Below, piece by piece: positions 1 through 64,000 of a stretch of DNA of 64,000 nt; position 1 is the stretch's first letter, and every line of letters begins with the position of its first letter. The position numbers were made by a program, and so were the translations under genes. Below the pieces are notes generated by a model. The model was not told the origin of the DNA. It made no database searches and saw only the letters and a program-made list of their open reading frames with translations. Source of the stretch: Tomocerus qinae (taxonomy: Eukaryota; Arthropoda; Collembola; Entomobryomorpha; Tomoceridae); assembly GCA_020055645.1 (NCBI GenBank), contig CM034546.1, positions 73,098,001-73,162,000 of the forward strand, written 5' to 3'.

Positions 1-8
1 ATTTTCAG

Positions 9-188
9 TCGAAGTTGAGAATTTTTATTACTAAGCTGCAAAATGTCCTTGAAGATAAAAGAGCAGAACTATGCATACTAGAAAGAGACACATTGCAAAG
101 TTATCATGGCAGACTGTCCCAGTTACAAAACATAGTATCAAATAAATTTGGACTTAAAAAATTCATGGAACGTAATCCCAACATTTAA
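9..188 (+). CDS. Terminal exon of a coiled-coil-like protein (partial)
   Basis: Open frame of about 60 codons starting directly after a pyrimidine/AG acceptor (TTTTCAG) at the window edge and ending in TAA at 186-188. The peptide is charged and helical (reads LQNVLEDKRAELCILERDTL in its middle), with the look of a coiled coil. The start lies upstream of the window. I do not recognise the family. A diverged copy of the same exon lies at 2381-2470, so this belongs to a tandemly duplicated locus. Moderately sure that it is a real exon, because codon-level similarity is kept between the two copies. Confidence 0.45.
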   Translation, partial: SKLRIFITKLQNVLEDKRAELCILERDTLQSYHGRLSQLQNIVSNKFGLKKFMERNPNI

Positions 189-329
189 CCAAAAATTATC
201 TCAGCCCGATTCATCAAGCAACGAGAAGGCAACTTATACTCTACAATTATTGTAAGTCTAAGTTCCACCGAAGAAAAAAGTCTTGTTTTTGCGAACTGCT
301 ACAAACTGAAGGGAGCAAGTGTTTCTATT

Positions 330-857
330 ATGGACGATTTGCCACTACATTTAAGGAGAACTTCCACTAGGAAGAAAATCTGTGCTGTTAATGAGAAAAA
401 ATATGTTTCTATTCAATCCGATGGAGAATTGCACACTTACACAACACCACCGCAATTACCGAGAAGCAATCCGCTAGAGGTAGAAAAGAAAGAGTATGAC
501 AAAGAAACAAATCAATGTTATAAATTCGTTCGAGACTATGAAAAACCCGAGAATGAAACAATAACTAGATCTGAAAACGACGATTCTGAGCTAAAAGCTG
601 AACCTAACGGAACAAATAACAAACTGATTGAGAAAATTAAGCTGGAATTACAAAACGAGGCATTTGAAAATCTGAAAAGAGTTATGACCGATAATTTATT
701 TGAGGAAATAGACAAAAAAGTTAGAATAAAAATAGTAACTGACCTACGAGAATCTAAAATTGATATCGTTAATGACCATACGTCGGAATTTTATTTATTT
801 AAAATCGCAAAAAATTTACACGAAAATTTACTAAAAAATGGTAAAAATTTTTCATAA
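330..857 (+). CDS. Hypothetical 175-aa charged protein
   Basis: The longest open frame in the first 3 kb. It begins with ATG at 330 and ends at 857 in an AT-rich 34-bp repeat. The N-terminus is basic (HLRRTSTRKK). The middle is polar and proline-containing, and the C-terminal third (about residues 100-160) is Lys/Glu-rich and likely helical. No signal peptide, membrane segment or known domain is visible. It lies 140 bp downstream of the coiled-coil exon on the same strand and may be the first exon of a related gene. It could also be a chance ORF, but its composition is less AT-skewed than the flanks. Confidence 0.35.
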   Translation: MDDLPLHLRRTSTRKKICAVNEKKYVSIQSDGELHTYTTPPQLPRSNPLEVEKKEYDKETNQCYKFVRDYEKPENETITRSENDDSELKAEPNGTNNKLIEKIKLELQNEAFENLKRVMTDNLFEEIDKKVRIKIVTDLRESKIDIVNDHTSEFYLFKIAKNLHENLLKNGKNFS

Positions 858-950
858 AATTTTACCAAAAATGGCAAAAAAATTTTTATAAAAATTTACC
901 AAAAATGGCAAAAAATTTTTTATAAAAATTTACCAACATGGCAAAATTTT
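850..950 (+). repeat. Short AT-rich tandem repeat, about 34 bp x 3
   Basis: Three consecutive units sharing TTTACCAAAAATGGCAAAAA, spaced about 34 bp (anchors near 862, 896 and 930). The array includes the last codons of the ORF ending at 857, so the end of that ORF is repeat-derived. Confidence 0.7.
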
Positions 951-1961
951 TCTCTAAACAGTTTTTTTTGATTTCGGCAAAAATATTATCATAATATAAC
1001 ATTGAAAAATCAAAAGCCAGAAACTCTACCTACCTAAATAATCAGGTGGTAAATAAGAACTGCATGTATTATATCATTTTATTATTGTACATTTAATTTT
1101 TAATTTTAAAATCCAAACTTAACATCTTAAAACATATATATTGCAATATTAAAATGTTGTCCAAGCTTGCCATCTTAAAATCATATAAATTTTAATATTA
1201 AAATTTAATCTAAACTTAATATCGAATCTTAACTTCTTAATTTCCAGACCAATTTAAAATCGGATATTAATACGTTAAAATTCAATCCAAACGTAATATC
1301 GTCCATAATCTTAATTCTTAAATTAAATTTTTAAAATTGAAATTAAATAAAGTCAACAAAACGGGCAAAATTACACCCATGACAAAATCATATGGATAAA
1401 TAATAAGGTGAAACCATTGACATTTCAATATTTTCCATACTAATTTTTTGTCGCTGTGGACTCAAAAATGCCTTGTGCATACTAAAACATTATAAAAATA
1501 ATTGGTATAATAGAATAAATTCAATCGACAAGAAATAAAGACGGAAATTGTCAATTTTACTTTCTGCATTGCAATTTTTCTTGTAATTCAACTCTAACTA
1601 CAGGGACACGAAAGTAATGCTTGAACGCCCCGCTTAACCTTGGATAATCTTGGTCACTGTAGGTTTATTGAAAAGATAATTTATGCAAATGCATTTATTT
1701 AGTTGTAACAGTTTCATTTTGAGAATTTTGAAAAAAAATTGAATATAAAATATTCTGGAAATTGCCAAAATATTTTCTTAAGATTTTTTTATGTCGAAAA
1801 TTTTATGTAAACTTTTTTTATTTAAAAAAAATTTACTAAAACTTTAAATTTTTTTATAACTCAAAATTGTAAAAAAGTTTACTAACACTTTTATATTTTT
1901 GAAATCCTCAGTGCATGATTCGTGTAGATACGAAGTCTCAGAACTCTATGAGAAGGCTGTA
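951..1961. other. AT-rich gene-free stretch
   Basis: Low-complexity AT-rich DNA with many TTAAAAT and TAATATC motifs and no supported ORF, RNA gene or transposon end. It separates two exon-like blocks of the duplicated coiled-coil locus and may be intron. Confidence 0.5.
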
Positions 1962-2188
1962 AAAATTTTACTTAAATAAAATTCCGACGTCTGTTAATGA
2001 CATACGGAAATGTATTGGAGACAGCATTAAGGAGGAAACTGCCCAACTGATTAAAAGTGAAATACTGGCTGAACTTAGGAAAACCACAAACGAAATGAAA
2101 GAAGCCCAAAATAGTATCAATGATCAAATGAAAGTAATTAGAGAAGCTCATGGGAATATGAAGAAGAAATGTAAACTGTTTAATTAAT
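1962..2188 (+). pseudogene. Coiled-coil exon-like ORF without ATG
   Basis: An open frame of 75 codons, with a stop just upstream and TAA at its end. It encodes a heptad-like, highly charged helix (IKEETAQLIKSEILAELRK near the start, then NEMKEAQNSINDQMK). There is no initiating ATG in good context and no obvious splice signals. It precedes the decayed second copy of the window-edge exon at 2381, so the two together look like a relic copy of a coiled-coil gene. I infer a pseudogene, although it could still be an internal exon. Confidence 0.4.
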
Positions 2189-2380
2189 TACCTATTATAA
2201 AATTAATTGTCATTGTGATACTTTCCAGGATTTTAACTTTATAATTGAATATTCATATTTTAATTTCGATTTGATTCATAGATTGAAAATTATAATTTTT
2301 AATTTGTCTAATTAGATTTTTGATTGGAATTTTAATTGGTTAAATATAGTTTTTCTTAAATTAAAAATTGTAATCCTAAT

Positions 2381-2470
2381 CTGTATAATGTCCTTAAAGA
2401 TAAAAAAGCAGACTTATACACAGTAGACGTAGATACACTGCAAAAAAGAGAAAAGAAAACTCAGTGTTAG
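2381..2470 (+). pseudogene. Decayed duplicate of the exon at 9-188
   Basis: Reads NVLKDKKADLYTVDVDTLQK, matching NVLEDKRAELCILERDTLQS of the exon at 9-188 at about half of positions with no gaps. It ends early in TAG (2468-2470). The nucleotide match covers about 70 bp. This is direct evidence of tandem duplication at this locus. Confidence 0.6.
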
Positions 2471-3009
2471 ATTAATTACCTACTTTAATCTTGAATATGA
2501 TACATATGACGACAACTTTTTTTAAAAAAAAACTGCTACTCATTGGATTTATAATTTTAATTAGTTAAATAGACTTCGCTTTAACTATCTTCCCAATTAT
2601 CAACTTAAATAGCAGCTCCGTGAAGAATTCTATACATAATAACAAAAATAACTTCACTACACCCCTTTTCATTACGCTATACGCTATATGCTACATGTTT
2701 ATATTCGCAATGCTACTAATGTTCTAGATCTGTAAATTATAAACACATACCTATATAAGTTACATTAACTCATACTATTCCACATCATTATAAAACTTTA
2801 ATAATAATAATTCATATGCAAGTCAAATTTAATATAGTACGTATAAAATACCTATATTTCTTTCTACTCTGAAATTTACGACACTTTAAATTTACTGTAT
2901 ATGTAAGTACACTATATATAACACACCTATGTCTATCTAAAACTTGTTATATTATAGTTAACCCAACTCCACCAATATGTTCGAATTTGTAATAGATAAA
3001 CAGAATTCG
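2471..3009. other. AT-rich gene-free stretch
   Basis: No ORF or repeat structure that I can support. It ends at the truncated 3' side of the minus-strand gypsy element. Confidence 0.5.
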
Positions 3010-3033
3010 ATGTAAGGGCCAATGGCCGCATCA

Positions 3034-3954
3034 TCAAGAGAATCTAGCTTTAATTCTGTTTTTTGTCTTTTCTGAAGAAAAGTGACCACCCTCAGGTGCG
3101 TCATGGAACATTTCTAACAATTCTTTTCTTAAAATACCGTCTGGTATGTATGGTACAACATTTTCCTGACACTTTGGCTGCAGTCCAATTTAATAGTGTG
3201 GTTGTTGCCCTTTGCGCAAAATATCCTGACTTGTTCGTTGAGAAGCAGAGTTCGAGGATGTTGGATTATTATTGTTACCGGATTTATTTTTATTAGAAAT
3301 ACTACGCCCAGTCAAGGGTTTAACACGGCTGTGTAGCAATCTGTTTTTTATGAAATAATCATTTTTGAGTTTCTCCAGTGCACGGGATGAAACTGTTTCA
3401 TTTGAATTTAGCAATTTGATAATGTAATTGACTTCGTTGTCGTTTTGCTGAGCAATCAAAAGTCTATCAAAGAAGGTAGGCGTATAAGTAAGAAAACTGG
3501 TTGGAGTGTACATAATATCCCTATTTCCGACAAGGTGATTAGGCTCATCTTCGCAAGGTGATACAGGCGCTCGTGATAAAGCGTCAGCTACTACATTTTC
3601 CGTTCCTTTCACATGCTTCAACTCACAACCCCATTCTTCTATTTCCTGTGCCCATCTCGTTAACTTTTTACTATTATTTTTAGTAGAATTTAAATACGTA
3701 AGTGCTTTACTATCCGTTAAAACTGTGAATTTTTCTCCCCAGAGATATGCACTGAATTTATTTATGGCCCAAATGATAGCCAAAAGTTTTCTGTTACATG
3801 CCGAAAGATTCCTTTCAGTACTGGAAAGTACTTTACTAGCATAATAGATAACTCTTTCAAAATTCTGAACAACTTGAACTAGGACGCCAGCAATGCCAAT
3901 ATCTGATGATGTTAAATGCTTTTTCTTGTGCTTCAGCCCAGATAAACGGAACAC
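3034..3954 (-). pseudogene. Gypsy RNase H and integrase zinc-binding region
   Basis: The open part (3954-3190) carries a gypsy-type RNase H: YYASKVLSSTERNLSACNRK, then FTVLTDSKALTYL and ADALSRAP at the domain end. A linker with NDNEVNYIIKLL follows. After a frame change near 3185 the integrase N-terminal HHCC region is readable (LRKELLEMFHDAPEGGH), until tandem stops at 3031-3036. The core DDE integrase domain is missing. RNase H joins the RT segment by a frameshift near 3954. Confidence 0.85.
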
Positions 3955-4827
3955 CTTTCTTTAACAATTTGTACATTGGTTCGAATTTATCTGCGAATTT
4001 CTCAATAAAAGATGAGTACCAAACGCACATTCCATGAAAACGAAGAATATCTTTCTTATTAGCTGGACGTGGAAAATCTACAATTGCGCGTACTTTCTCA
4101 GGTTCCTTCTTTAATCCATCCTATGATATGATGTGTCCGAGAAAAGACAATTCGCGCTTACAAAAATTGGACTTTTCCTAATTAATAGTCAGACCAGCTA
4201 GTTTTAATTTTTCAAATATAGACTCTAAGTGAGCAAAATGTTCTACTAATGATTTGCTGTAAATAATAATATCGTCCATAAGACAAAACAATAATTAATA
4301 ATACAATCAGCTAGAACTCTATTCATTAAAGTTACGAACGTTGCCGGGGCATTACGTAAACCAAAAGGCATCACTAAAACTTCCCAAAGCTGTCCACACG
4401 CATGAAAGGCAGTCTTTGGAATGTTGTCTCTATGAAGCCTTATTTGCCAAAAACCAGATTGCAAATCTATAACACTATACCAACCCCCTGTGGGTAACAG
4501 ACGTAAAATATGATTTGCATTGTGCATTGGATTTGCATTTTTAGTAGTTTCAGCGTTTATGCCTTTGTAATTGATTGTCATGCGCCATTTATTAGGATCT
4601 TTCTTTCTACGCAAAACAATATTAGTAGCATAAGGTGATCTACTAGGACGAATTAATTTCATACGTAATAACTCGTCTATCTGTTTCTTAATTTCAGCAG
4701 CTACTGATGGAGTAACTGGCCATGGTTTGGAATATACAACTTTATCACAACCTTCAATTTTGTGATAAGCCCAACTAGTTATACCAAATTCACCATTAGG
4801 TCTAACTATTTTTTGGATATTTTGCAA
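3955..4827 (-). pseudogene. Gypsy reverse transcriptase (frameshifted)
   Basis: The minus-strand frame 4827-4246 holds the fingers and palm: SPYATNIVLRRKKDPNKWRM, then VIDLQSGFWQIRLH (motif A with the first catalytic Asp) and MPFGLRNAPATF (motif B). The catalytic box follows in another frame as LMDDIIIYSK near 4250-4280, so a single-base shift separates motif B from the Asp-Asp pair. Downstream thumb motifs (FLGHIIS, PRPANKKDILRFHGM) continue to about 3970 with at least two in-frame stops. Length and motif order fit a gypsy RT. Confidence 0.9.
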
Positions 4828-5290
4828 ATAATATATTTAATATAGTTTCTACAGAATGATCATCAAACTCAGTAATAGGTCTATCCAAGACCGAAAAATT
4901 TACAGTATTATCTGGTTTGAGAGGATAGATGATTTGTGGAGAATCATCAAAACAAAAAGTATTTCTTTTCTGATTAGGAATAATTCCAAGAGATTTAATC
5001 AGATCATTTCCAATAAAGCAAGGAAATGCTAACTTATTTGCTATCTTAAATTTATGTATCCCCCGTTTGAATCCCATTTGAAATTCGATTTCTACAGTTC
5101 CAATTGTTTGCATTTGGTCATTATTTGCAACAGTGCAATTTTCTAAATTGTTGTCAATTTGTTTGCCAAGTAATTTAGCCCATGGCTTTTCAATTATACT
5201 TCTTGAACAACCAGAATCGATTAAGGCTGTGAACTTTTTAGTTTTAGAAAGTATAGTAATTAGAGGTAAATTACTTTCATGAAGATCTGT
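4802..5290 (-). pseudogene. Gypsy aspartic protease region
   Basis: The minus-strand frame contains the retropepsin active site as ALIDSGCSRSII (about 5190-5220 on the plus strand). It is followed by the flap and C-terminal part with FIGNDLIKSLGI, the usual Ty3/gypsy protease ending before RT. It lies between the zinc-knuckle region and RT as expected. The frame is open from about 5290 to 4802, the least damaged stretch of the element. Confidence 0.8.
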
Positions 5291-5349
5291 GTCTAATACT
5301 AGGAGTAGGAAGGACCTTGTTGATTCCCCCCACTCCCTGCTAAGTTTAA

Positions 5350-6284
5350 ATTATTATTATTATCAGCAGCCTGTGATCGCTCCGGAAAACCTGGAGGTGG
5401 CCTTTGGGGCTGATTTTGTTGAGGAGACTCTTCTTCAACATAAGGTTCTTCAACCTGTTCCTCTGACTGAAGAGCCATAGCAATAGGATGACGACACTCC
5501 TGTGTGCTATGCCCATACTTCCTATGAATGTCACAATATAGCTTAGATCTATCAGTTTGGACATAATTGGATTATGAAGAAGATTGGCCTCGTCCACGAT
5601 AATTACCACGAGAAGAATTTCCTCTGTAATTATTATTTCCTCTAGTTGGCTGACCTCGAGTCGTTGAATTGCCAGGTCTAGAGTTTCCTCTGAAGTTTTG
5701 TTGAGAAGTCCCAGTATTATCATTACTAGGATTCTGAGACTGTTGAGAAGCGGAATTGGAAATTCTTGAAGTTCCCTGACCTCGAAAATTATATCTCTGG
5801 CCGCGAAATTGGCCACGAACATTGAACTGTTGATTTCCCTGAGCTTTAACAGTAACATTATTCTTTTTGTCAAATTGTCAATCTCTTTCACGCAGATCGC
5901 GTAAAGCTGCACCAGCAGTGGCAATTAATTCTTCTGAGGTATTATAATTACCTCGACACAATAACTTTATATCATTATATAAAGCGTTTTTAGCTCGATG
6001 GACTGAAACAGCCTCAGGTTCGTTTGGAGTAACCTGGCGAGCTAATCGAACCATTTCATAAACAAATTGTTCGACTGGTTCATTGTCCCTTTGGCGACGT
6101 TCACGTAAAATTTTGCTCGATTTTCTGTGGTGTCCCAATCATCATATTTCATAGAGAATCTCTAAAATCTTCCCAGGTAAGCTGAGGAGTCTTAATATTG
6201 TCAAACCAAAGCTTTTGTTCGTATGACAAAATTGTAGGTAGCATGTTAATGTACACATTTGGACGAAAATTCATTGCTTGATAG
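5350..6284 (-). pseudogene. Gypsy gag, capsid and nucleocapsid part
   Basis: Capsid-like text INMLPTILSYEQKLWFDNIK and TWEDFRDSL (6270-6150) continues as RQRDNEPVEQFVYEMVRLAR (about 6100-6040). An Arg/Gly-rich nucleocapsid stretch (RGNYRGRGQ type) follows, with a CHHC knuckle CDIHRKYGHSTQEC near 5490-5530. Damage: two frame changes near 6150 and 6125, an in-frame TGA near 5880 and an in-frame TAA near 5573. The 5' part of gag is displaced to 8857-9335 by the LINE. Confidence 0.8.
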
Positions 6285-6287
6285 TAA

Positions 6288-6805
6288 TGTACACATTTAA
6301 TGAAATTTTTGATTTTCTGCAACACTCTATCGACCATCTAAGACCACGTAATGAAAATATCGGAATAATAATTGCTGGAGACTTCAATGATTTTGATGTA
6401 AAACTATTAAGTAAGGCTAACTCCTTGTGCCAGGTAATAAAATTTCCAACATTTCATAAGAATGATGGTAAAATGTCAGCCCTTGATAAAATATTAACAA
6501 ATGTAAAAATTTACTACAATGACCCTGTGCCGCTAGCTCCATTAGGAAAATCTAAACACGTATCAGTAATATGGAAACCAAATTTGTATGCATGTAGTGT
6601 TAAAGTTAAAAATAAGCCATATTATTATAGACCTATCAAAGAGAGTGGCAAAGCTGATTTTCAAAAAGTTTTGATAGCAGAAACATGGGAAGACGTATTT
6701 AATGCCACTTGCGTAAATGAAAAGGCAGAAATTTTTAACTGTAAATTACAATGTTACTTTGAACAATGTTTTCCATTTAAATTAAAGTGTGATAGTAATG
6801 AGTAA
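6288..6805 (+). pseudogene. LINE A endonuclease C-terminal part
   Basis: Encodes the end of an APE-like endonuclease: GIIIAGDFNDFD (the N/D active-site strand of this class), then SALDKILTN and PLGKSKHVSV with the conserved SxH-like ending. The N-terminal catalytic Glu region is lost by 5' truncation. A 7-bp tandem duplication (AGTAATG at 6794-6800 and 6801-6807) shifts the frame, so the endonuclease ends early and the RT begins in another frame. The same protein is continuous to DKPWM if one copy is ignored. Confidence 0.8.
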
Positions 6806-8720
6806 TGACAAACCATGGATGACTAATAAGATAAAAGTATTAATGCGGAAAAAGAATAGATTGTACAAAAAAGGTTACATCCAATGGAAATCAATACGAA
6901 ATACCTTACGTAAAGAAATTAAAATGTCCAAGTTAGAATTAAGAAGTAAAAAGTCTGACGAAATTCTTAACTATACAAAGCCTTGGTATAATTTAGTAAA
7001 AACCCTTAATAATACAAGAAATGACCCGTCCGGACTATTCAGTTCTGTATCGCTGATTGTCGACGAAATAAATCCTCCTAGACTTTGTGAAGTATTAAAT
7101 GTGATAAATGGACATTTCACAAAAACCGCAACCACATATGAAGGCTTATCTAGTCAATATTTACCAGTAGTACGAATTGAATCTAGCCAACCTACAGTCT
7201 TATCGGAAATGGAAGTGCACAAGTTATTCCTGAATTTAAAAACTGATAAATCAGTACCAGTCAATACAGTACCTATCAAGTTATTAAAAGAATTTGCAAT
7301 TGAATTAAGATATATTTGTTCCCACATAATGAATACCAGTTTTGAATCATGCATTATGCCAGAGGTCTGGAAAGAAGCGGTAATATCAGTTTTACCAAAA
7401 ACAAAAGTAATTAAGACAATGAATGATATGAGGCCATTATCAATCACTAGCCCCTTTTCCCATTTACTAGAAAGTGTAATGTATGACAGATTGAGTGCAC
7501 AAATAATACCATACATAAGTAAAAACCAGTTTGGATCACAGAAAAGATGTGGCACAGTACATTATCTAGTAAAATTAATTGATTTTATACTGTCAGCGTT
7601 AGAAAAGACAGGTGTAGTAGTAATCCTCTATATTTTCGATATTTCCAAGGCTTTCGAAATGGTTGAACACTCATCATTAATAAATTATCTATATAAATCA
7701 TGTAAGGTAGATTTGTTTACTATTCTATGGCTCGTCAGTTTTTTAACTTCTAGAAGACAAAGGGTTAAGTGTAAAAGAGAACTCTCTGATAGCTTAGTTT
7801 GTAGCTGTGGTACCCCCCAGGGGACGAAAACAGGGGATCTATGCTTTATTGCCCAAATGAACCCGGTATTTTTGAAGTTTGAAGAAAAGTATGGACATAA
7901 AAATTTTTTAATTAATGGTTTTGTTGACGATACTGCAGTTGCAGAAAAAGTTTTGAACAAAACACCCAATGGGCAAGATATGCTCAATGACATGGCTGCA
8001 TGGGTTGAAGAGCGTAAATTAACATTTAATGCAAAAAAATGTGGATTTATGGTATTTGATTTCGGAAAGAATAAAAGTATAGGCGATCAATGGGCATTTA
8101 CGGTAAACGGTGTGCAAATACCTAGATTGACATCCACAAAACTACTCGGTGTAATTATATCAATTGATATCAAATGGGAGAAACATATTGTAAGCATTGT
8201 AAAACAGGCTTCTTCAAAAATGTATATTTTGTTAAATCCCAAAAGATACGGCTATAACTCTGTGGAATTACTACATGCTTATAAATGTTATGTGAGACCT
8301 ACACTAGAATACGCTTGCGTTGTATGGGGACCACCACTTACTCAAGAGCTCTGTCTAATGTTAGAAAGAGTTCAAAAACGAGCTCTATCAATTGTACTAG
8401 GGTGCCCCATACCTCAATCTGCGTATGAAGGAGTATGCAAAGCAACTGGCGTAGAAACCTTGGAGGTGCGTAGTAGTATGCTATTAATAAAATTTGGTAT
8501 ACAATTATTCAACTCAGATAGATTTAGAAATGTACTACCACCCTATTATATCAATGAAAGGAGAATTACAAGACAAACCCAAAATATATTATTGCAGCCA
8601 AATAGTACCAAAATTAAAAAGAGGTATCAAAATTCTACAGTGCCAAAAATTACTAGTACTATTAACATCATGTATAAACACAACGAAATAAAATGTAACA
8701 ATGACATAATTTTTAGGTAA
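6789..8720 (+). CDS. LINE A reverse transcriptase, intact reading frame
   Basis: A 643-codon open frame. It starts with the DKPWMT linker typical of these LINEs, then RPLSITSPFSHLLESV (fingers), DISKAFEMVEHS (motif A), CGTPQGTKTGDLCF (motif B) and GFVDDTAVAE (catalytic box, FVDD instead of the commoner YADD). The thumb has LLGVIISIDIKWEKHI, and the C-terminal region has RPTLEYACVVWGP and VQKRALSIVLG. The TPQGTK plus VDD combination is usual in CR1/L2-type elements. RT could still be translated, but the upstream endonuclease is broken and truncated, so autonomous movement is unlikely. Confidence 0.9.
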   Translation: MIVMSNDKPWMTNKIKVLMRKKNRLYKKGYIQWKSIRNTLRKEIKMSKLELRSKKSDEILNYTKPWYNLVKTLNNTRNDPSGLFSSVSLIVDEINPPRLCEVLNVINGHFTKTATTYEGLSSQYLPVVRIESSQPTVLSEMEVHKLFLNLKTDKSVPVNTVPIKLLKEFAIELRYICSHIMNTSFESCIMPEVWKEAVISVLPKTKVIKTMNDMRPLSITSPFSHLLESVMYDRLSAQIIPYISKNQFGSQKRCGTVHYLVKLIDFILSALEKTGVVVILYIFDISKAFEMVEHSSLINYLYKSCKVDLFTILWLVSFLTSRRQRVKCKRELSDSLVCSCGTPQGTKTGDLCFIAQMNPVFLKFEEKYGHKNFLINGFVDDTAVAEKVLNKTPNGQDMLNDMAAWVEERKLTFNAKKCGFMVFDFGKNKSIGDQWAFTVNGVQIPRLTSTKLLGVIISIDIKWEKHIVSIVKQASSKMYILLNPKRYGYNSVELLHAYKCYVRPTLEYACVVWGPPLTQELCLMLERVQKRALSIVLGCPIPQSAYEGVCKATGVETLEVRSSMLLIKFGIQLFNSDRFRNVLPPYYINERRITRQTQNILLQPNSTKIKKRYQNSTVPKITSTINIMYKHNEIKCNNDIIFR

Positions 8721-8856
8721 GACTAATTAAAATATTAAATTACTTGAAATCTTTAATCTGTTAACTTCTTGTATTTATGGTTGTAAAATTCAGTTTTTTA
8801 ACTGCCTTGTAACCGTTCAGATAAATAAAACCTAATACCTAATACCTAATACCTAA

Positions 8857-9335
8857 AGTTCAATATCATTCAAATATGTTTCAGCTGTATGTTCATGCGG
8901 CTTATATTTAGGAATAGGTATGTTTGCTTTTGCATGTGGAACGATTACGTTCGCTTGAGCTGCATTTATTTGCTAGCCAAGAAAATTGTTTATTGCTGCA
9001 ATTTGTTCAGGGTGAAGTTGTCCCATACCAGGAGGTAATATTGCAGGAAGTTCTCTAATTGGATTATTCATATTGAGTGGATTTTCAATATTTTGTTCGA
9101 AATTTAAATGAAGTGGTGGCTCCGGAATATGAACAACTTGTTGTGGAGGAGTTGGTGGATTTAACTGCAATTCGTTTAAATCCAAATCATTAACTACTGG
9201 GTCAATGACTTCATCAATGTGATTTATTTGCTGTGGTTCAGCGTTAACATTGGCATCTAACTGAAGTTGCCTTTTTTCTAATCTTATTTGCCTTTCTCTA
9301 GCTTGCTGTTCATCACGTTCTTTACGAGATGACAT
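8857..9335 (-). pseudogene. Gypsy gag N-terminal part
   Basis: The minus-strand frame 9335-8973 begins with ATG and a charged SSRKERDEQQARERQ segment, followed by a Pro/Asn-rich linker and GMGQLHPEQIAAINNFLG. After one in-frame TAG near 8973 the same frame continues as AKANIPIPKYKPHEHTAETY to the LINE junction at 8857. The continuation of the same protein is at 6284, on the other side of the LINE. Confidence 0.75.
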
Positions 9336-9985
9336 TAAAGAAGAAAATTTAAGTTAGTCGGTATGTCCGCTAATGGAAGTTGCACAAGCAATATCGTCGC
9401 AATAGATAAGCTGTGTAGAATAAAATTCAAAATTATTTTTAAGACCGTAGTCGTAACAAGCAAATAGAAAAGAGATATGCTGAGTGATTTGTTCCTTATT
9501 GTTGTAGAATGTTTCGAAACAATTAGCCATAAACTGATCAAGTGAGGATATCGGTAATATTGTAGGTTTAACAACTACGATTCCATAAAGAAAGAATATT
9601 GGATGTGCTAATGTATTTCAATAAATTATTTGCATGATTTAAATTGAAAATGTTTAAACTAAATCATTTACATTGATATCGAAAATACTGTAAAATTCAA
9701 ATTTTCGTTGATTACGATAATGTAAGCATCCAATGAAAGTAGAGAATTCACTATCGTTATTAAAATGTCTGTGGTTGAACATTTCTTGGAGTTGGCTAGA
9801 CATGATGAAATCTAAATAAGTCATTGGTAATTCTGGTACACGTACTATAACAAATCCGTTTTGAATGAAGAAAGGACTAACTAATTGTTCTAAGGTAAGT
9901 CGCTGCATAATTAAATCGTTTGCATGAAGTTGTTTTTTTGTGTAGGTATGCTATTTATGCAAGTTTAGGTTTAAACCCCAGAATA
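9336..9985 (-). other. Unassigned stretch between gag and satellite arm
   Basis: It should hold the gypsy 5' leader or LTR, but no second LTR exists to compare. A small minus-strand ORF (9908-9654, 84 codons, starting MQRLTLEQLVSPFF) is open but matches no family that I recognise. It ends at the outer edge of the inverted satellite structure. Confidence 0.3.
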
Positions 9986-10019
9986 CAATGAAAGTAATGT
10001 AAGTCTAAAAATCAGGCGT

Positions 10020-10960
10020 GTTAAGTTAGACCCAAACCCAAATCCAGAATCTTGCCAAAGATGGGCAACACAAAATGCAACATGAGGGGGGATATCAGAA
10101 CCTATTGCCAACTGTGAAACAAGGGTAGACGAGGCTTCCTGGAGGCTTCTAACACAAATTCCAAAGTGGTGCAGCATAAGTAGGAGACTTCCAAAACATA
10201 TCCCAAAATGCTTCTACATGAGAGGAGATTTCAGAACTAATTCCAAACGTTGTTCCAAGCGTAGAGGAGGCTTCCAACGCAATTTCCAAAACAGTGCAAC
10301 ATAAGCGGGAGACTTCCGAAACTAATCCCAAAACGCTTCTACATGAGGGGGGGATTTCAGAACTAATTCCAAACGTTGTTCCAAGGGTACATGAGGCTTC
10401 CAACACAATTTTAAAAACGTTACAGCATAAGTGGGAAAGATTAAAAACATAACCCAAAATGCTTCTACATGAGGGGGGATTTCAGAACTAATTCCAAACG
10501 TTGTTCCAAGGGTAGAGGAGGCATCCAACATAAATTCCAAAACAGTGCAGCATCAGTGGGAGACTTCCAAAACATATCCCTAAATGCTACTACATGAGGG
10601 GCGATTTCAGACCTAATTCCAAACGTTATTCCAAGGGTAGAGGAGGCAACTAACACAAATTACAAAACGGTGCAGCATAAGTGGGAGACTTCCAAAATTA
10701 ATCCCTTAATGCTACTACATGAGAGGGGATTTCAGAACTAATTCCAAACGTTGTTGCAAGGGTATAATAGACATCCAACGCAAATTCCAAAACGGTGCAC
10801 CATAAGTGGGAGACTTCCAAATCAAATCCCAAAATGTTTCTATATGAGGGGGGATTTCAGAACTAATTCCAAAGGCTGTTCCAAGCGTAGAGGAGGCAAC
10901 CAACACAATTTCCAAAACGGTGCAGCATAAGTAGGAGACTTCCAAATATAGATGACTAAT
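10020..10960 (-). repeat. 125-bp tandem repeat, about 7 units (left outer arm)
   Basis: Anchor CATGAGG occurs near 10081, 10217, 10342, 10468, 10593, 10718 and 10843, so the period is 125 bp after the first. Read on the minus strand, each unit is three diverged 42-bp blocks: CACTTATGCTGCACCG..., CTACCCTTGGAACAACG... and CATGTAGAAGCATTTTGG.... It is therefore a trimer of the 42-bp unit seen in the right arm. Minus-strand ORFs here are by-products of a period close to a multiple of 3. Confidence 0.85.
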
Positions 10961-10999
10961 AGGATTAGGGGGTACTTAGTAAAACTAGCTTCAAACAGT

Positions 11000-13900
11000 T
11001 CTATATATTCGATCTAAAGTTATTTAAGTCTTAGTAGAAACTAGTACATTAGAATTTCGTTTTCCAAATACCAAAATTTTTGTGGGCCCTTAAACCTTGA
11101 CATTCAATTATAATGATCATTGAGTCCGATAAACCACAGATGAAGACATTTTAAATCAAACTTTCAGACATTTTGATAGTTCCGATCGAAAGATATTTAA
11201 TTTTTTGTTCATATCTTCTGAATATTCCATACACCTTTAAGATGAAAAAATTTTAAGCACCGATAACCTTGCCATTCAATTGTAATGATAATTGATTCTG
11301 ATAGACCACTGATTGGAAGATTACTAATTAAAATTTTAGACATTTTGATAGTTCCGATCGAAAAATATTTAATTTTTTGTTCATATCATTCGAATATTCT
11401 ATAAACCTTTAAGATGAAAAAAGTTTAAAGGACCGAAAACCTTGCCATTCAATTGTAATGATAATTGATTCTGATAAACCACTGATTGGAAGATTTTTAT
11501 TAAAAATTTCAGACATTTTGAAAGTTGCGATTGAAAAATATTTAATTTTTTGTTTAAATCATTCGAATATTCTATAAACATTTAAGATAAAAAAGTTTAA
11601 AGGACCGAAAAACTTGCCATTCAATTGTAATGATAATTGATTCTGTTAGACCACTGATTGGAAGATTTCTAATTAAAATTTCAGACATTTTGATAGTTCC
11701 GATCGCAAAATATTTAATTTTTTGTTCAAGTGTTCCAAATATTCTATATACCTTTAAGATGTTTAATGTACCGACAACCTTGCCATTCAATTGTAATGAT
11801 AATTGATTCTGATAAACCACTGATTGGAAGATTTTTACTAAAAATTTCAGACATTTTGAAAGTTCCGATCGCAAAATATTTAATTTTTTGTTCAAGTGTT
11901 CCAAATATTCTATATACCTTTAAGATGTTTAATGTACCGACAACCTTGCCATTCAATTGTAATGATAATTGATTCTGATAAACCACTGATTGGAAGATTT
12001 TTACTAAAAATTTCAGACATTTTGAAAGTTCCGATCAAAAGATATTTAATTTTTTGTTCAAGTTTTCCAAATATTCTATATACCTTTAAGATGAAAAAAG
12101 TTTAAAGGACCGACAACCTTGCCATTCAATTGTAATGATCATTGAGTCGAAAAAACTACAGATGAAGCCATTTTTAATCATACTTTCAGACATTTTGATA
12201 GTTCCGATCGAAAGATAGTTAAATTTTTGTTCATATCTTCCAAATATTATATATACCTTTAGGATGAAAAAGTTTAAAGGACCAAAAACCTTGCCATTCA
12301 ATTGTAATGATAATTGATTCTGATAAACCACTGATTGGAAGATCACTAATTAAAATTTCAGACATTTTGATAGTTCCGATCGCAAAAGATTTAATTTTTT
12401 GTTCAAGTTTTCCAAGTATTTTATATACCTTTAGGATGAAAAAAGTTTAAAGGACCGATATCCTTGCCATTCAATTATAATGATAATTGAATCTGATAAA
12501 CCAATGATTGGAAGATTTCTAATTAAAATTTCAGACATTTTGATAGTTCCGATAGAAAGATATTTAATTTTTTGTTCATATCTTCCGAATATTCTATACA
12601 TCTTTAAGATGAAAAAGTTTAAAGGACAGACAACCTTGCCATTTAATTGTAATGATAATTGATTCTGAAAAAAAACTGATTGGAAGATTACTAATTAAAA
12701 TTTCAGACATTTTCATAGTTCCGATCGCAAAATATTTAATTTTTTGTTCAAGTTTTCCAAATATTCTATATACCTTTAGGATGAAAAAAGTTTGAAGGAA
12801 CGATATCCTTGCCATTCAATTGTAATGATAATTGATTCTGATAAACCACTGATTGGAAGATTTCTAATTCAAATTTCGGACATTTTGATAGTTCCAATCG
12901 AAAAATATTTAATATTTTGTTCAAGTTTTCCAAACATTATATATACCTTTAGGATGAAAAAGTTTAAAGGACCGACAACCTTGCCATTCAATTGCAATGA
13001 TAATTACTTCTGATAAACTACTGATTAAACCATTTTTATTAAAAATTTTAGACATTTTGATAGTTCCGAACAAAAGATAGTTAATTTTTTGTTCAAGTTT
13101 TCCAAATATTCTATATACCTTTAAGATAAAAAAATTTAAAGGACCGATATCCTTGCCAATCAATTGTAATGATAATTGAATCTCATAAACCACTGATTGG
13201 AAGATTTATAATTAAAATTTCAGACCTTTTGATAGTTCCGATCGAAAGATATTTAATTTTTTGTACAAATTTTCTTAAATATTTAATATACCTTTATACC
13301 GATAACCTTGCCATTCAATTTTAATGATAATTAATTCTGATAAACCACTGATTGGGAGGTTTTTAATAAAAATTTATGACATTTTGATAGTTCCGATCGA
13401 AAAATATTTATTTTTTTGTACAAATTTCCCGAATATTCTATATACATTTAAGATGAAAAATTTTTAAAGGACCGATAACCTTGCCATTCAATTATAATGA
13501 CAATTGATTCTGATAAACCACTGATTACGAGATTTTTAACAAAAATTTTAAACATTTTGATAGTTCCGATCGAAAGATATTTAATTTTTTGTACAAATTT
13601 CCCGAATACTATATATACATTTAAGATGAAAAATGTTTAAAGGACCGATATCCTTGCCATTCAATTGTAATGATAATTGAATCTCACACACCACTGATTG
13701 GAAGATTTCTAATTAAAATTTCAGACATTTTGATAGTTCCGATCGAAAGATATTTAATTTTTTGTTCATATCTTCCGAATATTCTATACACCTTTAAGAT
13801 GAAAAAGTTTAAAGGACCAAAAACCTTGCCATCCAATTGTAATGATAATTGATTCTAATAATCCACTGATTGGAAGATTTTTATTAAAAATTTCAGACAT

Positions 13901-16900
13901 TTTGAAAGTTGCGATTGAAAAATATTTAATTTTTTGTTTAAATCATTCGAATATTCTATAAACATTTGAGATAAAAAAGTTTAAAGGACCGAAAAACTTG
14001 CCATTCAATTGTAATGATAATTGATTCTGTTAGACCACTGATTGGAAGATTTCTAATTAAAATTTCAGACATTTTGATAGTTCCGATCGCAAAATATTTA
14101 ATTTTTTGTTCAAGTGTTCCAAATATTCTATATACCTTTAAGATGTTTAATGTACCGACAACCTTGCCATTCAATTGTAATGATAATTGATTCTGATAAA
14201 CCACTGATTGGAAGATTTTTACTAAAAATTTCAGACATTTTGAAAGTTCCGATCAAAAGATATTTAATTTTTTGTTCAAGTTTTCCAAATATTCTATATA
14301 CCTTTAAGATGAAAAAAGTTTAAAGGACCGACAACCTTGCCATTCAATTGTAATGATCATTGAGTCGAAAAAACTACAGATGAAGCCATTTTTAATCATA
14401 CTTTCAGACATTTTGATAGTTCCGATCGAAAGATATTTAATTTTTTGTTCATATCTTCCAAATATTATATATACCTTTAGGATGAAAAAGTTTAAAGGAC
14501 CAAAAACCTTGCCATTCAATTGTAATGATAATTGATTCTGATAAACCACTGATTGGAAGATCACTAATTAAAATTTCAGACATTTTGATAGTTCCGATCG
14601 CAAAAGATTTAATTTTTTGTTCAAGTTTTCCAAGTATTTTATATACCTTTAGGATGAAAAAAGTTTAAAGGACCGATATCCTTGCCATTCAATTATAATG
14701 ATAATTGAATCTGATAAATCAATGATTGGAAGATTTCTAATTAAAATTTCAGACATTTTGATAGTTCCGATAGAAAGATATTTAATTTTTTGTTCATATC
14801 TTCCGAATATTCTATACATCTTTAAGATGAAAAAGTTTAAAGGACAGACAACCTTGCCATTTAATTGTAATGATAATTGATTCTGAAAAAAAACTGATTG
14901 GAAGATTACTAATTAAAATTTCAGACATTTTCATAGTTCCGATCGCAAAATATTTAATTTTTTGTTCAAGTTTTCCAAATATTCTATATACCTTTAGGAT
15001 GAAAAAAGTTTGAAGGAACGATATCCTTGCCATTCAATTGTAATGATAATTGATTCTGATAAACCACTGATTGGAAGATTTCTAATTCAAATTTCAGACA
15101 TTTTGATAGTTCCAATCGAAAAATATTTAATATTTTGTTCAAGTTTTCCAAACATTATATATACCTTTAGGATGAAAAAGTTTAAAGGACCGACAACCTT
15201 GCCATTCAATTGCAATGATAATTACTTCTGATAAACTACTGATTAAACCATTTTTATTAAAAATTTTAGACATTTTGATAGTTCCGAACAAAAGATAGTT
15301 AATTTTTTGTTCAAGTTTTCCAAATATTCTATATACCTTTAAGATAAAAAAATTTAAAGGACCGATATCCTTGCCAATCAATTGTAATGATAATTGAATC
15401 TCATAAACCACTGATTGGAAGATTTATAATTAAAATTTCAGACCTTTTGATAGTTCCGATCGAAAGATATTTAATTTTTTGTACAAATTTTCTTAAATAT
15501 TTAATATACCTTTATACCGATAACCTTGCCATTCAATTTTAATGATAATTAATTCTGATAAACCACTGATTGGGAGGTTTTTAATAAAAATTTATGACAT
15601 TTTGATAGTTCCGATCGAAAAATATTTATTTTTTTGTACAAATTTCCCGAATATTCTATATACATTTAAGATGAAAAATTTTTAAAGGACCGATAACCTT
15701 GCCATTCAATTATAATGACAATTGATTCTGATAAACCACTGATTACGAGATTTTTAACAAAAATTTTAAACATTTTGATAGTTCCGATCGAAAGATATTT
15801 AATTTTTTGTACAAATTTCCCGAATATTATGTACACATTTAAGATGAAAAACGTTTAAAGGACCGATAACCTTGCCATTCAATTATAATGACAATTGATT
15901 CTGATGAACCACTGATTACGAGATTTTTAACAAAAATTTTAAACATTTTGATAGTTCCGATCGAAAGATATTTAATTTTTTGTACAAATTTCCCGAATAC
16001 TATATATACATTTAAGATGAAAAATGTTTAAAGGACCGATATCCTTGCCATTCAATTGTAATGATAATTGAATCTCACACACCACTGATTGGAAGATTTC
16101 TAATTAAAATTTCAGACATTTTGATAGTTCCGATCGAAAGATATTTAATTTTTTGTTCATATCTTCCGAATATTCTATACACCTTTAAGATGAAAAAGTT
16201 TAAAGGACCAAAAACCTTGCCATCCAATTGTAATGATAATTGATTCTAATAATCCACTGATTGGAAGATTTTTATTAAAAATTTCAGACATTTTGATAGT
16301 TCGGATTGAAAGATATTTAATTTTTTGTTCATATCTTCCGAATATTCTATACATCTTTAAGATGAAAAAGTTTAAAGGACCAAAAACCTTGCCATTCAAT
16401 TGTAATGATAATTGATTCTGATAAACCACTGATTGGAAGATCACTAATTAAAACTTCAGACATTTTGATAGTTCCGATCGCAAAAGATTTAATTTTTTGT
16501 TCAAGTTTTCCAAATATTCTATATACCTTTAGGATGAAAAAAGTTCAAAGGACCGATATCCTTGCCATTCAATTGTAATGATAATTGAATCTAATAAACC
16601 ACTGATTGGAAGATTTCTAATTAAAATTTCAGACATTTTGATAGTTCCGATCGAAAGATATTTAATTTTTTGTTCATATCTTCCGAATATTCTATACATC
16701 TTTAAGATGAAAAAGTTTAAAGGACAGACAACCTTGCCATTTAATTGTAATGATAATTGATTCTGAAAAAAAACTGATTGGAAGATTACTAATTAAAATT
16801 TCAGACATTTTCATAGTTCCGATCGCAAAATATTTAATTTTTTGTTCAAGTTTTCCAAATATTCTATATACCTTTAGGATGAAAAAAGTTTGAAGGAACG

Positions 16901-19900
16901 ATATCCTTGCCATTCAATTGTAATGATAATTGATTCTGATAAACCACTGATTGGAAGATTTCTAATTCAAATTTCGGACATTTTGATAGTTCCAATCGAA
17001 AAATATTTAATATTTTGTTCAAGTTTTCCAAACATTATATATACCTTTAGGATGAAAAAGTTTAAAGGACCGACAACCTTGCCATTCAATTGCAATGATA
17101 ATTACTTCTGATAAACTACTGATTAAACCATTTTTATTAAAAATTTTAGACATTTTGATAGTTCCGAACAAAAGATAGTTAATTTTTTGTTCAAGTTTTC
17201 CAAATATTCTATATACCTTTAAGATAAAAAAATTTAAAGGACCGATATCCTTGCCAATCAATTGTAATGATAATTGAATCTCATAAACCACTGATTGGAA
17301 GATTTATAATTAAAATTTCAGACCTTTTGATAGTTCCGATCGAAAGATATTTAATTTTTTGTACAAATTTTCTTAAATATTTAATATACCTTTATACCGA
17401 TAACCTTGCCATTCAATTTTAATGATAATTAATTCTGATAAACCACTGATTGGGAGGTTTTTAATAAAAATTTATGACATTTTGATAGTTCCGATCGAAA
17501 AATATTTATTTTTTTGTACAAATTTCCCGAATATTCTATATACATTTAAGATGAAAAATTTTTAAAGGACCGATAACCTTGCCATTCAATTATAATGACA
17601 ATTGATTCTGATAAACCACTGATTACGAGATTTTTAACAAAAATTTTAAACATTTTGATAGTTCCGATCGAAAGATATTTAATTTTTTGTACAAATTTCC
17701 CGAATACTATATATACATTTAAGATGAAAAATGTTTAAAGGACCGATATCCTTGCCATTCAATTGTAATGATAATTGAATCTCACACACCACTGATTGGA
17801 AGATTTCTAATTAAAATTTCAGACATTTTGATAGTTCCGATCGAAAGATATTTAATTTTTTGTTCATATCTTCCGAATATTCTATACACCTTTAAGATGA
17901 AAAAGTTTAAAGGACCAAAAACCTTGCCATCCAATTGTAATGATAATTGATTCTAATAATCCACTGATTGGAAGATTTTTATTAAAAATTTCAGACATTT
18001 TGAAAGTTGCGATTGAAAAATATTTAATTTTTTGTTTAAATCATTCGAATATTCTATAAACATTTGAGATAAAAAAGTTTAAAGGACCGAAAAACTTGCC
18101 ATTCAATTGTAATGATAATTGATTCTGTTAGACCACTGATTGGAAGATTTCTAATTAAAATTTCAGACATTTTGATAGTTCCGATCGCAAAATATTTAAT
18201 TTTTTGTTCAAGTGTTCCAAATATTCTATATACCTTTAAGATGTTTAATGTACCGACAACCTTGCCATTCAATTGTAATGATAATTGATTCTGATAAACC
18301 ACTGATTGGAAGATTTTTACTAAAAATTTCAGACATTTTGAAAGTTCCGATCAAAAGATATTTAATTTTTTGTTCAAGTTTTCCAAATATTCTATATACC
18401 TTTAAGATGAAAAAAGTTTAAAGGACCGACAACCTTGCCATTCAATTGTAATGATCATTGAGTCGAAAAAACTACAGATGAAGCCATTTTTAATCATACT
18501 TTCAGACATTTTGATAGTTCCGATCGAAAGATATTTAATTTTTTGTTCATATCTTCCAAATATTATATATACCTTTAGGATGAAAAAGTTTAAAGGACCA
18601 AAAACCTTGCCATTCAATTGTAATGATAATTGATTCTGATAAACCACTGATTGGAAGATCACTAATTAAAATTTCAGACATTTTGATAGTTCCGATCGCA
18701 AAAGATTTAATTTTTTGTTCAAGTTTTCCAAGTATTTTATATACCTTTAGGATGAAAAAAGTTTAAAGGACCGATATCCTTGCCATTCAATTATAATGAT
18801 AATTGAATCTGATAAACCAATGATTGGAAGATTTCTAATTAAAATTTCAGACATTTTGATAGTTCCGATAGAAAGATATTTAATTTTTTGTTCATATCTT
18901 CCGAATATTCTATACATCTTTAAGATGAAAAAGTTTAAAGGACAGACAACCTTGCCATTTAATTGTAATGATAATTGATTCTGAAAAAAAACTGATTGGA
19001 AGATTACTAATTAAAATTTCAGACATTTTCATAGTTCCGATCGCAAAATATTTAATTTTTTGTTCAAGTTTTCCAAATATTCTATATACCTTTAGGATGA
19101 AAAAAGTTTGAAGGAACGATATCCTTGCCATTCAATTGTAATGATAATTGATTCTGATAAACCACTGATTGGAAGATTTCTAATTCAAATTTCAGACATT
19201 TTGATAGTTCCAATCGAAAAATATTTAATATTTTGTTCAAGTTTTCCAAACATTATATATACCTTTAGGATGAAAAAGTTTAAAGGACCGACAACCTTGC
19301 CATTCAATTGCAATGATAATTACTTCTGATAAACTACTGATTAAACCATTTTTATTAAAAATTTTAGACATTTTGATAGTTCCGAACAAAAGATAGTTAA
19401 TTTTTTGTTCAAGTTTTCCAAATATTCTATATACCTTTAAGATAAAAAAATTTAAAGGACCGATATCCTTGCCAATCAATTGTAATGATAATTGAATCTC
19501 ATAAACCACTGATTGGAAGATTTATAATTAAAATTTCAGACCTTTTGATAGTTCCGATCGAAAGATATTTAATTTTTTGTACAAATTTTCTTAAATATTT
19601 AATATACCTTTATACCGATAACCTTGCCATTCAATTTTAATGATAATTAATTCTGATAAACCACTGATTGGGAGGTTTTTAATAAAAATTTATGACATTT
19701 TGATAGTTCCGATCGAAAAATATTTATTTTTTTGTACAAATTTCCCGAATATTCTATATACATTTAAGATGAAAAATTTTTAAAGGACCGATAACCTTGC
19801 CATTCAATTATAATGACAATTGATTCTGATAAACCACTGATTACGAGATTTTTAACAAAAATTTTAAACATTTTGATAGTTCCGATCGAAAGATATTTAA

Positions 19901-20878
19901 TTTTTTGTACAAATTTCCCGAATATTATGTACACATTTAAGATGAAAAACGTTTAAAGGACCGATAACCTTGCCATTCAATTATAATGACAATTGATTCT
20001 GATGAACCACTGATTACGAGATTTTTAACAAAAATTTTAAACATTTTGATAGTTCCGATCGAAAGATATTTAATTTTTTGTACAAATTTCCCGAATACTA
20101 TATATACATTTAAGATGAAAAATGTTTAAAGGACCGATATCCTTGCCATTCAATTGTAATGATAATTGAATCACACCACTGATTGGAAGATTTCTAATTA
20201 AAATTTCAGACATTTTGATAGTTCCGATCGAAAGATATTTAATTTTTTGTTCATATCTTCCGAATATTCTATACACCTTTAAGATGAAAAAGTTTAAAGG
20301 ACCAAAAACCTTGCCATCCAATTGTAATGATAATTGATTCTAATAATCCACTGATTGGAAGATTTTTATTAAAAATTTCAGACATTTTGATAGTTCGGAT
20401 TGAAAGATATTTAATTTTTTGTTCATATCTTCCGAATATTCTATACATCTTTAAGATGAAAAAGTTTAAAGGACCAAAAACCTTGCCATTCAATTGTAAT
20501 GATAATTGATTCTGATAAACCACTGATTGGAAGATCACTAATTAAAACTTCAGACATTTTGATAGTTCCGATCGCAAAAGATTTAATTTTTTGTTCAAGT
20601 TTTCCAAATATTCTATATACCTTTAGGATGAAAAAAGTTCAAAGGACCGATATCCTTGCCATTCAATTGTAATGATAATTGAATCTGATAAACCACTGAT
20701 TGGAAGATTTCTAATTAAAATTTCAGACATTTTGATAGTTCCGATCGAAAGACATTTAATTTTTTGTTCATATCTTCCGAATATTCTATACATCTTTAAG
20801 ATGAAAAAGTTTAAAGGACAGACAACCTTGCCATTTAATTGTAATGATAATTGATTCTGAAAAAAAACTGATTGGAAG
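11000..20878 (+). repeat. About 172-bp satellite, roughly 58 monomers (left inner arm)
   Basis: Anchor CCTTGCCATTCAATTGTAAT recurs every 166-173 bp (for example 11267, 11439, 11611, 11778, 11944, 12117). Each monomer also has ACTGATTGGAAGAT, AGTTCCGATCGAAA and TTTAATTTTTTGTTC. All small ORFs of 60-90 codons here are the same monomer read in different frames. The array stops abruptly at 20878, in the middle of a monomer. Confidence 0.95.
11896..20878 (+). repeat. Higher-order repeats within the 172-bp satellite
   Basis: Identical monomer variants recur at fixed distances. The variant at 12792 repeats at 15010, 16890 and 19108 (steps 2218, 1880, 2218). The variants at 13670, 14114 and 14698 repeat at 17768, 18212 and 18796 (4098 bp). 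So blocks of 13 and 11 monomers alternate to make a 4098-bp superunit. An extra monomer at about 15828-16000 explains the 2391-bp step between 13670 and 16061. Confidence 0.9.
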
Positions 20879-22480
20879 ACGCGACGGTGTTAGAAGCTCA
20901 GAATGAAAGTACATTCGAAACAAAATATTGGATTGGAATTATCAAAAATAGTCATATAATTTAGAAATATTCTCAATCTATGGTTACTCGCATTCAATTC
21001 CAAGTGTAATAATGGTTCTAAATTTATTTGTTGAACTAAAAGACGTGACATACTAGGACGTATCTAGAAATTGGATATAAGGGATGTTAAGAAAGAATAT
21101 AGAAAAACAAAATAGAAACAAATCTCTTAATACTAATTTATTATTTGATTCAATTTATGATAAGCCTTCAAGATAAGTGTGCCTACGAATTTTAGTTCAC
21201 AAAACTTAATACAATTAGAAATTGAGAATTTATTCGAAGCATTTGGAATCTATTCCAATTACTTTGAATTTATTCGAATTATTTCGAACAAATTCGAATT
21301 ATTTCGAAATCATTCGAATTTGGATTTGGTTGCTGCAAACGGGAAGCGGAAATTTTTTCCCAATGCAAAAATCAGACAACAAATTTCTAAGTATTTTCAA
21401 AACTTGCTACTTACTTTGCTTTTTGCTTAGTACGTCCCGTTTGCAGCAACCCAACCCGAATTTTTTCGAATTTTTTGCTAATTTATTTAGTTTATTTTTT
21501 AAGTTATTATGTTTATGGAAAACAAAATCATGATATTAGAACTGAAGATTAAGAATTTTTAAAATTTACAAATTGCTGATTTATGTTAAGATTTTTGCAA
21601 ATCAAATGTGATTAATACCTGTTATCACATTACCAACTCATTCGCCAAGTGGCAAATTGCTAGACAAATTTCCAATTAGGATACAATAAGATAATCTCAA
21701 ATTCTATGATTCAAGGAAGAGAAAAAACAAAGAAGTATTAGACTAGGCTAGAACAGATTGGAAAATTTTCGAAAATAAAATAAATGCAATTAGATTGAAA
21801 GCTAAGAGTTATTCAAGAACGACCCTGCTACAGAACCGATTCTATCGAGTCATTCTCATGAAAAATAATCAAAATGTTGTAAATTTATGTACTAAAACTA
21901 TTTGCCACTCCAAAAACGTTCTGAGAGTTTTAACTTAAATCTGTGTAGTAAGTTTTTCCAACTCATATCCAGTTTTCGATAATTCTTAAAGGTAAACCAA
22001 TCATTGAATACAGCTTCTATAAACAAATAAATAAATTCAATATAAGTAACAAATTTTGTTTTATTTCAAAAAATATATCGAGAATAGAAAATTTTTACTG
22101 ACATTTTTGTATTGCGTTACAACATAAAGTAAAAAAAACTCTAAACGGAACTGGTGATTGCTCTTCCATTACTTTAACTATTATTGTAAATACCAGTTTA
22201 TTATGTTTTACTTTACTGGAGTCTATATAATTGCACGTATCCAAACATTTAGGATTTTCATGTTATTATTAATAAACCTTTTACTATTTTATATAATTTA
22301 TGCGACTTTATAATTGTATCTCAATTTCGGTTTTTCGAATTTTCAGGTTTTATTGCTATTCTGCTATTTCATTCACATATAGTTAAATATCAACACCAGT
22401 TTTCAGTTATTAAAAACTGAATCCGGTTTTAAAAAATCCGGTTTTTCACCGGTTTTAAAACCGGCGTACAACCTGCTTTG
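20879..22480. other. Unique centre between the inverted satellite arms
   Basis: No supported gene. Contains AT-rich GAATTATTTCGAA-like runs at 21225-21320 and a 17-bp perfect inverted repeat. It also contains a hAT-MITE-like end (ACGTATCTAGAAATTGG at 21058-21074, resembling the element at 57570) and a perfect 16-bp palindrome CCGGTTTTAAAACCGG at 22449-22464 close to the right arm. If the structure is a foldback element, this is its middle domain. Confidence 0.5.
21328..21451. repeat. 17-bp perfect inverted repeat with 90-bp loop
   Basis: GGTTGCTGCAAACGGGA at 21328-21344 and its exact complement at 21435-21451. Similarity continues imperfectly outwards (GAATTTGGATTT against AACCCGAATTTT). It looks like a small MITE or hairpin in the middle of the foldback centre. 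Confidence 0.75.
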
Positions 22481-25400
22481 GATTCCCTATTCGGAACACT
22501 TAAACAAATATTATTCGATCGAAACTATTATAATGTCTGAAATTTTTATTAATAATCTCCTAATCAGCGATTTATCAGAACCGGTTATCATTACTATTGA
22601 ATGGCAAGGTTATTGGTCCTTTAAACTTTTTTCATCTTAAAGATTTATAGAACATTGGAAAATTTTCTACAAAAAATTAAATATCTTTCGATTGAAACTA
22701 TCAAAATGTCTGAAATTTTAATTAGAAATCTTCCAATCAGTGGTTTATCAGAATCAATTATCATTACAATTGAATGGCAAGGTTATTGGTACTTTAAACT
22801 TTTTTCATCTTAAAGGTATATAGAATATTTAAAAAAATTTTGTACAACAAATTAAATATTTTTCGATCGCAAATATCAAAATGTCTGAAATTTTTGTTAA
22901 AAATCTCCTATTCAGTGGTTTATCAGAATCAATTGTCAATATAATTGAATCGCAAGGTTATCGGTACTTTAAGCATTTTTCATCTTAAATGTATATATAA
23001 TATTGTGGAAATTTGTACAAAAAATTAAATATTTTTCGATCGGAACTATCAAAATGTTTGAAATTTTTGTTAAAAATCTCGTAATCAGTGGTTTATCAGA
23101 ATCAATTATCATTACAAATGAATGGCAAGGTTATCAGTCCCTTAAACATTTTTCATCTTAAATGTATATAGAATATTCGGGAAATTTGAATAAATAAGTA
23201 AATATTTTTCGATCGGAACTATCAAAATGCCTGAAATTTTTATTAAAGATTTCCCAATCAGTGTTTTATCAGAATCAATTGTCATTATAATTGAATGCAA
23301 GGTTATCGGTACTTTAAACATTTTTTATCTTAAATGTATATATAGTATTCGGGAAATTTGTACAAAAAATTAAATATTTTTCGATCGGAACTATCAAAAT
23401 GTTTGAAATTTTTGTTAAAAATCTCGTAATCAGTGGTTTATCAGAATAATTTATCATTACAAATGAATGGCAAGGTTATCAGTCCCTTAAACATTTTTCA
23501 TCTTAAATGTATGTAGAATATTCGGGAAATTTGAATAAATAATTAAATATTTTTCGATCGGAACTATCAAAATGTCTGAAATTTTTATTAAAAATCTTAC
23601 AATCAGTGGTATATCAGAATCAATTGTCATTATAATTGAATGGCAAGGTTATCGGTACTTTAAACTTTTTTCATTTTAATAGTATATTGAATATTTAAAA
23701 AAATTTGTACAAAAAATAAAATATTTTTCGATCGGAACTATCAAAATGTTTGAAAGTTTTGTTAAAAACCTCGTAATCAGTGGTTTGTCAGAATCAATTG
23801 TCATTATAATCAAATGGCAAGGTTATCGGTACTTTAAACATTTTTCATCTTAAATGTATATAGACAACTTGGGAAATTTGTTCAAAAAAATAAATATTTT
23901 TCGATCGGAACTATCAAAATGTCATAAATTTTTATTAAAAACCTCCCAATCAGTGGTTTATCAGAATCAATTGTCATCATAATTGAATGGCAAGGTTATC
24001 GGTAATTTAATCTTTTTCATCTTAAAGGTATATTGAATATTTAGGAAAATTTGTACAAAAAATTAAATATTTTTCGATCGGAACTATCAAAATGTCTGAA
24101 ATTTTTATTAATAATCTCCTAATCAGCGATTTATCAGAACCAGTTATCATTACTATTGAATGTCATGGTTATCGGTCCTTTAAACTTTTTTCATCTTAAA
24201 GTTTTATAGAACATTGGAAAATTTTCTACAAAAAATTAAATATTTTTCGATTGAAACTATCAAAAAGGCTGAAATTTTAATTAGAAATCTTCCAATCAGT
24301 GGTTTATCAGAATCAATTATCATTAAAATTGAATGGCAAGGTTATCGGTCCTTTAAACATTTTTTATCTTAAAGGTATATAGAATATTTAAAAAAAATTG
24401 TACAAAAAATTAAATATCTTTCGATCGGAACTATCAAAATGTTTAAAATTTTTGTTAAAAATCTCGTAATCAGTGGTTCATCAGAATCAATTGTCATTAT
24501 AATTGAATGGCAAGGTTATCGGTCCTTTAAACGTTTTTCATCTTAAATGTGTACATAATATTCGGGAAATTTGTACAAAAAATTAAATATTTTTCGATCG
24601 GAACTATTGAAATGTTTAAAATTTTTGTTGAAAATCTCGTAATCAGTGGTTTATCAGAATCAATTGTCATTACAATTGAATGGCAAGGTTATCGGTACTT
24701 TAAACATTTTTCATCTTAAATGTATATAGAATATTCGGGAAATTTGTACAAAAAAATAAATATTTTTCGATCGGAACTATCAAAATGTCATAAATTTTTA
24801 TTAAAAACCTCCCAATCAGTGGTTTACCAGAATTAACTATCATTATAATTGAATGGCAAGGTTATCGGTACTTTAAACATTTTTCATCTTAAAGGTATAT
24901 AGAATATTTAAATAAATTTTGTACAAAAAATTAAATATTTTTCGATCGGAACTATCAAAATGTTTGAAATTTTTGTTAAAAATCTCCTAATCAGAGGTTT
25001 GTCAGAACCAATTGTCATTATAATTGAATGGCAAGGTTATCTGTCCTTTAAACATTTTTCGTCTTAAATGTATGAAGAATATTCGGGAAATTTGTACAAA
25101 AAAATAAATATTTTTCGATCGGAACTATCAAACTGTCTAAAATTTTTGTTAAAAATCTCCTAATCAGTGGTTTATCAGAATCAATTGTCATTATAATTGA
25201 ATGGCAAGGTTATCGGTCCTTTAAACTTTTTTTAACTTAAAGGTATATTGAATATTTAGGAAAATTTGTACAAAAAATTAAATATTATTCGATCGGAACT
25301 ACCGAAATGTTTGAAATTTTTGTTAAAAATCTCGTAATCAGTGGTTTATCAGAATCAATCGTCATTATAATTGAATGGCAAGGTTATCGGTCTTTTAAAC

Positions 25401-28400
25401 GTTTTTCATCTTAAAAGTGTATATAATATTCGGGAAATTTGTACAAAACATTAAATATTTTTCGATCGGAACTATTGAAATGTTTGAAATTTTTGTTAAA
25501 AATCTCCTATTCGGTGGTTTATCAGTATCAATTGTCATTATAATTGAATGGCAAGGTTATCGGTACTTTAAACTTTTTTCATCTTAAAGGTATATAGAAT
25601 ATTTAAAAAAATTTGTACAAAAAATTAAATATTTTTCGATCGGAACTATCAAAATGTTTGAAATTTTTGCTAAAAATTTCCTATTCAGTGGTTTATCAGA
25701 GTCAATTATCATTATAATTGAATGGCAAGGTTATCGGTTCTTCAAACATTTTTCATCTTAGAGGTATATAGAATATTTAAAAAATTTTTGTACAAAAAAT
25801 TAAATATTTTTCGATCGGAACTATCAAAATGTTTGAAAATTTTGTTAAAAATCTCCTAATAAGTGGTTTGTCAGAATTAATTATCATTACAAATGAATGG
25901 CAAGGTTATCGGTCATTTAAACATTTTTCATCTTAAATGTATGAAGAATATTCGGGAAATTTGTACAAAAAAATAAATTTTTTTCGATCGGAACTATCAA
26001 AATGTCTAAAATTTTTGTTAAAAATCTCCTAATCAGTGGTTTATCAGAATCAATTGTCATTATAATTGAATGGCAAGGTCATCGGTCCTTTAAACTTTTT
26101 TTAACTTAAAGGTTATTAAATATTTAGGAAAATTTGTACAAAAAATTAAATATTTTTCGATCGGAAATATCAAAATGTCTGAAATTTTTAATAAAAATTT
26201 CCCAATCAGTGTTTTATCACAATCAATTGTCATTATAATTGAATGGCAAGGGTATCGGTTCTTTAAAAATTTTTCATCTTAAATGTATATATAGTATTCG
26301 GGAAATTTGTACAAAAAATTAAATATTTTTCGATCGGAACTATCAAAATGTTTGAAATTTTTGTTAAAAATCTCGTAATCAGTGGTTTATCAGAATCAAT
26401 TGTCATTATAATTGAATGGCAAGGTTATCGGTCCTTTAAACGTTTTTCATCTTAAATGTGTATATAATATTCGGGAAATTTGTACAAAAATTAAATATTT
26501 TTCGACCGGAACTATTAAAATGTTTGAAATTTTTGTTAAATATCTCCTTTTCAGTGGTTTATCAGAATCAATTGTCAATATAATTGAATCGCAAGGTTAT
26601 CGGTACTTTAAACATTTTTCATCTTAAATGTATATATAATAATGTGGAAATTTGTTTAAAAAATTAAATATTTTTCGATCGGAACTATCAAAATGTTTGA
26701 AATTTTTGTTAAAAATCTCGTAATCAGTGGTTTATCAGAATCAATTATCATTACAAATGAATGGCAAGGTTATCAGTCCCTTAAACATTTTTCATCTTAA
26801 ATGTGTATAGAATATTCGGGAAATTTGAATAAATAATTAAATATTTTTCGATCGGAATTATCAAAATGTCTGAAATTTTTATTAAAGATTTCCCAATCAG
26901 TGTTTTATCAGAATCAATTGTCATTATAATTGAATGCAAGGTTATCGGTACTTTAAACATTTTTCATCTTAAATGTATATATAGTATTCGGGAAATTTGT
27001 ACAAAAAATTAAATATTTTTCGATCGGAACTATCAAAATGTTTGAAAGTTTTGTTAAAAACCTCGTAATCAGTGGTTTTTCAGAATTAATTATCATTACA
27101 AATGAATGGCAAGGTTATCGGTCCTTTAAACATTTTTCATCTTAAATGTATGTAGAATATTCGGGAAATTTGTACAAAAAATTAAATATTTTTTGATCGT
27201 AACTATCAAAATGTCTGAAATTTTTACTAATAATCTCCTAATCAGTGGTTTATCAGAATAAATTGTCATTATAATTGAATGGTAAGGTTATCGGTCCTTT
27301 AAACGTTTTACATCTTAAATGTGTATATAATATTCGGGAAATTTGTACAAAAAATTAAATATTTTTCGATCGTAACTATCAAAATGTTTGAAATTATTGT
27401 TAAAAATCTCCTATTTGGTGGTTTATCAGAATCAATTGTCATTATAATCAAATGGCAAGGTTATCAGTACTTTAAACATTTTTCATCTTAAATGTATATA
27501 GACAATTTGAGAAATTTGTTCAAAAAAATAAATATTTTTCGATCGGAACTATCAAAATGTCATAAATTTTTATTAAAAACCTCCCAATCAGTGGTTTATC
27601 AGAATCAATTGTCATCATAATTGAATGGCAAGGTTATCGGTAATTTAATTTTTTTCATCTTAAAGGTATATTGAATATTTAGGAAAATTTGTACAAAAAA
27701 TTAAATATTTTTCGATCGGAACCATCAAAATGTCTGAAATTTTTATTAATAATCTTCTAATCAGCGATTTATCAGAACCGGTTATCATTACTATTGAATG
27801 GCACGGTTATCGGTCCTTTAAACTTTTTTCATCTTAAAGTTTTACAGAACATTGGAAAATTTTCTACAAAAAATTAAATATTTTTCGATTGAAACTATCA
27901 AAATGTCTGAAATTTTAATTAGAAATCTTCCAATCAGTGGTTTATTAGAATCAATTATTATTAAAATTGAATGGCAAGGTTATCGGTCCTTTAAACATTT
28001 TTTATCTTAAATGTATATAGAATATTCGGGAAATTTGTACAAAACATTAAATATTTTTCGATCGGAACTATCAAAATGTCTGAAATTTTTATTAATAATC
28101 TCCTAATCAGTGGTTTATCAGAATCAATTGTCATTATATTTGAATGGCAAGGTTATCGGTACTTTAAACTTTTTTCATCTTAAAGGTATATAGAATATTT
28201 AAAAAAATTTGTACAAAAAATTAAATATTTTTCGATCGGAACTATCAAAATGTTTGAAAGTTTTGTTAAAAATCTCCCAATCAGTGGTTTATCAAAATCA
28301 ATTGTCATTATAATTGAATGGCAAGGTTATCGGTACTTTAAACATTTTTCATCTTGGATGTATATATTGTATTCGGGAAATTTGTACAAAAAATTAAATA

Positions 28401-28680
28401 TTTTTCGATCGGAACTATCAAAATGTTTGAAATTTTTGTTAAAAATCTCGTAATCAGTGGTTTATCAGAATCAATTATCATTACAAATGAATGGCAAGGT
28501 TATCAGTCCTTTAAACATTTTTCATCTTAAATGTATATAGAATATTCGGGAAATTTGAATAAATAATTAAATATTTTTCGATCGGAACTATCAAAATGTC
28601 TGAAATTTTTATTAAAAATCTTTCAATCAGTGGTTTATCAGAATCAATCATCATTACTATTGAATATCAGGGTTGTATTT
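22481..28680 (-). repeat. About 172-bp satellite, roughly 36 monomers (right inner arm)
   Basis: Same family as 11000-20878 but inverted: the plus strand reads ATTGAATGGCAAGGTTATCGG, TTTCATCTTAAATGTATATA, ATTTTTCGATCGGAACTATC and AATCAGTGGTTTATCAGAAT. Monomers differ from each other by many substitutions and I see no exact kilobase-scale repetition, in contrast to the left arm. Confidence 0.95.
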
Positions 28681-28684
28681 GCTT

Positions 28685-29525
28685 TTAACTTTGGAATAAG
28701 TGTTGGAAGTCTCCCACTTATGCTACACCGTTTTGGAATAAGTGTTGGAAGTCTCTCACTTATGCTACACCGTTTTGGAATAAGTGTTTGAGGTCTCCCA
28801 CTTATGCTACACAGTTTTGGAATAGGTGTTGGATGTCTCTTACCTATGCTACACTGTTTCGGAATAAGTGTTGAAGGTCTCCAACTTATGCTACATCATT
28901 AAGGAATAAGTGTTGAAGGTCTCCCAATTATGCTACACCGTTTTGGAATAAGTGTTGGAGGTCTCCCACTTATGCTACACCATTATGGAATAAGTTTTGA
29001 AGGTCTCTCACTTATGCTACACCGTTTTGGAATAAGTGTTTGAGGTCTCCCACTTATGCTACACCGTTTTGGAATAGGTGTTGGAGGTCTCTTACCTATG
29101 CTACACTGTTTTGGAATAAGTGTTGAAGGTCTCCCAGTTATGCTACACCATTATGGAATAAATGTTGGAGGTCTCCCACTTATGCTACACCGTTTTGGAA
29201 TAAGTGTTGAAGGTCTCCCACTTATGCTACACCGTTTTGGAATAAGTGTTGGAGGTCTCCCACTTATGCTACACCGTTTGGAATAAGTTTTGGAGGTCTC
29301 CCACTTATGCTACACCGTTTTGGAATAAGTGTTGGAGGTCTCCCACTTATGCTACACCATTATGGAATAAGTGTTGAAGGTCTCCCACTTATGCTACACC
29401 GTTTTGGAATAAGTGTTGGAGGTCTCCCACTCTTGCTATATTGGTTTGGAATTAGTGTTGATAGCCTTCTAGCCGCGATACACTGTTTTGGAATTGGTGC
29501 AGGAATCCCCCCTCATGCTGCTGTT
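28685..29525 (+). repeat. 42-bp tandem repeat, about 18-20 units (right outer arm)
   Basis: Unit TTTTGGAATAAGTGTTGGAG followed by GTCTCCCACTTATGCTACACCG, period 42 bp. Because 42 is 14 codons, an ORF repeating MLHRFGISVGGLPL stays open, but this is a consequence of the period, not evidence of a gene. The last units (29440-29520) change toward the 125-bp trimer type of the left arm. Confidence 0.92.
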
Positions 29526-29629
29526 TGAAAAGCCCATCTTTGGCAGGTTTCTAGGTTTGGGTTTGGGTTTAACTTTACGCGCCTAATTTTCCACTGTTTT
29601 CAATTTCAATGTGACAATATTCTTTCATT

Positions 29630-30103
29630 ATTGGACGCCCAATAGCAATGCGACATCGATTGACATTTGACATAATAATTCGATATGCACTTTTTGAAGC
29701 TTGCTTAACTTTGAACACTTTTCAAGAGCCATTTTTTCCTCATAAATAAAATCAAATGTGTTATGAAAAATATAACCTTGAATAAACTCTGGCCGTTCGT
29801 AATCACTACACTTTTTTCCAAAGAATTGCAAAACATAAGCAATTTCTTTTAATGCTAAACATTTTGAATTTTCTATGCTGTTGGATCTTCAATGAAATGC
29901 ATATAGTACTTTTCCCAAATGCTTAGTGGTTTTGTAACATTTCCAAACACACATATTATGGCAAACATATCTCGTTACTGTTTTGGCATTTGGTAAGTGA
30001 TCGCTTCTTCAATAGCTTTCTCGCATTGAGTATCATCTTCGAGGAGATTACTCATTTTTGCTGCTTCTTGAAAAGTATCGAAGAGAATACCAGTAACTTT
30101 ACG
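29630..30103 (-). pseudogene. Helitron Rep/helicase linker (3' remnant)
   Basis: On the minus strand reads LRKVTGILFDTFQEAAKMSN, LLEDDTQCEKAIEEAITYQM and RDMFAIICVFGNVTKPLSIW, the well-known linker between Rep and helicase in Helitrons. A further frame (29876-29630) contains FFGKKCSDYERPEF and SKLSKLQKVHIELL, the approach to the helicase N-terminus. In-frame stops occur after PKQ near 29990 and elsewhere. It continues directly from the end of the piece at 32393 once LINE B is removed. Confidence 0.8.
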
Positions 30104-30158
30104 AAGATAGTTATATCATCGAATATATTGGGCATCCTACACTGAAATAGCGGAATTT

Positions 30159-30638
30159 GTGCAATACTCTTGTGATACCGTAAGAATTAAGAACCCGAAT
30201 ACAGGAATAATCATTGCTGGAGACTTTAATGACTTCAAGGTGAAATCTATAAGTAATAATTGTAAGTTGAATCAAATTGTAAATTTTCCTACTTTCTACA
30301 AAAATGATGGGTCAATGTCTGCCTTAGACAAGATTTTAACAAATATGAAAGGGTACTATTATGACCCTGAACAATTACCACCGTTAGGAAACTCTAGGCA
30401 CCTATCAATATTATGTAAACCTCGGTTATCTAGTACTGTTAGGAAAGCCACTAGTCGTAAAAGTAAAGTTATATGCAGGCCTATAAATGATAGTGGAAAA
30501 CTGAAGTTCAAAAATTATTTAGGAATTGAAACATGGGAAAATGTTATAAATGCTACCACTGTAGAAGAAAAAGTAAATTTGTTTGTTGACACGTTACATA
30601 CATACTTTGAATTTACTTTGAGTACAAGTCTAAGGTGA
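30159..30638 (+). pseudogene. LINE B endonuclease C-terminal part
   Basis: Contains GIIIAGDFNDFK, SALDKILTNMK and LGNSRHLSI as in LINE A. The frame breaks near 30615; the RT frame then reads FEYKSKVKRCGDKPWM. The break is at a different place from the one in LINE A, so the two copies decayed independently. The N-terminal half is absent. Confidence 0.75.
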
Positions 30639-32249
30639 AAAGATGTGGTGATAAACCATGGATGACTGATAGAATTAAGAAATTAATGGTAAAAAAGAAC
30701 AAATTACATAAAAGTGGAGACGAAAGGTGGAAAGAAATTCGCAATTTATTACAACGAGAAATTAAACAAGCCAAGCTAGCCACTAGAAAGTCAAATGAGG
30801 AAAAAATTGAACAATGTAGCCGGTCGTGGTTTAAATTAGTGTCAGATTTAAGCAGTACAAAAAATGATCCTAGTGTTCTATTTAATACACTAGCAATCAC
30901 TGTCGATTCGAATTGCCCCCCAGACTTAGAATCTATGCTAAACATCGTAAATATTGAAAAAACAAAAACGGCAACTACTTTTAAGGGCCTACCTAACGAT
31001 TACTTACCTAAAATCAGAATCGAGTCTAGTCAACCGGCTTACCTTACTGATTACGAAGTATATCAACTACTTTTAAAACTAAAACCTTCAAAAGCTGTAC
31101 CACCAAATACAATACCCATTAGTGTTATTAGGGAGTTTGCGTTGGAACTCTGTTACATTGTAGGACATATTATGAATCTTAGTTTTGAACACTGTATTGT
31201 TCCTAGTGTGTGGAAACAAGCTACAGTAACAGTATTACCAAAAGTAAAATGTGTGAAATCAATAAATGATCTAAGACCAATTTCTATTACTAGTCCGTTC
31301 GCTCAAGTAATGGAAAGTGTAATATATCCTAGAATAAGTAATAAATTAATGCAATGTGTAAGTAAACAGCAATTTGGGTCCCAAAAAGCTTGTGGTACCA
31401 TACATTATTTGGTCGGGTTGATGGACTTTGTGTTAAAGACGTTAGAAACATTGGGGTCAAAGGTCATCTTATATGTATTTGATATCTCAAAAGCCTTCGA
31501 GTTGGTTGAACATTCTCTATTGGTTGATTACCTATATAAAAACTGCAAAGTGGATTTATTCACAATATTATGGCTAGTGAGCTTTTTAACCAATCGTACC
31601 CAAAGAGTTAAATGTGGAGCAAAGGTTTCAAAGAGTCTAGTATGCACCTGTGGCACTCCGCAAGGAACGAGAACTGGACCTATTTGTTTTTTAGCTCAAA
31701 TAAACCCAGTCCTGACTGAGTTTGAAAATAAATATGGCGAAATGGGTTTCTCAATATTTGGTTTCGTCGATGATACGACAGTAGCCGAAGTAATTTTAAA
31801 AAATAGGGAGCCAAAAGGTCAGGCAATGCTAGAAGACCCATCCTAGAATATGGATGTGTACTTTGGGGGCCTACACTAAGTAAAAATCTTAGTAGCGCAG
31901 TAGAAGAGGTACAGAAACGCGCGTTAACAATTATAAATGGTGAAAAAGTTTCCGAAAGTGGGTACAATGCAGTATGTGCTAAGTTTGGCATTGAAAGACT
32001 AGATTATCGTAGGTTAAATTTACTCAAAAGCTTTGGTAAAGAGATACTGTACTCAGAACGTTTTCGATCAATGTTGCCACGATATTACGAACGGGAGAAA
32101 AGGGTCACTAGACAATCTAAAGGTTTTTTGTTACAACCAACTAATGTAAAAATTAAGAAACGCTATGAAAACTCTACAATACCACAAGTTGTGAATTTGT
32201 TAAACACCATGTACGTCAATGATGAAATTAAGTTATCTGTGTGTAAGTA
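30635..32249 (+). pseudogene. LINE B reverse transcriptase with internal deletion
   Basis: Frame 30635-31846 has RPISITSPFAQVMESV, DISKAFELVEHS, CGTPQGTRTGPICF and GFVDDTTVAE. At about 31835 it jumps from GQAMLED to PILEYGCVLWGP in another frame, so about 130 codons present in LINE A (the thumb) are missing. The C-terminal part then runs to a TAG at 32247-32249, with VQKRALTIINGE and NSTIPQVVNLLNTMY matching LINE A. The catalytic residues are present but the protein cannot be complete. Confidence 0.85.
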
Positions 32250-32392
32250 GGTTATAAGAAACTAGGGTATTTAAGGTTATGTTAAGCTAAGTTCTGTTAT
32301 TCTTTTGACTTGTTGTAATTTCGTGGTTGTTGAATTCAGTTGCAAAACTGCCCTGTTACCTTTATGAAAATAAATACAATACAATATAAGAT

Positions 32393-34362
32393 CTTCAAAA
32401 GATGTAGCTCCTCTAACGTGCAATAATAAAAGGCGAAGAAAATACCTTTCAAGTTGTGTAGGTGGCACAACGTACATCCGACTGATTATTTTATCCCCTC
32501 CTTGTTTTCTTGTCGTCCAAGTTTTTGACTTTTGATCAAACACATACTGGTATGGAATTTCTGTATATAGAAGCTTCTTAGCTGTTGGATCCATCTTATT
32601 CAATTTAAACCCCGCAGTTAGAGATGTATTTTTCTGAGCTGCAGCTGCTAAAGTGGCTTCTTCACTCCCTGCAGGAAAGATTATATTGTGTTCATTAAGG
32701 CAATGAACTGCAAGCCGCATAATTGAATGAGAATGATCATGCATCTTGTTTTCAAAAAGCCGCCAAACTGCCTCTGGAGCTCCTACATATCAAGTGTCAA
32801 TAAAATTATTAATTTCGTTCCACTCCAAAGCGTTTTTGGACGAATTTTCTAAAATCTTAATTTGAGCAGCGTCATGTCGTTTATAAACATATTTAAAAAT
32901 ATATTTAACACATTTAACTGAAGAACATATTTCAACGTTAATGTGAGCATTGTACTTAAAACAGAGATAAGGATTGTATGGCACTATCCATCTATTATCT
33001 AGCTCTACATTGCGAACTTTTACAGTTGTTCCGTTGTCCCTTCTTCGATACAATGGATATCCGTCAATATTAGGATTTGTGGACTCCACAAAAGTTTTGG
33101 GGAAACCTTTGGAGCAGCTTAGTTTTCCATCTCACCCCACTTCCATGCAAGCCGCTTTAGAATTGAAAACTCCACAGGGACCATGCATCATATTTTTAGT
33201 TACAATTTTGTATAACTCAGGCTGCGTGTCGAATTGGGTATTTCTGCGCAAACCACTCTATCAATATCATCAGGATCTCTAAATTTGTCTTCAGGGTGTA
33301 AGATAAATAGCATGTGAGCGTGAGGAAGGCCTCGTTTTTGAAATTCAATAACGAATATATGGGCAACAATCTTCCCGAAAATTCCTTGTTTTAAAATATC
33401 TTCTAGTAGCGCAGTCAACTTAAGTTTGAATACTCGAGCAACCATGTCAGGTCGATTTTATGAAGATTGGTGACTTCCTAAATTTTCTAAAATTTCAGGC
33501 CATTTCGGGTTACAGGTGAACGTGACAAATAAGTCTGGTTTTCCATACTTGCACACCATTGCCATGGCGTCTTGATAGTTTTGCTGCATAGCTTTTGGAC
33601 TCCCTGTAAACGTTGCCGGAAGCACAAAAACCTTTCCCGCCTTAAGTCCCATGTTAGCAGCTTGATTTTGAACGAAATCCTGTAGCTCCACGTAACTTTC
33701 TTTAAAACTTTTTGATTCTGTCTGCACCAATTTAATCTGTTTGCTTCGACTTTAGAATATGCGTCCACTAAATACTGCTGAAACAGTTTACCGCCACTAA
33801 GAATTGGTACAAAGCCACGTTTTTCCGTTTATTGTTCGTCATAAGGGGTAAAATTTTCTTGCCAACCGGGTTCCCCATATGGAAACAGCAGTGGGTAAGT
33901 CATTGGATCACAATTAGGATTAAGTATACCGATTTGAACTAACTGTTTAGTAGAAGATCTAGGATGTATACAGATATCCCGGTTGAATGGAGGAGTGCCG
34001 TCTTCGCTCTTGAACACAACCGCAACTTCATTAGCTGTAGGAGCATTGTAGCGCCTACTATTACATTTTCTGTCACTATAAATATACATTCGAACTTGTG
34101 ACTCCTTATTTATTTCAAAAGCACTTCCGCCGGTTCCATCAGTTGCGCTCGTAGTTTCTCCTCCTATTGGTACATTCATATCTTCATTAGATGATCTATC
34201 TAAATTAGCTTTTCAATTTGAATTTTGAAGTATAGTTTCATCACGACACTCTATTAACATAATTTCTCGTAGCAAAAAAAAGGCTTTCACATAAAGGTTG
34301 ACGTTTTTAAGGATTTTACATAGTGAAGACATCACTTCCTTTATACAATCTACTCTACTATT
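32393..34362 (-). pseudogene. Helitron Rep domain (HUH and tyrosine motifs)
   Basis: In minus order: VDCIKEVMSSLCKILKNVNL, RRYNAPTANEVAVVF, NPNCDPMTYPLLFPYGEPGW, DLFVTFTCNPKWPEI, then IEFQKRGLPHAHML with the HUH metal motif HxH (near 33314-33322). MHGPCG...CM and SKGFPKTF follow, then VKYIFKYVYKRHD with the two tyrosines (near 32889-32903). The last part is IISRMYVVPPTQLERYFLRL to RGATSFEDL at the LINE B junction. Catalytic residues are still present, but the frame is broken near 33770, 33450 and 33200, and TGA interrupts near 33135. Confidence 0.9.
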
Positions 34363-34546
34363 GGGACTTTGGTGTCGACGTGTGACTCGATGACTCATCG
34401 TGCTTTGCTTTCCTTCCACTCCGCTCACTCAGCCGAAGCCAAAAGTTCGGCGGAGCCTAAAGTGCTATGAGACCTTGCTATTGCACTACCGCAATCTTAT
34501 TTAGTTGAACATGGTTGCAACCAACACCTGACTAATGTCGGAGCGC

Positions 34547-35075
34547 CATTCGAATTCCTCCGAATAAATTCGAGCACCTCCAAACAAATTCGAGCACCTC
34601 GAAATAAATTCGAGCACCTCCAAACAAATTCGAGCACCTCCAAACAAATTCGAGCACCTCCAAATAAATTCGAGTTCCTCCGAATAAATTCGAGTTCCTC
34701 CGAATAAATTCGAGTTCCTCCGAATAAATTCGAGTTCCTCCGAAAAAATTCGAGTTCCTCCGAAAAAATTCGAGTTCCTCCGAATAAATTCGAGTTCCTC
34801 CGAATAAATTCGAGTTCCTCCGAATAAATTCGAGTTCCTCCGAATAAATTCGAGTTCCTCCGAATAAATTCGAGTTCCTCCGAATAAATTCGAGTTCCTC
34901 CGATTAAATTCGAGTTCCTACGATTAAATTCGAGTTCCTCCGAATAAATTCGAGTTCTTCCGAATAAATTCGAGTTCCTACGATTAAATTCGAGTTCCTA
35001 CGATTAAATTCGAGTTCCTACGATTAAATTCGAGTTCTACCAAAACAATTTGAGGTCATCCAAATAAATTCGAGT
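34547..35075 (+). repeat. 20-bp minisatellite, about 26 units
   Basis: Unit AATTCGAGTTCCTCCGAATA, period exactly 20 bp. Variants are grouped: GAGCACCTCCAAA units on the left, GAGTTCCTCCGAA in the middle and GAGTTCCTACGATT on the right. This is a pattern of local spread. Confidence 0.95.
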
Positions 35076-35986
35076 TCTAAAATATATATAAGTGTTATTT
35101 AAGTCTTCCTAACGAGCTTATAGAGCCACTCAGTCTGTCCGTTAACACCTTAATTTTCAAATGGAATGACGTATTTTGACTAAATTTGGGCAAAACAATG
35201 CCTATGGTTATTTCTATTGATTATTATTTGACAATTATTTCTATTGATTCTGGAATACAACCATCCTATCCATTGCTTTTGAGATACCGCTCCCTCACTT
35301 TCACTTGATTTTGATAGTCCAATTAGAAAATAGGCATCAAAAATTCAAATTGCTGCCAGATAGTATTAAATATGTCACATTGGTTCTAACAAACTTAATA
35401 TTTTATAATAAACTATTTAAAAACGGAAATATAACTCACTTTCGAAATTTATCATACACAGGGATTTTAGGACGGACAGACAGAAATAGTATTAGTATAC
35501 AAAGCATATATACTAATTTGAATAAAGCAAATAAAACTAGGAAATGGTGGGATAGGAACGAAATTTATCTATTTCAGATTTATATTCAATTTTACAATCA
35601 AATGTTATCAATCGAATTCCTATTCATTTTGATAAATACCCTACTTTGATTTCATTAAGATTTTTATAGTTGATAGTGAATAATCTACTTTGTCTTTATT
35701 TCGAATTTGATTGTCAATATTAATCTATTATAATTTACTGTGATTTTTATAGTCAACAATATTAGTTATCTGTTGATTTTATTAATTAATGTACTTTTAC
35801 TTTCAATTTCTATTCATGTTGGTATTTAATATCAATCTATTTACAATTTCTTAGCACTATTCAACTTTCTCTTAATAATATTGATGTACTTTTACTTTGT
35901 ATCCATATTTATAGTTAATATTAATCTATTTTCAATTTATTAGCACTTTTCGACTTCCTTCATTCTGCTACTTTATATGTACGTAC

Positions 35987-36010
35987 ACTTTTCACTGCTT
36001 AGTGAAAAGT
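35987..36010. repeat. 10-bp stem hairpin
   Basis: ACTTTTCACT, loop GCTT, then AGTGAAAAGT: a perfect stem. GTAC motifs lie on both sides. Function unknown; not a run-of-T terminator. Confidence 0.6.
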
Positions 36011-36310
36011 GAAATATGTACAAATATTGAATTTGGAGAACGTGAAATTGCCCTGTCTCTCTGTCAATCACATTGTAAGTCAAACGAAAGGTTTTCCCAA
36101 AGGATTAGAGTAAATATATAGTCAAACGTATAGAAAAATTGCAAAATGACTAATGCTCGGTGTGCGGAAGTTATTGAAGCCTAGACCTAAAACTTGATGG
36201 TTAAAACAGAAATGAGGCTGGTATTATTAACAAAAAATATATTTTTCAATTATCTAATTATCATCTAACCGCTATTTGAAATACGCTAGATTCCTTTGTG
36301 TGAATTTATT

Positions 36311-36745
36311 CACATTGTTGTTACGGCCAGGGTTTATTGACGGGCTCGTTACTGTTACTTGGATTTTCCATTCGTTGATGCAAAGCTTCCTCTGTGTCAA
36401 GAATGTACAGCTGAGCGTATTTGGGCGGGCCATTTGAAATCCCTGTGGCATGGTATACTTGACCACTAATTATGAATGTTTCCGGCCTTGCCCTATGTTT
36501 CAATGGTTTATGGCCAAAGGATGCAAACGCTAATGCACTGTTGTATTTCCGAATGTTTGCACTAAAATTTTTACTTTGATTACTATCTCCAGTGTAAAAT
36601 TCAATTAACAGGAAATTCTTTTTCAGGATTTAATTTCACAGAACCTTTATGACAGCACGGACTAAAGTTTCCCTCTCGTGTGGCTTCTTTCGGTCAAGGA
36701 GCCACACAGCTTTTAGTGCAGTATACAAATTTAAATTTTCAACGC
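36311..36745 (-). pseudogene. Helitron N-terminal region
   Basis: Reads, from the minus-strand 5' side, a Cys-containing segment ending FSPCCHKGSVKLNPEKEFP (zinc-finger-like N-terminus of animal Helitrons). Then come FYTGDSNQSKNFSANIRKYN, ALAFASFGH and ETFIISGQVYHATGISNGPP, with PKYAQLYILDTEEAL next. Frame changes occur near 36600 and 36340. It is separated from the rest of the Rep by the 1.9-kb insert. Confidence 0.8.
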
Positions 36746-37190
36746 GTCTAATTTTAGAATCTTATTCTTGTTCTCTAACCACAGGATTCTTTCAAAATCG
36801 AGTTTTAAATCTGTCTTTGCAAAAATTCCGCACTGAATGTTACTCTTCTTCGCGGGTCACTTTCCAGAAGTAGGACATTTTAAAACATTTGGGTTTTACT
36901 CAAAATCGCACGCTCTTTTGGATGCCGTTAACTTTGTTGACCTGAACCTAATAACTCCAAAGTTATTAAAGATCAAAGTTGCGTTTAGTCATTTGTAGGA
37001 GTGCGAATTCACCTTTTTTCGTCCAAGCAACTTTTTACTAAGTAATAATTTTTTGTTAATATTAATATTTAGCTGATTTCTAAGTTTTTGCTTGGTCTTT
37101 CGATTGGTGTATGTCTCGTTAGAATATGTTGAACTGTTTGGAAGTTATTTAGGGTCAAAGTGTGAGTCGTTCATTCGCGGCCACCCTGTA
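36746..37190. other. Gene-free stretch 5' of the Helitron
   Basis: No supported gene or repeat. The Helitron 5' terminus (TC start next to A) could not be assigned here. Confidence 0.4.
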
Positions 37191-37194
37191 TACA

Positions 37195-37440
37195 TCATAA
37201 TGCATTGATTTGTATCTTATTGCATGTTATTGCATTGTATGGTATCGCATTGTATAGCATCGCATTGTGTTGTATCGCATTGTATTGCGTCACATTGTAT
37301 TGTATCGCATTGCATTAAATCGCATTATATTGAATCGCAATGTATTGCATCGCATCGCATCGTAACTCATCGCATTGTATTGTCGTACATCGCATTGTAG
37401 TGTGTCGCCTTGTACCACATCGCATCATAATGCAAATGCA
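37195..37440 (+). repeat. Degenerate 10-bp repeat (ATCGCATTGT)n
   Basis: About 20 imperfect units of ATCGCATTGT/ATTGTATTGT type with frequent substitutions and small indels. Confidence 0.85.
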
Positions 37441-37495
37441 TAATATCGCATCTTTTTACATAAAAATATAGTATATTGCATTGCACCGTGATGTA

Positions 37496-37677
37496 GGACA
37501 CGTTGCTGAATGGATACGTTACTGACTGGGCACCTTTGCTGACTGGACACGTTGCTGACTGGACACGTTGCTGACTAGACACTTTGCTGACTAAACACGT
37601 TGCTGACTGGACACTTTCCTGACTGGACACGTTTCTGACTGGACACGTTTCTGACTGGACACGTTATTGACCGGACA
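37496..37677 (+). repeat. 16-bp minisatellite, about 11 units
   Basis: Unit ACACGTTGCTGACTGG repeated with single-base variants. The array runs up to the TTAA that flanks the next element. Confidence 0.9.
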
Positions 37678-37682
37678 CTTAA

Positions 37683-38223
37683 GGTGGGGTTCATTGTTTC
37701 ACTGCGGAATCTATAGTCTGCGACAAAACTTAAAAAAATAGGGTGTGCGCGCAAATTGTGGATGAGAAAGAATTGCTGCGAGTTGTTGAGTTGTTTTGAT
37801 GGTTGCGGAGCTTTTGTTTGTAAAGAAGTTTGTGGACGTCTCCTTGTTCTTCCCACAAAATTTTTCGCAGTAATTATCAAAAATTTTACATGGAAAATCG
37901 CATTTTCCAAATTGCGAAACTTTAGCACATTGTGCAGAGGTGAAATAAATTTCAAAAAAAGACGATCAAAATATCTATCGAACCTGAAGCCGCTTTTTTC
38001 AGTTTTCATCATTCAAACAGTAAATAAAAATGTAAATACATTTCTGCAATGCATTTCTCCTACTCAAATTAAATTCAAATTTTTAGCTTTCGAAAAATGT
38101 TTTTGAAATTTTGGCCTTCAGGTTCGATAGAGAAATATGCGTAGATTTCAAAAGTGTCAATTTTATTACTATACTCTTTGTCGTTCTCTCTGAATCTGGA
38201 ATTTGCGAACAATAAACCCACCC
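37683..38223. mobile_element. 541-bp TTAA-flanked inverted-repeat element
   Basis: TTAA occurs at 37679-37682 and 38224-38227. The termini GGTGGGGTTCATTG and its counterpart (complement GGGTGGGTTTATTG) form an imperfect inverted repeat. An inner inverted repeat CTATCGAACCTGAA (37975-37988, complement 38117-38130) supports a MITE. TTAA targets are used by piggyBac and Kolobok families. No transposase; ORFs here are not conserved-looking. Confidence 0.55.
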
Positions 38224-38349
38224 TTAACTGAGACGCTTTCAACCGACGCCCGTTTTGTTGATTTGAAAATGTGTGGTTGTTGAAGTGAGAGGGCGACTGG
38301 GATATTATTTCTTCACTCACAGGGGGAGGTTGGAGAGAAAAACCTCCCA

Positions 38350-38520
38350 GTCCCTCTCTATCTTCCACACACACACACCAATATAGCTAGCATTAGCTAC
38401 ACAAAAGCACACAGCCTATCCCCTCACTCCTGCTGCTGAGCTGTACCACTGACTGACTGCATGTACTCTACTCTACTCTCTCACTCGTGAGACACAGACA
38501 CAGACACCGAAACTCGCTTT
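38350..38520. repeat. Simple-sequence and pyrimidine-rich stretch
   Basis: A (CA)6 run followed by CTACTCTACTCT and GACACAGACACAG runs. No gene. Confidence 0.5.
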
Positions 38521-38524
38521 TATT

Positions 38525-39070
38525 GAATAGAATATTATTTGACCATACAGAGCATAAAAAATTCATGATCAAAGGATGTTAGTTGACCATCCAGCGCAGA
38601 AAGATATACATGAACAAATAATGTAAGTTGAATACAGAGGTCAGTAACATTCACATATACAAAGTAATTAGTTGAAGTCATAGTGCAGTAAGGTTTAAAT
38701 ATATAAAGTATGGTAGTTGACTACGCAGAGCATAAAAAAATTCATGATCAAAGGATCTTAGTTGACGATGCAGAGCATAAAAAAATTCCTTAAAAAGTAC
38801 ACTAGTTGACCACACAGAGCAGTAAGAAATACATGAACAAAGAATGTGTGTTGAACTCACATTGCAGTAAGATTCACATAAACAAATCATATTAGTTGAT
38901 CACAAAGCAGCAAGAATTTCATAAACAAAGAAAGTTAGTTGACCTCACAGTGCAATACTATGCTTATATATAAACCAAATTAGTTGACCATACATTGCAG
39001 TGACATTCACATATACAAAGTATTTAGTATATTATTTGACCATAAAGAGCATAAAACAATTCATGGTCGA
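38525..39070 (+). repeat. About 45-bp diverged minisatellite, about 12 units
   Basis: Units begin TTAGTTGACCATACAGAGCA with steps of 42-53 bp (for example 38580, 38626, 38670, 38715, 38760, 38802). Highly diverged. Confidence 0.8.
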
Positions 39071-40068
39071 AGAAGAATTTGCATATTTGGGACAATGAAG
39101 GAATAGAATGTTAATAATATACTACTTGTGTACTAGAATATTCGATGAAAAATTTGAATTTAAACTAGCCAATGAGAATTTATTTGTTATGTAGAAAATT
39201 GAATGTAAGCCTGTGCTTTGTGAATTGTGTGACAGTTGAAACTTGGACTCGCGTGGTGTTGAACTCATCTTTCTGGTCTCCGAAGAGAAACGAAAATTTT
39301 GAGAAAACTGAATAAATTGTGACTGCCTGTGTTTGTGTGAATGGAAATTTTGTCTAGTTGTTTTCCATTTACTTTTGGTGTCATATATTTATATTTTTTG
39401 AGTCCATGTCCAGTTCATTTTGGCCTTTAGAGTTAGGCGCATTAAAAATCGAGAAATCCAGTCATCGGTTTGACTGGTTGGTCCTTCATTGAACTGAAAC
39501 GAAGCTCTACCTTTACCATTGGGCAAAAGTAGCGTTATTTGCGGCTGAAAGCAAGACAGTAGGCCGCAATACCATTATTGTCATGCTAAAGTCGACCACA
39601 TTGTATAGTCGCTGTTTTCCTTTGATATCGTCTAAAGTGTAATTGATTACATTACACTAGAGTTGAAACATTGACAAACATGTTTCTACTCATAGACTGT
39701 ATAAAATTAAATGTGGTGCAACAATTCCTTTTTACAATTTTAACTGCATTTAATAACATATTGAAAGATTAGTAAAATACCGGGAAGTCTGTTGGTTTTA
39801 TGCCCCAAATATTATATGCCCCTTAGTAGATGCACCTGAGTCTTCCTATTCTCCAAAAAAGATGACAGAATGCTCTACTATTACGCAGACAAATGATAAT
39901 TAGTTAGGTTCAATAAAGTAAGTTTAATTAGGCCCATAGATCAATAATAATTACATAGGCACATCATAACCAATCAATAAATATAGCTTAGGCCCCCAAA
40001 TCAAATAATAATATAGATCAATAATTAGCAACATAAATATAGTAAATTAACGGACACGGTTCACTTAC
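39071..40068. other. Gene-free stretch, probably intron at its right end
   Basis: No ORF or repeat that I can support. Its right part lies just downstream of a GTAAGT donor on the minus strand, so it is probably the first intron of the gene starting at 40131. Confidence 0.4.
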
Positions 40069-40131
40069 GCTACCAATATGCTTTTGGATCAAAAGTGAGG
40101 TCAACAAGAGGATGAGAGTCAGCGTCGTCAT
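40069..40131 (-). CDS. First coding exon (signal peptide) of a secreted or membrane protein
   Basis: On the minus strand, ATG at 40131-40129 opens MTTLTLILLLTSLLIQKHIG followed by Ser, a clear hydrophobic signal peptide. The next bases are GTAAGTG, a consensus splice donor (40068-40063). The exon is 21 codons, phase 0. Later exons would lie to the left (lower coordinates) but none is identified, so the product is unknown. A longer in-frame start at 40317 would add a polar 62-residue leader before the hydrophobic stretch. I prefer the ATG at 40131 because it places the signal peptide at the N-terminus. Confidence 0.45.
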
Positions 40132-40334
40132 GTCGTCGTCTGTTCTAGGTTCTGGGCGGCATGGCAGGGACAGAAGTGAAGAGACTGGAGGATGAGTTGT
40201 GAGGCACTCAAACTCTCCAGGTCTAATGGCGACAAGACTGCAGATCTTGTCGTTATAAGACAACTCAACGAGGAAGGACAGGGAGGGATCTCTGACCGTA
40301 CGAACTGGCGTGCGCATGACTCTCTCTATACAAC

Positions 40335-40350
40335 TAGACTATAAATATAA
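40335..40350 (-). promoter_or_regulatory. Possible TATA box
   Basis: On the minus strand, TATATTTATAG lies about 200 bp upstream of the signal-peptide ATG, in an AT-rich gap. Position and sequence are compatible with a core promoter, but AT richness makes this weak. Confidence 0.25.
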
Positions 40351-40380
40351 TATACAATAGTCTACAACTACAAATACCCC

Positions 40381-40861
40381 CTACACTCTGTCAATATGAA
40401 GGAATATAATGACTTTTTCTTTCACGGACACTCGGTTTTCCCATATAAAAGCTAGAGCGTATACTATCACAAGTGACAAACAAATACAAAATATCGTTAA
40501 AATATTGGAGTTGTAAAATGACAAAGGCCGGACTGGATCCCTCAGCCAACAGGTTTTGCATTCAGTAAAATTTTGACTTATGTAATATTTAACCAAATGT
40601 TAAAAAGTCCTGAGTGATTTATAAAATGCATCCTTTGTCTAAGAAATGGGGTGAGCAATGGAAATTGCTTAGAATCAAATCCTGAATAAACTGGTACTGA
40701 TAAAAATGTGTCTTCCTGTTCCCCACGATATAAGGTGTGCATTGGTTTAACTCCGCCATTTAGGATTCCAATGAGAGTCATTGAGAAGCCGATGTAGGCT
40801 TGAGCTAGGGAGAATCAATACTGAATTATTGCATTTTGCAATCCACATTTGATGAGTGACA
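40381..40861 (-). pseudogene. Ionotropic-receptor-like C-terminal fragment, frameshifted
   Basis: Minus-strand text: SLIKCGLQNAIIQ, a stop (near 40815), then SLAQAYIGFSMTLIGILNGG and later FPLLTPFLRQRMHFINHSGL. A one-base shift near 40585 follows. The text then reads SQNFTECKTCWLRDP, a hydrophobic helix LTIFCICLSLVIVYALAFIW and a short charged tail to 40381. The sequence of a ligand-binding-like region with a SGL..W motif, then a last membrane helix and short tail, resembles the end of arthropod ionotropic receptors. This is an inference from pattern; other membrane proteins are possible. The stop and frameshift suggest a pseudogene. Confidence 0.35.
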
Positions 40862-41925
40862 GAATAAGGAAATCCTGGGGGAAATCTTAACTTTTCCTTA
40901 AGATTAAACATTAATTTCGTCATTTGCCCCCGGTTGCCCTCGGTCCAGGTCCAGGATATATAATTCTTAATTTAAATTGAAAACTTATATGGACATAAAG
41001 GACATTACAGAAGTTCACGCGCGTACCCCGTACCCCCCGCTCCTTTGAAATTACAAAAAACATAAATACTAATTGATAAGGCAGTAATACTATATATTAT
41101 ATAACAAGAACAAGTAATCGACAGTCCCTAAAACAAACAAGAATTAACAATTTATCTATAATGTTAATTCCATGGTATAGATATGCAAACCACTTTTAAG
41201 CAGGTATCCATGAAATAAATAAGTTTTGACGTTCAGTATAACTTTTAGGGGCAATGATGGTAGTATACATTTTTATTATATAGAATGTTATTACTTTTGC
41301 AGTTCTATTTCAGTTTGTCAATGCTACCATTAACAAATTTCGCTATTCTTGACGTTTTTTGACGATATTAATTATAGAGGATTAAAATTATTTAACTATT
41401 GTGTAGAGAAACGTCCGATGCTAATGTCACTTACCCACATGCATGATTAATATTTATACTAAAATTATCAGAGTATGTAACAAATGTATAAAGTTGGACT
41501 TCGTAAAAGAGGGTCCAGAAGGGAGACAACTTATTGCTACTCTAATTATGCTTCGCATACTATAAGCATTTGTATACTCTGCATTTTCAAAAAAACCCGA
41601 AACACGTTTTAAAACAGGAATTCATTTTTAACCCCCTCCCAATATTTTAATAGGTGCTACTGGAGGGGGTCACATTTTTGCTGCAAAAAGTAAGTTAGGG
41701 AAGCCATGCCAACATAATGCTTTTGACATTAAAACTACTTCAGTTTTCTGCTTGAGATAGCTCAGATACCAATGCAATGTATGCATTTGCATTGTATCAG
41801 TATTATGAGTCTGCCGCTGCTCTACTGTAGTGACAGCAAACTCATAATAATTTGAGGGAAATGTGTATGTAATGTTGTATGTGTATTACTGAATATAAAT
41901 AATAATATAATATGAATTATATATC
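40862..41925. other. Gene-free stretch
   Basis: No supported ORF or repeat array. Confidence 0.45.
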
Positions 41926-41939
41926 ACTCGCGCCCCGCG

Positions 41940-42135
41940 TAGTAAAATAACCTTGCATATTTTACACGCTGGGGCTGCCTTCGGCAGGCTCGCTCATATA
42001 ATGACAAATTTACGGCAAGGTTTGCGGGCGCCACTCGGGGGTCGGCTTCGCCGACCGCCCTCGGGCGCAAGCAAACCTTGCCGTAAATTTATATCATTAC
42101 GAGCCCGTTCTCGACCCGTGACTTCGTCACGGTAG
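41940..42135. repeat. GC-rich composite hairpin element
   Basis: A 20-bp perfect inverted repeat (AAATTTACGGCAAGGTTTGC at 42006-42025, complement 42071-42090) encloses a GC-rich stem with GTCGGC-TTC-GCCGAC at its tip. GGCTCG/CGAGCC (about 41987 and 42100) extends the stem outward. Side hairpins CTGCC-TTC-GGCAG and GTGAC-TTC-GTCAC flank it. The GC content is far above the surroundings. It is probably a small mobile hairpin element; no coding capacity is convincing. Confidence 0.7.
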
Positions 42136-42249
42136 CAATTGTTCGAAAATCTTTATTCACAAAAATAGAAATTAAGATTAAAGTTAACAGGAAACCAAAA
42201 AATTAATATTATCCATTTACTTCTAAGCAACATATCTACCTAACCAATT

Positions 42250-45170
42250 ATAAATATCTTTAATGTAGTCTTCTACTTCCCAACCTATCCGCCCCCCCAA
42301 CAAAATAGTTTTTATAAGCTCCACTTAATCTCCACCTTCCAACGCATTGACTTCGCTAACAAAAAGTAATTTCTATTTACTAAATGATGTCTCCACTTCC
42401 TCACACAATGCCCTCCCCCAGACCAAAGTTCTGTGTATGCTCGATTTCCTACTAAGTCCTCCAATCTACAAAATACTTGTTATGAGCTCCATGCTATCTC
42501 CTCACCCATTTACCAAAGCTACTGCCAGCTACTAATGAATCAGTTTCATGTAGGCCCCAACTTACACCCAATTGTCACAAAGTAAATTTTTATTAGTTCG
42601 GTAAACGTGTCAAATTCTACTAAACAAAAAAAACAATTTTACTTAGGCCCAAATCTTAAACTCACATTTCTTTTCCCTAAACAAACATATTATCAAATTC
42701 AGGTTAATGTCTCCACCCTATCCCACCCCTAATTTTATCAGCTCCCTGCTATCTTCACCTTCCCACCAATTTTCTTCACTCTAAATAATTATCCCCATTT
42801 TTCTACACATTCCTTTCCATGACCAAATTATATTTTTATTAGCTCCACACGCTTGCCACTCCTCTAAACAAAAAATATAAACTTCCCGTAGTTCCATTTC
42901 CCACCCAAATCCCTCCCACAACCCAAAAAATATGTTTATTAGCTCCACGTAGTCTCCACTTCCCCACCCATTCTCCTCCCACAAAGCAAAAAAAGTTTTT
43001 TATTAGCTCCACGTAATCTCCACTTCCCAACCCATCCCCCTCCCACAAAGCAAAAAAGGTTTATTATTAGCTCCACGTAGTCTCCACTTCCCCACCCATC
43101 CCCCTCCCATAAAGGAAAAATAGGTTTTTTATTAGCTCAACATAGTCTCCACCTCACAACCCATTCCCCTCTTACAAAGCTAAAAAAGTTTTTTGTTAGC
43201 TCCACGTAGTCTCTTCTTCCCTACCCATCCTCCTCCCACAAAGCAAAAAAGTTTTTTATTAGCTCCACGTAGTCTCCACTTCCCCACCCATTCTCCTCCC
43301 ACAAAGCAAAAAAGTTTTTTATTAGCTCCACGTAGTCTCCACTTCCCCACCCACCCCCTCCCATAAAGGAAAAATAGGTTTTTTATTAGCTCCACGTAGT
43401 CTCCACTTCCCCACCCATTCTCCTCCCACAAAGCAAAAAAGTCTTTTATTAGCTTCACGTAGTCTCCACTTCCCCACCCACCCCCTCCCATAAAGGAAAA
43501 ATAGGTTTTTTATTAGCTCCACGTAGTCTTCACTTCCCCACCCACCCCCTCCCATAAAGGAAAAATAGGTTTTTTATTAGCTCCACGTAGTCTCCACCTC
43601 ACAACCCATTCCCCTCTTACAAAGCTAAAAAAGTTTTTTGTTAGCTCCACGTAGTCTCTTCTTCCCTACCCATCCTCCTCCCATAAAGGAAAAATAGGTT
43701 TTTTATTAGCTCCACGTAGTCTCCACTTCCCCACCCATTCTCCTCCCACAAAGCAAAAAAGTCTTTTATTAGCTTCACGTAGTCTCCACTTCCCCACCCA
43801 CCCCCTCCCATAAAGGAAAAATAGGTTTTTTATTAGCTCCACGTAGTCTTCACTTCCCCACCCACCCCCTCCCATAAAGGAAAAATAGGTTTTTTATTAG
43901 CTCCACGTAGTCTCCACCTCACAACCCATTCCCCTCTTACAAAGCTAAAAAAGTTTTTTGTTAGCTCCACGTAGTCTCTTCTTCCCTACCCATCCTCCTC
44001 CCATAAAGGAAAAATAGGTTTTTTATTAGCTCCACGTAGTCTCCACTTCCCCACCCATTCTCCTCCCACAAAGCAAAAAAGTCTTTTATTAGCTTCACGT
44101 AGTCTCCACTTCCCCACCCACCCCCTCCCATAAAGGAAAAATAGGTTTTTTATTAGCTCCACGTAGTCTCCACTTCCCCACCCATCCCTCTCCCTCAAAG
44201 CAAAAAAAGTTTTTTATTAGCTCCACGTAGTCTCCACTTCCCCACCCATCCCCCTCCCTCAAAGCAAAAAAAGTTTTTTATTAGCTCCACGTAGTCTCCA
44301 CTTTCTCACACATTCTCCTCCCACAAAGCAAAAAGAGTTTTTTATTAGCTTCACGTAGTCTCCACTTCCCCACCCACCCCCTCCCATAAAGGAAAAATAG
44401 GTTTTTTATTAGCTCCACGTAGTCTCCACTTCCCCACCCATCCCTCTCCCTCAAAGCAAAAAAAGTTTTTTATTAGCTCCACTTAGTCTCCACTTCCCCA
44501 CCCATCCCTCTCCCTCAAAGCAAAAAAAGTTTTTTATTAGCTCCACGTAGTCTCCACTTCCCCACCCATCCCCCTCCCTCAAAGCAAAAAAAGTTTTTTA
44601 TTAGCTCCACGTAGTCTCCACTTTCTCACACATTCTCCTCCCACAAAGCAAAAAGAGTTTTTTATTAGCTTCACGTAGTCTCCACTTCCCCACCCACCCC
44701 CTCCCATAAAGGAAAAATAGGTTTTTTATTAGCTCCACGTAGTCTCCACTTCCCCACCCATCCCTCTCCCTCAAAGCAAAAAAAGTTTTTTATTAGCTCC
44801 ACTTAGTCTCCACTTCCCCACCCATCCCCCTCCCTCAAAGCAAAAAAAGTTTTTTATTAGCTCCACGTAGTCTCCACTTTCTCACACATTCTCCTCCCAC
44901 AAAGCAAAAAGAGTTTTTTATTAGCTTCACGTAGTCTCCACTTCCCCACCCACCCCCCTCCCACAAAGTAAAAAAAGTTTTTTATTAGCTCCACGTAGTC
45001 TCCACTTCCCCACCCACCCCCCTCCCACAAAGCAAAAAAGTTTTTTATTAGCTCCAAGTAGTCTCTACTTCCCCACCCATCCTCCTCCCACAATGGAAAA
45101 AAGTTTTTTATCCGCTCCACGTAATCTCCACTTCCCCACCCATAACCCGCCCCATAACAAAAATAATTTT
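42250..45170. repeat. 62-64-bp pyrimidine-rich satellite, about 46 units
   Basis: Unit reads TTTTTATTAGCTCCACGTAG, then TCTCCACTTCCCCACCCATC, then CTCCCACAAAGCAAAAAAG. Units left of about 42830 are strongly diverged, those to the right are nearly identical. A higher-order period of 320 bp (5 units) is visible: the variant TCTTTTATTAGCTTCACG recurs near 43442, 43762 and 44082. Another block recurs from 44335 to 44655. Minus-strand GGGWGSGDYVELIK ORFs are by-products. Confidence 0.95.
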
Positions 45171-46653
45171 TTCATCAACCCAGTTGTACAACATTTGCGT
45201 AATAATTTATTATATAGAGCTTACACCTCTAACTGAGGCCTTAAGTGCACATTTCTCATGTTGTAGGAGAATATGAGATATGATACAGCTGCCATCTCTT
45301 GTTCTGTTCTGTTATTTACTCGCTCGGCTCGGTGTATTCACTGCATTGCATTTCTTCCAATCCCAATAGCCTGCATCTCCCAACCTACAACCTTCCTTAC
45401 TACGCACACATTGCCTGCTATATCATCAGCCCTCTCCTCCTCCAACTCGCGCATGATCAGAGCGCAAAAGTCTACGGCATTCCGTAATTTAATAATGTAG
45501 ATGATTCAATGTATCTCGGGGTTAGGTTACGTGCTTGCCCAATCAATCCAATTGCCAATAGACTTTCGTAGTCTAGTTTAAAGAAAGCACAAATTTAATA
45601 TGACAGTTACTTAATTGACAAAGATCAGAATTGAATTTAAAATATAAGAAATACTGGAGAAGACGAGGTTCTCAGTGTTGGTGCAATGGCTGACCGAATG
45701 GAAGTGTGTGCTGAGGCTTAATAGCATGTCGACTACTACGACAGTTTGCATTTCCTTTGCTGGAAGATATGTTAGGGTGGAGGTAACTGCGCACTAGACT
45801 GTTCGCTGCTTTTAATGTATGAATTGTGGGGAGATCTGCTCTCTAACATCAGTAATGGATGGGAATACATGTATAGTAGTATTACGTAGTACAATAGTAG
45901 ACTTAGTATTAGGTAATCAAAGAATATAATTTTTAGATTATTATGTTTTAAGTATTAATATTAAAATAAACTTTTTGGTTTCAACATTGAATATTATGGC
46001 CTACTAAGGTTCTATTTAATTGTGTAAAGACGACAGGAGGACACACAAACTAAAGAGGGAGGATATTCAGACGACAGCAACCGATATATTTAAGTAATTT
46101 GGTTTGATTTATCTGTTATAGTACATAGCATCCTGTACTCATAACATTGTAAATGAAAATACATGCTAATAATCCCAAAATGCAATCATCCTAACAAGTG
46201 GAAAGGAAATTATGGCTTTCCTCAGAATTTCCAGCTATCAATATTTCTTGGCATATATAATTAGGCAACCTTAAGCATAAATTTTAGTATTCAGACTGAG
46301 GAAAGAATCATTATCATCAAAGTCATTTCGTAGCTAATGGCTTCAGGAATATTATTTATTCAATCTCATCTTTTAGTCACAATCCTTACAAATTACTTAG
46401 ATGTCGTAAAATCTGACGCAGAAGTAAAACGTACCTGGGTCTCGTCCCGTGGGGTTAAATGTGCTATACTCAAAGAGGTTCTAATAATATTAAGGGAATA
46501 GAGTTAAAGTGGAGAATATTTTCTTTATAACATTGATGAATAGCTCCGCCATGAAACGGCGCGAAATTTTTACGATATCTACTAATGCATAATCGAAGAC
46601 AATAGGGGTTGATTTTTGTACCATTGAAAGGCATTACGGTTTTGGCTCTACAG
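45171..46653. other. Gene-free stretch or intron
   Basis: No supported ORF. Earlier exons of the gene at 46654 should lie here or further left, but none is recognisable. Confidence 0.4.
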
Positions 46654-47163
46654 TTTATAACCTCTTTGGCTATACTCCCTGTGCTACTAAAGGGTCAGAT
46701 TCCTTCTGGTGTCGCAAGGTGCATAGAGGATGGGATCACTGCTCCATAAGTTCTCTCCTCGACTACAAAGGGAACAAATGCGAAAGTAAATGCGGTCACC
46801 ACGGAAAGAAATACAACTGGTGCTGGACCAAGAACGGCGACTGGGGCTACTGCTCTCCCGGAGGCTACGAAGTTTACGTGAAACATTTCGGGTCTCATAC
46901 AGGAAAAGAATGCACCTCTACTTGTAGTAAGCATACTGGAACTAAGTACTATTGGTGTCAAGTAGAAGGGACTTGGGACTATTGCTCACCGAATAAGGGA
47001 CGAACTGCTGCAGGAACCGAATGCGTAAGTGATTGCGGAAAGGCAGACGAAACCGCGTATACCTGGTGCAATGACAAAAACGATAAGTGGCAATACTGCT
47101 CACAAGTTTCGTCAAACTTCAAAGGGAATTGTTCAGTCTCGCCTAGAAGCAACTCACAAACAC
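46654..47163 (+). CDS. Exon encoding Cys/Trp-rich repeats (FN2-like) of a secreted protein
   Basis: Preceded by an acceptor (TTTTGGCTCTACAG) and followed by a GTAAGA donor at 47164. Encodes three to four repeats of about 45 residues with the pattern G-x-x-C-x-x-x-C-(x)-Y-x-W-C-x-W-x-Y-C-S, for example KCGHHGKKYNWCWTKNGDWG followed by YCSP. The WC...W.YC spacing recalls the end of fibronectin type II modules, but the rest differs, so this may be a lineage-specific module. The many cysteines imply secretion. There is no signal peptide in this exon, so at least one upstream exon is missing. The next exon carries a nuclease-like domain. Confidence 0.6.
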
Positions 47164-47324
47164 GTAAGAATTATTTCTAAAAATTATTTACTTTCTTTCT
47201 GAATTTAACGATTTGAATTGCATTTATTTATTTTTAATAATTAAATAATAATTTACTTATTAAATTAACGTAATTTAGAATTACTTTCACTTTAAAATGT
47301 AATCAATTATGTATTTCGTTTTAG

Positions 47325-47932
47325 TGCCGTTCAATAGTCAGCCTCCATCTGTGGCTTACAATGATCAGCCAAAAGCCATCGAAACGGGCGGCCGGCACCC
47401 TTTGCTTTAAATGGGAACGAAGTCTTGGGAAGTGAAGACCTATGCCAAAATTTAGCTGCTAATATTTTGGCTAAAAATCCAAATCTAAAAGAAACATCGC
47501 TTCGAGGTAGCCCAGAGAATCCCGTAATCCAATATTGGTATGCTGAAAAAGGTGAAGCCAAGCACCCTCATATCATTCATTCAGTTATTTACCAGAATCA
47601 TAGAAAATGCAGTAAAAGTACCTTTGGAGATGCTTTAAACAAACAAATGCAATATTTGGACGCACGTGAGGGAGATGAAAAGAGCCATATCGTTTCACCA
47701 AGACTTTGTGGGCCTGCAGAATGGTACAATTTAGCTCCACAAAAACAAGAAGGCCGAGATGAAGCTTGGGCGTCCCAGCAGGAATGGTTTGCAGTTTGCA
47801 GATATGTTGGACCATAACCCTTGTGTCTATCTAGACCATTGGGCTATTGTCCTATATGATGGGGGTGATCGGAGACCAGAGCATTTTCAGTTCTATGCTA
47901 CGCCTTTAAAGACGTCGTCACCGATCGATTAA
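47325..47932 (+). pseudogene. Exon for a non-specific nuclease-like domain, frameshifted
   Basis: After a 161-bp intron ending GTATTTCGTTTTAG, the exon reads PFNSQPPSVAYNDQPKAIE. A one-base shift near 47395 follows, then PFALNGNEVLGSEDLCQNLA to EKSHIVSPRLCGPAEWYNLA. After another shift near 47808 it ends YLDHWAIVLYDGGDRRPEHF to TAA at 47930-47932. The GH-I-V...GGP..WYNL-PQ-like core and the trailing W.IV.Y pattern are those of the DNA/RNA non-specific endonuclease (Endonuclea_NS_2-like) fold; here the core has Ser-His. An alternative acceptor at 47368 would repair the first shift but not the second. Decayed gene or assembly indels. Confidence 0.5.
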
Positions 47933-48411
47933 TGTACGGACCTGACGCGAAACTTCTTACCAATGCGTAATTAGGCATTACAAGTATTAATTCAGTATAG
48001 TACTAATTAATGATTATAACTAATCTTTACTCTACATAAACATAATCTTTTAAACAAAAGTGGGTAATGCGCATGGAATTTGGTATTAAGGTTTGCATAT
48101 TTGTCCGTAATATTTTGTAATTAATGAGTAAGGGTAATATTTTGCAATTAATGAGCAAGGACTAGACTTAGACTATCAGTACTGAGTCCAATCAACGGTC
48201 TATGAAATTCGGGCCAATGTGCAGTCGCTAGAAATTTACTGATTTCAACATTTTCTGGCACACTTTGTGTGCTAGGATTCAGCTAGTCATGTATAATATT
48301 TAATTAAATTTTCCTGGAGTTAAAATAAAATGTGTCGCGATCTAGAATACTGAATGAACTCTACTAGATCTAGTAAGCGAGATAAAAGCCTATAAAGTCA
48401 TCGCATACCAT
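47933..48411. other. Gene-free stretch
   Basis: No supported feature. Confidence 0.4.
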
Positions 48412-48621
48412 TTAACACTTCCTTTACCAACGTGTGACAAATGTCACACACGCTGTTTTTGTTTTTTCATTCGGCTCTGTTTTGCGATAGAGCTATATGG
48501 CTCCTGGTACCTTTCAAAAATATAGTTTTACAAATTTTAAAAATATTTTGAAGCCATTTGGTTCATTTTTTCAGTTTTTATAACAAAATTAAGTGAGCAA
48601 AGTCTGCCTTTACATGGTAAT

Positions 48622-48696
48622 TACCAACGTGTGACAAATGTCACACAGTCAGGGTTTTGGTACTGGGGTGTGACATTTGTCACACACGTTGGTAAC
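48622..48696. repeat. Internal inverted copy of the element's subterminal motif
   Basis: TACCAACGTGTGACAAATGT... (motif at 48629-48646) faces the complement (48668-48685, then CACGTTGGTA), giving a hairpin of about 75 bp. It repeats the sequence next to the left terminus, so the left end carries three copies of the 18-bp motif. Confidence 0.85.
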
Positions 48697-49279
48697 TACA
48701 ATGTAAAAGGTAATAAATGGAATAATATTATTTTTACGGACAATATGGTATACAAAGTGCGAAAAATATACATATATTAAGCATAATATATGAGTATATA
48801 ATAAACTGTTGGCAACAGGCGTATACGCAGGATCGAAGCGGGAGATTTAAAAAAAATTCTGATGGTCTGGTTGTCCTTCTATAATAAAATGCACGCATAT
48901 TTTGGAACGACATAACTTGTTTCAAATCTGCTTTTTGCATATGGTAGCACATGTATTCAGCCACAATCATAGTTATCATTAGAATCAAGGCAAATAGACA
49001 GATTCCCGCCCCTTCCTCCCCCCTTCCCCTGCCCGTATCAGCTGGGTTCTGTAGAGAAAGTCCTATAAAATAGTTTGAAATTTATATGTGACTTTCTTTT
49101 GAATTAGTCCCATTCCGGAATCCCATTCCTGTCCCAGATCAAACTGCTGGTAGTCATGAATATCCACCCTTCAGGAGTCAATTAACACCAAGCTAAATAG
49201 TGATATCTTGTCGATTTTGTAGATTCCACGATAAAATGTTTATTCCAAATAGTGAACTTCAATTCTTCACCATGTATCA

Positions 49280-50470
49280 ACATGCAGAACTCAATCAATT
49301 CCTAGTAGACTGTAAAGCTGGAAAGAATGGAATATGTCATTTAATAATGAGTAGGGATGCATTCGGCAAGTCAGCTGGAAATACAAATTCAATATAGTAA
49401 CGTGACTTAAACAATACCTAAATAGTAATATCTTGTTGGGAGTTAATGGTACTGGTATTAGAGTATTCATATAAGTTTGGAGTCAACATGCAGAACTCAA
49501 TCAATTCCGCACCAGGTGACTGTAAAGCTGGAAAGAATCGAGTATCAGAATTAGGATTATACCCGATTAATAATTTTTTGGATTTCAATACAAATTGAAT
49601 ATAGTATTGTGATTTAAACAATGCCTAAATAATGATTTGTGACAACTGTAGTTAACTGCACTCAGCACTGATGAATCCCACACGTGTATTTATAATGAAG
49701 TGACGATGGACGACCATTTCCAATATATTTTGACAATTTTTACGATAAAATGTTTCAAACTAATCACAACCCAATCAATTCCGCACCAGGTGACTGTAAA
49801 GCTGGAAAGAATCGAGTGTCACGATTAGGATTATACCCGATTAATAATTTTTTGGATTGCAATACAAATTGAATGTAGTATTGTGATTTAAACAATACCT
49901 AAATAGTGATTTGTGATAATAGGGACCTTGCAAATTGCGTACAGATTCCAAAAAAATGTACGGAAAACCACTTAAGAATACAATACATTGAATTCTCCAA
50001 CAATGAGGTTGAAAACTGAGTTCTACTGACTATACTGACCGAAGGTTAAAAGAAGGTAGATAATAGTTAATTGTAGTCATAGAAACCATACTTTGGCCTC
50101 AGAAAACCAAACTCTGGCCTCATGCCTTCCGATTTATTGGGTAAGTAGTCATAGGAACCGTTGGAGCTCTCTCGCCTCAGTCAGTACAATCCAATGCACT
50201 CAACTAGGTCCCTATGAGTACAAAAACATTCTACTTTTGTATTCTGGATTCCGGCCGTCGGGTGAAAAGTTGAGTATTTTGAATGAGTACAATACAAAAT
50301 ACTGAGAATGCAAGGTCCCTAATTGTAGTTAACTGCACTCACCACTGATGAATCCCACTCGTGTATTCATAATGAAGTGAAGATGGACAATCATTTCCAT
50401 TATATTTTGACAATTTTCACGTTAAACTGTTTCAAACTCTTATATTTTGATAATTTTTACGATAAAATGT
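49280..50470 (+). repeat. Direct repeats of about 270 bp inside the TTAA element
   Basis: The segment with CAATCAATTCCGCACCAGGT recurs near 49500 and 49772, with an older copy near 49285. The neighbouring segment GTAGTTAACTGCACTCA recurs near 49649 and 50325. The second tandem copy is split by the 400-bp MITE. Confidence 0.75.
49921..50320. mobile_element. 400-bp MITE with 12-bp terminal inverted repeats
   Basis: AGGGACCTTGCA at 49921-49932 and its complement at 50309-50320, flanked by AAT on both sides (49918-49920, 50321-50323). The uninterrupted homologous site near 49640 (GTGACAACTGTAG) aligns without gap to GTGATAATTGTAG after excision, which confirms the ends and a 3-bp target duplication (PIF/Harbinger-like). 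Confidence 0.8.
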
Positions 50471-51004
50471 TTCAAACTGTATTTAACTAATCACAATGGA
50501 CAAAAATCCTCTTCTTTAGCCAATTTTCACTTTTGGGTTACAATGCAGTGACAATATTGTTGCAATGAAACGAAAATTGTATTCAACTAATCGTTGCACT
50601 AAAGAGAAGCTATTTTATATTGCATTTGTCTACCCGCAGTTCAGAGCATGTTAATACCAGCGCGGTGTGTAGTCTCTTAGATAGCTCACCTCATCCACAG
50701 TCCTCTATGCTACTACGCTGTCTGTCTCACCTGCCGTACTACTACTCTCTGCCTCACCTTCTGTATTTATATAATTTCCACAAACCAGGGGATGCATCAA
50801 ATTTGAATTCGAGTGATAACTAGTTGCTCCTGAATACATTTGCTACCATATGCAAAAAACAGATTTGAAATAAGTTATGCCACTGCAAAGATATACTTGC
50901 TCCTTGCCAATAGTGGACGACCAGACGATCAGACGACAAGACGACCAGACGATCGGCAGAGTGACGGCGACAAATTCATAAGGATACTAAGCAAAGCTTC
51001 GATC

Positions 51005-51780
51005 CTAATAAGCATAAATGAGTATATAATAAGCATAATATATGAGTATATAATAAGCATAATATATGAGTATATAATAAGCATAATATATGAGTATATA
51101 ATAAGCATAATATATGAGTATATAATAAGCATATATGAGTATATAATAAGCATATATGAGTATATAATAAGCATATATGAGTATATAATAAGCATATATG
51201 AGTACATAATAAGCATATATGAGTATATAATAAGCATATATGAGTATATAATAAGCATATATGGGTATATAATAAGCATATATGAGTATATAATATGCAT
51301 ATAAGCATATATATTAAGCATATATGAGTATAATAAATATATAAGTATATATATTAAGCATATGTGAGTATATAATAAACATGTTTGACTATATAGTAAG
51401 CATATATGAGTATATCATAAGCATATATAACTTTATAATAAGCATATTTGCATATATATTGGACATATATGGCTTTATAATAAGCATATTTGCATATATC
51501 GGACATACATGACTGTATAATAAGCATAAATATCCGGCATTTATGACTACATAATAAGCACATATGCATATATATCGGGCATATATGACTATATATCGGG
51601 CATATATGACTCTATATCGGGCATATATGACTATATATCGGGCATATATGACTATATATCGGGCATATATGACTATATAATAAGCATATATGCATATTTA
51701 TATCGGATAAATATGACTATATAATAACCACATTTGCATATATAGTGGGTATATATTCATATAGTAAGCGTAATATAGAC
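51005..51780 (+). repeat. 21/24-bp AT minisatellite
   Basis: Units AAGCATAATATATGAGTATA plus TAAT (24 bp, about 5 copies) give way to AAGCATATATGAGTATATAA plus T (21 bp, about 8 copies). Diverged units with CGGGCATATATGACTATATAT follow. One unit also occurs near 48778, at the other end of the same element. Confidence 0.9.
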
Positions 51781-51997
51781 AAATATTTTTCAACCCTTTT
51801 GCCATTTATCATTTTTTGTATTCTAAAATGGGATAAAATGGCAGAGAAACCCTGTGTGTGACATTTGTCACACACCTGGTAATCCGCGTAAGTATTTTAT
51901 GTTGGTAAAGGAAGTGTTAACCTTTCAGAATTAAACTACAGCAAACAATCACACAATTATCCGAAGGCCAAGAATATGACAGCAATTCCATTCCACA

Positions 51998-54325
51998 CAT
52001 ATAGGAAAATTTGAAAACATTTAAAATAAATTCCATTGACCCTATGGGGCAAACCAATATACAGAAATCAAATATGGCCACCGATACATATATAGGGGGA
52101 TGCCCTTACATCAACAAATATAAAAAATTTGAAGTAAATAAATTCCGTTGACCATACGGGGGAATTAATTACCCTGAATTCAAATATAGCCACCGATATA
52201 TCTTTAGAGTGACCCTGATCCGATATAGGGGTTATGCCCCCATATCGGCAAATATAAAACATTTGAAATAAATAAATTCCGTTGACCCTATGGGGGAATT
52301 AAATACGCTGATTTCAAATATGGCCACCGATATATCTTCAGAGTGACCCTGATCCGATATAGGGGGTATGCCTCCATATCGGCAAATATAAAACATTCGA
52401 CGTAAATAAATTCCGTCTACCCTACGGGGTAATTAAATGCGCTGAATACAAATAATGCCACCGATATATCTTCAGAGTGACCATGATCCGATATAGGGGG
52501 TATGCCTCCATATCGGCAAATATAAAACATTCGACGTAAATAAATTCCGTCTACTCTACGGGGTAATTAAATGCGCTGAATACAAATAATGCCACCGATA
52601 TATCATCAGATTGACCCCATTCTATATAGGGGTTATGCCCCCATATCGGCAAATATAAAACATTCGAAATAAATAAATTCCGTCGACCCTACAGGGTAAT
52701 TAAATGCGCTGAATTCAAATAAAGCCACCGATATATCATCAGATTCACCCCATCCTATATAGGGGTTATGCCCCCATATCGGCAAATATAAAAAATTCGA
52801 AATAAATAAATTCCGTCGACCCTACAGGGTAATTAAATCCGCTGAATTCAAATAAAGCCACCGATATATCATCAGACTGACCCCATCCGATATAGGGGGT
52901 ATGCCCCCATATCGGCAAATATAAAACAATTGAAATAAATAAATTATGTGGACACTAAGGAGTAATTTAATGAGCTGAATTCAAATAAAGCCACCGATAA
53001 ATCATCAGACTGACCCCATTCGATATAGGGGGGATGCCCTTACATCAACAAATATAAAAGATTAGAAATAAATAAATTCCGTTGACCCTACGGGGTAATT
53101 AAATACGCGGAATTCAAATATAGCCACTGATATATCTTCAGAGTGACCCATCCAATATAGGGGGTATACCTACATATCGGCAAATATAAAACATTCGAAA
53201 TAAATAAATTTCGTCTACCCTACGGGGGAATTAAATACGCTGAATACAAATAAAGCCACCGATATATCATCAAACTGACCTTATCCGATATAGGGGGTAT
53301 GCCCCTACATTGGCAAATATAAAACATTGGAAATAAATAAATTCCGTTGACCCTACGGGGTAATTAAATACGCTGAATACAAATAATGCCACCGATATAT
53401 CTTCAGAGTGACCCTGATCCGATATACGGGGTATGCCTCCATATCGGCAAATATAAAACATTCGAAATAAATAAATTCCGTCTACCCTACGGGGGAATTA
53501 AATACACTGATTTCAAATATCGCCGCCGATATATCTTCAGAGTGACCCTGATCCGATATAGGGGTTATGCCCCCATATCGGCAAATATAAAACATTTGAA
53601 ATAAATAAATTCCGTTGACCCTATGGGGGAATTAAATACGCTGATTTCAAATATGGCCACCGATATATCTTCAGAGTGACCCTGATCCGATATAGGGGGT
53701 ATGCCTCCATATCGGCAAATATACAACATTCGACGTAAATAAATTCCGTCTACCCTACGGGGTAATTAAATGCGCTGAATTCAAATAAAGCCACCGATAT
53801 ATAATCAGATTGACCCCATCCTATATAGGGGTTATGCCCCCATATCGGCAAATATACAACATTCGAAATAAATAAATTCCGTCGACCCTACAGGGTAATT
53901 AAATCCGCTGAATTCAAATAAAGCCACCGATATATCATCAGACTGACCCCATCCGATATAGAGGTTATGCCCCCATATCGGCAAATATAAAAAAATTGAA
54001 ATAAATAAATTCTGTGGACACTAAGGAGTAATTTAATGAGCTGAATTCAAATATAGCCACCGATAAATCATCAGACTGACCCCATTCGATATAGGGAGTA
54101 TGCCCCCATATCGGCAAATATAAAACATTCGAAATAAATAAATTCCGTTTACCCTACGGTGTAATTAAATACGCGGAATTCAAATATAGCCACTGATATA
54201 TCTTCAGAGTGACCCCATCCAATATAGGGGGTATACCTACATATCGGCAAAAATTTAACATTTGAAATAAATAAATTTCGTTGACCCTACGAGGTAATTA
54301 AATGCGCTGATTTTAAATATTCCAA
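51998..54325 (+). repeat. 134-bp satellite, about 17 units
   Basis: Unit contains AAATAAATTCCGTTGACCCT, ACGGGGTAATTAAATACGCT, GCCACCGATATATCATCAGA and ATATCGGCAAATATAAAACA. Anchor AATTCCG at 52141, 52275 and 52408 gives 134 bp. Begins about 80 bp after the TTAA element. Confidence 0.93.
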
Positions 54326-54334
54326 TTTTCGTAA

Positions 54335-54833
54335 ATTATAACCGTACAGTTCGACACTCCCCGGTCAGGGGGTGTACCAATCTTACTCACATACGAACTC
54401 GGTCTTAATTTTTACTTCAATATTGTGCTCTGAAAAATTGAGTAGCTTAGGTATAACCGTTGTAAAGTTATCGCCAATTGAAATTTTCAACCCTTTCCCC
54501 CAATCAGCGGATGGGACCGATCGTGCTCATATACGAACTCAGATCTACATTTTGCCTCAATATTGTGCCCTGAAAATTTGAGTAGTTTAGGTATAACCGT
54601 TCCAATGTTATCGCCAATTGAAATATTCAACCCTTTCCCCCAATCAGGGGATGTGACCGATCCTGCTCATATACGAACTCAGACCTACATTTTACCTCAA
54701 GATTCTTTCCTGAAAATTTGAGTATTGTAGGTGTCACCGTTCTAAAGTTATCACGGATAAGGACGGACGGACAGACAGACAGACAGACAGAAAGGGTAAA
54801 CGCATACATCGGAGTAAACTCCTCTGAATAATG
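54335..54833 (-). repeat. Dispersed repeat family, copy 1
   Basis: Three units of about 155 bp with CCCTTTCCCCCAATCAGGGG and ATATACGAACTCAGACCTAC, ending in GGACGGACAGACAGACAGAC and CGCATACATCGGAGTAAACT. The same sequence lies inverted at 61802-62249. Confidence 0.85.
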
Positions 54834-55509
54834 CCCCCTTGGATCAAGGGAACTGACAACGCGCTAAAATTTAAATTTATCCTACCAGACATATAGGTGG
54901 GTAAATTTTTCTCAGTCTATGATTATAGAATGGAATTCCTACGGCAGCCAAGCCCGGGGGAGTTTTTGCTAGCTTTCGAATAAGATGTTCCGCGAATATG
55001 TGTGCGGGCGCAGGGAAATATCCTTCCTCAAAACACATTATAGAGCTACCTATCTATATGTTATAAAAAGTGGGAAGGTCCCCTAGCCCCTAAGTCCCCT
55101 TAAGACAAACACCTTTTGGAATCACGCTCAGAGCATATAGTACAGATTTCAACACAGAATTACAAATTGGTGTTGCATTTGCATGTTGAATTGAATGTGA
55201 ATATTTTGTATTGTATCCACACAGGCCCATTTTAACAAAAAACTTGAATATCTATGATAGCCATTAGATCTATCTACTGGCGCCCCCGCCCTGCTCTTCC
55301 ATAATATAGAGAATGGTAGTAGTTGAAATGCTCATTGTAGGGGTTTTTTGCATGTTGAAATGTTAGGAGCTGGAATTAAAATTCTGTATTTCATTCGCGG
55401 TTGCGCATTGCTACAAAATGGCAACATCCATGGCATAGAACATACATAGATAGATAGTTAGATACATACAACATAGGTACAATCATCATTATTTATATGA
55501 TGATATGAT
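54834..55509. other. Gene-free stretch
   Basis: No supported feature, apart from a short GATA/GATAC-type run near 55445-55470. Confidence 0.4.
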
Positions 55510-55737
55510 TAGCCGGTCACAGAACCCAAGTCCTGTTATATAATATAAGCTAGCAGCGTGTATTTCGGTGCAATATTGTAATGATGCGTAGAATCTATTT
55601 CAGACAAATAGATTTTTATGTTAATTCCAAATGGCCTTTTCACGCTTTCTCATTAAGTGGGCCAGAAGTACATCCCATTGATAGAGTCACAAAATATTCC
55701 AAAACTTAGCATTTGTACGGCCTAGGGTCAACCCAAG

Positions 55738-55773
55738 GAAAATAGAATATAACGTATATTATATTCTATTTTC
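55738..55773. repeat. Perfect 15-bp stem hairpin
   Basis: GAAAATAGAATATAA, loop CGTATA, then the exact complement. It sits at the inner border of the left terminal repeat of the 3.1-kb element. Confidence 0.8.
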
Positions 55774-56424
55774 TGAAAAGTAATTGTATATAAAATCAAT
55801 CTATGAGGATTTCGGAAACAATCAGGCCACCCGTCGGGGGTTTGAATTTAAAATACCTTGTGACGTCATTGGCAAGCTCGCATACCGTTTTTCATCACTA
55901 CTATTAGATAAACGGCAAAAGTCAGTCACGTGACAATTCCGTGTTTGTACTTCCGTGTGTTGATTTGCCGTAATTCTAAAGCGCAGCCAAGCACATAATA
56001 ACGCACATAATGAGGCAAATTCCAACACGTCCAAAGCAGAACAATTTTGGTGGCACTACACAATTATGCACTGCGCGGTCTATAGTCTCCAACGACTTAC
56101 AAGGCACAAACAAAATTTCATAACAGGAACAATGCATGCATTCTGTATGAAAATTTTTCCAGCTTTCAGTGCGCTCAAGGTTTCTATTACTTCATGTGCG
56201 GGAAAATTCAATTTGGCCATTTACATTGATGTTTGGAATTTTGAATTGGTTTAATAAAAGTGAGATTCCCAAAAATGTGAGCCAGTTTTCGATTCTGTAA
56301 AGCAAATTTTGCACCGTTTAAGGCAGTGGTGCAGATTTCAAAAGACTGTTTTTGCCACAAATAGGGACGCTGCTAGGTAACCAGCAAAAATTATCATAGG
56401 GCAAAATGGGAATCGCGAAAATTC

Positions 56425-56775
56425 GTACTTTTTGGGAAAGTTCTAAAGGACCTGAGATTGCTGGTCCTACACCCATGTAGTAAATGTAAAAAAGATTCTT
56501 CAAAACTTATTCTAGAGGTTATACTTTGAAAACTTCACATTTTTGTCTCTGGCTTGAAGATATCATCGTTTGAAACTTGAAATTGATACATAATCCTGTA
56601 TTTGCATTTTGTGATCCATGTATCTTCCAATCAAAGACAAAATTGTGAAATTTTCAAATTATAACCTCTAGAATAAGTTCCGATGAATCTTTATTGAATT
56701 TACTTAATGGGTGTTGGATCAGTAATCAGTAATCTCGGATCTTTTAGCACTTTCCCAAAAAAAGTTAATGAGGAA
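56425..56775. repeat. Imperfect palindrome with arms of about 140 bp
   Basis: The left arm (56425-56565, with TTATTCTAGAGGTTATACTT) matches the complement of the right arm (about 56610-56775, with ATTATAACCTCTAGAATAAG) at roughly 70-75% by eye. It is a small foldback-like element. Confidence 0.7.
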
Positions 56776-57569
56776 TATGATAATCAAGAGATCATTTACG
56801 TTTGTATGCACCAGGACTTTAAGCTCCCGGTACCTCAGATTTGGAAATCTCTGATGATCATCAAAATACATGTAAAAATTGATTTATAACTCTTGGAATT
56901 CTGTCTAAAGTTCTTACCCGATGTGGTACATTTTAGGAATCCTGAATATAATGTCGACCATCACAATGTATAAAATATATACGATATACATTAATGGTAT
57001 AATAGTATCCTCAATGAGTTACTCCAATAGTCAAAAAATATTCTAAAATTTCATCTTAATACTACCTAGGGTCAATAGGCATCGAAAAAATTTTAATTTC
57101 CAGTGTAACAGGCAACACGCACTGGCTAATTTCCACAATTTAGCTCCGCCAATTAGCCACTCCCCCGAATGGATCGTGACATTCTATTGGCTGAGAACAC
57201 GTAAGCTCCTACTTTGAGGGCGGGGCGAGAGCCGATTTCCACAGCCATGCAGGTTGCAAGTTGCAAGAGATTTTCGGTTCCTGAGTCAATATGGTTGTAT
57301 TAAAATAGCATATTGGCGATCGGTAACATACTCTGGCCACCCAATAGGGTCACATTTTTAACCTGGGGTATAATAAGGTAACTTTACTTTGAGAGGGGCA
57401 CTGTACCCCCTCCCCCACTGTACACGTCCAAATACGCACTCACGTTCAAATTTACTCTTTTTCGGGTACAGGAGTAGAGAACAAAACCTACAGCAAGCCG
57501 TAACAGAGTGAGTAAAGGCGACCATGTGCACATTTTTTGTAGAATGATAGTAGAAATAGGATTGATTAC

Positions 57570-57740
57570 CAAGCACGTATCCAGTAGGGGGTCGAGGGGG
57601 GCGCGGCGCCCCCTAAATCTGAGAAAAAGAGGATTTTTGCCAAAAATTGAAAAAAAACTTTCGCGCGAATATGCCTTATTTTATTACTTTTAACATCATT
57701 TTTGGTTGCGCCCCCCACCAAATTTCTAGATACGTATCTG
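57570..57740. mobile_element. 171-bp hAT-type MITE
   Basis: An 8-bp direct repeat TTGATTAC at 57562-57569 and 57741-57748 flanks ends CAAGCACGTATCCAG and (complement) CAGATACGTATCTAG. An 8-bp target duplication and CA-beginning imperfect inverted repeats are hAT hallmarks. The GC-rich centre (GGGGGGCGCGGCGCCCCCT) is itself palindromic. Confidence 0.7.
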
Positions 57741-57954
57741 TTGATTACTAAATTCTACAGTAATTCAAATTAGATCAATATTAATCATAATTGACTATCA
57801 AAATCAAAAAGTTTTAAAATCAGTAAAATAAGTTATATTTTACTATCAAAATAAATCTTAAATTTGATAGAAGCGGAGTGAAATATTTTCCGCAAACAAT
57901 TTAAAGTAACCGCAATTGAACTTTTCAATACCCATTTTCTACTTTTACTATCAA

Positions 57955-58165
57955 AATGAAACAAAGTGAGCGCGCGGTATCTCAGCAACCATTGGACCGA
58001 TTTGTCCCAAAATCAATAGGGATCGTCAGTGGTCCATATAGGCATCGTTTTTGCCAAGTTTGGTCAATTTCCGTCTTTGCATTCGAAAGTCATCGTGGGG
58101 ACAGAAGGACGGACGTACGGACACAGTCGGACAGACTGTGCGGTTCTATAAGCTCACTTCCTCAA
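57955..58165 (+). repeat. Dispersed repeat ending in GGACGGAC/GGACAG runs
   Basis: Ends GGGGACAGAAGGACGGACGT and CGGACAGACTGTGCGGTTCT. It resembles the GGACGGACAGACAGAC end of the family at 54335 and 61802 in this run only. Confidence 0.4.
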
Positions 58166-58978
58166 GCGATAAACTAAAATTACAATAAAAAACGCTCAAT
58201 TTTCTAATTAATCGCTTGACGCTACATTTCTAATTAAGGCTAACTCGGCCTTAAAATGGTCCATTGTCCAGTGATGGCAATATGTATAATGGTGATTAAA
58301 AGTATCCGAACAAAAATGTGGTGGGTAACCGGAGTGATTTGCCAATAGCCAAATTCTCTTTCTACACAAAAGGTTGACCCTAGGCCGTACTAAGGCGAAG
58401 TTTTGGAATATTTTTTGACTATATCAATGTAACGTAAAATCTGTACTCTGTACCTCTGGCCCTGATGAGAAAGCATGAAAAGGTCAATTGGAATTAACAT
58501 AAAAATCTATTCTATGTATCTGAAATACATTCTACCCATCGTACAATATTGCCCCGGAATACACACTAGCTTTATTTATAACGGGACTTGGGTCCTGTGA
58601 CCGCTACATTATATTAGTGATGAACCCAATTGAATGCCGGTGTAATTGGTCTACTAGAAACCATAATTTTTTACAAAATTGTTTGTAGATGCACTAGCCC
58701 CATGTACTACAGGGCCTGGGCCCTGTGACCGCCTATTGTCAAATAAAGCTACAAGTTTGCGTCACATAAATATTAAGACGCTGTCTACCGTAATAATCGA
58801 ATTAATACCTCTGGGGAATTATAGTTTCATGGCCACTTTTTGGGCAAGAAAAATCGATATAGTTCCCCGGGTGGGGAATTATTTCGAAACGGGGAATTAT
58901 AGTTTCAAAGTCATGATTTATTAGATTATCAATGCATTATTTAAAAAAAATTTAAAGTTTTATTAAAATGTAATTAAT

Positions 58979-59640
58979 TTTCTTCGTCAGAGGAGAGTAA
59001 TACGTCCATAGGTTCCGTGAGATGTACATCCATATCGTCTGCTTAATATTACAAGGTAACAAGCCATTTTATCATGACTGCTACAAAGTAACAAACCATT
59101 TTATCATGGCTGAGACAAAGTAACAAACCATTTTATCATGGCTGCGACAAGGTAACAAACCTAACTCCTGATACATTGGTTTGTTACTTTGTCGCGGTCA
59201 TGATAAAATGGTTTGTTACTTTGTCTCAGCCATGATAAAATGGTTTGTTACTTTGTAGCAGTCATGATAAAATGGCTTGTTACCTTGTAATATTAAGCAG
59301 ACGATATCATCATCTGAGGGCAACAAAATGTCATCCTCGTTAATCAATGGCTGTTCCATTTGTGAAAATTGATTGCACTGCTTTAACCTTTCCAGTCCTT
59401 CACTGCAATCTTTGCCTGGTTTAAAGGCGGTGATCAAATGATCCTCACTTCCATCCACGTCCCCCAACTGTCCCACACCAGCAATTTTTTTCTGAATATA
59501 TTTCTTCCAATAACATATGCATTGGGTCTTCTTGGAGTCAAGTATAATCGTTGTTCTCCTCCTTCTGCCATTTCAGATTTACTGTGGACTGCAACTATTC
59601 TACCTTTCAATTCCAATGTTCTTGCTTCCTTTCTCTTTTA
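58979..59640 (-). pseudogene. Unrecognised ORF in the TA-flanked element, split by a MITE
   Basis: On the minus strand reads KEARTLELKGRIVAVHSKSE, LYLTPRRPNAYVIGRNIFRK, a one-base shift in an A-run near 59487, and GQLGDVDGSEDHLITAFKPG. It then reads FSQMEQPLINEDDILLPSDD to the MITE at 59303. Beyond the MITE (from 59035) the frame resumes as MDVHLTEPMDVLLSSDEEN and stops. With one ATAT the frame is continuous across the MITE. The acidic tail is notable. I do not recognise the family; it may be a transposase tail or a captured host exon. Confidence 0.55.
59036..59303. mobile_element. 268-bp near-perfect palindromic MITE inside an ORF
   Basis: Arms of about 125 bp are almost identical in inverted orientation (CGTCTGCTTAATATTACAAG at the left end and its complement at the right), each made of three units of about 39 bp with CAAACCATTTTATCATGGCT. 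The spacer is about 20 bp. ATAT flanks both ends (59032-59035, 59304-59307). Confidence 0.88.
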
Positions 59641-59855
59641 GTACACATGTACTTAACTGTAAGTACACCTGTACTTAAACTGTAAATACATGTGTTTTAG
59701 TTCACACGTACCAAATGCTCTAAATTTTGACCGGGGAATTATTTCGAAACGGGGAATTATAGTTTCAAAGGCTGACATTTACGGGGGGAAATCGATATAG
59801 TTCCCCTAACGGGGAACTATTTCGATACGGGGAATTATATCGATTATTACGGTAA

Positions 59856-60900
59856 TTTTATATGTAAAGAATCAGGTTCCAAGCAAATACAAATCGTAAT
59901 TAATTTGTGATTACGCCGGCTAATTTCGTATAATGGTAAAAGTAATTGTATGCTTAGCTTACTATCCAGAATATATAAATTATTAATTATTTTATATTGG
60001 TAAACCTGTTCAAAAAGATTTTGACATTAATTCCACATGGAGCAGGCGTTGCTGCTTGTTACTGTAAATTTTCAAGAAATGAGACTAAAATGAGAACGGA
60101 TACGATTTTATTGATTTCCTTGATACCACTTGAATTGAAATGACTGGTCAGAGAAGGAACTAAATTGAATATAATTATTTAGAAGGATCGAATGTTTTAC
60201 GGAACAAAAGGATTGCAGCCATTGACACCCCATATATTTTTGGGTTTCTATATTTAAGTGCTTTTAATCCGTTAAACGACAAATCGGAGATTTGTATGCT
60301 TTCGAGGAGAACAACGTAAATGAATGATATTACTTAAGCAAAGAGCAGAAATGTTCCAATGGTATACAGTTAAAAGACATTCTGTTATTACCAGTTTATT
60401 ATTCTAGTTTATTTTTATTTTACAACTTAGGCCAATGTAGATAAATGAATACTTAATCGGAGACGTCGTCACACAAGATTTAAATTTTGTAAATCGTTAT
60501 AAGAATGAGAGACAAAATATTTGATATCTTAAGGTTGTCTTATATAGAAGAATAATTACCAATTTTGAGGCTTATTTCAAAAGACAGTCTAGATTTTGTT
60601 TTAGACGTACTTTTAATATGGTTAAATTATATATAAAACTTCGGCTCGTACTATGGCCAAACATACACCATTATTATACTGTTGTTTAGCAGCATTAATA
60701 TCTCAAGTAATAACCGAAGCTATTTCTTACCTTAATCGGATGCTGAATGGCAAATAAACTTGCGATAATACATTGTCAATGGTGTCATTTCTTTCATGCT
60801 ATCATTAGGTAAATAGAGAAGCACTATTAAAGAAAATGGCATGTAAGCAAATATTATGCCCATTACGTAAATCGAAGAAATGTAATACAGAAATATGAAT
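59856..60900. other. Gene-free stretch
   Basis: No supported ORF or repeat. Confidence 0.4.
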
Positions 60901-60903
60901 GTA

Positions 60904-61261
60904 GGTGAACTGGCCTAACACCGATACATATAAAAATGTAAAGGTGAACTGTTCTAATTTCTATAATATTTGGTGATATTGTGAAACTAATTCCGCTGAG
61001 ATCATTTTTGCATTTTCTCTGTAGTCCTAATTCCTGACATTTTCATGCTACATACAATTGAGTACCCTCAAATTATTTGCCTATCATAGTCATGAATAAT
61101 TATGTTAAACTCCATAGATATCCTCCAGCATTTATTTAACTAAGCAGAAAACAACATTTATCGTATTAGAACAGATCACCTTTGTCGTTGGAACGGTTCA
61201 CCTTTGTCATTGGAACAGTTCACCTTTTCATTTTTGGACCAGTTTCTTAGCCCAGTTCACC
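60904..61261. mobile_element. 358-bp MITE
   Basis: Ends GGTGAACTGGCCTAA and (complement) GGTGAACTGGGCTAA, with an inner inverted pair AAGGTGAACTGTTC (about 60950, complement about 61214). GTA occurs on both flanks (60901-60903 and 61262-61264), a 3-bp target duplication. GGAACRGTTCACCTTT is repeated three times near the right end. Confidence 0.72.
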
Positions 61262-61264
61262 GTA

Positions 61265-61787
61265 TACCCCAGATATATCACACTGAGGTTAAACAAGTAA
61301 GATTCATCTCTACTTTTCAACTCAGCAAATGAGTCGACCTCAAAAAATTCGTCCGAGAGTTTTCGTTTAAAATTGTCCGCTACAATTTTTTTCAAACCAT
61401 AGCTTGCTCTATTATAGTTTATTTTGTGTTTGTATAATATGACATTATATTATATATCAAAATCTGTGGTTGGACAAATAACGTATTATATTATAATTTA
61501 CTATTACTATTAGTACTAGTATCATGCTCTCCATCATCGACCGGCAGCCAAATTAAATGGCTATTAGATTCTTATTATGGAGCACCCTACCCACATTATC
61601 TACGTTGTAGCTGCCACTTCCATTTACATTATTTAGTTTATTATTCCAACTTTTGTATTCAATATTTAATTATTCTCAAGCAGCCAGACAGACTGCACAA
61701 AAAGTCGATTTAATAATTAAGAATTAAGAATATCTGTCTACCTAACAGTAGACCCATTATATTAAGATTTATTCATGCTATTATCCT
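61265..61787. other. Gene-free stretch
   Basis: AT-rich, no supported feature. Confidence 0.4.
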
Positions 61788-61801
61788 CAACGGTTTATTC
61801 A

Positions 61802-62249
61802 GAGGAGTTTACTCCGATGTATGCGTTTACACTTTCTGTCTGTCTGTCTGTCTGTCCGTCCGTCCCTATACGTGATAACTTTAGAACGGTTACACCTACA
61901 ATACTCAAATTTTCAGGAAACAGTCTTGGGGTAAAATGTAGGTCTGAGTTCGTATATGAGCAGGATCGGTCACATCCCCTGACTGGGGGAAAGGGTTAAA
62001 AATTTCAATTGGCGATAACTTTGGAACGGTTATACTTAAACTGCTCAAATTTTCAGGGCACAATATTGAGGTAAAATGTAGGTCTGAGTTTGTATATGAG
62101 CAGGATTGGTCACATCCCCTGATTGGGGGAAAGGGTTGAAAATTTCAATTGGCGATAACTTTGGAACGGTTGTACCTAAACTACTCAAATAAATTTCAAT
62201 TGGTGATACTTTGGAACGCGAAACTCCTCTGCTGTTATACCCCGTTTTG
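61802..62249 (+). repeat. Dispersed repeat family, copy 2, with 14-bp flanking direct repeat
   Basis: Starts GAGGAGTTTACTCCGATGTA, then CTGTCTGTCTGTCTGTC, followed by units of about 155 bp with TCCCCTGACTGGGGGAAAGG. It is the inverse of 54335-54833. CAACGGTTTATTCA occurs at 61788-61801 and 62250-62263, directly flanking, and may be a target duplication. Confidence 0.75.
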
Positions 62250-62263
62250 CAACGGTTTATTCA

Positions 62264-62687
62264 ATTGTCATGTACTTGGTTGTGATTAAATTATTTGATT
62301 TTGAGGAACACCGTGACGAAACGCTAGACTCTGATTCCAGTAAAGACGCCTTAACCGGAAAAACATAATTTATAATTTAATGTATCATTGCGGAAGGCAC
62401 GTCAAGGAAATGAAAACTATTTTTCCGGTTTTAATAAATTTAAATATTTAGAGCATCTTAAAGATTCATTTCAAAATTGCCAAGTATATAACTAACGGAG
62501 AATCAATTTCCCATTTCAATAGTGATATTCAACCATCAAAGAAGTTTCTGCTATCTATACAATATTCAATTTTATAATTTTGAAACATTAGTTAATAAAA
62601 TGTACCTTAGTAACTGTAGTAGATAACTGTAGTAATATGCTCTGTTAAATTTGATTTTATAACATTACTATTGAATTCATAGACAGC
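62264..62687. other. Gene-free stretch 5' of the chemoreceptor-like gene
   Basis: AT-rich upstream region; no promoter motif that I would defend. Confidence 0.4.
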
Positions 62688-63111
62688 ATGGCATTCACAA
62701 CTCTAATTTCCACTGTACAGAATGTCCCAAATAGAATTAAAACCACTATTATTTTCAATCTCACAAATTATTCTGAAAGTGAGATTTTATATTGGCTTGG
62801 ATTCTATTTTAACAGCACACTGAGATGCATCCCCATAAAATATAATAAGTCGACGAAAACATTTTATACCACTTCGCAATCAACTCTGTTAAAAATCCAA
62901 AAAAGCCTGACGTGGGCTATCATAGTTTACGAAGTGATTTGCAATGTTTCTTCGTTCTGGAGAGAATATTAACATAGAAGCTGTCATGTTTCTGCTTTGT
63001 ATAACAGCATACTCAATGTTTGTAAGTGTTTTGCCCATTTTTCTGACAAAAACATTTGAAATTGTACATGTTTTGAAACTTAGTCTGAAAGGATACCCGG
63101 TTTTAAATGAA
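62688..63111 (+). CDS. Chemoreceptor-like 7TM protein, exon 1 (frameshift)
   Basis: ATG at 62688 opens a 94-codon frame with FYFNSTLRCIPIKYNKSTKT and ends with a hydrophobic stretch (WAIIVYEVICNVSSFW). A one-base shift near 62962 is needed to continue with INIEAVMFLLCITAYSMFVS and VLPIFLTKTFEIVHVLKLSL. The frame then meets a GGTAAAT donor-like site near 63112. The N-terminal RCIPIKYN-like motif followed by spaced membrane helices resembles arthropod gustatory/odorant receptor N-termini. This is inferred from pattern. The shift means a pseudogene or an assembly error. Confidence 0.45.
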
Positions 63112-63170
63112 GGTAAATAAATTAATATTGCAATGCTTTAGAAATACTTCATTCGTATTATATTGCTTAC

Positions 63171-63486
63171 CTTTTATATAATGTTTAAGGTTGGCAAACC
63201 AGGAATCAATACGTTTACTGGGAAGTGCTATTATCGAAATGGAAGCTACATTATCCCCATTTTAATGATGGAGTATTTAGCGATGTATGTTATCGTGGGA
63301 AAACATGTCCTGGCGGATGTCATTAAAGATGTGGATTTATTCTATCTGGACAAACTGGAAATTCCGTTGAGGTTCATACAGTGTTGGTTTGCAGGCGCCG
63401 CAGAAATATTTTTATTGGTTGTCCTTGGTTCTCTGACTTTCACATATTCAACAAGAACGTGCATGTATTTGTACATGATAAGGTAG
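63171..63486 (+). CDS. Chemoreceptor-like 7TM protein, exon 2
   Basis: Begins after TATAATGTTTAAG (acceptor-like) and reads VGKPGINTFTGKCYYRNGSY, two membrane helices (IIPILMMEYLAMYVIVG and FAGAAEIFLLVVLGSLTF), then TAG at 63484-63486. The exact splice phase with exon 1 does not work with the GGTAAAT donor. A donor at GTTTTA (63099 region) would join in frame. The combined product of about 250 residues is shorter than the usual 380-450 of gustatory receptors, so the gene is incomplete. Confidence 0.4.
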
Positions 63487-63559
63487 CCGTAGCCGTCAGA
63501 ATTTAAGTAGTACTACTAACATTGTGTAAAAATTCAATAATAATTTCAATTATTATAAA

Positions 63560-64000
63560 TTATTTATTTATAATGATGTCCTGCAATTTAAGCGTCATTA
63601 TCTCCATATAAATATAATGATCGATATTGCCATTACAACCTCTATAGATAGACCGAATATTTGACATAGTGGAATTGAAAGAACAAGACCACCCTGCCCA
63701 GAAATTTGCTCCTGGGATGTAGCAGGTCGCTGTTCCATCGAAATCGCTGCCGCTATAAAGCGTCCAACTTGTTTGTCCAGTAGTAACAAGGGATTGTGGA
63801 GTAAAAGGAATGTTGGCAAATGCAGAGCCCGTAATTGTTACTTCCCTCCCACTAAAACAAAGATCTTCATACAAAGAATTTGAATCTGTTGCTGTGTCAG
63901 GAGGACTGAAATAGCGCACAGATTTTGCAGGTCGTGCGCGTGTATCATTTTGAAAGCAATATCTGGCATCCAGGCCGCCCAATAACGGGTATGTGTCCCA
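63560..64000 (-). CDS. Beta/gamma-crystallin-like secreted protein (partial)
   Basis: Minus-strand frame open from the window edge to a stop at 63560-63562. It contains Greek-key-like text YEDLCFSGREVTITGSAFAN, then SWTLYSGSDFDGTATCYIPG and MSNIRSIYRGC. The Y-E-D-x-x-F-x-G pattern, a second W.LYS..F.G strand pair and IRSI..GC are typical of one beta/gamma-crystallin domain of two Greek keys. Five cysteines (RYCF, DLCF, TCYI, WSCS, RGCN) suggest a secreted protein. The N-terminus with any signal peptide is beyond the window. Confidence 0.6.
   Translation of the reverse strand, partial: WDTYPLLGGLDARYCFQNDTRARPAKSVRYFSPPDTATDSNSLYEDLCFSGREVTITGSAFANIPFTPQSLVTTGQTSWTLYSGSDFDGTATCYIPGANFWAGWSCSFNSTMSNIRSIYRGCNGNIDHYIYMEIMTLKLQDIIINK

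Follow-up and report, generated by a model that had tools for sequence, protein, structure and literature searches.

A 19.6-kb foldback structure with satellite arms in Tomocerus qinae, a probable recombinant copy of a Rehavkus-like DNA transposon family

In FB of Drosophila, short tandem units build the inverted repeats, as they do in the foldback arms described here. To our knowledge, FB has no conventional-length satellite, and by its description it is set apart from the present family. Closer relatives are found among other transposons. Rehavkus, a Repbase group, is described with a 9-bp duplication, a PHD-finger transposase and satellite or minisatellite ends (PMC6446971, PMC10218199). 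Rehavkus-1_TC of Tribolium castaneum is 9.5 kb long, and its inverted termini mostly contain 5 and 8 copies of a 164-bp satellite monomer (PMC10218199). The inverted ends of Tetris, a foldback transposon of Drosophila virilis, contain tandem repeats of ~220 bp that also form kilobase-size arrays, and amplification inside the element has been reported (PMC4079207). The original prediction for our locus had held arms of about 7 to 11 kb made of conventional-length satellite to be exceptional; satellite-built arms as such are not a new kind, Rehavkus-1_TC (PMC10218199) and Tetris (PMC4079207) being earlier records of satellite in inverted termini. For Galileo of Drosophila, chimeric copies with ends of different subfamilies and unmatched flanks were described and explained by ectopic recombination or conversion (PMC3573991). 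The Mutator/Foldback element Tm1 of root-knot nematodes has composite terminal repeats and mostly 9-bp duplications, and one crossover-like copy lacks a duplication (PMC3169594).

The locus analyzed here lies in a 64,000-nucleotide stretch of T. qinae DNA (the window), whose positions are used below. Its 19.6-kb mirror-image, foldback-like structure is real, since the arms align in inverted orientation far beyond chance (10008-17008 against 29590-22506; 7.1 kb, 81% identity). The satellite parts of the two arms alone align inverted over ~6.2 kb with 83 to 85% identity. The limits first proposed, 9986 and 29620, had to be corrected, and the actual termini are 10014 and 29584. On the left, all on the plus strand, a type A terminus as in copies E2 to E7 (10014-10140; 98% identical to E2L over 110 bp) is followed by an outer tandem array of 125-bp units (10141-10946) and by one partial monomer of a 174-bp satellite family (10954-11094; 88% identical to the E2 consensus). 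This monomer ends at a hybrid junction, the common 14-bp box CCTTGCCATTCAAT, which has one mismatch in the window copy; the same junction is present in copy E4. Beyond it, ~57 tandem units of a 172-bp satellite form the left arm (11093-20879). The centre (20880-22505) is followed by the right arm, a tandem array of ~36 units of a 173-bp satellite (22506-28665), an outer array of 42-bp units (28690-29460) and a Q-type terminus (29461-29584), all on the minus strand. The best matches of this terminus were C1:140124633-140124751 (92%) and C7:1266314-1266442 (84%).

The predicted mirror order of the arrays held for the inner 172-bp family, which is present in both arms, but not for the outer arrays, which belong to different subfamilies: the right one is 87 to 90% identical to Q1R and Q2L and only 69% identical, over 834 bp, to its own left counterpart. 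The copy is bounded by termini, but over 110 bp its left and right edges share only 69% identity. When monomers were compared (units cut at the box with ≤2 mismatches, 160 to 185 bp long, ≤20 per arm), the satellite of both arms formed one 172-type variant cluster, with 84% identity between and 87% within arms. An origin of the arms' satellite from two families was thus ruled out, save for the short 174-type stub. The centre, originally called unique, contains no open reading frame (ORF) of ≥140 amino acids. A second copy of it lies on contig C7 (C7:1319291-1321064), and approximately 21821-22489 is a nested dispersed repeat, with many genome matches to centre positions 942-1610 (40 of 288 candidates scored). 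On contig C7 the same centre lies within a similar structure, and the idea that it is genomic DNA foreign to the element, caught between two halves, was therefore rejected.

The suggested genome search for other copies of the edge was productive, yielding 33 matches to the right-edge query in 334 Mb, many of them in inverted pairs 3.6 to 43 kb apart. Two matches were not counted as ends, C1:76655942 and C88:14943, the latter of which showed outer array alone; the terminus check took in 31 ends, including the two of the window. Perfect 9-bp target duplications were found at zero offset beside AGGCGYGTTAAGTTARACCC in all nine other copies whose termini could both be read (E2 to E10). Over 110 bp, left and right edges were 94 to 100% alike in E2, E3, E5 and E7 to E10 and 85% alike in E4; in E6 the left terminus is interrupted after ~27 bp. 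E11R showed no terminus (11/26 mismatches; right terminus cut short), and E17L, E18L and Q1R fitted the terminus pattern poorly (6 to 8 mismatches in 26). Among the edge matches scored, no partner end was present for E12R, E13L, E14R, E15L, E16R, E17L, E18L, Q1R or Q2L, and E14 showed no terminus within 2.2 kb beyond its left array. In one family and terminus search of the genome, 40 of 63 candidates were scored, and in a further genome search 8 of 33. The outer edges do not always flank 172-bp arrays; some copies have the 174-bp relative instead. The copy on contig C7 comprises an edge, satellite, the same centre as the window copy and inverted satellite, spanning >57 kb. A search with 14 of 38 candidates scored also found satellite patches at C7:64004-67418 and C7:89148-90702; the 2.3 kb beyond 90702 contained neither an edge nor an outer array. 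The genome further contained 531 exact 25-base matches to the TTAGG repeat, in keeping with an arthropod, insects included.

Most arms measure 3.5 to 16 kb. Copies E8, E9 and E10 are 99 to 100% alike in coding sequence and span 20.8, 43.1 and 36.6 kb; among copies with this identity, arm length differs at least 1.4- to 2.7-fold. All 20 of the 401-bp samples taken inside E9 and E10 matched E8: 18 held satellite (one of them over 260 bp), and the other two fell in the interior, with 99.75 to 100% identity to E8. End positions and sampling show that arms grow and shrink by kilobases between near-identical copies; unequal exchange or slipped repair of gaps is the probable mechanism. The case for a specially conserved monomer box, CCTTGCCATTCAA, was weak: it ranked 8th to 10th of ~160 windows in four of five copies and 89th of 161 in E2 (p from 0.008 to 0.37), yet it is identical across all five consensus units.

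In some copies, several exons together encode a protein that has a PHD finger and, at its C terminus, an Ulp1/C48 domain, and transposase genes sit between the arms of several copies. Pfam matches to PF02902 were obtained for E3 (E = 5.3e-12), E5 (1.5e-12) and E8 (1.7e-10). The PHD finger (PF00628) scored 26.2 bits against a cutoff of 24 when two E8 exons with the borders GTAAGT/TTTTCAG were conceptually joined; E5 has the same PHD cysteine pattern, split over two ORFs. The C-terminal frame is open in E3, E5, E8, E9 and E10, and dN/dS was 0.12 to 0.30 in four exon comparisons. In 10 separate ORF pieces, Pfam gave no match to a DDE family, and at E≤1 none to FLYWCH, the SWIM zinc finger or the MULE domain; these results apply to the pieces, not to the spliced protein. 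In the pieces, then, the features of Phantom or another MULE were not found; a PHD finger was present instead in the joined exons. In the literature, chiefly that outside subscription journals, no paper united PHD finger, Ulp1, transposase, Mutator and terminal inverted repeats.

The original suggestion of mobility, with satellite DNA carried along, is borne out by these copies, and their target duplications identify a mobile foldback family. We conclude that the window structure belongs to a family of giant "cut-and-paste" transposons with satellite arms, a family that is real and has been mobile in recent times. Since a 9-bp duplication, a PHD-finger transposase and satellite or minisatellite termini all occur in the family, it fits the label Rehavkus-like, which refers to shared features and not to a sequence comparison with Repbase. 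It differs from Rehavkus-1_TC, as described at 9.5 kb (PMC10218199), in that most arms are 3.5 to 16 kb long and spans reach 43 kb, and >57 kb on contig C7. The Ulp1 domain is a further difference, the term "ulp1" being absent (0 mentions) from the main text of PMC6446971. Terminal inverted repeats of Rehavkus are tabulated at 26 to 400 bp (PMC6446971); here, left and right edges are 94 to 100% alike over 110 bp in E2, E3, E5 and E7 to E10, but the whole inverted arm measures kilobases in most copies. For Tetris, a transposase-encoding element was not found according to PMC4079207, whereas here coding copies with target duplications have long arms on both sides. Galileo belongs to the P-element superfamily, with a longest reported terminal inverted repeat of ~1.26 kb (PMC3573991), and Tm1 is described with an internal repeat of ~14 bp and a MULE-like transposase (PMC3169594), unlike our family. 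Full copies consist of a ~125-bp terminus, a minisatellite outer array, several kilobases of 172/174-bp satellite and a coding centre, followed by the mirror image. A transposase with the observed PHD finger and Ulp1-like protease domain and a presumed DDE-type core would excise the element and, by presumed catalysis, paste it with the observed 9-bp target duplication.

At the window copy itself, the original prediction of no simple target duplication was correct: the left flanking 9 bp, CTAAAAATC (10005-10013, plus strand), lie inside a dispersed repeat and do not match the right flanking 9 bp, AATTTTCCA (29585-29593, plus strand). The exact left join is ambiguous because 4 bp, AGGC, are common to target and terminus. 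Three of three fetched copies of the left-flank repeat run past the breakpoint (18 further matches exist), and its continuation had no match within the first 1 kb to the right of the element. Gypsy-related sequence does lie to the left, with gypsy-like pieces at 3190-5350 and a reverse-transcriptase ORF at 6786-8720. A Helitron cut by the right edge was not confirmed at that edge; minus-strand ORFs 2.7 to 4.6 kb from it we take, by motif, to be Helitron-like. A simple single insertion was ruled out by the missing duplication, the unmatched ends and the failure of the left-flank repeat to resume within that 1 kb. That the ends belong to different subfamilies, a point the original prediction missed, means that the locus is not a clean insertion.

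Most probably, the element at 10014-29584 arose by recombination and is a non-autonomous copy of the Rehavkus-like foldback family. Its sequence suggests an exchange between copies of two subfamilies, in which a left end with the 174-type stub would have been joined to a 172-type body at the common box, the right end coming from another subfamily. Each flank would then derive from a target site of its own, which would leave no duplication. Having no coding sequence, the copy could be moved only by transposase made elsewhere. As in chimeric Galileo (PMC3573991), ends of different subfamilies are combined with non-matching flanks. A Galileo-type reciprocal rearrangement with exchanged flanks was not detected: with up to 3 mismatches allowed, neither predicted junction of the reciprocal product had a match. 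The hybrid state in part predates the window locus, since E4 has the same junction together with a 9-bp duplication.

Could one old insertion explain the copy instead, its target duplication having decayed and gene conversion from a type A copy having later replaced its left end? The right edge is indeed the diverged one, with the left 98% identical to E2L, and the junction in E4 indicates that arm segments do pass between copies. The left flank, however, argues against this, its dispersed repeat continuing in the three fetched copies but not in the first 1 kb to the right of the element, and we consider such a history unlikely. An assembly artefact that joined two half elements through a satellite arm would explain why both flanks and ends mismatch, and assemblers do mis-join at long similar satellite arrays. 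It is nevertheless rather improbable, given that both arms form one variant cluster, that the hybrid junction also exists in the duplication-bounded E4 and that contig C7 has a copy with the same centre. Finally, local inversion within heterochromatic satellite, without any element, would account for inverted 172-bp arrays and for the two patches on contig C7, the second of which has no edge or outer array in the adjoining 2.3 kb. For the family this was refuted by the target duplications at the termini of the nine other copies, and the transposase genes between arms speak against it as well; for the window we regard it as highly improbable.

The preferred reading, recombination between two copies, suggests that such elements also serve as exchange sites between distant loci. 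Two subfamilies with transposases only 51 to 57% alike have homologous 172- and 174-bp satellites in their arms, and satellite and transposase may therefore have diverged together. Tentatively, the satellite may be an ancient working part of the transposon, not cargo; the transposon would then homogenise it within each copy and spread it through the genome as multi-kilobase inverted arrays, with recombination between arms rearranging chromosomes. It has long been asked whether satellite DNA is made and spread by transposons. Because duplication-bounded copies with nearly the same coding sequence differ greatly in their arms, the order of events (jump, then expansion) is directly testable here. 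If the co-divergence is true, the satellite monomers would be candidate binding sites for the transposase or for chromatin proteins.

The original prediction had placed a foldback-like structure at 9986..29620. Tandem Repeats Finder recovered the tandem arrays named there, and one arm, when inverted, aligns with the other for 6-7 kb at 81-85% identity, but the ends are really at 10014 and 29584. Retrotransposon pieces (3190-8720 and 30611-31846) lie on either side of this copy (E1), with domain matches to RVP, RT and RNase H at 3190-5350 on the minus strand, to RVT_1 in a plus-strand ORF at 6786-8720, and to RVT_1 at 30611-31846.

Used as a query against the genome of the window, the left edge gave at least 151 matches, many in plus/minus pairs spaced 3.6-43 kb apart (40 of 63 candidates scored), and the right edge gave 33 (33 of 33 scored). 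The copies of this Rehavkus-like family were numbered E1 to E18, plus Q1 (contig C1:140124751) and Q2 (contig C7:1266314), with L and R for left and right ends; the basis is one assembly, and some genome searches scored only part of their candidates. Both termini were readable in nine copies, E2-E10, and all nine carry a perfect 9-bp duplication directly adjoining AGGCGYGTTAAGTTARACCC (AAAAATATT, CTGTCAATG, AGTAAAGTA, TGAAAATAC, GTCCTTCCA, ATAAATACA, GAAAAGAAG, GTAATAATT and TACGCGAAC); no common sequence is visible among the nine. The right terminus of E11 is absent, and E14 has no terminus within 2.2 kb beyond its left array. Nine ends (E12R, E13L, E14R, E15L, E16R, E17L, E18L, Q1R and Q2L), two of them on small contigs, have no partner among the edge-search matches.

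ORFs of one multi-exon gene were detected between the arms of E2, E3, E5 and E8. The C-terminal ORFs match Pfam Peptidase_C48 (Ulp1), with E values of 5.3e-12 (E3), 1.5e-12 (E5) and 1.7e-10 (E8). Joining two E8 exons at a GTAAGT donor and a TTTTCAG acceptor yields a PHD finger (PF00628; 26.2 bits, cutoff 24), among whose closest solved relatives by sequence are the PHD fingers of TAF3 and BPTF, which read methylated histone H3. Motifs in the family's ORFs, such as YFDSTGS, CSAH and NAVESYFSN, resemble a MULE/Rehavkus DDE core, but the ORF pieces, searched separately, gave no Pfam match to a DDE family. The coding sequence of E2 is decayed and the E8 frame appears broken in its middle part. Five copies (E3, E5, E8, E9 and E10) keep an open frame at the C-terminal end. 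Between E3 and E5, dN/dS was 0.18 and 0.30 in two exons, and 0.18 and 0.12 between E3/E5 and E8, the latter values being rough, with dS above 2 in both. By eye, ORFs between the arms of E4 (stretch L017:3365-4454) resemble a retroelement's RNase H end and are apparently a nested piece.

Such edges adjoin 172-bp arrays in only part of the family: the arms are 172/173-bp satellite in E1, E4, E8, Q1 and Q2 (samples of E9 and E10 match E8), but 174-bp satellite in E2, E3, E5, E6 and E7. Arm lengths read from tiles were 6.5 and 15.7 kb (E2), 8.7 and 6.9 kb (E3), 13.0 and 3.5 kb (E5), 7.0 and 10.6 kb (E7), and 5.3 and 5.7 kb (E8); the small copies have arms of 1.2 and 1.7 kb (E6) and a left arm of 0.6 kb (E4). 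E6 and E7 have nearly no space between their arms. We regard the two satellites as homologous, since a 13-bp box is identical in all five consensus units and stretches of the 172-type align to the 174-type consensus with 65-73% identity for about 120-309 bp; aligned as whole monomers, counting gaps, they share only about 47%. Monomer identity between arms equals that within arms in E3, E7 and E8, is slightly lower in E1 (84% vs 87%) and E2 (85% vs 88%), and is clearly lower in E5 (74% vs 84-85%) and E6 (77% vs 81-87%), where the arms are of different variants. Two 172-type patches, C7:64004-67418 and C7:89148-90702 (followed by stretch L044), could represent free satellite or a truncated copy; the 2.3 kb beyond 90702 showed neither an edge nor an outer array.

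Arm length differs between near-identical copies. The 569-aa ORF is 99-100% alike among E8, E9 and E10, and two interior samples of E9/E10 are 99.75-100% identical to E8, at terminus-to-terminus spans of 20.8 kb (E8), 43.1 kb (E9) and 36.6 kb (E10). The E9 and E10 arms are known from samples: of 20 stretches of 401 bp, 18 contained satellite (one of these over 260 bp) and two were interior. Satellite thus sampled extends over at least 12.4 and 15.4 kb in E9 and at least 10.9 and 7.4 kb in E10, compared with the 5.3 and 5.7 kb of E8; therefore, most of what was added on either side is satellite, although nested insertions may lie between sample points.

Other repeats were also observed. The window holds a 64-bp tandem array of about 36 units (42887-45172), where the strand is C-rich and GC skew is very strong (-0.38 to -0.53), and a 133-bp array (52090-54319, about 17 copies, 87% alike). 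Two short 140-bp arrays about 7 kb apart (54386-54752 and 61874-62190) appear by eye to be mutual reverse complements, possibly another, smaller inverted-arm structure, and adjacent 32-bp arrays in opposite orientation at 59051-59288 form, by eye, a small foldback. Interstitial TTAGG arrays are numerous in the genome, mostly read on C1 (exact 25-mers: 235 forward, 296 reverse; reversed control, 0).

Compared by described features, the family shares with Rehavkus the 9-bp duplications, the PHD finger and a terminal satellite or minisatellite: Rehavkus is described as combining the first two with a minisatellite ahead of its 3' TIR (PMC6446971), and the 9.5-kb Rehavkus-1_TC has a 164-bp satellite in its inverted termini, mostly as five and eight monomers (PMC10218199). 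A foldback element feeding a satellite, Tetris, is already on record (PMC4079207). Not found in the parts of the literature compared were the 3.5-16 kb scale of most arms, coding copies included, a change in arm length among coding copies of near-identical sequence, the divergence of two satellites in step with two transposase subfamilies, the Ulp1 domain, and a recombinant copy joined within satellite.

The two ends of E1 have different relatives. The left terminus is 98% identical to E2L, and the right is 69% identical to the left; the nearest relatives of the right terminus are Q1R and E18L in a 110-bp comparison (79% each) and, when the genome was searched, Q1R (92%). Of the outer arrays, the left belongs to the 125-bp kind, with 83-87% identity to E2L, E3L, E4 and E8, and the right to the 42-bp kind, as in Q1 and Q2 (87-90%). 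The 1626-bp E1 centre was found again at C7:1319291-1321064, flanked by 172-type satellite on the plus strand on one side and the minus strand on the other, with a terminus at C7:1266314. Q2 is thus a copy of the E1 type, more than 57 kb long from end to end. Among the matches listed, its left arm lies in separate patches between 1268249 and 1319286, and insertions inside it are possible. E1 and Q2 look like one subfamily; coding sequence is absent from E1 and from the Q2 centre. The E11 interior matches the E1 centre more weakly (76-77%).

As originally predicted, E1 has no simple target duplication: its flanking 9 bp are unequal (CTAAAAATC left, AATTTTCCA right). The left flank (400 bp) lies in a repeat for which the genome search, scoring 19 of 19 candidates, gave 18 further matches, and all three copies retrieved run on beyond the E1 breakpoint, with AAAAATC and then AGGCTGTG. 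Since the right flank is a different repeat, and its first 1 kb has no match to this continuation, we conclude that the flanks derive from two target sites. Mismatched ends and mismatched flanks are likewise described for chimeric Galileo copies (PMC3573991). The predicted reciprocal junctions gave no match in the genome search; therefore, the exchange was non-reciprocal, or its partner was lost or altered. At the left join, AGGC is common to target and terminus, and this join may have been made by repair. Part of one 174-type monomer, 88% identical to the E2 consensus, separates the left outer array from the 172-bp array, and the switch from 174- to 172-type is located at the shared box. E4 has the same hybrid left-arm junction together with a 9-bp duplication, which argues that the hybrid arm is older than the E1 locus and has moved at least once.
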